Of a stretch of 39,482 nt of DNA, positions 1-39,482 are shown in pieces. The DNA is taken from the NCBI GenBank assembly GCA_031266055.1, contig JAISBT010000027.1:1-39482 (forward strand), written 5' to 3'. Positions within the stretch are counted from its first letter, which is position 1. The number at the start of each line of letters is the position of its first letter. Position numbers and translations under genes: made by a program. The stretch comes from Deltaproteobacteria bacterium (lineage in GTDB: Bacteria; Desulfobacterota; Desulfovibrionia; Desulfovibrionales; Desulfovibrionaceae). Under the pieces are notes generated by a model. The model did no database searches. It was not told the DNA's origin and saw only the letters and a program-made list of their open reading frames with translations.

Positions 1-170
1 AATTTAATTTTGAGACGCTCCCTCCGGCGCTTTACGGCGAAACATCGCTGCTGTCTTCATCCGTAAGCTGCTGCGCAGCAACGGCTGAAGCAAGTTTCGC
101 CTACGCCTGCGGGGCGGGCAGCGGTGCCCGCCGCCAGAGCATTTCAACATTTTCAATGTCAAAATGCTCT
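1..170. repeat. Composite dispersed repeat, copy 1: leader (gagacgctccctccggcgctttacggcg), stem-loop CTTCATCCGT..ACGGCTGAAG, GC-rich tail, terminal AGAGC..GCTCT palindrome
   Basis: Same modules in near-identical order at 7293-7581 and in part at 27080-27320, 27474-27506 and 22753-22840. Confidence 0.85.
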
Positions 171-210
171 AATAAAAACATGACACTTTTCGCTTATAGC
201 ATTACCGCCG

Positions 211-600
211 TCATTCCGGCAGGCCCATAAGCACCATCTCCACCAGCACCAGCGCTTTGGCGCCTTCGGCTATGCCGCCGCCGTAAAGCGTATCGACTTC
301 ATGCGTGACGGAGCCGTGCAAATGCACGCGGATCCGCCCGTCCTCCCGCCAGATTTCGCCGCTGATCCCGTTGATTTCAAGAAAATCCTCCACCGTCCTG
401 CTTTTTACGTCCGGAGGCATTTTTGTGCCGACCACAGGGTAATTGCAGGTGATCTTTTCCAGCGAGCCTATAGAAGACAACACAAAGGCGCGCTCAAGAT
501 TTTTTTCCAGCAAAAAATCGCGCAAACCCTGAAAAATATCCTCGCCCGGCTCGAAGCGCAATTTGTACCACTGCGGCTGCTTCAGTTCCACGCTCCGCAA
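211..600 (-). CDS. PPC/DUF296-domain protein (start reassigned to TTG at 600)
   Basis: Core LKQPQWYKLRFEPGEDIFQGLRDFLLEKNLERAFVLSSIGSLEKI...GRIRVHLHGSVTHEVDTLYGGGI fits the PPC/DUF296 family. AGGAGG (plus-strand CCTCCT at 605-610) lies 6 nt before an in-frame TTG. The longer ORF N-terminus is repeat-derived. Confidence 0.75.
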   Translation of the reverse strand: MRSVELKQPQWYKLRFEPGEDIFQGLRDFLLEKNLERAFVLSSIGSLEKITCNYPVVGTKMPPDVKSRTVEDFLEINGISGEIWREDGRIRVHLHGSVTHEVDTLYGGGIAEGAKALVLVEMVLMGLPE

Positions 601-644
601 GATCTTCCTCCTGTTATGCCACGCCTCGCCTGTCGTCTCGGCAT

Positions 645-838
645 GAGGATCGCTTCGCTCCATGTCTTGCTTCGGCGGGAATGAATCCCGCCTCGCGCCG
701 GCGGCATAAGCCGCCGCGCCGCCATTTGGCGGCGGAGCAAAGAGGATCGCTTCGCTCCATGTCTTGCTTCGGCGGGAATGAATCCCGCCTCGCGCCGGCG
801 GCATAAGCCGCCGCGCCGCCATTTGGCGGCGGAGCAAA
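645..838. repeat. Two identical 97-bp tandem units rich in hairpins (GGCGGGA-ATGAA-TCCCGCC; GGCGGC-ATAA-GCCGCC; CGCCGCCA-T-TTGGCGGCG)
   Basis: 645-741 and 742-838 read identically; a partial third copy lies at 1906-1960. Confidence 0.9.
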
Positions 839-904
839 CCGGACTTTCATGTCCGGTGCAGCGATATATGGTTCAAAATACAGATGCCGCGTCCATGCGC
901 AAAG

Positions 905-1828
905 TTACAAATTATACAGCTTCCTGAGTTCAAAATCCTCAATCAGCAAGCGCATGCCTTCCTGAACCTCGGGAGCGGCTTCCCGCAGGGGTTTTCTGCA
1001 AGCTCCCACCGGAAAGCCCAGCAGGCGCACGAAAGATTTCACGGCCACCGGATTGGTGGCGGCATAGCAGGCTTCCATAATCGGCAGAATTTCTTCGTGA
1101 ATCCTGCGCGTACGCAACACATCCTCCCAACTCTTCCAGGGCGCGGACATATCGGCCATGGCCCGCGGATGCACATTGCCGCTCACGTTGGCCGTGCCCG
1201 CTCCGCCCAGGCTCAAAGTGGGCAGGGTAAGGGCGTACACGGGCGAATCGCAGCAAAATACCGGCAATTTTCCCCCGGTGCCCTCGCATACCGCGGCAAG
1301 CTGCCCCACACTGGGCATGGCCTCTTTGTCCGCCACCAGGTTGGGAACCTCGTTGAACAGCCGGATAATGGTTTCCGGGTTGACGTTGGCCACTACCCTG
1401 GCCGGGTTGTTATACAGGCCCACGCCTATGTCCACGGACACGCACACATCAATGAGATATTGCAGCACCGAGGGTTGATCCGGGCACAGATAAGGAGGAA
1501 CGACAATTACTACGCCGTCCGCGTCGTTTTCCTGGGCATAGCGGGCAAGCTCAATGGTCATATCGGTGGAGCCGTGCGTAACCCCGAAAAAAGCCTGGAT
1601 TTTACCTTTGCAATAAGCGCTCATGGCTTTGATGACGCCTTTTTTTTCCTCCATGGTCATGGTGGTCGGCTCCCCGGTGGAGCCCAGAATCAGCAGCGCG
1701 CCGGTGCCGTTGGCCGCCTGAAAATCGGCGAGCGCGCGCATTACTCCAAGATCTACCGCGCCGCTCGCGGCAAAGGGGGTAACTATGGCTACCCAGGAAC
1801 CTGCCACGGGATGAATCAGTTTACTCAT
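905..1828 (-). CDS. Dihydrodipicolinate synthase / N-acetylneuraminate lyase family aldolase
   Basis: GSWVAIVTPF, LILGSTGEPTTMTMEEK, YNNPARVVANV, NLVADKEAM (Schiff-base Lys context). ATG at 1828 with upstream AAGGA; the longer ORF N-terminus (KKRSGY)n is repeat-derived. Confidence 0.85.
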   Translation of the reverse strand: MSKLIHPVAGSWVAIVTPFAASGAVDLGVMRALADFQAANGTGALLILGSTGEPTTMTMEEKKGVIKAMSAYCKGKIQAFFGVTHGSTDMTIELARYAQENDADGVVIVVPPYLCPDQPSVLQYLIDVCVSVDIGVGLYNNPARVVANVNPETIIRLFNEVPNLVADKEAMPSVGQLAAVCEGTGGKLPVFCCDSPVYALTLPTLSLGGAGTANVSGNVHPRAMADMSAPWKSWEDVLRTRRIHEEILPIMEACYAATNPVAVKSFVRLLGFPVGACRKPLREAAPEVQEGMRLLIEDFELRKLYNL

Positions 1829-1842
1829 TTTTCCGTCCTTCG

Positions 1843-1914
1843 TTTTATAACCGCTTCGCTTTTTATAACCGCTTCGCTTTTTATAACCACTTCGCTTTTT
1901 ATAACCGCTTCGCT
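1843..1914. repeat. 18-bp tandem repeat, 4 units of TTTTATAACCGCTTCGCT (one unit with G>A)
   Basis: Direct reading; a fifth, isolated 17-bp copy at 1972-1988 spans the stop codon of the TRAP permease gene. Confidence 0.95.
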
Positions 1915-1966
1915 CCATGTCTTGCTTCGGCGGGAATGAATCCCGCCTCGCGCCGGCGGCACCAGC
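1906..1966. repeat. Partial copy of the 97-bp hairpin repeat
   Basis: CGCTTCGCTCCATGTCTTGCTTCGGCGGGAATGAATCCCGCCTCGCGCCGGCGGC shared with 645-838; hairpin loop changed (ACCA for ATAA), stem retained. Confidence 0.85.
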
Positions 1967-1973
1967 CGCCGTT

Positions 1974-3977
1974 TTATAACCGCTTCGCCGGGCGGGTATT
2001 TTTCCTGCCGGTCAAAACGCAAAATACCGTCACCAGCGTGACCAGGGCAAAGCCGATGCCGTCCGTCAGCGTACCCGGAACAATCAGGGTGAAGGCGCCG
2101 GCCAGAAGCACCCCCGCCAGAGGCAGAGGCAGGGGCCGGATGAACCAGCGCGACATGGCCCCGGCAAGGGCGACCGTGCCTGCCGTCGCCGTCGCGAAAA
2201 CCTGCAAAATGTAGGCAGCATCGCTCCCCTGCATGAGCAGAGCCGGATCATACATGAAAAAGAACGGCACGACAAAGGCCACGCTGCACAGCCGGGTGGC
2301 GATCACGCCGGTGCGCATCATGCCGCCGCCCGATATTTCCGCTCCGGCATAAGCGGCGACCGCCACCGGCGGAGTAACCATGGAAATTACCCCGAAATAA
2401 AAGACAAAAAAATGCGCCGGGAGCCGCTCGAACCCCAAAGCCAGCAGGGCGGGAACTCCAAGGGTAGCCACCAGCACATAGGCCACGGTGGTGGGCGTGC
2501 CCATGCCCATAAGCAGAGAGGAAAGCATGACCACGACCAGCGCCAGGACAGTGCTGCCTCCGGATATGGATAAAACCACGGAAGCGAGATTCAGGCCTAT
2601 GCCGGTAAGGGAAACCACGCCCACCACCAGGCCCGCCCCCATGCAGGCCACGGCGATAAGAATCATCCGGCGGCCCGCGGTGGATAAAATGTCCAGACAG
2701 CGGCGCGGGCCGATGGCAAAACGCCGGTCGCCCCAGGAAACCACAATGGCGGAAGCGGCAGCCAGTATGGCGGCCAGAAAGGGCGTCTTGCCCAGAAACA
2801 TGAAAAACAGCAGCACGGCAACGGGCAAAAGCAGGTACAGCCTTTTGAGCGCATCGCGCAGTTTGGGCAGCTCTTCCTTGGGCAATCCCTTTAATCCGTG
2901 TTTGGCAGCCTCAAAGTCCACCATGAGCAGAACGGAAAAAAAATACAGAAAAGCCGGAATCACCGCCGCTTTGCAGATTTCCAGGTAGGGGACGTTGAGA
3001 AAATCCGCCATGATGAACGCCGCGGCGCCCATTACCGGCGGCATGATCTGCCCGCCGGTGGAGGCGGCCGCCTCCACCGCTCCGGCGAAATCCGGCCGGT
3101 ATCCGGTTTTTTTCATCATCGGAATGGTGAAGGCGCCGGTCGCATAGACATTGGCCGCAGCCGATCCGGAGATGGTGCCGAACAAGGCGCTGGTGAGCAC
3201 CGCGACTTTTGCCGGGCCGCCGCGATAAGCTCCGGTGAGCGCGGTGCCCAGATCCATGAGCAGTCCGCCCGCTCCGCAACGCTCCAGAAAGGTGCCGAAA
3301 ATGATAAAGGCGGCGATATAAGTTGAAGAAACGCCTATGGCGGAGGAATACAGCCCTTCCAGACCAAAGCCCAGATAATCCACAATCTCCAGCCAGGAAA
3401 AGCCCTTGTGCGCCAGAGCCCCGGGCATGTAAACGCCTAAAAAGGCATAGGCGATGAACAGGACGCAAACCACGGCCAGAGCGGTTCCCACCACCCGCCG
3501 AACCAGCTCCAGCACCAGCAGCAAGCCCGCCACGCCGCCAATCGTCTGGATTGCATTAAGTTCATCCACCATAACCAGACGCACGGAAATCTCATGCGCA
3601 TAGACGGCCGGCACCGCAAAGGCCGCAACAGCGCACAGACTGAAGACAAGATCGAGAGGAGCAAGCTTCTTCCCGCCGCCCGGGTAAACCAGAAAAGCCA
3701 GACCGGCGGCAAACATGACGTGTACCGGGCGGTGCATATAGGCCGGAGGCATGCCCCGCACCACCGTCAGCCCCTGATACAGGGCAAAGGCAAGACAGCC
3801 GAAAAAAATCACATAGCGCGTCAGCAGGGCGAAATCCGGCCTTCCGGAGGATTGTACGGCAGAGAGGCTGTTTACGGTTTCCCCGGCTTTTTCCTTTTCC
3901 AGCGCCCTTCCGGCCAATGACGATGACGGCCTGTCTTTACCTTGATTCGCAGTATCGGCGCATTCCTGTCCGCTCAT
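1974..3977 (-). CDS. TRAP transporter permease, fused small/large membrane subunits (TAXI-associated type)
   Basis: Polytopic 667 aa; GTISGSAAANVYATGAFTIPMMKKTGYRPDFAGAVEAAASTGGQIMPPVMGAAAFIMADFLNVPY is typical of fused TRAP permeases; overlaps the upstream TAXI gene. Confidence 0.93.
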   Translation of the reverse strand: MSGQECADTANQGKDRPSSSLAGRALEKEKAGETVNSLSAVQSSGRPDFALLTRYVIFFGCLAFALYQGLTVVRGMPPAYMHRPVHVMFAAGLAFLVYPGGGKKLAPLDLVFSLCAVAAFAVPAVYAHEISVRLVMVDELNAIQTIGGVAGLLLVLELVRRVVGTALAVVCVLFIAYAFLGVYMPGALAHKGFSWLEIVDYLGFGLEGLYSSAIGVSSTYIAAFIIFGTFLERCGAGGLLMDLGTALTGAYRGGPAKVAVLTSALFGTISGSAAANVYATGAFTIPMMKKTGYRPDFAGAVEAAASTGGQIMPPVMGAAAFIMADFLNVPYLEICKAAVIPAFLYFFSVLLMVDFEAAKHGLKGLPKEELPKLRDALKRLYLLLPVAVLLFFMFLGKTPFLAAILAAASAIVVSWGDRRFAIGPRRCLDILSTAGRRMILIAVACMGAGLVVGVVSLTGIGLNLASVVLSISGGSTVLALVVVMLSSLLMGMGTPTTVAYVLVATLGVPALLALGFERLPAHFFVFYFGVISMVTPPVAVAAYAGAEISGGGMMRTGVIATRLCSVAFVVPFFFMYDPALLMQGSDAAYILQVFATATAGTVALAGAMSRWFIRPLPLPLAGVLLAGAFTLIVPGTLTDGIGFALVTLVTVFCVLTGRKNTRPAKRL

Positions 3978-4966
3978 TACCGCAACCAGCCGCGTTCCTT
4001 GTAATAGCGCAACGCACCCGGATGGATGTGTTGCGGTTCAATATAGCTCGGGCATCTCTCCGGTTCAAACACCGCATAGGTCGGGTGCACGTTGCGGATC
4101 AGTTCCGGCTTTTCGCAAAGCGCTTTGGTCAGTTTATACACCGCGTCGTCGGGCAGGCCCGCGCCGACGGGCAAAATAACCGATTCCGCCATGTGCGGGA
4201 TATCCTCGGCCACAAAGTAATACTGTCCTTTCTTCAAGGTATAGGACATGTAACCGTCGGCGGTAAGTTTGTCCAGCACCGCCGGGTCAATGGGGAGCAT
4301 CCGCATCTTTACCGAAGTGATGAGTTCGTTGATGGATGAAACAATCGGGCCGACAAAGGCGTCCGCATGGCCGTCCTGAATGAGCGAGGAAGCTTCCGCA
4401 TAGGACACGTATTGCACGGAACCGCCCCAGGATTCAATGGCGTCATAATCAAAACCGTAATATTTAAGCATGTTTTCCGAGGCCACAGAAGGCGACGAGC
4501 CTCTTTTCGAAGTGAGCAGCCGGATTTTGGGCTTGGACGCGGCAATATCGGCAATGGATTTGAAGGGGCTGTCTTCTTTGACCAGGAAAAAGCTCATGGG
4601 CATGGGCGTCACATACATCATGACCTGGACGTTCTTCACCGGCGGCCTGCCCGCATAGGCGCCGGTTCCTTGCAGGCTTTCCAGGTACAGTTTGACCATG
4701 CCGGTACCCAGATCCGCCTTGCCGCCTTCTATTTTCAGCACATTTTCCACCGCGCCGCCGGTATTCACGCTGACCGTGGTGCCGGGCAGCACGCTTTTGG
4801 CCACTTCGCCGATAACCCCGCCCAGAGCGTAAAAATCGCCCCCCAAAGGCCCGGAAGTAACGGTGAACGTTTTCAAAACCGGATCCGCCGCCCCGGCGCC
4901 GGGGGCGGAAGACAGCGTCAAAGCCAGAACCATGCCTGCCACAATAAGCATACTACTCTTTTTCAT
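3977..4966 (-). CDS. TAXI-family TRAP transporter solute-binding protein
   Basis: Signal peptide MKKSSMLIVAGMVLALTLSSAPGAGA; TSGPLGGDFYALGGVIGEVAKSVLPGTTVSVNTGGAVENV. Confidence 0.9.
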   Translation of the reverse strand: MKKSSMLIVAGMVLALTLSSAPGAGAADPVLKTFTVTSGPLGGDFYALGGVIGEVAKSVLPGTTVSVNTGGAVENVLKIEGGKADLGTGMVKLYLESLQGTGAYAGRPPVKNVQVMMYVTPMPMSFFLVKEDSPFKSIADIAASKPKIRLLTSKRGSSPSVASENMLKYYGFDYDAIESWGGSVQYVSYAEASSLIQDGHADAFVGPIVSSINELITSVKMRMLPIDPAVLDKLTADGYMSYTLKKGQYYFVAEDIPHMAESVILPVGAGLPDDAVYKLTKALCEKPELIRNVHPTYAVFEPERCPSYIEPQHIHPGALRYYKERGWLR

Positions 4967-5139
4967 AGCGAACCTCTTGTTGGTGTTTTGCCGCTTGCCG
5001 CCTGACGCGGCACTGACGCAGCGTACCAGTTTATCGTAATAAAATAAATACTACCGGTTCAGTAATAATTAAACCAAAAAAACAAGGCAAGTGTTTTTTT
5101 AAAACGAAGCTAAGGCGAAGTTTCAAGTGTGACATGGTA

Positions 5140-6858
5140 CTAAGACTCACGCGCGACAGCGGCGGCGATTTCCGCCCTCTTGGCTTTGATAAAAGGCGCG
5201 TACTGATGATCCGTCACCCGGATATGGTTCATCAGCCAGTCTTTCAAAAATTGCAGCAAATCGTCGCTGACGGATATTTTGCCGGCGCGCAGTTGTTGAT
5301 CCACATCCATAACCCGGTTCACAAAATTCTCGTGAATGCTTTTGTGCCGCTTCGCCTCGGCTTCCGGGTAGGCGCTGTGCGTGAAGAATTGTTCTTCCGT
5401 GCGAAAGTGGATGGCGGTGTAATCTTTGAGGCAGCCCACAATGTCCAGCAGCATGTCGCGGTTGCCTTCCCGGCGGGAGGCCCTGTACAGGGCGTTGATG
5501 TAAATACAGAGCAATTTATGCTGGCTGTCGATAAGTTCAATGTCCATGCCCAGATCCGAAGTCCAGTTGACAATGCGCATATCCGCGGCGGTTTCCAGAT
5601 CGTCTTTTTCCAGGGTGGCGGCGACAAGCTCCACATCCTCAAGAGTGCCGGAAATGTCCACCAGCCGTGCGGTGAACTGTTCCATATGCCCGGCTGTCGT
5701 CACCGCCACCCGCCGGACATCTTCCAGATCCGCGTTGGTATTGCCGCAGATCTCCGCCTGTTCCACGGAAGCGGAAGCGATGGAAGCCAGCCTGTCCGCG
5801 GTGAGATCTATGTGCCGCACAATTTCCGTCATCAAATCTCCGGCGGCCACAGACCGTTCCATGCTCTGGGCGGTATGTCCGACGGCCGAATCCACAACTT
5901 CAATGCCCGCCCTGGCCGCCTGCTGGATATTCGCGACCACGTCGCCTATTTCAACGGTGGCCTGCATGGTTTTATCGGCCAGCTTGCGCACTTCTTCCGC
6001 CACCACGGCAAAACCCTTGCCGGCTTCCCCGGCCCTGGCGGCTTCAATGGCCGCGTTCAAAGCCAGAAGATTCGTCTGGTCGGCCAACTCCCGAATAACG
6101 ACGGTCACCTTGCCGATGAGTTCAGATTTTTCCTTGAGCTGATTCATGGTTCCGGTCAACTCTCCGGTCACCTTGCTCACCGCCTCCACCGCCGTCACCG
6201 CGCCGCGCGCCTCGCTGTGCCCGCTTTGCGCCTTGGTTTTGGAAAACTCGGCCTCCTCGGAAACGGTTTGCACGTTGGAGGATACCCAGCCGGCTTTTCG
6301 GGTGACCTGCTCCATGGCTCCGCCTGTTTTCTGGAGGCTGAATTTCTGCGCTTCCACGCCGTCGCCTATTTCCGCGAGCACTTTGGAAAGATGGCGCATA
6401 TCCCTGAGCAAAATGTCCGAGGCTTCACGCGTCACGCGGGCAAGCTTACGCAGGTTTTCCCGCAGGGCCTGCCCGCCGCCAAGCAGGATGCCGTTCTGTT
6501 TTTCCAGTTCCCGCGCCTGTTGCCGGAAACGCTGAACTTCCGCTCCGGACTGTTCGGCGCGGGAATGTTCAGAAGCGGCGTTTGCGGACAAAGCCTCCGC
6601 CGCCCGGCAAATTTCTTCGGCCGTTCCGGGCAGGGCGGCGGGAAAAGGCAAGGGGGTTCCCTCCAGAGATTTTATATAGGCCGCCAGGATCGCAATTTCC
6701 TTTTTTTCCCGGTAAACCGACAAAACGGCACTCAAAACCCCGGCCAGCAACAGACCGGCTCCGGCCAGAAGCGCCTGCGGCTGCCTGGCGAAAAACGCAA
6801 GATTGCATAAGGCCAGAATCAAAAACAACCCATATAAACTTTTTTGGAAAACACGCAT
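5140..6858 (-). CDS. Methyl-accepting chemotaxis protein with C-terminal bacteriohemerythrin domain (DcrH-like)
   Basis: N-terminal TM segments; MCP hairpin [41 protein letters not shown]; hemerythrin motifs [33 protein letters not shown]. Confidence 0.92.
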
Positions 6859-6861
6859 AGT

Positions 6862-7090
6862 TAGTCGGCCCTCAAAAAGTGTATAACATATTTGTATTAT
6901 TAAAAAATGTTAAATTTCTGTGTTTTTTTTCAACCATAAATATACCAAAGGGCCGACTAATCCGGTCGATGCAATCGACCGGGCGCGGCGAAAAGCGAGC
7001 CGCAATTTACTTGCGGCGCCCGCATAGCGGCGCTTGGAGCCGGCGTGCCTTTCTGAAAAAGTCGTTTCCCGACTTTTTCAGCATCGACTA
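6862..7090 (+). repeat. ~230-bp MITE-like multi-hairpin element, copy 1
   Basis: Starts TA-GTCGGCCCT, ends GCATCGAC-TA; internal hairpins GGTCGATGCAATCGACC, CCGCAAtttacTTGCGG, GAAAAAGTCGtttccCGACTTTTTC; second copy at 13946-14176. Confidence 0.85.
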
Positions 7091-7292
7091 GTTACCTTCC
7101 TGGCGCAAGGCGGAACCGCATGGGCGCTGTTTTGACTTGAAATGCGGATAAAAGACAGATTCCGCATTGATATATTTAGATTATTGAATTGTCAACAAGC
7201 GGGAAACCCGGCGCTTTCAAAAACCAAGGCAAACGAATGAATCAAACCAACTCAGCAACCAAGGCTGAGGCCAGAAATTCATCATCCTAAGG

Positions 7293-7581
7293 CAATTTAA
7301 CTTTGAGACGCTCCCTCCGGCGCTTTACGGCGAAACATCGTTGCTGTCTTCATCCGTAAGTTGCTGCGCAACAACGGCTGAAGCGCGGTATCCGTTAAGC
7401 GGCTTGCCGCTTTACGGATAGCGACAGCGATTGGCAAGATGGAATGTCTAGCAACTATTTGCTGTCTTCATCCGTAAACTGCTGCGCAGCAACGGCTGAA
7501 GCAAGTTTCGCCCACGCCTGCGGGGCGGGCGGCGGTACCCGCCGCCAGAGCATTTCAACATTTTCAATGTTAAAATGCTCT
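7293..7581. repeat. Composite dispersed repeat, copy 2, with two type-1 stem-loops (7343-7384, 7461-7502), a type-2 hairpin (7389-7420) and a terminal AGAGC palindrome (7547-7581)
   Basis: Module-by-module match to 1-170 and 27080-27320. Confidence 0.88.
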
Positions 7582-7630
7582 AGCCCGCGCGTTTCCGCCT
7601 GACGCGCATACTTTTCTTGCTGGGTAAAGA

Positions 7631-7660
7631 TTTACAGATTTCCGCATGGAAATCTGTAAA
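7631..7660. repeat. Perfect hairpin TTTACAGATTTCC-GCAT-GGAAATCTGTAAA
   Basis: 13-bp perfect arms; related sequence at 28766-28782 and 28883-28907. Confidence 0.85.
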
Positions 7661-7750
7661 AAGCTTGATGGAGAAGAGGGTTAGAGCAGTGTGTGTTTTT
7701 TCTGGCGTAAAACTTGTCTTTTCTGTCTTTTTGCCTTTTGAAAATGGCTC

Positions 7751-7779
7751 TTGACGTGTAGCTACAATATAGCTACTCT
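7751..7779 (+). promoter_or_regulatory. Predicted promoter of the TA operon: -35 TTGACG, 17-bp spacer, -10 TACTCT, with embedded operator palindrome GTAGCTA-CAATA-TAGCTAC (7758-7776)
   Basis: Direct reading; the operator lies between and over the promoter boxes just upstream of a RelB/DinJ-like gene. Confidence 0.7.
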
Positions 7780-7799
7780 TTCCGGCAGGAGGTAAACTT

Positions 7800-8075
7800 A
7801 TGACTGTCACACAAGTGCAAGATTCTGTCGTGAGGGCACGGATTGATACATCCGTGAAGGAACGTGCGGCCGATGCCTTAGCCGATATGGGATTATCTCT
7901 TTCCGATGCTATCCGGCTTCTTCTGGTGAGGGTGGCCGATGAGCGCCGTTTGCCCTTTGAGGTAAAAGTACCGAACAAGACAACACGCCGTGCAATAGAG
8001 GAACTTGAAGCAGGGGGGGGCTACAGTGCTGACTCTGTAAAAGAATTTATGGCGGCGTTGAATGCGGACGATTAA
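7800..8075 (+). CDS. RelB/DinJ-family antitoxin
   Basis: RARIDTSVKERAADALADMGLSLSDAIRLLLVRVADERRLPFEVKVPN is a DinJ/RelB ribbon-helix-helix signature; GGAGG RBS; overlaps downstream toxin. Confidence 0.92.
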   Translation: MTVTQVQDSVVRARIDTSVKERAADALADMGLSLSDAIRLLLVRVADERRLPFEVKVPNKTTRRAIEELEAGGGYSADSVKEFMAALNADD

Positions 8076-8349
8076 ATGGTCTACGGACTTCAAAAAGGAT
8101 TATCGGCGTACCAAAGCGACCCCGCGCCATGCTCAAGACTTGGACGGCCTTCTGGAGGCCGTGACCGGGCTTTTGGTGGAAGATAAGCCTTTGCCGGAAA
8201 CATACCGGGATCATTCGCTTATTGGAAATTGGAAAATGTACAGGGAATGCCATCTTAAACCGGATTTACTGCTGGTTTACCAAACGACAGAATCGGAAAT
8301 ACTTCGGTTTGCACGCCTTGGCTCCCACTCAGAATTGTTCAGGGGTTGA
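8062..8349 (+). CDS. RelE/ParE-superfamily YafQ-like mRNA interferase toxin
   Basis: Ends YRECHLKPDLLLVYQTTESEILRFARLGSHSELF, typical of YafQ; 14-nt overlap with antitoxin. Confidence 0.92.
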   Translation: MRTIKWSTDFKKDYRRTKATPRHAQDLDGLLEAVTGLLVEDKPLPETYRDHSLIGNWKMYRECHLKPDLLLVYQTTESEILRFARLGSHSELFRG

Positions 8350-8875
8350 AATTTCCCCTCAAGGAGCAATTTTACGCTGCCGGGTCTTTTGGCCCGAGTC
8401 ATGGCTTGAAGAAGCTGAAACCGGCGTTATAAAGGGGTACATTTTGCCCCCTGAGCAAATATCCTCGAAACCGTGGTGGATTGGGGTTTCAAAAACTAGT
8501 TGACACAGGCCGGAATTTGAATAAATAGTCAAATGGCCGGATATTTTTTCTCAATGAATATGCCGGGATGTTTGCTGATTTTGACAAAACCGGCTTTCTC
8601 CGGGACGAAACCCGCCAAAAAAGGAGGATAAACGCGAAATAAACTTCACTTGGGCTGAACAGCCGCCGGTTCTCCTCAGGCGAAAACCCGGCGCTGATTG
8701 CGTAGCTGGAGTGACCAGTACCATGTACCGCCTCGCCTGTCGCCTCGGCGTGAGGATCGCTTCGCCGCCTTAAGGCGGCGCGCACCCCCTTGCGGGGTTG
8801 CGGCTATTGTCGCTTGACGCGGCACCGGCCGTAACGGATTTTCCATGTGACCTATATTATATAAAGGAGTTTCTC

Positions 8876-10201
8876 ATGAAAATGTTGGTGCGTTTTTTTG
8901 TGGCTATCATGCAAAAATATCTGCCTGATGCCTTTCTGTTCGCCGTCCTGCTGACCTTCGTCGCTTTTCTGGCCGCTCTGGGTTTGACCGACAAAGGCCC
9001 CCTTGAGATCATCAACTCCTGGGGCAACGGGCTGTGGGGCATACTCGGCTTTGCCATGCAAATGATTCTGATCGTGGTCACCGGGCACACTATGGCCATC
9101 AGCCGCCCGGTTAAAAGTCTGCTGGGCACCTTGGCTTCCATACCGAAGACTCCCGCCGGCGCGGGTATGCTCTGCGCCTTTGTGGCGGGCATCTGCAGCT
9201 GGATCAACTGGGGTTTCGGCCTGATCGTGGCCGCCCTGCTGGCCCGCGAACTGGCCCGCCGGATCAAGGGCCTGGATTACGGATATATCGTCGCCGCGGG
9301 TTACGGCGGCTTTATCGTGTGGCATGGCGGACTTTCCGGCTCCATCCCCCTGGCCGTGGCCTCCGCGGGACACCTGGTGGAAAAGCTCACCGGGATCATC
9401 CCCACCACGGAAACCATTTTCCACCCCGCCAACCTGATCATTTCCGGCGCGATGATCCTCTCCCTGCCCATCACGTTCAAACTCATCTGCCCGACGGGCG
9501 ACGACGTGCACGTGGTTGACCAGGCGCTGCTGGTCGACCCGGAGGAAATCAAAGAGCCGAAGGTGAAGACTCTGGCCGAAAAGGTGGAATATTCACGCCT
9601 GATCACCCTGATCCTCGGACTCATGGGCGTGGTTTACCTGGTGCGCTACTTCTACGCCAACGGGGCCATGAACCTTTCCCTGAACATCGTGATCTTCGTC
9701 TTCATGTGGCTGGGCATCATTCTGCACGGCACTCCCATTGCCTATATGCGGGCCGTGAACGAAGCCATCAAGGGGGCCGGGGGCATTGCGGTGCAGTTCC
9801 CCCTGTACGGCGGCATCCAGGGCATTCTGATCGGCACGGGGCTCGCCGGGATCATCGCCCAATGGTTCATTTCCTTCTCCACTGTAACCACCTTTCCCTT
9901 CTTCACCTACATCGCCGGCGGCATCATCAACTTCTTCGTGCCTTCCGGCGGCGGCCAATGGGTGGTGCAGGGGCCCATCAACATCCCCGCGGGCATGGAA
10001 CTGGGCGTCAACCCGGCCAAGGTGGCCATGAGCATAGCCTACGGCGACCAGTGGACCAACATGATCCAGCCTTTCTGGGCTCTGCCGCTTCTGGGCATCG
10101 CCAAGCTGGGGGCCAAGGACATCATGGGTTACTGCGTCATGGTGCTGATTGTGACCGGCGTGATCATGGGAGCCGGACTGCTGCTCATTCCCTGGAACTA
10201 G
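8876..10201 (+). CDS. atoE: Short-chain fatty acid transporter (AtoE/TIGR00366 family)
   Basis: Polytopic; MQKYLPDAFLFAVLLTFVAFLAALGL, WGNGLWGILGFAMQMILIVVTGH, INWGFGLIVAALLAREL, FVPSGGGQWVVQGPI; AAAGGAG RBS before the ATG at 8876. Confidence 0.85.
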   Translation: MKMLVRFFVAIMQKYLPDAFLFAVLLTFVAFLAALGLTDKGPLEIINSWGNGLWGILGFAMQMILIVVTGHTMAISRPVKSLLGTLASIPKTPAGAGMLCAFVAGICSWINWGFGLIVAALLARELARRIKGLDYGYIVAAGYGGFIVWHGGLSGSIPLAVASAGHLVEKLTGIIPTTETIFHPANLIISGAMILSLPITFKLICPTGDDVHVVDQALLVDPEEIKEPKVKTLAEKVEYSRLITLILGLMGVVYLVRYFYANGAMNLSLNIVIFVFMWLGIILHGTPIAYMRAVNEAIKGAGGIAVQFPLYGGIQGILIGTGLAGIIAQWFISFSTVTTFPFFTYIAGGIINFFVPSGGGQWVVQGPINIPAGMELGVNPAKVAMSIAYGDQWTNMIQPFWALPLLGIAKLGAKDIMGYCVMVLIVTGVIMGAGLLLIPWN

Positions 10202-10264
10202 CGGTATGTAATATGTGAAACCGGCGGGGATTCGTCTGTGAATCCCCGCCGCGCGACGACCGAA

Positions 10265-10356
10265 AGCGGGCGCAAGCCCGCCCTCGGCGGCAAAACGCCG
10301 ATTCAAGAAACGCGCCCCTTCAGTTCTTGAACTGAAGGGGCGCGATATTGTTGAAG
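10265..10356. repeat. Left direct repeat flanking the LtaS-like gene; includes hairpin CGCGCCCCTTCAGTT-CTTG-AACTGAAGGGGCGCG (10311-10344)
   Basis: Closely similar ~90-bp sequence at 11916-12010. Confidence 0.85.
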
Positions 10357-10399
10357 GTTACTTTTCAATGCGGATATCAGTAATCAAGGGATCAATATC

Positions 10400-11893
10400 G
10401 TGAAAAAGAACGCTCTGTCGCTTGCGGTAGCCGCTCTAATCGCCTTTATCGCAATTTTCGTCGCGCAAAATTTTTTTGCCGCGTGGTTGACCTTCGGCAA
10501 TTTCAGTATCAGCGGTTTTATAAAATTTTTTATTAAAATATTGTTTCTGCATGGTTTTGCCGGGATGATTCTTGTTCTGCTTCCGCGTCCGCTCTCCTGG
10601 CTTTTCTTGTTCATCAACTTCGCGGCCAATGTTATCATTTTTTCATGGAACAAGTTTTTGGGCGATGTACCTACCGTCAGCGCTGTTCATGCCGCTTTGG
10701 CCAATAATATTGCCGAAAGCATAAATATATGGGCTTACGTATACCTGCCCGCGCTTGTTCCATTGTTATGCGCGTTTATAATTTCCGTCTGTCTGCTCAA
10801 CTGCGTGCAGCGTCAGGTAAAGTTACGCCTGAATATGCGGCGGCGCTTGTTGGGCGTATTTTTATGTTGCGCTATTGTCGGTTCGGGGATGTCGCTTTAT
10901 GTGAACCAGCGGCATGGCATGAGTTGGCGGCATATAGAAGGGCTGGTACCGGAAACCATAGCCCAGCGCGGTTATTTTGCCGTCTGGATTGCGGAAATTT
11001 TCAATCCGCTGATTCCGGGCGAAGAAATGACTTCAAGTTCAAAGTTGGCGGATACGTTGCCGTTGTTTACCGCGGGCAAAAATTTTGTATATATACAAGT
11101 GGAATGCCTGGGTGACCTGATGATTGGACGCAAGGCCGGCGGCAATACCATCATGCCCTTTCTGACTGAACTTGCGCGAAAGGGTATGTTGCTGCGTGTG
11201 AATGGAATCAAAAAATTGGGGTCAGCCAACTCGGATTATGAATTTTTGAATACACGCATTGCCAATCCGCTTGGCATTTACTATAACCTGCTGGAGTCAT
11301 ATCCGGATAGTCTGGCCGGCCAGTTCAAAAAGCGCGGGGGAATGACCTCCTCGGTGTTTCACGGGTACACCGGCGAATTTTTTGATCGCCGTAAAGGTAT
11401 GCTCAAGATGGGTTTTGAAAATATTTTTTTCAGGGAAGAACTGCTCGCCCAAGGATACATGTTGTATGAATCGAATTTTACACATGTGGAAGATCGGGAA
11501 TTGTTCTCTTTTGCCGCGAACAAGATCAGTCTCACGCCTTTTTTTCATGTTGTCATAACCACAACCATGCACGATGTCGCCGCAAATATTGATCCTCTGT
11601 TTACCGGGGACGAGTACGCCGCTTTTTTTACACACGCCCGCTGGACGGATGACGGCATAAAAACATATATTAATGCCCTTCCTCCCGATACAACAGTGGT
11701 TATTATGGGAGATCACGCTCCATATGTAGGCCCGGATACCAAATATACACCTTGCATTATATACAATACCAGCGGTTCCACGCCTGAATTTGAACAAGAC
11801 GGCATTGCCACGCGTACGGACATCTCGCATTATGTGCGCCGTTTATATGCTCTGGATCAGGTTTCTCCGCATATACGCCGCGTGGACGAGTAA
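10400..11893 (+). CDS. LTA-synthase-like sulfatase / alkaline-phosphatase-superfamily membrane enzyme (phosphoglycerol or phosphoethanolamine transferase type)
   Basis: N-terminal TM helices, then NFVYIQVECLGDLMIGRKAGGNTIMPFLTELARKGMLL, GSANSDYEFLNT, FFHVVITTTMHD, VIMGDHAPY; GTG start. Confidence 0.8.
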   Translation: MKKNALSLAVAALIAFIAIFVAQNFFAAWLTFGNFSISGFIKFFIKILFLHGFAGMILVLLPRPLSWLFLFINFAANVIIFSWNKFLGDVPTVSAVHAALANNIAESINIWAYVYLPALVPLLCAFIISVCLLNCVQRQVKLRLNMRRRLLGVFLCCAIVGSGMSLYVNQRHGMSWRHIEGLVPETIAQRGYFAVWIAEIFNPLIPGEEMTSSSKLADTLPLFTAGKNFVYIQVECLGDLMIGRKAGGNTIMPFLTELARKGMLLRVNGIKKLGSANSDYEFLNTRIANPLGIYYNLLESYPDSLAGQFKKRGGMTSSVFHGYTGEFFDRRKGMLKMGFENIFFREELLAQGYMLYESNFTHVEDRELFSFAANKISLTPFFHVVITTTMHDVAANIDPLFTGDEYAAFFTHARWTDDGIKTYINALPPDTTVVIMGDHAPYVGPDTKYTPCIIYNTSGSTPEFEQDGIATRTDISHYVRRLYALDQVSPHIRRVDE

Positions 11894-11915
11894 CGCGGCG
11901 TATAACAGACCATAG

Positions 11916-12010
11916 GGCGGGCGCAAGCCCGCCGTTAACGGCAAAAAGCCGATTCAAAAACCGCGCCCCTCCAGCTCTTGAACTGAAGGGGCGCGATATT
12001 GTTGATAAGG
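11916..12010. repeat. Right direct repeat flanking the LtaS-like gene; hairpin at 11962-11995
   Basis: gcgggcgcaagcccgcc...cggc.aaa..gccgattcaa.aa.cgcgcccct.cag.tcttgaactgaaggggcgcgatattgttga shared with 10265-10356. Confidence 0.85.
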
Positions 12011-12067
12011 TCATATAAAAAAGTGTATGCTTAAGTCCACCCCGGCCTCATATAAAAGGAGCTTACC

Positions 12068-13732
12068 ATGTCCGCCGCCAGTTCAACTTCAGACACGCCG
12101 GAACAGAGCAATCCGCGCGCTTGCGGCGTATTGCTGCATATTTCTTCACTGCCCTCCCGGTACGGCATCGGCAGCCTCGGGCCGGAAGCCCACGCCTTTG
12201 CCGAAACCCTTGCCGCCGCCGGGCTGAAATACTGGCAATTTCTGCCTCTCACGCCCACATCGACTTTTATCGGCAATTCTCCCTACTCCAGCAATTCCAC
12301 CTTTGCCGGAAACCCGCTGTTCATCAGCCTGGAAATTTTACGGCAGGAACAACTGCTGAGCGAAGCCGAACTCGCCGGCGCTGCGGCGCGGCTGCGGGAA
12401 AACCACCCCGGTTTCCGCCCTGACCGGACGGATTACAACGCAGCGACCTCCCAATGCGATTACCTGCTGGATCTGGCTTTTCAACGCAAGGAACCCTCTT
12501 TGGACGGCGACCGGGATTTTGAAGCCTTTGTACGGGGAAATTCCGGCTGGCTCACGGATTTTGCCCTGTTCAGCGCCATAAAAACTTCTCTGGGCGGGGC
12601 AGGCTGGCCCGCCTGGCCGGAAGATCTCAAACGGAGACGCCCGGAAGCGCTCCATAAATGGCAGGCTGAACACAGAAGATCCGTGCTTAAACACCAATTC
12701 ATTCAGTACCTTTTTTTCAGGCAATGGCAGGCCTTGCGCGAACGTTGCGCACGCCTGGGGGTCGGGTTGATCGGCGATCTGCCCATCTATGTCACGCACG
12801 ACAGCGCTGATGTATGGGCCAGGCCGGATTTATTCAACCTGGACGCCCGGGGCGAACCCCTGACCGTGGCCGGAGTGCCGCCGGACTACTTCAGCGCCAC
12901 CGGGCAGCGCTGGGGCAACCCTGTATACAACTGGGATCAGATGCGCAAGGAGAATTTTTCCTGGTGGATAAAACGCCTCGCGCATAACCTTGCCCTGGCC
13001 GACCTCATACGCCTGGATCATTTCAGGGGTTTTTGCGCCTACTGGGAAATTCCGGCTGATGAAAAAACCGCCGTCAAAGGCAGATGGGTAAAGGCCCCTG
13101 TCCGGGAGTTCATGCTGACCGTGAAAAACCATTTCGGCGCTCTGCCCTTTATCGCGGAAGATCTGGGCATCATAACCCCGGACGTGCGGGAAATAATGCG
13201 GGAGTTTGAACTGCCCGGCATGGAAATTTTGCAGTTCGCTTTTGGCGGAAAGCCGGGCGAAGGGGACTATCTGCCTTTCCGCCACCGGATAAACAGCGTG
13301 GTGTATACGGGAACGCACGATAACGCCACAGGAAAACAGTGGTTCGCCGAAGCCCCGGAATACGAAAAAAATAATTTCATCTGCTACCGGGGGCAGGATA
13401 TGGACGCGGATTGCGCCAATGAGGTGCTCATGCGCCTGGCCCTGGAAAGCCAGGCCAAACTGGCCGTTCTGCCCATGCAGGATATTCTGCGCCTGGACGG
13501 ATCCGCCCGCATGAACACACCCTCTTCAACCCGCGGAAACTGGGAATGGCGTGTAAGCGACAACAGGGGCTGGCTGCCGGAAGAATTCTGGTCTGACCGC
13601 CCGCGCCCCGCCGAAGCCGCGCGCAATGCGGAGACGGAGCCGGAGCCTCCGCGCGGCAAACGCGTACAAGTTCCCGTGCCGGATGTTTTCGGACATGCCC
13701 GGTTCTTATGTTCCCTTTACGGCAGGCTGTAA
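12068..13732 (+). CDS. malQ: 4-alpha-glucanotransferase
   Basis: RACGVLLHISSLPSRYGIGSLGPEAHAF, YWQFLPLTPT, SPYSSNSTFAGNPLFI, GDLPIYVTHDSADVWA, RLDHFRGF, EDLGIITPDV, GTHDN are GH77 motifs. Confidence 0.97.
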   Translation: MSAASSTSDTPEQSNPRACGVLLHISSLPSRYGIGSLGPEAHAFAETLAAAGLKYWQFLPLTPTSTFIGNSPYSSNSTFAGNPLFISLEILRQEQLLSEAELAGAAARLRENHPGFRPDRTDYNAATSQCDYLLDLAFQRKEPSLDGDRDFEAFVRGNSGWLTDFALFSAIKTSLGGAGWPAWPEDLKRRRPEALHKWQAEHRRSVLKHQFIQYLFFRQWQALRERCARLGVGLIGDLPIYVTHDSADVWARPDLFNLDARGEPLTVAGVPPDYFSATGQRWGNPVYNWDQMRKENFSWWIKRLAHNLALADLIRLDHFRGFCAYWEIPADEKTAVKGRWVKAPVREFMLTVKNHFGALPFIAEDLGIITPDVREIMREFELPGMEILQFAFGGKPGEGDYLPFRHRINSVVYTGTHDNATGKQWFAEAPEYEKNNFICYRGQDMDADCANEVLMRLALESQAKLAVLPMQDILRLDGSARMNTPSSTRGNWEWRVSDNRGWLPEEFWSDRPRPAEAARNAETEPEPPRGKRVQVPVPDVFGHARFLCSLYGRL

Positions 13733-13945
13733 CCCGCGGCGATGTTTCGTTGTTTGCGGTTGTTTGCGGTTGCTTGCGGATCGAGGCTTTGCAAACCGGC
13801 GCTTTTAACGTATACTCCATTTTTATTGGAAAACATGACAGGGTGTTACGCCGAAATGCGAGGCATTTTGAGCGGCCGGGCGAAACTTGAAGTTTCCGCC
13901 GCAACCGGCAAATCAAACTGCATGGACGCAGGGTTGATCCGTAAA

Positions 13946-14176
13946 TAGTCGGCCCTTGAAAAGTATATAAATATATTTATATCATTAACTATAAATGCTA
14001 AATTCCTGTGTTTTTTCGACCGGAAATATACCAAAGGGCCGACTGACCCGGTCGATGCAATCGACCAGGCGCGGCGGAAAGCGAGCCGCAATTTACTTGC
14101 GGCGTCCGCGTAGCGGCGCTTGGAGCCGGCGTGCCTTTCTGAAAAAGTCGTTTCCCGACTTTTTCAGCATCGACTA
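13946..14176 (+). repeat. ~230-bp MITE-like multi-hairpin element, copy 2
   Basis: Near-identical to 6862-7090 apart from the AT-rich internal segment; same TA-GTCGG...CGAC-TA ends. Confidence 0.85.
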
Positions 14177-14228
14177 AATAGAACAAGCGCCGCGGCGGAA
14201 AATTTCCGCCATTCCCAGGAGCCCATCA

Positions 14229-17200
14229 ATGACTGAAGCTTCCAAATATATTTCCCTGCGAGCGATTGTATTCATCCTGGTGCTGGTCATCACCCTGTTT
14301 TTTTCAACGGTATTTTTCGTTATCTTCCAGACCGCCATGCCGGAAATGCTTCTGGAATCAGAAAACAATTATCTGAAACAACAACTGGCGGTGGTGGAGG
14401 GTTTATTTTACGACGCTATAAAAAATACTTACGTCCTGGCTGAAGACACGGCTTTTTGGGATGAAAGCGTTGCTTTCGCGACAGGCGAAAATCCGGATTA
14501 CTTTTCCAATAACTGGCCGGAAAGCTCCCTGCCGGAAACTTTTCATCTCAATGTCGTCGCCTATGCGGATCAGCATGGAAAAATACGGCATATTGAATTT
14601 ATTGACTATCTGACCAACCAACCCTTGCCCGTTCCCGCGGGGTTTTCCGACTATGCCTCCGCCCTTGCCCGCAGGGTCATCAAAAAATATCAGGAAACGG
14701 ATTTATCCTCTGACCGCAAAATGACCGATAAAAAAGTCGTCGCCGGCTATCTGGAAGATATTCCCGGCCTCAGCGGCATCGCGCTTTTTGGCGATCAGGC
14801 CTATATCCTTTCCTGCGCCCCTATTGCCGGAGATCGTTCCGAACAAACCCCCTCGGGCGCGCTGATTTTCGGGAATATTTTGAGCAATGAATATTTCCGC
14901 ATGCTTACCCGCTACAGTTCCAGCGATTTTGCGGTAAGCGCCCGGCTCGAAGACAACGCGGGCCCGCACAGCATCCGGTTTTTAAGCGATACCGAAATGA
15001 TCGCGGAAATCGCCCTGCGTGACATAGACGGCTCCCCCGCCCTTCTGCGCATCAGCGACTTGCGGCAAATATACTCGCAAGGCAAAACCGCCCTGGATCG
15101 CACAACCGTTCTGCTGTTCCTGTTGCTGCTCGCCTTTGTCTTCGCGCTGTACCAGAGTGTGCGCAAATTGGTTCTCAAGCCGCTGGAGAATTTGAGCTAC
15201 GACCTGAAACAGGTTAAAGCCTCGGAAAACCCGTCTCTGGGCACATATTCCAAAACCCGCGAATTCGCCGCTCTGCGCGCGGCTGTCACCGGCATGCTGG
15301 AACACATCAACCGCTCGCAAATATCCATGGACGTCCTGCGCAACATTCTGGACGGAATTGAAGCGTATATCTATGTCACGGATACGGTTACGGATGAACT
15401 CCTGTTTGTCAACAAACCCCTCATAAGGCATATGGGAATCAACGGCGACTACAGGAGCAAAACTTGCTGGCAGGTATTGCGGCAGGGGCAAACCGGACGC
15501 TGCGCCTTTTGCGTCAAACCGCAACTGGACAAAAACACCAAACTGCCCGTGGTCTGGGAAAGCTACAACGCCCCGTCCAAATGCCACTACCGCCACACTG
15601 ACTGCCTGATCACCTGGCCCGGGCTGGACAGCGCCCACCTGCAGCATTCCGTTGACATAACATATATAAAAAATGCCGGGGCCGTACTGGAACGCAGGCT
15701 CGCGCAACAGGAACTTATGTCGGCCATGGCGCAAAGCTTCATCTCCACCGCGGATACCGCCACCCTGATCAACAACGCCCTGCGCATGGCCGGGGAATTT
15801 ATGACCAGCAGCAGAATACTGGTCACGCGCTTTAATGATGCGAATCAGACTCTGGAACTTGCCTACGACTGGCGCCACCCCAGATTCGGGCAGTTCCGCC
15901 CGAATCCGGACATCTGGCCCTTTAAAGAAGGCACGCCTGAATATGACGCCTTCATAGGGCAAAAAAATGCCTATATGGCCGTTGATGACGTGGACGACGT
16001 GGAAGCCCTGGATTTGGAGCAAAACCATAAGGTACGGTCTTTTATACATATTCCGATCTTTGTGGAAAACTCTTTCCGCGGGCTTTTGAGCTTTACCGAG
16101 CTGGATCAGGCCCGCGAATGGAGCGAAAGCGACGTCCAGCTTGCCAAACTCATCGGCAGCATCATCTCGGCCGCCATCGGCCAGAAAGATATGGAAGAAA
16201 ACCTGCTCCGCATGTCGGCCATTGTGGACAGTTCGCCCCAATTCATTGCCTATGTGAACAAAGACGGAAACTTTGACTATTTTAACCAGGGCGCTCTGGA
16301 TATGTCCGGATACAGCGCGCAGGAACTGAAAAGCAGCGGGCTGGCGCAAATTTTCGATGAAAAGACCTACCGGGTGGTGCGCGGCGAAATTATTCCCCGC
16401 ATCCTGCGCGGCGTTGAAACCGATTTTGAACTGGCCATGACCAAAAAAGACGGAACCAAACGCCTTATGGCTTTTTCAGCCTTTAAAACATCCTCCAGCG
16501 ATGTGGGCATTGGAACCATAGCTACGGACATCACCGACCAGCGAAACATGGAGCGGGAACTTATCGCCGCCAAAGAGCAGGCTGAGCTTTCCAGCCACGC
16601 CAAGGGGGATTTTCTTGCGCGCATGAGCCATGAAATGCGCACGCCCATGAATGCCATCATTGGTATGACGAGCATCGCCAAAGCTTCAAATGACATAGAA
16701 AAAAAAGAATATTGCCTGGAAAAAATCGATCAGGCTTCCAATCACCTTTTGGGAGTTATCAATGATATTCTGGATATGTCCAAAATAGAGGCCAACAAAT
16801 TCGAACTTTCCTTCACTGAATTCAGCTTTGAAAAAATGCTCAGCCGGGTGATTAACGTCATCAACTTCCGCGTTGAAGAAAAAAAGCAGAACTTTATCAT
16901 TGATGTGGATAAAGACATGCCCTCCTTCATTATTTCCGATGAACAGCGCCTGGCGCAGGTTATTGCCAATCTGCTTTCCAATGCCGTTAAATTCACGCCG
17001 GAGAAGGGCGATATCACTCTGGCCGTGCGCGTTATCAATAAAGAAGACAATATGTATAACGTACAGGTCTCTGTTACCGATACCGGCATAGGCATTTCCA
17101 GGGAGCAGCAAAAAAAGCTCTTCCGGTCTTTTGAGCAGGCTGACGGAGGAATTGCGCGCAAATTTGGCGGCACCGGTCTGGGTCTTGCCATTTCCAAAAG

Positions 17201-18209
17201 TATTATTGAACTTATGCACGGCAAAATTTGGGCGGAATCCGCCCAAGGCCAGGGAGCATCCTTTGTTTTCAACATTACCGTGCAAAAAGGCGGCGCCGAA
17301 TATAAAAACATGCTCAGCGCGCGGATAAACTGGAGCAATTTGCAACTGCTGCTGGTGGACGGCAACGCGGCTGTCCTGCAATACTTCAAAAACTTCGGCG
17401 CATCCATCGGCATACCTTGCACGGTCGCCCAAAACGCCGCCGAACTTGATAAAACGCTTGCGGCATACCGGGAAAAACCCTTTGACCTGGCCTTTGTGGA
17501 CTGGGCCGTTCCGGACGCCGACGCTTCCGAACTGACCAAAAAAATCAGGGCGGCCAATGACTCCTGCCTGGTTGTGGCGCTGGTTTCAGGCACGGACTGG
17601 AGCAAGGTGGAAAACGAGGCCAGAGAATCCGGCGTAAGCCGTTTTATCCCGAAGCCCCTGTTTGCTTCCGACATAGTTGACGTCATCAACGAAAGCTTTG
17701 TTCCGCAGTGGCTTGCGGCAGCCGCTTCCGGCGGGCCGGAGGATGCTCCGGCGGTTCCCGGCCCGCTCAACGCCGGAGCTGTGCCGGCAGCCGGCGGAAA
17801 AGACTGCTTTAAAGATTTTATCATCCTTCTGGCTGAAGATGTGCCCATCAACAGCGAAATTGTCACAACCCTGCTGGAAGACACCGGAGTGACCATTGAC
17901 TGCGCGCAGAACGGCCTGGAAGCGCTGACCATGTTCCGCGACAACCCCGGCCGCTATGACCTTATCCTCATGGATATCCACATGCCGGAAATAGACGGCT
18001 ATGAAGCCACCCGGCGCATTCGCTCCCTGGGCACCGAAGAAACGGAAACCATCCCCATTCTGGCCATGACCGCCAATGTTTTTCGCGAAGACATAGACAG
18101 ATGTCTGGCCGCCGGCATGAACGACCACCTGGGTAAACCCATTGACATGCATGATCTCATGATCAAGCTCGCCAAATATCTGGTCATGTCCCCGAAAAAA
18201 AACCGCTAA
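14229..18209 (+). CDS. Hybrid sensor histidine kinase: TM-CHASE4-like-TM-PAS(Cys-rich)-GAF-PAS-HisKA-HATPase-REC-REC
   Basis: [11 protein letters not shown] (CHASE4-like), [20 protein letters not shown]-type H-box ([19 protein letters not shown]), [30 protein letters not shown], two receivers ([25 protein letters not shown]). Confidence 0.93.
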
Positions 18210-18244
18210 TCGAATATCTTAACTCAATGTATATGGAGGATCAT

Positions 18245-19564
18245 ATGCCTATGTTCACCAAGCAGGACGCGCTTGATTATCACGCCAAAATCCGCCCGGG
18301 CAAGCTTGAAGTCATGCCCATCAAACCTTTCCGCAACCAGAAAGACCTCTCCCTTGCCTACAGCCCTGGGGTCGCCGAAGCCTGCAACGCCATCCGGGAC
18401 AACCCGGAGGACGCCTATGCCTATACCGGGAAGGGCAACCTGGTGGGCGTGGTTTCCAACGGCACCGCGGTGCTCGGCCTGGGCAACATCGGCCCCCTGG
18501 CCGGCAAACCGGTCATGGAGGGCAAAGGCCTGCTCTTCAAAATATTCGCCGATGTGGATGCTTACGACATCAACATAGCCGAAAAAGACCCGGACAAACT
18601 CTGCGATATTGTAGCCGCCCTGGAACCGACCTTCGGAGGCATCAACCTTGAAGACATCAAGGCTCCGGAATGCTTCCACGTGGAATCCACGCTCAAAAAA
18701 CGCATGGCCATACCCGTATTCCATGACGACCAGCACGGTACCGCCATCATTTCCCTGGCGGCCATGCTGAATGCCCTGAGCATAACGGGAAAGGACATAG
18801 CGAATTTACGCATAGTCATCTCCGGGGCCGGCGCCGCCGCTGTCGCCTGCGCCCGCCTCTACCGCAGCGTGGGCGTGGATCCCGAAAACATAGCCATGTT
18901 TGATTCCCGGGGGCATATCAACAATCTGCGTACCGGGCTGAACCCGGAAAAGCAGGAGTTTGCCGGCAAAGCGCATTATTCCTCGCTTGCGGAAGCCATG
19001 CGGGGGGCCGACTGCTTTTTGGGCGTTTCCGCGGCGGGCATTGTGAGCAAGGATATGGTCGGGAGCATGAGTAAAAACTGCCCGGTCATCTTTGCCTGCG
19101 CCAATCCTGACCCGGAAATCACCTATGCCGACGCCAAGGAAGCCCGGCCGGATGCGATAGTGGCCACCGGCAGATCCGACTTCCCCAACCAGGTCAACAA
19201 TGTGCTCGGCTTTCCGAGTATTTTCAGAGGCGCCCTGGACGTACGCGCCACCGGCATTACCGAAGGCATGAAAATCGCGGCGGCCATGGCTATTGCCCAA
19301 CTGGCCAAGGAACCGGTGCCGGATTACGTTCTTGAGGCTTACGGCGTGAAAGAGTTGAAATTCGGGCTGGACTACATGCTCCCCAAGGCTCTGGATCTGC
19401 GGCTTGTGGAATGGGTCGCGGGCGCGGTGGTGCAGGCGGCCATGCGGGAAGGCGTTGCCGGGAACCCCATCAACGATCTTGAAGCCTATAAAAAACAGAT
19501 CCGGGAACGCCTCCAGGCTTCCCACGCCCGCATGGAAGGGCTGTTGAAAGCCTACGGTTTATAA
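18245..19564 (+). CDS. NAD(P)-dependent malic enzyme
   Basis: [127 protein letters not shown] before ATG 18245. Confidence 0.97.
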
Positions 19565-19576
19565 TCCGATTCCAAT

Positions 19577-19611
19577 ACTCCAGCGGTTGCGCGGCGCGCA
19601 ACCGCTGGAGT
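19577..19611 (+). terminator. Intrinsic-terminator-like hairpin, 16-bp perfect stem ACTCCAGCGGTTGCGC-GGC-GCGCAACCGCTGGAGT followed by TTAT
   Basis: Direct reading, 13 nt after the malic enzyme stop; short U-tract. Confidence 0.7.
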
Positions 19612-19644
19612 TTATAAAACACATCCTCCCGGTGGCTTAAATCA

Positions 19645-19794
19645 ATGGATCTTGTCGTTTTTCTCGCGGGCCTGGCCATAACTGTAGGAGTGCTCCTGCG
19701 TCTGCAAAAAAAGATCAACGCGGAATATACTCCGCGCGAACAGCCGCGGGATCTTCAAAAAACAGCCGTGCGACCTCCGGATGACCGCCCCTGA
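19645..19794 (+). CDS. Small single-TM protein, translationally coupled to the polyferredoxin gene
   Basis: MDLVVFLAGLAITVGVLLRLQKKINAEYTPREQPRDLQKTAVRPPDDRP*; below the ORF-track length cutoff; stop overlaps the next ATG (19781) by 14 nt. Confidence 0.55.
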   Translation: MDLVVFLAGLAITVGVLLRLQKKINAEYTPREQPRDLQKTAVRPPDDRP

Positions 19795-20821
19795 ACGCAT
19801 GCGCTTACTGCGGGTCTGCATCCAGACCCTGGCGGCCGCGCTGTTTATAGCGGCTCTCTGGGATTTTTATCAATATTTCAACTGGGCTTCCTACAACGGC
19901 CCTGGGGAAGGGCCGCCCTTTTACCCCCGCCCCGCGCTGTTGGAAGCTTTTTTGCCGGCCAGCGCCCTTGCGGCCGCAAAAAACTTTTTTTCCGGGTATG
20001 GCTTTGATTCCGTCCACCCGGCGGGATTAACCGTCTTTTTTGCGGCCGTACTCATCTCTTTGACGGCCCGCAAAAGCTTTTGCGGCTATCTTTGCCCGGC
20101 CGGACTGCTGTGCGAACTCCTGAGCCGTCTGGGCGCAAGCGCGGACAAAAAGCTGGGATCGCCTCTGGGCTTGCCCCGACGCCCCGGCAAGTTGATTTCG
20201 CTGCTCATCTCCTGCCCGAAATATATTCTGCTGGCCGGTATCCTCTGGGTGATTTTCGCGCGTCTGTCGCCGGAAGACCTCCGGGCTTTCCTGGACAGCC
20301 CCTACAATAAAACTCTGGACAGCAGAATATGGCTCTTTTTTACCCAACCCTCACAAGAGGCCCTGATCGGCCTGGGAGTGATTTTTGCAGGCTCCATACT
20401 GACGCCGGGGTTCTGGTGCCGGGGGTTCTGCCCTTACGGCGCGCTGCTGGGGCTTTTTTCCTTTTTGTCTCCTTTGGCCGTGCGGCGGGATAAAACAAAC
20501 TGCACTTACTGCCGCCGCTGTACCCGCGCCTGCCCGGCGAGAATTGCGGTACATGAAGCCGCCCGCGTGAGCAGCCCGGAATGCCGGGGCTGCCTTGAAT
20601 GCGTTGCGGCCTGTCCGGTTGAAGGCTGCCTGAAAGTCCAGGCCGGATACCGGAGCGAAAAGAAACGCTTGCGCCGCGCTCCTGTATGGCTCATCCCCCT
20701 GCTCTGCGTGGCGGCCATGGGCGCGGCTTATTTTCTTGCCCTGTACAGCGGGCACTGGCACAGCCAAATGACGCCCCTGGAATTGAAAACACTGCACCGG
20801 GATATCTTTATGCCGAATTGA
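19781..20821 (+). CDS. NapH/CcoG-like polytopic 4Fe-4S binding protein
   Basis: FCGYLCPAGLLCELLS, FWCRGFCPYGALLG, CTYCRRCTRACP and CRGCLECVAACPVEGC cysteine motifs with several TM segments. Confidence 0.88.
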   Translation: MTAPERMRLLRVCIQTLAAALFIAALWDFYQYFNWASYNGPGEGPPFYPRPALLEAFLPASALAAAKNFFSGYGFDSVHPAGLTVFFAAVLISLTARKSFCGYLCPAGLLCELLSRLGASADKKLGSPLGLPRRPGKLISLLISCPKYILLAGILWVIFARLSPEDLRAFLDSPYNKTLDSRIWLFFTQPSQEALIGLGVIFAGSILTPGFWCRGFCPYGALLGLFSFLSPLAVRRDKTNCTYCRRCTRACPARIAVHEAARVSSPECRGCLECVAACPVEGCLKVQAGYRSEKKRLRRAPVWLIPLLCVAAMGAAYFLALYSGHWHSQMTPLELKTLHRDIFMPN

Positions 20822-20867
20822 TTAAACTCTTTTCCATTCCGGCCGATGAGAGCATCAAGGAGTCAGT

Positions 20868-21545
20868 ATGAGCGTCACCGGCCTTCTTGGGCTTAGCGGA
20901 AAAACCCACCTGGAAGATATTGCGGATTCTTTTGCCTTTGATCTTTCCAAACGCATATCCGCCAGCCAAAAATTGAACAACGCCAAGGAAGCGGACGCTC
21001 TTGACCCGGAAAACTCCGCCGCCCGAGAAGAAAAGTTCGGGCAGTTGCGCAGGCTGGAGCAGGCCCTCGGCGGCGTCGTGAATTATATGGCTGAAACTCA
21101 TGGGGAAAAAGCCGCCGGCGTTATGCTCGGGCTGGTTTATAAACGCCTGGGGCAGGACGAAATTACCGAGGAGAATCTGGGTAACGCCTTTCTGGATGTA
21201 ACCCGTTTCATTGACGCCAACTTCGGTTTCGCCGAGGGCGACGCTTTTATGGCGGAGCTTAACGGCAGCCTTAATGCGGCCATGAATGATTTTTTCGACA
21301 ACGGTCTGAATGAGCGCTTTATGGCGGCGCCGGCCGGTTGGGACAGCGCTGCCGCGGGCGTGAGTCCGGAAGGGCTGCGGGATAAGCTGACGGCTGAAGC
21401 CGCCCGCTATGCCGAATCCGTATTATCCATGCTCAAGGAAGCCCGTGCCGGGCAGCCTGAAAAATCCAATCCCGGAATTATGGACTATGTTCAATCCCGG
21501 CAAAGTTATACTTTGCGGGGTGTCATGCTGAATGCTTCGGTTTGA
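20868..21545 (+). CDS. Conserved-looking hypothetical protein (soluble, helical)
   Basis: Good RBS (aaggagtcagtATG), 225 aa, no family recognised. Confidence 0.6.
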   Translation: MSVTGLLGLSGKTHLEDIADSFAFDLSKRISASQKLNNAKEADALDPENSAAREEKFGQLRRLEQALGGVVNYMAETHGEKAAGVMLGLVYKRLGQDEITEENLGNAFLDVTRFIDANFGFAEGDAFMAELNGSLNAAMNDFFDNGLNERFMAAPAGWDSAAAGVSPEGLRDKLTAEAARYAESVLSMLKEARAGQPEKSNPGIMDYVQSRQSYTLRGVMLNASV

Positions 21546-21601
21546 AAAATTTGAACCGCGTATAGCGGCACAAAAATATACGGCTGAGGGGGTAACAGCA
21601 T

Positions 21602-21635
21602 AAAGTCCGCCAAGAGTAAACTTTTGGCGGACTTT
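21602..21635. terminator. Hairpin AAAGTCCGCCAA...TTGGCGGACTTT downstream of 20868-21545
   Basis: 12-bp perfect arms; lies directly against the AGAGC palindrome at 21636. Confidence 0.5.
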
Positions 21636-21671
21636 AGAGCGTTTTATACATTTTCAATGTTAAAATGCTCT
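21636..21671. repeat. AGAGC..GCTCT palindrome, solo copy
   Basis: agagcgttttatacattttcaatgttaaaatgctct; same outer and inner stem layout as 136-170. Confidence 0.85.
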
Positions 21672-21738
21672 ACTTCTGTACATTTTCTTCTATTGATGCT
21701 GCAAGCTGATCAAATTCGAACTGCAAAGGAGAAGGACG

Positions 21739-22515
21739 GTGAATAAGCTTTTGTTTTCCTCGGTCATGTGCCTTGCTTTTTTCACCTTTTGCTGCCCTGC
21801 CGCCCAAGCTGCGCCCGAAATTGATCCCTCGGTGTTCAACGGTCGCTGGATGACGGATCTACAGGCCACCGGGGTATTTCGAGAACAGCTTGGCCTTGGC
21901 GGCTTCTCCGCTGACATGATTGTCCATCTCACGGAGGAACGCTGGTGGGATGTAAATTTTGAATCTTCAACCATGACGGAAAACCGGAACAAATACATAA
22001 TACGGGATATTCCAATTGAATTTGAAATCCGATCCGGACAAATTCATATAGCCCGGAAAGACAAACAGCTTGGCAGCCAGATTTGTACCTGGAAAGCCAG
22101 GGACAATGACACGGTTGAATTTGTCTGCCGGGGTGATACAGAGTGGGAGCTTGTCCTGGTTCGCGACATACAGAAAAATTATAGCGGGATCTGGGGGATA
22201 TCCGATGTAGACGCTGTTATCCGCGAGTTTGCAAAGGGCGCTGATGCAGACGGGCAGGAAGAAATGCGGGAGATTTTGCAAAATACCCGGCTGACGTTGG
22301 ACTTCGACAAAGAGAGACTGGACTGGAATCTATCCGAGTTTGGAGGCGGATATTTTACAGTGACTATCCGGGGGAGAAACGAACGGGCGCTTTTAGTCCC
22401 CAGTTTGCGTGCAAATGTTGAAACATGGATTACCATCATCTTTGAAGACCAAGACAATATATCATATACCACGGACTATGGCTTTTCCGCCCGCCTGATG
22501 CGCATCAAGGAATAA
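21739..22515 (+). CDS. Secreted hypothetical protein with a possible internal duplication
   Basis: Signal peptide MNKLLFSSVMCLAFFTFCCPAAQAA; GTG start with AAAGGAGAAGG; two segments each beginning aromatic-x-G-x-W (FNGRWMTDLQATGVFRE / YSGIWGISDVDAVIRE). Confidence 0.65.
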   Translation: MNKLLFSSVMCLAFFTFCCPAAQAAPEIDPSVFNGRWMTDLQATGVFREQLGLGGFSADMIVHLTEERWWDVNFESSTMTENRNKYIIRDIPIEFEIRSGQIHIARKDKQLGSQICTWKARDNDTVEFVCRGDTEWELVLVRDIQKNYSGIWGISDVDAVIREFAKGADADGQEEMREILQNTRLTLDFDKERLDWNLSEFGGGYFTVTIRGRNERALLVPSLRANVETWITIIFEDQDNISYTTDYGFSARLMRIKE

Positions 22516-22563
22516 CTGAAGCCACAGGAGTGTGCATAAGACTGTGATTTGCCGGACAAGGCG

Positions 22564-22845
22564 CTATCCCCGGCTTTCTCTATACGCTTTGGCTTTTTGG
22601 GAAAGTTCGCCCAATGTCATCCCCTCAAAAAGTTTTTCACTCCATTTTGTGTAGTCGAAAGGGTTTCGTTGGATAAGGGCGATAAATTTTTTGGCTTCGA
22701 CAAGTCCAAGTTTTTCAATGAGCGCGTTCATCCCTTCATCTTGACGGCGAAGCAAGTTCGCCTTGCGATAATTTCGCGGCAAGGATTTGCATGGCAAACC
22801 CTTGCAGAGCGGCTCGACATTTTCAATGTCAAACCGCTCTAACAA
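22564..22845 (-). CDS. Small orphan protein (possibly antitoxin-like); core MNALIEKLGLVEAKKFIALIQRNPFDYTKWSEKLFEGMTLGELSQKAKAYRESRG from 22731
   Basis: Core looks like a real protein family; the first ~38 codons are translated from dispersed repeat sequence (22753-22840), so the 5' end is doubtful. Confidence 0.5.
   Translation of the reverse strand: MLERFDIENVEPLCKGLPCKSLPRNYRKANLLRRQDEGMNALIEKLGLVEAKKFIALIQRNPFDYTKWSEKLFEGMTLGELSQKAKAYRESRG
22753..22840. repeat. Composite repeat: tail module (39 bp identical to 27282-27320) plus palindrome 22806-22840
   Basis: caagttcgccttgcgataatttcgcggcaaggatttgca identical at both loci; agagcggctcgacattttcaatgtcaaaccgctct hairpin. Confidence 0.88.
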
Positions 22846-22862
22846 CGTGAAACGGCATTACT

Positions 22863-24290
22863 CTAAAATCTGATGTTGACCATCAGATTCAGGCGATGGC
22901 GGTCAAATCCCCGGGTCCAGATGTTGGAATCGCGCCGGATATAGCTGTATTGCAGCACCGGCGTAAGGCCCCAGGCCGTAAAGGCGCTGCTGGACAGGGA
23001 AGCGGTAAATCCCCACACGGTATCCTTACGTGTGGTTTCATCCAAGCGGTTATCTCTGGTTACATACCATTGGGGAGCCTTATAGCCGGATCTCGCGAGG
23101 CTGCCTTCCAGAAAAAGCGCGAAGCTATGGGGCAAAATCCGGTACGCCCCCAGCGCGTAGCGCCAGTTATCGCTGGCATAGGCGCGCGCCCGTGTTTCGT
23201 CCCGCAGGAATTGCGCCCCGGCCTGTACAAAGGTTCGCTCATTCAGGATGTAGCGGGGCTGGAAACGAAATCCCCAGGATTGCCCGTGCAAAAAGCTGTG
23301 CACATAGGGGTCGTCATAATCCGTCGTCCCCCAGGAAGCGCCGCCGTCCAGAATCAACGGGCCGAAATTCTGCCGCGCGTCCAGGCGCATCCCGTATTCC
23401 CGGCTGTATTCCTTCCCTCCGTACCAGCGTTTGCGGAAGGTGGGCTGCAGGCTCGCTTCGCCGCTTTCCCACAAGCGGCGCGGCCCCAGCGCCATATACA
23501 GCGTATGGTCGTCATAATCGCGCTGCTCATACATCAGGCCGTTTAAACCCACTGTGGCCCGCAACCCCCAGTCCCGGCTGATGCGCCGGAAATAATCCAG
23601 CGTGGCCCCGCCGGACAGCCCGAAGCCGCTCTTCTTCGCCTCCAGCGGGCGGCAAAGAGTTCCGAAGGTAGTGTCAATGCATTCCTCGCTGCCGCCGGAA
23701 GCCTGGCTGATATTGGAATCGGAAACCGGGGTCAGGAAAAAATCCAGGGTCCAGTCTTTCTGCCGCCGGATCAGATCCAGAAAGACCTCCACCTTTTCCA
23801 GCACCGGCGGCGGGAGGTCGCCGCCCTTGACCAGCTCGAACTGAAAGGCCGCATCTTCGTAGTTTTTATCCAGAAAGTAGGCTCTGGCCAAATCCAGGCG
23901 CACCCGGGGCAGATCCGGGTGGGTGTTGAGGATGATTTGCAGACTGGAGGCCGCCGCACGGTATTTACCTTCCCGCAGCAGGATTTGGGCCAACTGGAAC
24001 CCGGCTTCGACCCGAAAATCCTCGTTACGGGTCTTTTCCAGGACGGCGGCGTATATCTCGCGGGCCTCTTCCAGATGTCCGGCCTGCATGAGCCGCCCGG
24101 CCAGAGCCAAGGCCTCCCTTTCGGAAAGAACGCGGCTGCCCTCCTGTCCGGACGCGGCCGGAGCGGAGGGTTGGCCCGCATCTCCGGCCGCGCGGTTTAC
24201 GCCGCCTGTCCCCTCCTCCGCCCCGGCCAGGGTTGAAAGCCCCACAGCGAGGAGGCAGAGAAACAATCCGGCGGGAAAGCAGTGGGGCAT
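22863..24290 (-). CDS. Surface lipoprotein assembly modifier (Slam/DUF560): N-terminal TPR region, C-terminal outer-membrane beta-barrel
   Basis: Signal peptide; TPR-like YRAAASSLQIILNTHPDLPRVRLDLARAYFLDKNYEDAAFQFE; DFFLTPVSDSNISQAS; barrel-like end with terminal Phe (HRLNLMVNIRF). Confidence 0.85.
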   Translation of the reverse strand: MPHCFPAGLFLCLLAVGLSTLAGAEEGTGGVNRAAGDAGQPSAPAASGQEGSRVLSEREALALAGRLMQAGHLEEAREIYAAVLEKTRNEDFRVEAGFQLAQILLREGKYRAAASSLQIILNTHPDLPRVRLDLARAYFLDKNYEDAAFQFELVKGGDLPPPVLEKVEVFLDLIRRQKDWTLDFFLTPVSDSNISQASGGSEECIDTTFGTLCRPLEAKKSGFGLSGGATLDYFRRISRDWGLRATVGLNGLMYEQRDYDDHTLYMALGPRRLWESGEASLQPTFRKRWYGGKEYSREYGMRLDARQNFGPLILDGGASWGTTDYDDPYVHSFLHGQSWGFRFQPRYILNERTFVQAGAQFLRDETRARAYASDNWRYALGAYRILPHSFALFLEGSLARSGYKAPQWYVTRDNRLDETTRKDTVWGFTASLSSSAFTAWGLTPVLQYSYIRRDSNIWTRGFDRHRLNLMVNIRF

Positions 24291-24294
24291 GAAG

Positions 24295-25464
24295 TTACCG
24301 CTTCACCCCGAAAGCGCCGGAGATGGTGATTTCACCTTCTTCACCTGGAAGGTCGCTATAGGCTTGAAACTTGCCGACAGCCTCGCCGGCAAAGCCATCG
24401 CTACTGCCGCCTTTGTAAAATCCGCCGGCAACCTGGCCTTCCGTGAAGACTGCCGCGTCCCAGTTCCTACTGGCATCGGTAATGTTGGAAAGGCCCACCG
24501 AGAGAGAATCGTTCGACCAGTCGCCCAGCGTGGAACCGCTGACAGCCACACCGGACCAGGTGACGTCAAAGTAGTCCGGAAGACCCACAACCAGCGTTCC
24601 GGTGGTGCCGTTGACAGTCAGGCTGGCTGTCGCATCGTTGAAGAACGTATACGTGCCGAAGTCCGGGCCTTGAGCATAGTGTGAAAGCAGGGCTACCGCG
24701 TTGCCGGTGAAGGCGGCGGAGGACGGAGCGTCCAGCTTCTGCGCGTCCACGCCGCCGAAGAGAGGTTCCATGGCCAGTATATGCCCCTCGGACGTAAGCG
24801 AATGAACGCCCTCGCTGGAGACATATTCGCCCTGCCAGACTTGCTCGGCAATCCACGCGCCGAAGGTGGAATGCTCAAGGGCAACCAGATCCTTGTTCAT
24901 AATAAGCTGTGTTTTGCCGTTCCCGACTTCCCCTGTTAAATATTCTGTATGCTCAGGATCGTCCGGATCCGTGAAAATCAGTTCATGGTTATACTCGCGG
25001 GCCTCCAAGAGCGCTGGATCCCTGACGACAGCATTTATTTTGCCAATCATGTCGTCAGTAGTATCCGTCTCGCCTACTATAAGATTTCCTTGTTCAACTT
25101 CATAGAAATAGACATCCTTATCGGCGCCGGTCGCAAATTTGGCTATTTCGTTTCCTTGGTCGTTTTTAATGACGAACGAGCCGCTATCATCCAACTTGAA
25201 CCCGTCGTCATCGCCAAACGTTATTCCTTGCGCCGCTGATGCCTGCGTACCTGCTCCGGTATTCGAGTTGTCCGCCGCCACCGCCTCGCCTTTCATAGCC
25301 TCCGTAAAGCCCAAATCGGCTTTCGTCATTGCGGCGGGCAGAGAAGCGGATCCCCCTCCGCCCCCTCCGCCGCCTCCGCCGCAGGCCGCCAGAGCCAATG
25401 CGCTGCCGAGCATCAGGCAGGCCATGAAAAACCGCTTCGCCATATCCGTTCCGAAATGTTTCAT
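24295..25464 (-). CDS. Gly-rich surface lipoprotein, candidate Slam substrate (TbpB/fHbp-like C-terminal barrel)
   Basis: Lipobox LALAAC followed by GGGGGGGGGG; C-terminal AGGFYKGGSSDGFAGEAVGKFQ...ITISGAFGVKR; 4 nt upstream of slam; RBS AAGGAG before ATG 25464. Confidence 0.85.
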   Translation of the reverse strand: MKHFGTDMAKRFFMACLMLGSALALAACGGGGGGGGGGSASLPAAMTKADLGFTEAMKGEAVAADNSNTGAGTQASAAQGITFGDDDGFKLDDSGSFVIKNDQGNEIAKFATGADKDVYFYEVEQGNLIVGETDTTDDMIGKINAVVRDPALLEAREYNHELIFTDPDDPEHTEYLTGEVGNGKTQLIMNKDLVALEHSTFGAWIAEQVWQGEYVSSEGVHSLTSEGHILAMEPLFGGVDAQKLDAPSSAAFTGNAVALLSHYAQGPDFGTYTFFNDATASLTVNGTTGTLVVGLPDYFDVTWSGVAVSGSTLGDWSNDSLSVGLSNITDASRNWDAAVFTEGQVAGGFYKGGSSDGFAGEAVGKFQAYSDLPGEEGEITISGAFGVKR

Positions 25465-25644
25465 CTCGTCCTCTCCTTCTGGTTGAGTTGCCTTGCGCGG
25501 CCCGGCGTTCGGGCCGCCTTGAAACGGTGAAAAATGCGTTACAAAAACCGATACATCCTTTTTTATAATAAAACAAGGCGTATAAATCCTGTAAAAAATA
25601 AAAAAATAACCTATGCTTACCTTTTCAACCGGAAAGGAAGTCCA

Positions 25645-25968
25645 ATGGGAGACATCAGCAAAAGCCTGGGGCAGCGCATCCGTTCCCTGCGCGCCAGCCG
25701 GGAACTTTCCCAGGACGCTCTGGCGGAAAAGGCCGGAATGAGCGTGAAGCACCTGGGAAAAATCGAACGCGGAAGCGTCAACGCCTCCATCCAATGCCTG
25801 ACCGACCTCGCCAAAGCGCTCGACCTGCCCCTGCGGGACATTCTGGAGACGGAACACGAGCAAGGAAAGGAGGAACTTCTGGCCGAGCTGGACGCCTGTC
25901 TTCCCCGTCTGTCCCTCAAGGACGTGCGCATCGTCTACCGGCTGGTCACCATCCTCGCCGGGCGCTGA
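25645..25968 (+). CDS. XRE-family HTH regulator, divergent from the lipoprotein/slam operon
   Basis: LGQRIRSLRASRELSQDALAEKAGMSVKHLGKIERGSVNASIQCLTDLAKALDLPLRDIL. Confidence 0.93.
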   Translation: MGDISKSLGQRIRSLRASRELSQDALAEKAGMSVKHLGKIERGSVNASIQCLTDLAKALDLPLRDILETEHEQGKEELLAELDACLPRLSLKDVRIVYRLVTILAGR

Positions 25969-26012
25969 ATTCCCTTATCATTCATAAAAGTATGTTTGAT
26001 TGAGAAACGGTA

Positions 26013-27053
26013 TCACTCCCCGTCGTCTTCCCCCGCGTACATGTCCAGCATGTCTTCCAATTCCTCCCTGATTTGCCGGCGCAAGCCTTCCGGCTCCAGC
26101 AGAGTCGCGCCGTTGCCGAAGCTGAACACCCAGCCGATGAGTTCATTGCGGTCGGCGGCCCGGAAACGCAGTTCCACCCTGCCGTCGGGCAGAGCGACAA
26201 TTTCCTGATCATCGCTCCAGATACGTTCCTGAATGTATCCGCTGAAGACCTCGTCAAAGACAACGCGGACGGGGAATGCTTCATAGCCGACCAGACCGAA
26301 GGCTACCTGATGTTCAGGCAGGGGCGGGCAGTCCTCCAGAACACGGCGCGTCGGGACGCAGGAACAGATGCGGTGGATTGCCAGGGTCAGCGGATGTTTT
26401 ATTTCCAGCTTGCCCTTGCCTGTGACCAGCCAGCCCTCCGCGTTCAGATTCTCATACTCGGCGGTCAGGCGCAGGGGGACGAACTCGTAGCGTTGCAACG
26501 CGCTGTCGGGAAACTTGTATTCCAGCTCGCGGTATTCCACGGCGCACACCGTATGGGAGGAAATGGCCCCAAGCAGGGTTTCCATGCGGGCTTGAAACGG
26601 CGTGTAATCAATGCGCCCCCAGGACACGCGGGTGGCTTTGGGCAAGGTCGCCTCGCCCCGTTCTTCGGCATGTTCCATCAGGGTGGACACCTTGGCGATG
26701 CCCTCGTCGATGACGCGCTCAATGCCGTCCGGCAGAAGGCGTTGCAGCAGATCCCGGCAGAAGGACAATTTTTCCACCTCATCGCGCGTCAGGCCGATGT
26801 GCGGCGTGCCCGGCAGGATCCTCAACTGGTACCAGCGTCTGCCCCTGGCCCGGCCGCTGCGCTCTATGTCCGTCTCAATTTTCGCCACACCGGAAACTTC
26901 AATGGTTTCCATCATGCGCATGATGGTGGCCTTTGAGCACTCAAACTGCTTTGCCAGTTCCGTGAGCCAGAGCCGTCTGCCGAAAAACAGAAGCCGCGTG
27001 AACAAGAGCAGGGTTTTGTGCGTGGCGGTGGCATCAGTCCATTTTTTCGGCAT
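26013..27053 (-). CDS. WYL-domain HTH transcriptional regulator
   Basis: N-terminal wHTH (LWLTELAKQFECSKATIMRMMETIE); WYL-type core (CAVEYRELEYKF...YEFVPLRLTAEYENLNAEGWLVTGKG) and WCX-like C-terminus. Confidence 0.85.
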   Translation of the reverse strand: MPKKWTDATATHKTLLLFTRLLFFGRRLWLTELAKQFECSKATIMRMMETIEVSGVAKIETDIERSGRARGRRWYQLRILPGTPHIGLTRDEVEKLSFCRDLLQRLLPDGIERVIDEGIAKVSTLMEHAEERGEATLPKATRVSWGRIDYTPFQARMETLLGAISSHTVCAVEYRELEYKFPDSALQRYEFVPLRLTAEYENLNAEGWLVTGKGKLEIKHPLTLAIHRICSCVPTRRVLEDCPPLPEHQVAFGLVGYEAFPVRVVFDEVFSGYIQERIWSDDQEIVALPDGRVELRFRAADRNELIGWVFSFGNGATLLEPEGLRRQIREELEDMLDMYAGEDDGE

Positions 27054-27079
27054 GGCGTTTCCCTCCTGTTTCCCTGGAG

Positions 27080-27320
27080 CATTTTGCGCTTGAAATTACC
27101 GCTTGACGGCGAAGTATCGCTGCTGTCTTCATCCGTAGCTTCCTTCGTCGCAACGGCTGAAGCGCGGTAGCCGTTAGCCGGTCTTTCCGGCTTACGGATA
27201 GCGACAGCGGATCGAAGCTTCGCGCTCTGTGTTACCAATTGCTGTCTTCATCCGTAGCTTCCTTCGTCGCAACGGCTGAAACAAGTTCGCCTTGCGATAA
27301 TTTCGCGGCAAGGATTTGCA
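27080..27320. repeat. Composite dispersed repeat, copy 3: type-1 stem-loops at 27122-27163 and 27241-27281, type-2 hairpin between them
   Basis: GCTGTCTTCATCCGTA..AACGGCTGAA modules and CCGTTAGCCGGtctttCCGGCTTACGG hairpin. Confidence 0.85.
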
Positions 27321-27473
27321 CATTACCACAGCCGGATCCCAGAATCCGAAACGCGCCATATTTTTTTTCGCGTCCGGAAAAAAAAAGAGAGGAGAGCCAG
27401 GACGATGTGGCTCCCCTCCCCTTTTTTTGCGGAATTTTCAGGAAAAGTATGCAATAATCAAGGTTTATCTTGG

Positions 27474-27506
27474 AGCAATTTAATTTTGAGACGCTCCCTC
27501 CGGCAC
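27474..27506. repeat. Truncated leader module of the composite repeat
   Basis: gcaatttaattttgagacgctccctccggc as at 1-28 and 7294-7321. Confidence 0.8.
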
Positions 27507-27603
27507 TACGGCCTGTACCGGAAATTGGCCGAATGAGGGGCTACCTGTTTTCCGGCATGGCGCTTCCCTCCTGTTACCCGGGCCGTACGCCGACAGAGGG
27601 GAA

Positions 27604-27936
27604 TCATGCGCCGCGTTCCAGTAATTTACTGTTCACAAGCCTGTTCAGGCTGACCCCGCTTTCCAGCGCTTGGACAGCAAGTTGCCGGTGTATCTCCGGC
27701 GTGGTTCGCACCATGAATTTGCCGGAATATTTTTGCAGGGACAGAGGTTCGGGCGCGGATTCCCCGTTTGCCCGCATATCGGCAACGGTCTGTTCCACGA
27801 GGGATACCATGCCGGCCAAGGCGGCGCTCTGTTCCGCCTCCAACCATGACAGGCTCGGGAACTCGGCGCACAGTCCGACGAATTCCTGATCTTCTTCCGA
27901 CCAGATAACGCGGTATGTATAGTGCTTGGCGTTCAT
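27604..27936 (-). CDS. hicB: HicB-family antitoxin
   Basis: YTYRVIWSEEDQEFVGLCAEFPSLSWLEAEQSAALAGMVSLVE...GKFMVRTTPEIHRQLAVQALESGVSLNRLVNSKL. Confidence 0.9.
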   Translation of the reverse strand: MNAKHYTYRVIWSEEDQEFVGLCAEFPSLSWLEAEQSAALAGMVSLVEQTVADMRANGESAPEPLSLQKYSGKFMVRTTPEIHRQLAVQALESGVSLNRLVNSKLLERGA

Positions 27937-28187
27937 TCAGCGCTCTCCTTCAACTTTTCAATGGCGGCGAGAACTTGCCGAACCTGATAGGCTTTCGCCA
28001 TGCCGTTGTCGCCGCGCTGGATATTTACGCGAGGGTCGCCAGTCCACGGCGTCTTGTATACGGCATGGCTTGTCCCCTGTTGACGGGCTTGACCGAAATA
28101 GCGCTCACAGATCTTTGCCAAGTCCGTAAAGCGCACATTGTGCGGAGCCGCCCGCATCGCCGCCAGTATTTTTTCACTCGCGCTCAT
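27933..28187 (-). CDS. hicA: HicA-like toxin
   Basis: MSASEKILAAMRAAPHNVRFTDLAKICERYFGQARQQGTSHAVYKTPWTGDPRVNIQRGDNGMAKAYQVRQVLAAIEKL; GAGAGG RBS; 4-nt overlap with hicB. Confidence 0.85.
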   Translation of the reverse strand: MSASEKILAAMRAAPHNVRFTDLAKICERYFGQARQQGTSHAVYKTPWTGDPRVNIQRGDNGMAKAYQVRQVLAAIEKLKESAE

Positions 28188-28611
28188 GCAACCTCTCATT
28201 GGTATCAATAGCGATACTATCAGCCTTAGTCAAGGGCTTTTCTCCACCACCGCTGCCCTCCGCATCCCGGTTCTTTGCGTGCCGTTGCGCTCTACGGGGT
28301 TGGAACCCAAAATGCAGCGTCTGCTATTTCCAATACTGTCGGCATCGGTTTCCGGCCCAAAAATTACCGGATGAAATCAAAAAGGCTTGCAAAAAGCTCA
28401 CGGGGCAAAGCTTCGAAAAAAATACAGAAAAATTCTTGCCTTTTGTTTTTCAATCGGATAATTGAGCAGAGGTGTGGTGTGTCGCGCGATTTTCAAGGGT
28501 TTAAACCATCTGTTTCAAGCGGGCGGCATGAAAGTGCAAGCAAAAAGAATTTTACGTTCCTGGAAAAATAAAGCTGGCCGGGCTGAATACTTCGGTTCTG
28601 GCTTGGTTTTT

Positions 28612-28653
<42 letters not shown>

Positions 28654-28710
28654 CATCAACTCCGACATATAACGCGCCCGTCGTAAGACACAGCGCGGTT
28701 TTTCCGTTTC

Positions 28711-28749
28711 AAAGCGGTTCCGCTACCATTGGTAGCGGGGCCGCTTTTT
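28711..28749 (+). terminator. Terminator-like hairpin AAAGCGG-tt-CCGCTACC-att-GGTAGCGG-gg-CCGCTTTTT
   Basis: Long nested stem followed by T-run. Confidence 0.75.
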
Positions 28750-28776
28750 GGCGTTTTATTTCCTTTTTACAGATTT

Positions 28777-28882
28777 CCGCAGGGAAAAGTAAACTTTTCC
28801 CTGCGGAGGATCGTCAACCGAAAAACGTGGTTTTCGGTTGACTCTCGCCGCTTCGCGGCTACATCAGCCGGACGGCTGATGT
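28777..28882. repeat. Four further hairpins: 28777-28806 (14-bp arms), 28813-28842 (12-bp arms), 28847-28859 (5-bp arms), 28861-28882 (10-bp arms)
   Basis: CCGCAGGGAAAAGT/ACTTTTCCCTGCGG; GTCAACCGAAAA/TTTTCGGTTGAC; GCCGC/GCGGC; ACATCAGCCG/CGGCTGATGT. Confidence 0.9.
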
Positions 28883-28978
28883 TCAGATTTCCATGCGTAA
28901 ATTTGTAACGGGCTGGAATACACCACAAAAACTTGCTGATGGAGAATCAGGGCAGGCTGTACGATTGAATGAGGAAGC

Positions 28979-30121
28979 ATGATGGCGCGGGTGCTTATTG
29001 TAGGCGCGGGTTTTTTCGGCTCTGTTTTGGCCGAACGAATAGCGGAAGATGCGGGCCTGCCGGTAACGGTGATTGACCGCAGAGAGCATGTCGGCGGCAA
29101 TTGTTGGTCGGAAGTGGACCGGTCGACCGGAGTGGAATTTCACAAGTATGGGTCGCATATATTCCATACTTCCAGCGAGGAAGTGTGGAAATACGTTTCC
29201 CGGTTCACCGCTTTTAACGAGTACCGCCATGTGGTGTGGACGACATTTCAGAATCGCGTGTACTCCATGCCAATCAACCTTGGCACCATCAATGCTTACT
29301 ACGGAAAGAACCTGTCGCCCTCTGAAGCGCACGCCTTCATTCAGGAAGAACTGGGCAGGGAAAATATTTCACAACCGCACAACCTGGAAGAAAAAGCGGT
29401 TTCCCTTATCGGACGGCCGCTATATGAGGCCTTCATCCGGGAATACACCATAAAGCAGTGGAGCAAAGAGCCTGTGGAGCTCCCGGCTGATATCATCACC
29501 CGCCTGCCGGTGCGCTTCAGTTATAACAACAGGTATTTTTTCGATACTTATGAAGGGATCCCCCTTGAAGGTTACGGTAAACTTTTTGAGCGTCTCCTGG
29601 CACACGATAAAATTACCGTGCGTCTTGGAACGGACTACGCCGATATGGCACAAAGCGCGCCGCCCCGGGATACGTTAATCATCTGGACAGGGGCTATTGA
29701 CGCGTTTTTTGACTATGCGCTCGGTCAACTGGAATGGCGCACAATGGATTTTGAGGAGCAACGTTTTGATTTGCCGGACTTCCAGGGCGCCACTGTCATG
29801 AACTATGCCGATGCCGCGGTGCCGTACACGCGCATACATGAATTCAAGCATTACCACCCGGAGCGTGAAGACACCGGCAAGACCCTTATCTTCAAGGAAT
29901 ATTCGCGCTTCGCCCAACGTGGCGACGAGCCGTACTACCCGGTGGATACCCGGGCCAACCGGGAACTTTTTGCGCGTTACCAGGATCTTGCGCGCACCCG
30001 GGCCGCTAATGTCATTTTCGGCGGCAGGCTCGGAAATTATAAGTATTATGATATGGACGACGCTATTATGGCCGCTCTTGCTTGTTATCGTGATGTTGTT
30101 GTTCCGCGTTTGCGGGCATGA
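28979..30121 (+). CDS. glf: UDP-galactopyranose mutase
   Basis: VLIVGAGFFGSVLAERIA, HVGGNCWSE, KYGSHIFHTSSEEVW, FNEYRHVVWT, YTIKQWSKEP, RYNNRYF-like SYNNRYFFDTYEGIPLEGY, GRLGNYKYYDMDDAI. Confidence 0.97.
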   Translation: MMARVLIVGAGFFGSVLAERIAEDAGLPVTVIDRREHVGGNCWSEVDRSTGVEFHKYGSHIFHTSSEEVWKYVSRFTAFNEYRHVVWTTFQNRVYSMPINLGTINAYYGKNLSPSEAHAFIQEELGRENISQPHNLEEKAVSLIGRPLYEAFIREYTIKQWSKEPVELPADIITRLPVRFSYNNRYFFDTYEGIPLEGYGKLFERLLAHDKITVRLGTDYADMAQSAPPRDTLIIWTGAIDAFFDYALGQLEWRTMDFEEQRFDLPDFQGATVMNYADAAVPYTRIHEFKHYHPEREDTGKTLIFKEYSRFAQRGDEPYYPVDTRANRELFARYQDLARTRAANVIFGGRLGNYKYYDMDDAIMAALACYRDVVVPRLRA

Positions 30122-30888
30122 ATATGCCGGACTGCGCCATTGTTGTTGCGACGCACAAGCCATACTGGATGCCGTCCGCCCCGATGTATCTGCCTCTGCA
30201 TGTGGGAGCCGCGGGCAAAGCGGATATCGGTTTTACCCGCGATGATGCCGCGCCCTCCATATCGGAAAAAAACCCGTGGTATTGCGAGGTGAGCGGCATG
30301 TACTGGGCCTGGAAGCATCTGGAGGCCGCGTATGTGGGGCTGGCGCAGTACAGGCGGCATTTCTCGCTGCAGCATTTTGTCTTCGGGACGGCAGCCAGGA
30401 AAAAAGCGGTTATCGGCAGCGAAGAGTTGGCTGGACTTTTGAAACAGGATGCGGTGCTGCTGCCCTCCCGCCGCCATTATTTCATAGAAAGCCGCAAACA
30501 GCAGTTTGCAAATGCTCATGGCGCGGAAAGTCTGGCTGCGCTGGAACATGCCTTGCGCACGGAGAATCCGGGATATCTGCCTGCCTACGCAAAGAGCATG
30601 GAGCGCACCTGGGGGCATATCTATAATATGTTTATTATGCGCAGGGATATTTTTCATGCTTACTGCACCTGGCTTTTCCCTGTCCTGGAACTGATGGAGG
30701 CCAAGCTGCTGCAACGCTTGGGCGTTTTACCGCCGCGCATTATAGGTTTTGCCGCAGAGCGTCTGCTGGACGTATGGCTTTTGCACAATCGCGTAGCGTA
30801 TGCCGAAATTGGTTATGTGACGCTGGAACCGGTGAACTGGCCGAAAAAAATTTGCGGGTTTTTAATGCGCAAGTTCAGAACATTTTAA
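30118..30888 (+). CDS. DUF4422-domain (capsular polysaccharide glycosyltransferase-like) protein
   Basis: IVVATHKPYWMP, MYLPLHVGAA, EVSGMYWAWKHLEAAYVGLAQYRRHFS, GHIYNMFIMRRDIFHAYCTWLFPVL. Confidence 0.9.
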   Translation: MNMPDCAIVVATHKPYWMPSAPMYLPLHVGAAGKADIGFTRDDAAPSISEKNPWYCEVSGMYWAWKHLEAAYVGLAQYRRHFSLQHFVFGTAARKKAVIGSEELAGLLKQDAVLLPSRRHYFIESRKQQFANAHGAESLAALEHALRTENPGYLPAYAKSMERTWGHIYNMFIMRRDIFHAYCTWLFPVLELMEAKLLQRLGVLPPRIIGFAAERLLDVWLLHNRVAYAEIGYVTLEPVNWPKKICGFLMRKFRTF

Positions 30889-30943
30889 CATTGAACATGT
30901 TGCAATGTTCCAAATTGTATTTTTCTCAGATCAGGAAGGCATC

Positions 30944-31402
30944 ATGATTTTCGACAAACTGGATAACCTCGAAAAATACGCTGAAATATTCGCGCAAGCC
31001 GCTGCGGTTATCCGGCGCTGTTCAGCCGCGACGCCTTGCGGCCGTATTGACATCGACGGCGACGGCCTTTTTGCCAAAGTTGAAGAGTATCAGACCAAAC
31101 TGCCGGAAGAAGGCCTTTTTGAATCGCACTTACAGTATATTGACGTACAGTCATGTTTGTCCGGCGCGGAGGGCATGCATTTTCTGGATATTTCCGAATG
31201 TAATGCCGTCAAATCCGATTGCAACAACGACTATATAGTCCATACCCCCAAGACTGGTTGCCATAACTACATTGTCGTCCACCCCGGGGAGGCTGTTGTT
31301 TTTTTTCCGCAGGATGCCCACCGGCCTCAAATGCGCACCTATCGAGGCCCGGAAACCATTAAAAAAATAGTAGTGAAAATAAAATGCCCCACCCCAAATT
31401 GA
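30944..31402 (+). CDS. YhcH/YjgK/YiaL (DUF386) family protein
   Basis: MIFDKLDNLEKYA, KVEEYQTKLPEEGLFESHLQYIDVQ, VHPGEAVVFFPQDAHRPQM. Confidence 0.9.
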   Translation: MIFDKLDNLEKYAEIFAQAAAVIRRCSAATPCGRIDIDGDGLFAKVEEYQTKLPEEGLFESHLQYIDVQSCLSGAEGMHFLDISECNAVKSDCNNDYIVHTPKTGCHNYIVVHPGEAVVFFPQDAHRPQMRTYRGPETIKKIVVKIKCPTPN

Positions 31403-32712
31403 TTGCCATGATCCCGGCCCGCATGGGCTCCAAAAGAATACCGCAAAAAAACATCCGTTATATCGACGGTAAGCCCCTCATTGCGCACGCCATTGAACTG
31501 GCCGTCAATTCCATGTGTTTTGAATCGGTCTGGGTAAACAGCGAGGATACAGTTTTGGGAGAAATCGCCGTGGCGCTGGGAGCCGAATTTCACAAGCGCC
31601 CGCCGGAACTGGCTACTGACGCGGCCACCAATAGAGAATTCACGGAAGAGTTCCTCCAAAAACACGAATGCGATTATGTGGTAATGGTCAACACCACCTC
31701 GCCGACGCTGCGTTTGGGCTCTTTGCGGAATTTTTGCGAACTGGTCCGGCAGGGGCAGTATGACACAATCTTGACTACCGTCGGGGAACAGGCGGAAACT
31801 TTTTACGAATACAAGCCGCTGAATTTTTCTTTGAAAGAAAAAGTAAACTCGCAGCTTTTGACTCCTGTTGAAAAAGTCGTCTGGGCCATGACTGCCTGGC
31901 GGCGCGAAACCTTCCTGGAAATGCAGGCCAAGGGGCAAAACCCGATTTTCGGCGGCAAGCTTACGACCTTCAATGTGCCGAAAGACGAATCCTGCGACCT
32001 GGACACGGAAGAAGACTGGAAAATAGCTGACGGAATCCTGCGTTCCCGCTCCTTGCACCTGGTGCCGCAGTATTACAGCCACGCCACCAAGGCCAACCCC
32101 AACGATTTGGGCAGTACGCCCGGCAGCTTCAGCGATTATGTCGATTACGTCAAGAACGGCCTGGATAAAATGCTGGTGCTGGACAGCGCGGGCAAACAGG
32201 TGGATCGCGATGCCGGCATCCGGGAATGGGCCTGCCTGACGCTTGATGTCTATAGAAAGAACGGCAAGGTATTTTTCGCCGGCAATGGCGCAAGCGCCAC
32301 CATGGCCGAGCATATGAGCGCCGACTTGTACAAAAACGGCAACATTCAGACCGTCAGTTGCGCGGAAACGGCCTACCTTACCGCCATCGGCAACGACCTT
32401 GATTTCGCGGAGATTTTTGCTTTTAAAATCAAAAAATCATACACGGAAGACGATCTGCTCATTACGATTTCAAGCTCCGGAAACTCGGAGAACATTGTCC
32501 GGGCCATTGAGGAAGCCAAGGCTAAAAACGGGCGGGTTGTCACCCTGTCCGGGTTCAAGTACTCCAACAAATCACTGCAGCACGGCGATCTGAATTTTTT
32601 CGTCCCCAGCCTGACCTACGGAGCGGTCGAAGTGGCCCACTCCGGAATTTTGCACTGCTGGCTGGATCAATACATGCTCATGTTCAATGCGTATAACGCC
32701 ACAATCAAATGA
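31384..32712 (+). CDS. Fusion: CMP-sugar-synthetase-type cytidylyltransferase domain + SIS (phosphosugar isomerase, GmhA-like) domain
   Basis: N: IAMIPARMGSKRIPQKNIRYIDGKPLIAHAIE...MVNTTSPTLR; C: GKVFFAGNGASATMAEHMSADLYKNG...LLITISSSGNSENIVRAIEEAK. Confidence 0.9.
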   Translation: MPHPKLIAMIPARMGSKRIPQKNIRYIDGKPLIAHAIELAVNSMCFESVWVNSEDTVLGEIAVALGAEFHKRPPELATDAATNREFTEEFLQKHECDYVVMVNTTSPTLRLGSLRNFCELVRQGQYDTILTTVGEQAETFYEYKPLNFSLKEKVNSQLLTPVEKVVWAMTAWRRETFLEMQAKGQNPIFGGKLTTFNVPKDESCDLDTEEDWKIADGILRSRSLHLVPQYYSHATKANPNDLGSTPGSFSDYVDYVKNGLDKMLVLDSAGKQVDRDAGIREWACLTLDVYRKNGKVFFAGNGASATMAEHMSADLYKNGNIQTVSCAETAYLTAIGNDLDFAEIFAFKIKKSYTEDDLLITISSSGNSENIVRAIEEAKAKNGRVVTLSGFKYSNKSLQHGDLNFFVPSLTYGAVEVAHSGILHCWLDQYMLMFNAYNATIK

Positions 32713-33347
32713 TGGAACAGGATTTTTACGAAACCTTTCTCCAGCGGATCCGGTTTGCGTTAGATGCTGTTTCATACACTGAAAAGGCGCCTGACAACGC
32801 CGACGCTGTTGCGGCGTTCACGCCTTCCGAGGGACTGGAACGCTTGTGCGCCGTAACCCATGCCGCGGCCGGAGCCGGAGGGCGCGTCTTTATTCTCGGC
32901 AATGGAGCCAGCAACGCTCTGGCGGCGGCCATTGCCCTGGAATTTGCGCTGAACGCCTCGGTTGACGCGGTTTCCTTCACCTCTTCGGCTTATCTGACCG
33001 CCGTCAATAATGATGACGGCGGAGCCAGCCTGTTTACCCGCGCTCTACAGTGCGCCCTGCGCCCCGCGGATCTGCTGGTGGCGATATCATCATCCGGCAA
33101 ATCCCCGAACATTCTCAGCGCCATCGCCCTGGCGGCCGCGCGGGGCTGCCGTATTGCCACCTTCAGCGCCATGCGGGAGGACAACCCCGCGCGCCTGAGC
33201 GGCGGCATGAATTTTTACGTGCCTATCAGCACTTACAGCGGCGCTGAAACCGCGCACTATGCCTTGCTGCAAATGTGGCACGAGCGATATATGGCCGCCT
33301 ATTTGCCGGAGCGGCTCCCTGAAAAGTATGAAAACCGCCGAAATTGA
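32709..33347 (+). CDS. Second SIS-domain protein, resembling the SIS half of the preceding fusion
   Basis: GRVFILGNGASNALAAAIALEF, YLTAVNNDD, LLVAISSSGKSPNILSAIALA, GMNFYVPISTYSGAETAHYALLQMWHERYM. Confidence 0.85.
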   Translation: MMEQDFYETFLQRIRFALDAVSYTEKAPDNADAVAAFTPSEGLERLCAVTHAAAGAGGRVFILGNGASNALAAAIALEFALNASVDAVSFTSSAYLTAVNNDDGGASLFTRALQCALRPADLLVAISSSGKSPNILSAIALAAARGCRIATFSAMREDNPARLSGGMNFYVPISTYSGAETAHYALLQMWHERYMAAYLPERLPEKYENRRN

Positions 33348-33358
33348 CGAGGTAAAGC

Positions 33359-34255
33359 ATGAGAGTTGTTGTAGGATCGTCTTCGTTCGGGCAGGCTTCC
33401 GCCCTGCCCGGTGAACTGCTGGCCTCCAGGGGGATGGAAGTTGTGCCCAACCCCTTTGGCCGCAAACTGACCGAGGACGAAACCCTTGTCTTTTTGCAAG
33501 GGGCCGACGGGCTGCTGGCCGGACTGGAGCCGCTCAACGCGCGGGTGCTGGCGGCCCATGCCGGGAAGCTGAAAGCCATTGCGCGCATCGGCATCGGCAT
33601 GGACAACGTGGATCAGGAAGCTGCGGCCAGATTGGGCATAGCCGTTTCCAACACGCCGGACGCCCCCACCGGGGCGGTTGCCGAAATGACCCTGGCGGCC
33701 GTCTTCGCACTCTGCCGCGGACTGCATACGCAAAACGCCGCGCTCCACGCCGGAACCTGGAAAAATGTTCTGGGCCGTTCGTTGCGCGACCTGTCTTTTT
33801 TAATCGTCGGTTATGGCAGGATTGGCAAAAGCGTTCAGGCCGCCCTCAAGCCGTTTGCTTCGGAAATTTCCGTGTACGATCCCTTTCAGCCGGATATTTC
33901 GGTGAAATCCTTGCCTGATGCCCTGGCCGTGGCGGATGTGGTTACTTTACACGCCAGCGGCCGGGAGATGATTATAGACCGGGAAAACATCAAGCGCATG
34001 AAGCCCGGAGCCATGCTTTTAAACTGCGGCCGGGGCGGCCAGGTGGACGAAGAGGCCCTGGCCGAGGCCCTGCAAAGCGGACACCTGAGCGGCTGCTGGC
34101 TGGATGTTTTCAGCGACGAGCCATACTCCGGCCGACTTTGCCAATGCGAAACCGCTCTCCTGACGCCCCATGCTTCCACCTGTACGGAAAAATGCAGGGG
34201 CGACATGGAAATGCAAGCGGTGCGGAATATTTTGAGGGATTTGCATGTGGAGTGA
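33359..34255 (+). CDS. D-isomer-specific 2-hydroxyacid dehydrogenase (phosphoglycerate dehydrogenase-like)
   Basis: IARIGIGMDNVD, NTPDAPTGAVAEMTLA, LIVGYGRIGKSVQAAL, MKPGAMLLNCGRGGQVDEEALAEAL, CWLDVFSDEPY, TPHASTCT. Confidence 0.93.
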   Translation: MRVVVGSSSFGQASALPGELLASRGMEVVPNPFGRKLTEDETLVFLQGADGLLAGLEPLNARVLAAHAGKLKAIARIGIGMDNVDQEAAARLGIAVSNTPDAPTGAVAEMTLAAVFALCRGLHTQNAALHAGTWKNVLGRSLRDLSFLIVGYGRIGKSVQAALKPFASEISVYDPFQPDISVKSLPDALAVADVVTLHASGREMIIDRENIKRMKPGAMLLNCGRGGQVDEEALAEALQSGHLSGCWLDVFSDEPYSGRLCQCETALLTPHASTCTEKCRGDMEMQAVRNILRDLHVE

Positions 34256-35054
34256 GCATCTGGATATCGCGGTACGGGCGGCGAAAGCTTCCGGCAGGTT
34301 TCTGCGCGGCTTGACTGATGTGGAGGCCGCCTCCGCAAAAGGAAAAGACATAAAGCTCCACGCGGACAAGGAGTCTGAGCGGATTCTCCTTTCACGCTTG
34401 CAGGGCGCCGGCATACCGATCCTTTCAGAGGAGTCGTCCGAAAAATTTGAGTGCTCCGGGGGCCTGTGCTGGATTATCGATCCCCTTGACGGCTCGTACA
34501 ATCTGTTCAAGGGGTTGCGCGAGCTGTGCTGCGTTTCCGTGGCCCTGTGGGATGACGGCAAACCGGTTCTGGGGGTGGTTTACCGCTTTGCCACGGGCGA
34601 TCTCTATACCGGCGTGCCCGGCAAAGGGGCTTTCTTGAATGGAACGCCCATCCATGCCTCAGCAGTGACGGATATCAGCCAGGCTTCCCTGGCCACAGGC
34701 TTTCCGGTCGGTTCCGACTTTTCCCGGGCCGCCCTGCTGGAGCGCTGTGCGCTTTTTGCGCGCTTCAAGAAAATCCGCATGCTGGGCGCCGCGAGCCTGA
34801 TGTGCGCTTTTGTGGCCCAAGGCTGCGTTGACGTGTACGCGGAAAAGGGCATCTTCCTCTGGGACGTCGCGGCGGCGCTGGCTATCGTGCAGGCGGCGGG
34901 GGGCGTGTATGCGGGTACGTTTGGCGAGCGGCACGCATGCGATGTTCTGGCCTTCGGCAATGCGGAATTAAGTAACAGTTTCGCAACCGCCGGCGATTTT
35001 CACGGCCGCAGGGAGCGTGATGTCCTGCTAGTGCCTGCTCGGGGTTGTTCATGA
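34245..35054 (+). CDS. Inositol-monophosphatase-family phosphatase
   Basis: KDIKLHADKESERIL, ILSEES, CWIIDPLDGSYNLFKGLRELCCVSVAL, LGAASLMCAFVAQGCVDVYAEKGIFLWDVAAALAIVQAAGG. Confidence 0.92.
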   Translation: MWSEHLDIAVRAAKASGRFLRGLTDVEAASAKGKDIKLHADKESERILLSRLQGAGIPILSEESSEKFECSGGLCWIIDPLDGSYNLFKGLRELCCVSVALWDDGKPVLGVVYRFATGDLYTGVPGKGAFLNGTPIHASAVTDISQASLATGFPVGSDFSRAALLERCALFARFKKIRMLGAASLMCAFVAQGCVDVYAEKGIFLWDVAAALAIVQAAGGVYAGTFGERHACDVLAFGNAELSNSFATAGDFHGRRERDVLLVPARGCS

Positions 35055-35857
35055 GAATTCTCATACCCATGGCCGGTGAAGGGAAAAGATTTTCAGATGC
35101 CGGTTATACCGCGCACAAGCCGGTTATACCCACGCTTGACTACCGCACGGGCAAGACCGCTCCGATGGTGGTTTGCGCTACCAATGATCTTTATGGTTCT
35201 CAATCTGAATTGACGTCCCTTATTTATGTGGACAGATCCTTCCACAAGAAGGATGGGGTTGAAGATGTCATCAGGCAATATTATCCGAAAGCCGAGTTCA
35301 TAACGGTGGATGCGCTTACGGATGGGCAAGCCCGCACCTGCTTGCTCGCAAAAGAGCAAATAAACAACAGTGAGCCGCTTTTGATCGCCAGTTGCGATAA
35401 CGGGATGATTTATTCGCAGGAAAAATATGAAGAGCGCAAAAAAAACGCTGACGTTCTGGTTTTTACTTTCAGGAACAGTGATGCGGTTCTGAAAAATCCC
35501 GATGCTTACGGATGGATGCGGGTAGACGAAAACAGCAATGTGGAGGACGTATCCATCAAGAAGAGCATTTCGGATAACCCCATGCTCGATCACGCGGTGA
35601 CCGGAGCATTCTGGTTCCGGCGAGGCGATATTTTTGTGGAAGCCGCGGAAAGAATGATTGCCGTGAACGACAGGATCAAGGGCGAATTTTATGTGGATCA
35701 GGCCGTCAAATATGCGCTGGACAAGGGGTACGCGGTAAAAGTTTTTGAAATAGAACGCTATCTTTGCTGGGGCACGCCGGAAGATTATGAATCTTACCAA
35801 AATACTTATAAATACTGGGTGGACTTTGTAAAGGGCACTCATTACCTGGGCATGTGA
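35051..35857 (+). CDS. Sugar-phosphate nucleotidyltransferase-family protein
   Basis: MRILIPMAGEGKRFSDAGYTAHKPVIP, LIASCDNGMIYSQ, DAYGWMRVDENSNVEDVSIKKSISDNPM, GAFWFRRGDIFVEAAERMI, YLCWGTPEDYESY. Confidence 0.85.
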   Translation: MRILIPMAGEGKRFSDAGYTAHKPVIPTLDYRTGKTAPMVVCATNDLYGSQSELTSLIYVDRSFHKKDGVEDVIRQYYPKAEFITVDALTDGQARTCLLAKEQINNSEPLLIASCDNGMIYSQEKYEERKKNADVLVFTFRNSDAVLKNPDAYGWMRVDENSNVEDVSIKKSISDNPMLDHAVTGAFWFRRGDIFVEAAERMIAVNDRIKGEFYVDQAVKYALDKGYAVKVFEIERYLCWGTPEDYESYQNTYKYWVDFVKGTHYLGM

Positions 35858-37932
35858 TGTACAAGTATTTCGCAAAAAAGAAATATTTACTTTTCATGGC
35901 CTGCGTACTCAGCCTGAAGCTTCTGCTTATGGGGTTTTTCTCGTCCGATTATCAGAACCGGCTGTTCATTCCTTTTGTCGAGGCGTTCATAAACGGCTTC
36001 CCCATAAACCCCTATGAATTGTTTTACGTCAACAACATGGAGCAATCTTTCCCTTACCCGCCCCTGATGCTGTTTGTTATGAGCGTCGGCGGCGTCTTGT
36101 ACAACTTCTTCGCTTCAGCCGGGCTGGACAGCCTTTTCGCGAGCAACCTTATTTTCAAGCTGCCCATACTGGCTTTCGACATAGCCGGCCTTGTCCTTTT
36201 GCTCAAGCTTTACCCGGACAGAAGAAAGAGCATTGCCGTTCTCTACTTTGCCTCTCCTATAATTTTGTACAGTTCCTACATGCACGGGCAGCTGGATATC
36301 ATTCCTACCACTCTGGCCGTTGCGGCCCTGTATTACCTGATCGGCACGCATAAAAGGACGCTTTTATATTTCGTCCTGTTTTGCGCGGCGGCCATTATGA
36401 CCAAGCACCATATCCTCATGCTTGTTCCGTTGGCTTTGATCTATATTGCCAACAAGCATTCGGCGGCGCGAGCCGTCCACGCCCTGCTGGGAATTGTCGG
36501 CGTGTGCCTGCCCGTTGTATTCGCTTTTTACGGCACAGGCCTGCTTCACAACGTCTTCCTGAACCGGGAGATGAATTTGCTCACGCGGATTTATTTTCCC
36601 TATGCCGACGCCATGGTGTTTTTGCCCATCCTGGGCCTGCTGTCAGTCTACCTTAACTATTACCTCTGCAACAGCCCCAACCGGCAATTGTTTTTGAGTT
36701 TTTGCGGCGTACTGTTCGCCGTGGCTCTTATTTTCGTTATCCCCATGCCCGGCTGGTATGTATGGATAGTGCCCTTCATTACCATTTTTTTCGTCCAGAC
36801 CAGCAGCAACCGCTACAAAAACCTGGGGATTTTTCTCGGACTGAACTTTTTCTATCTGCTCTATTTCGTTTTTTGCCACCGGTCGCCCTATGTGGATCTC
36901 TACTTTTTGTCCGTGCCGCTGGACGTTTTGAAAACCGGAGACAGCCAGTACATCAACCTGAGCTTTACCCTGCTTGAGGGGTTTATCATTTATGCCACCA
37001 TCATAATGTACCGGCTCGGCATTTCATCCAACCTTTTCTACAAGAGAAAAGAGCTTCCTTTCGCCATCGGCATCGCCGGGGATAGCGGCAGCGGAAAAAC
37101 CACGCTCCTGCAAAGCATCCGGGAGATCCTCAATGAGAAGAGAATCGTACAGATAGAGGGTGACGGCGACCATAAATGGGCGCGTGGCGAAAAAATGTGG
37201 GAGCAATATACGCACCTGAACCCCAAGGCCAACCACCTCTACCGCCAGGCGTTGGATATAGAAAAGCTGAGAAGCGGCGCGGCAATCAGGCGCGTTGATT
37301 ATGATCATCATACCGGAACATTTACAGAAAAGCTTCGGGTAAGCCCCAAACCGTATATTGTGATCAGCGGCCTGCATTCCTTGTATCTGCCAAGCATGCG
37401 CCAACAGCTTGATTTGAAAATTTACATGGATACCTCGCCGCAATTGCGCACTTTCTGGAAAATGCAGCGGGATATGCACAACAGAAGCTATTCCCCCGAA
37501 AAGATTGTGGAGCAGATCAACAAGCGTCTGCCTGATGCCGCAAGGTACATCGAGCCGCAAAAGCAATATGCGGATCTGGTCGTGAACTACTATGATCCGG
37601 ATATTCCGAAAGAATATGGCGAAAGCTACAGGGTTGCGCTGCACATGCAGCTCACCCTGAGCGCCGGGGTACATGTGGAGCCGCTGGTAACTTTCCTGAA
37701 TAAATACGGCATAAAATCGACTTTTGACTTTACTGACAACCTGGAAAAACAAATCATCAGGATTGCGCCCAGAAAGGACAAGAGCGCCGGAATCCCTTTC
37801 AACCGGCTGGCGCACCGGCTCATCCCGCACCTTGACGACATTACGACCGGAAATATTGATGCGGACGAAGATTTGGACGGCATCCTGAAAATCATCATCC
37901 TGTACATTATGAGCTACAAACTGCGGGTCTGA
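35857..37932 (+). CDS. Fusion: polytopic membrane domain (GT-C/mannosyltransferase-like) + uridine kinase/phosphoribulokinase-like P-loop kinase
   Basis: ~380 aa of TM helices with SFPYPPLMLFVMS and HGQLDIIPTTLAVAALYYL, then FAIGIAGDSGSGKTTLLQSIREIL (Walker A), DYDHHTGTFTEKLRVSPKPYIVISGLHSLYLPSMRQQLDLKIYMDT. Confidence 0.85.
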   Translation: MYKYFAKKKYLLFMACVLSLKLLLMGFFSSDYQNRLFIPFVEAFINGFPINPYELFYVNNMEQSFPYPPLMLFVMSVGGVLYNFFASAGLDSLFASNLIFKLPILAFDIAGLVLLLKLYPDRRKSIAVLYFASPIILYSSYMHGQLDIIPTTLAVAALYYLIGTHKRTLLYFVLFCAAAIMTKHHILMLVPLALIYIANKHSAARAVHALLGIVGVCLPVVFAFYGTGLLHNVFLNREMNLLTRIYFPYADAMVFLPILGLLSVYLNYYLCNSPNRQLFLSFCGVLFAVALIFVIPMPGWYVWIVPFITIFFVQTSSNRYKNLGIFLGLNFFYLLYFVFCHRSPYVDLYFLSVPLDVLKTGDSQYINLSFTLLEGFIIYATIIMYRLGISSNLFYKRKELPFAIGIAGDSGSGKTTLLQSIREILNEKRIVQIEGDGDHKWARGEKMWEQYTHLNPKANHLYRQALDIEKLRSGAAIRRVDYDHHTGTFTEKLRVSPKPYIVISGLHSLYLPSMRQQLDLKIYMDTSPQLRTFWKMQRDMHNRSYSPEKIVEQINKRLPDAARYIEPQKQYADLVVNYYDPDIPKEYGESYRVALHMQLTLSAGVHVEPLVTFLNKYGIKSTFDFTDNLEKQIIRIAPRKDKSAGIPFNRLAHRLIPHLDDITTGNIDADEDLDGILKIIILYIMSYKLRV

Positions 37933-37933
37933 T

Positions 37934-38458
37934 ATGAATGTAATATCCTTTTGCGTTATAACCGTTATCTGCGCCGTCCTGTTCATCCTGGTTCAAAAGC
38001 TCGTTATCGCCTTTGTTCCGGCCAGTGTACTTACCTGCGCGATCATCGCCTGCGTTTGCATCGCCGTGGCCGGATTTATTGTTTTTTCGCACCTCAACAA
38101 AAGTTATTACTCCGGTATGCTGGCCGCCATCGCTTATTTTTCCAGTTTTATGCTGTTCTCTGTATTCACTTCAGTATTTATAGATCGCTCGCTGACTTAT
38201 CACATTATTTTTTACAGTGCATCGCACGGTTCCATTTCGGAAAACAACATGGCCGTGCTGTTCAATTCCTCTCCTTACAAGGAGCAGCGGATAGAAGACA
38301 TGCTCAGCAAGGGATATCTGATTAAAGTAGGTGACGAATATCAGCCGACGGACAGAGCCGGATATTTTGCGAAAGTCCTCATGGCGCTTGGCGAATTCTA
38401 CAATATCAACAGCACCTGGGAGAGCGTGGAAACGCAGATGCAATCACGAAAAGATTGA
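37934..38458 (+). CDS. Hypothetical membrane protein: four predicted TM helices plus a small cytosolic, possibly winged-helix-like, tail
   Basis: ATG 1 nt after the previous stop; hydrophobic N-terminal half; tail ENNMAVLFNSSPYKEQRIEDMLSKGYLIKVGDEYQPTDRAGYFAKVLMAL. Confidence 0.7.
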   Translation: MNVISFCVITVICAVLFILVQKLVIAFVPASVLTCAIIACVCIAVAGFIVFSHLNKSYYSGMLAAIAYFSSFMLFSVFTSVFIDRSLTYHIIFYSASHGSISENNMAVLFNSSPYKEQRIEDMLSKGYLIKVGDEYQPTDRAGYFAKVLMALGEFYNINSTWESVETQMQSRKD

Positions 38459-38470
38459 AAGGATAAACGC

Positions 38471-39175
38471 TTGCTTTGTTCAATAGTCGTACCTTGCTAC
38501 AACGAGGAAAAAAACATCCCGTTGATCTTCGAGCGCTTCAAGGCGGCCATGGGCGGATGCCGCGCCGATCTTGAGCTTCTGCTCGTCAACAACGGTTCGG
38601 ATGACGGTACCGGCGAACGCATCAGCGCGCTTTTGTCCGGGCATCCTTTTGCGCGCATGGTCGTCGTTGCGGTCAATCAGGGTTACGGCTACGGCATTCT
38701 CCAGGGGCTGCGCGCAGCCAAAGGGGGGTATCTGGGGTGGACTCATGCCGATTTGCAGACGGATCCCGGTGACGTGATCAAGGCCGTCAACATCGTAAGC
38801 GAGAAGCGCGGCCGGGTTTTCGTGAAGGGAGACCGAAAGGGCCGCCCGCTTTTTGATCGGTTTTTCACCTCCGGCATGAGCTGGTTTGAAACCCTTTACC
38901 TCGGGGAAAGGCTCCACGACATTAACGCCCAGCCGAATATTTTTCCGGCGGAATTTTTCCGGAGCTGGCGGAACCCGCCCCATGATTTCGCCCTGGATCT
39001 CTATGCCCTTTACATGGCCAAAAAACATGGGCTGGAGGTGGTTCGCTTTGACGTAAAATTTCCGCCCCGGCTGCATGGCGCATCCAGTTGGAACACCGGT
39101 CTGACCGCGAAATGGAAATTTATCAAAAGAACCCTGGATTTTTCCTTTGTTCTGAAAAAACAAGGCATAAGCTGA
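38471..39175 (+). CDS. GT2-family glycosyltransferase (TTG start)
   Basis: CSIVVPCYNEEKNIPLIFERFKAAM, ELLLVNNGSDDGTGERI, NQGYGYGILQGLRAAKGGYLGWTHADLQTDP; AAAGGA upstream. Confidence 0.92.
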   Translation: MLCSIVVPCYNEEKNIPLIFERFKAAMGGCRADLELLLVNNGSDDGTGERISALLSGHPFARMVVVAVNQGYGYGILQGLRAAKGGYLGWTHADLQTDPGDVIKAVNIVSEKRGRVFVKGDRKGRPLFDRFFTSGMSWFETLYLGERLHDINAQPNIFPAEFFRSWRNPPHDFALDLYALYMAKKHGLEVVRFDVKFPPRLHGASSWNTGLTAKWKFIKRTLDFSFVLKKQGIS

Positions 39176-39482
39176 TGAAATGGATCGCCCATAGAATAAA
39201 CACCCTGGCCGAACTAAGGAACCTCCCTCCTGAATATGGCGTGGAAATAGACCTGAGAGACGATCTGTCCGGACGCATCTATCTGGAACACGACCCTTTC
39301 AAGTCGGGCCAGGACTTTGAAGAATATCTTTCACAATACCATCACGGCGCCATGATCCTCAACATCAAGAGCGAGCGGATTGAATTAAAAGCCCTTGAGC
39401 TTCTGGAGAAATACAATATTTCCGATTACTTCTTCCTGGACAGCTCCTTCCCCATGATAAAACTCCTGACGGACATGGGCGT
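39175..39482 (+). CDS. Glycerophosphodiester-phosphodiesterase / PI-PLC-like protein, truncated by window edge
   Basis: MKWIAHRINTLAELRNLPPEYGVEIDLRDDLSGRIYLEHDPFKSGQDFEEYLSQYHHGAMILNIKSERIELKALELLEKYNISDYFFLDSSFPMIKLLTDMG; ATGA overlap with the previous stop; not in ORF track because it runs off the end. Confidence 0.75.
   Translation, partial: MKWIAHRINTLAELRNLPPEYGVEIDLRDDLSGRIYLEHDPFKSGQDFEEYLSQYHHGAMILNIKSERIELKALELLEKYNISDYFFLDSSFPMIKLLTDMG

Follow-up and report, generated by a model that had tools for sequence, protein, structure and literature searches.

A two-module glycan operon with a probable mobile cassette that may make a CMP-2-ulosonic acid by oxidation

The window analysed here is the whole of contig C68 (39482 bp). 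A first-pass annotation had described a compact glycan operon in it, and all the genes that it named were found, at the coordinates given below, by Pfam and NCBIfam profile searches of the operon ORFs. The operon consists of abutting or overlapping plus-strand ORFs; the earlier count of about 11 becomes 12, including a small membrane protein with hydrophobic segments and no Pfam match (37934-38458) and a final ORF cut by the contig end (39175-39480). Because the window is an entire contig, this final ORF is incomplete and the operon runs on past the contig. The touching or overlapping junctions reported earlier are present: ATGA at 30118 and 35051, ATGATG at 32709, GTGATG at 35857, TGATG at 39175, and an 11-bp overlap at 34245. 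The first gene is glf, for UDP-galactopyranose mutase (28979-30121; TIGR00031, 338.9 bits against a cut-off of 303.75), followed by a gene for a DUF4422 protein (30118-30888; PF14393, E=2.9e-65), a probable glycosyltransferase judging from its context. The idea of a galactofuranose-containing glycan is based on the adjacency of these two genes.

The operon is built of two modules, A and B. In the window, module A comprises YhcH, a CMP-transferase–SIS fusion, a PGDH-like enzyme and an inositol-monophosphatase-family phosphatase (IMPase). The YhcH/DUF386 protein (30905-31402; PF04074, 1.8e-36), whose true start is probably an internal ATG near 30944, is a candidate anomerase: its ExH, DxQ and HxP positions are conserved in an alignment of 7 copies. 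It belongs to the same DUF386 subfamily as E. coli YhcH (TIGR00022, 91.7 bits against a cut-off of 45.5), an anomerase of a 2-ulosonic acid, N-acetylneuraminate (PMC8141875), but it scores below the N-acetylneuraminate anomerase model (NF040884, 87.2 against 160 bits) and lies in a CMP-sugar cassette rather than a catabolic operon. The PGDH-like D-2-hydroxyacid dehydrogenase (33359-34255; PF02826, 2e-39) has 298 residues and no regulatory domain, and falls under the phosphoglycerate dehydrogenase cut-off (TIGR01327, 184.7 against 454 bits). It retains the catalytic Arg, Glu and His of D-2-hydroxyacid dehydrogenases (R of CGRGG, E of SDEP and H of TPHAS). The IMPase occupies 34245-35054 (PF00459, 4.8e-47).

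The fusion gene (31384-32712) joins, within one frame of 442 residues, a CMP-transferase (residues 1 to about 230; CTP_transf_3, PF02348) to a GmhA-type SIS isomerase (about 245-442; SIS_2, PF13580). The module A transferases form a single clade of 11 members with a support of 1.0. The CTP-binding motif PARxGSKRxPxKN of the window transferase recurs in close variants in all copies, while the sugar-side RSQDLxP...GQFY motif seen in the 20 closest non-clade relatives, which are PseF/NeuA-like, is replaced by KxNSQxLxP...WxxTxW in all 11 members. Thus the Arg of RSQDLxP, which in sialate synthetases contributes to sugar-acid binding, is missing throughout the clade. A Lys two residues ahead of NSQ is invariant and might serve as its replacement; the DxDT metal motif has been lost in three members. 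The window transferase scores 105.6 bits with the PseF model TIGR03584 (cut-off 205.7), and in a fold search with the predicted structure of the fusion, CMP-sialate, CMP-Kdn, CMP-Pse and CMP-Kdo synthetases ranked first. This structure came from a shallow alignment of 12 sequences (pTM 0.51), and its two-domain arrangement is unreliable.

A second SIS protein (32709-33347; PF13580, 1.6e-9) follows the fusion. Both SIS sequences miss the cut-off of the GmhA model TIGR00441 (71.7 and 48.1 bits against 209.45). At the aligned GmhA metal and catalytic positions, which we take to be His61, Glu65 and His180 of E. coli GmhA, the fused domain has His, Asp and His, and the second protein Ala, Glu and His. 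Since it lacks the metal-site His, the second protein is perhaps a partner subunit; no counterpart was seen in the 11 other copies of module A.

Module B, a set of its own, consists of a nucleotidyltransferase, a GT-C–PRK (kinase) fusion, a GT2 glycosyltransferase and a GDPD-like protein. The nucleotidyltransferase (35051-35857, from an ATG; a TTG at 35045 is a possible alternative start) is weakly RmlA/GlmU-like (TIGR01208, 4.5e-8; 4evw, E=6.8e-5), has no Pfam match, and is 38-40% identical to two-domain versions in L092, L094 and L095. The next gene (35854-37932) links a PRK/uridine-kinase domain (PF00485, 7.1e-36) with the Walker A motif GDSGSGKTT to a membrane part of about nine hydrophobic segments, which bears out the kinase-membrane fusion proposed earlier. 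The membrane part is GT-C-like in topology, the kinase part scores under the phosphoribulokinase cut-off (NF005655, 197.6 against 236 bits), and the fusion has relatives over its full length. The GT2 enzyme (38471-39175; PF00535, 2.2e-19) is 53-59% identical to four relatives. The truncated final ORF is 56-58% identical to L092:15673-16275; its full-length relatives have about 200 residues and no Pfam match, and by eye they read like glycerophosphodiester phosphodiesterases.

The two modules segregate across genomes, and we have therefore dropped the earlier view of a single pathway for the whole operon: the GT-C–PRK fusion is absent from eight genomes or records that bear module A, and module B is found in four Desulfovibrionaceae genomes lacking the module A transferase. 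The first-pass annotation had named a lack of conservation in any relative as refuting, but the core of module A is conserved. This core of CMP-transferase, SIS, PGDH, IMPase and a GFO/IDH dehydrogenase (GFO) occurs together, in varying gene order, at 11 further loci that span four phyla (Desulfobacterota, Bacillota, Bdellovibrionota and Alphaproteobacteria), so the association is above chance and the module is probably a mobile, widely exchanged cassette. YhcH is missing from 4 of these 11 copies; examples of complete ones are those of Paenibacillus cellulosilyticus (L089) and a member of the Lachnospiraceae (L024). The Bdellovibrionaceae copy (L028) has an additional 6-phosphogluconolactonase with DERVVP and GVGPDGHTASLFP motifs, the S. 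fredii copy (L090) a relative of 2-oxopent-4-enoate hydratase (8ih6, E=2.1e-5), and many copies a methyltransferase-like gene; most copies lack a lactonase. MptE-like (Maf-related) genes adjoin or lie close to several copies, those of Paenibacillus in the company of a NeuB gene, and are only suggestive of a Maf-type flagellin role. SIS relatives in L007-L022 outside the true cassettes proved to be SIS genes in other contexts, with no cassette around them.

GFO is present in all 11 other loci and absent from the window contig. The first-pass annotation was blind to this enzyme, whose nearest cassette-type relative in the window's genome lies on another contig, C110: a divergent form, 51% identical to the GFO of L023, in an ABC-exporter region. 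The ends of C68 and C110 share no sequence, so that a join between the operon and this region is hypothetical; the C110 enzyme may serve the pathway. Matches to GFO include 3-dehydrogenases and inositol 2-dehydrogenase.

The familiar CMP-activated sugars (Kdo and the sialic, pseudaminic and legionaminic acids) are, to our knowledge, all made by condensation of an aldose with PEP. No NeuB or KdsA was recognised in the window operon or the 11 other copies of module A. Most of the genomes have matches elsewhere, and in that of the window, other contigs carry two NeuB genes and a single KdsA gene; in G650, a MAG that may be incomplete, both models match one and the same locus (30.5 bits for NeuB and 134.8 for KdsA, whose cut-off is 314), probably a DAHP synthase. 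The reading that we consider most likely, though we hold it with somewhat less than even confidence, is that module A makes a CMP-2-ulosonic acid by oxidation, with no PEP condensation. SIS would convert a ketose phosphate to an aldose phosphate, sedoheptulose 7-phosphate being the substrate that best fits the GmhA type. GFO would then oxidise C1 to give an aldonolactone phosphate, a guess because GFO relatives oxidise various positions, and the lactone would open to the aldonate, helped in one copy by the lactonase. The PGDH-like enzyme would oxidise C2, IMPase would remove the phosphate, YhcH would interconvert the anomers, and the transferase would form the CMP-sugar, presumably for a surface glycan; the net change would be from the CH2OH at C1 of the ketose to COOH. 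Such a route predicts extras of the kind seen in L028 and L090. The lost motif Arg, the lack of GFO on C68, the three lost DxDT motifs, the scarcity of lactonases and the gaps in YhcH are points against it. A more specific version, which we rate as unlikely, is a horizontally exchanged, PEP-independent route, shared by Gram-positives and Gram-negatives, from sedoheptulose 7-phosphate through the aldose and the aldonate to D-altro-hept-2-ulosonic acid and its CMP-sugar. We know of no occurrence of this acid or its pathway in bacterial glycans.

The clade-wide replacement of the sugar motif also fits a pocket that takes a neutral or differently charged sugar. Module A would then yield a CMP-sugar without an ulosonic carboxylate, with GFO and PGDH acting elsewhere, for example at C3 like relatives of UDP-GlcNAc 3-dehydrogenase. 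The range of GFO matches agrees with this, and the methyltransferase-like genes suggest more tailoring, but no natural role is left for the PGDH-like enzyme, the L028 lactonase or the L090 hydratase relative; we regard it as credible but rather unlikely. Another possibility, in our view improbable, is that the sugar which module A supplies or modifies is a standard one, CMP-Kdo-like or a CMP-nonulosonate, and that each genome encodes the PEP-condensing enzyme at another locus. This would suit the transferase fold, the NeuB and KdsA genes on other contigs of the window's genome, and the precedent of E. coli KpsF/KpsU, an SIS adjoining a CMP-Kdo synthetase. However, the cassettes themselves have no NeuB or KdsA, possibly incomplete G650 offers only its one low-scoring locus, the SIS is of GmhA type, the transferase is far under the PseF cut-off, and PGDH, GFO and IMPase are left over. 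The CMP-Kdo pathway (KdsD/KpsF, KdsA, KdsC, KdsB/KpsU) likewise handles a sugar acid with an SIS, a phosphatase and a CMP-transferase whose fold is related, but module A has PGDH and GFO in place of KdsA, different SIS and phosphatase types (GmhA and IMPase), and a transferase nearer PseF/NeuA with a rebuilt sugar motif. The sialic, pseudaminic and legionaminic acid pathways contain the closest transferase relatives in both sequence and fold, and MptE-like genes offer a further likeness, but module A lacks their NeuB-type synthase, hexosamine enzymes and RSQDLxP motif.

We consider very improbable a single NDP-heptose-type pathway in which the PRK domain is the kinase and both nucleotidyltransferases take part. 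The two modules do share one operon in the window, module A has a GmhA-like SIS and a phosphatase, and HddA/HddC-like genes lie near two module B clusters. Against this stand the segregation of the modules described above and the surplus of PGDH, GFO and YhcH. The earlier analogy with the GmhA, HddA, GmhB and HddC set also fails for module A, since none of the 11 other copies has HddA, GmhB or HddC, and a CMP-transferase and two dehydrogenases are found instead. CDP-6-D-glucitol of Campylobacter jejuni HS:5 is likewise a cytidylyl-activated capsule residue whose synthesis starts with a ketose phosphate and includes a redox step, but its pathway uses an IspD-type (PF01128), diphosphate-forming transferase and an SDR, and has no SIS, PGDH, IMPase or YhcH (PMC10918830).

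Literature searches, mainly of open-access work, for SIS/CMP/PGDH/IMPase clusters, glycan hept-2-ulosonic acid and PRK-glycosyltransferase fusions returned nothing relevant, and phosphoheptose isomerase, inositol phosphatase and PGDH go unmentioned in a paper on a Geobacillus flagellin island (PMC5109656). The first-pass suggestion of an undescribed nucleotide-sugar pathway thus appears to stand, in that SIS, a dehydrogenase and YhcH accompany an enzyme of CMP-sugar-synthetase type. If the oxidative reading of module A is true, CMP-sugars would be reached by two chemical routes, the second with oxidative enzymes replacing the condensing step, and a sugar acid new to bacterial surfaces would be predicted. 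The gene content of module A provides a signature for re-annotating phosphoglycerate dehydrogenase, SIS and inositol monophosphatase genes in glycan islands, and its route, whose five or six enzymes are mostly soluble, is open to direct assay.

The operon seen by the first-pass annotation is real and interesting: 12 plus-strand ORFs run from 28979 to the contig end, neighbours being separated by -19 to +16 bp. The quoted gene junctions and the domain content were found as described. The window covers contig C68 from end to end, so that the operon breaks off at 39482. An undescribed CMP-sugar pathway had been rightly suspected here; our search, which covered the open-access literature, turned up no published account of it. 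The operon had also been read as a single pathway with heptose-type logic; that analogy does not hold, and two modules had been merged. Module A (30905..35054, plus strand) encodes YhcH, a CMP-transferase–SIS fusion, a PGDH-like dehydrogenase and an IMPase, and module B runs from 35051 to the contig end. The nearest NCBIfam model to the CMP-transferase is PseF, at 105.6 bits, half the curated cut-off of 205.7; both SIS proteins score below the cut-off for GmhA, as do the dehydrogenase for PGDH and the PRK domain for phosphoribulokinase. All of these proteins are related to the named families without belonging to them.

Several features lie to the left of the operon. A perfect intergenic (CA)20 dinucleotide run (28613-28652), a possible slippage site, stands ∼330 bp upstream. 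On the minus strand just before the operon (27604-28208) are a HicB-family gene (PF05534) and a small upstream ORF, HicA-like by reading and with no Pfam match. At 22863-25863, a SlipAM-family (Slam-like) protein adjoins an ORF on the minus strand, in which a lipoprotein-like signal is followed by a poly-glycine tract; the pair may be an exporter and its cargo. The left end of the window carries a perfect 97-bp tandem duplication and an 18-bp repeat in four copies (645-838 and 1843-1914, respectively).

In module B, a PRK-like kinase is fused to a GT-C-like membrane domain (35854-37932), a fusion for which we found no paper. Four other Desulfovibrionaceae share it, together with an aldolase, a HAD protein and a two-domain nucleotidyltransferase. 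Relatives of the nucleotidyltransferase, the fusion, the GT2 and the GDPD-like ORF occur together in genomes G051, G136, G040 and G153, not every gene being detected in each, and HAD and class II aldolase genes accompany them in most. The fusion gene is absent from five genomes with module A (G650, G653, G159, and G123 and G179, which are only 62-65% complete) and from three plasmid records, also with module A. Our guess is that module B is a lipid-linked sugar or polyol-phosphate pathway.

One genome per species (GTDB 220) was scanned with the module A fusion protein, and the family and the plasmid collection were searched as well. This brought to light 11 more loci with CMP-transferase, SIS, PGDH-like and IMPase genes grouped together, the nearly identical L025 and L027 perhaps counting as one. 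They lie in Desulfovibrio sp. OttesenSCG-928-C06 (L023), two Desulfovibrionaceae (L052, L053), Lachnospiraceae and related MAGs (L024, L025, L027, L026 with L111), Paenibacillus cellulosilyticus (L089), a Bdellovibrionaceae MAG (L028/L109), Sinorhizobium fredii (L090) and Leisingera aquaemixtae (L091). Gene order differs among them, which argues that the linkage is functional and not merely historical; in L026/L111, ∼7.6 kb separates the YhcH and CMP-transferase genes from the rest. Fusion of the transferase to SIS is confined to the window and L023; the other loci have two separate, often adjacent, genes. The same stretch carries a GFO/IDH dehydrogenase (GFO) in all 11 other loci, a methyltransferase-like gene in 8 and YhcH in 7. 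The cassette is rare: 346 sampled genomes of the phylum gave no match at E<=1e-40 besides the window's own genome, and 397 sampled genomes of the family of L024 gave only two, both already known. This rarity, together with a spread over four phyla, suggests horizontal transfer.

In a midpoint-rooted tree with 21 other NeuA/PseF-like sequences, 11 cassette transferases group together in a single clade (FastTree support 1.0). The clade retains the CTP motif and has KxNSQxLxP...WxxTxW where the 20 nearest other sequences have RSQDLxP...GQFY. L053, L090 and L091 form a subtype within it, from which the DxDT motif is missing too. Cassettes seem to have swapped transferases, since in L053 one of the Leisingera/Sinorhizobium subtype (8306-8989) stands beside main-type PGDH and GFO (52% and 48%, respectively). 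In an AlphaFold model of the window's fusion (mean pLDDT 83), the first half matches CMP-sialate, CMP-Kdn, CMP-Pse and CMP-Kdo synthetases and the second half GmhA.

Compared with E. coli GmhA, the isomerase half of the fusion (31384..32712) keeps both His positions and has Asp in place of what we take to be Glu65, while the second SIS protein (32709..33347) has Ala at the first His position. Because the latter was seen in no other module A copy, it may be a non-catalytic partner or part of another step.

The window contig has no GFO, and the Lachnospiraceae GFO, used as query, gave no match anywhere in the genome that the contig comes from. Contig C110 of this genome does encode a protein that shares 51% identity with L023's divergent GFO. 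It lies in a region (L112:2775-12845) with genes for an ABC transporter with a Wzt-like ATPase, an MptE-like protein, a radical SAM/SPASM protein, an FkbM methyltransferase and glycosyltransferases. The ends of C68 and C110 share no sequence. The C110 GFO may serve module A.

The PGDH-like enzyme retains the family R, E and H, so that it would be expected to act on a 2-hydroxy/2-oxo acid pair. In two copies an additional enzyme agrees with acid chemistry: a 6-phosphogluconolactonase bearing both of its signature motifs (Bdellovibrionaceae) and a relative of 2-oxopent-4-enoate hydratase (S. fredii). YhcH of E. coli is an anomerase acting on a 2-ulosonic acid (PMC8141875). Together, these observations suggest a route from ketose-P to CMP-ulosonate: SIS would convert ketose-P to aldose-P, GFO would oxidize this to aldonolactone-P, a lactonase or spontaneous opening would give aldonate-P, PGDH would yield 2-ketoaldonate-P, IMPase would release the 2-ulosonic acid, and YhcH and the transferase would form CMP-ulosonate. 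Each conserved enzyme would be used once, and PEP condensation would not be needed; none of the cassettes has a recognisable NeuB or KdsA. In G650, a MAG whose completeness limits the result, the NeuB and KdsA models match only one locus, scoring 30.5 and 134.8 bits against a KdsA cut-off of 314; that locus probably encodes a DAHP synthase. A variant cluster in G051 (L114:8247-14151) combines a PGDH (42% identical) and a CTP_transf_3 transferase with an APS-kinase-like protein, an SDR, an MptE-like gene and, by reading, a HAD-like ORF: PGDH and CMP-transferase stay together while other enzymes change, as would fit a PGDH that works near the CMP step. The chief argument from sequence against a substrate with a carboxylate is the missing Arg of the RSQ motif, whose role might be taken over by a Lys, invariant in the clade, two residues upstream of NSQ.

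The product of the CMP-ulosonate route would depend on the ketose. Fructose 6-phosphate would lead to 2-ketogluconic acid; the GmhA type of the isomerase suggests instead sedoheptulose 7-phosphate, the choice we infer, from which the cassette would make D-altro-hept-2-ulosonic acid.
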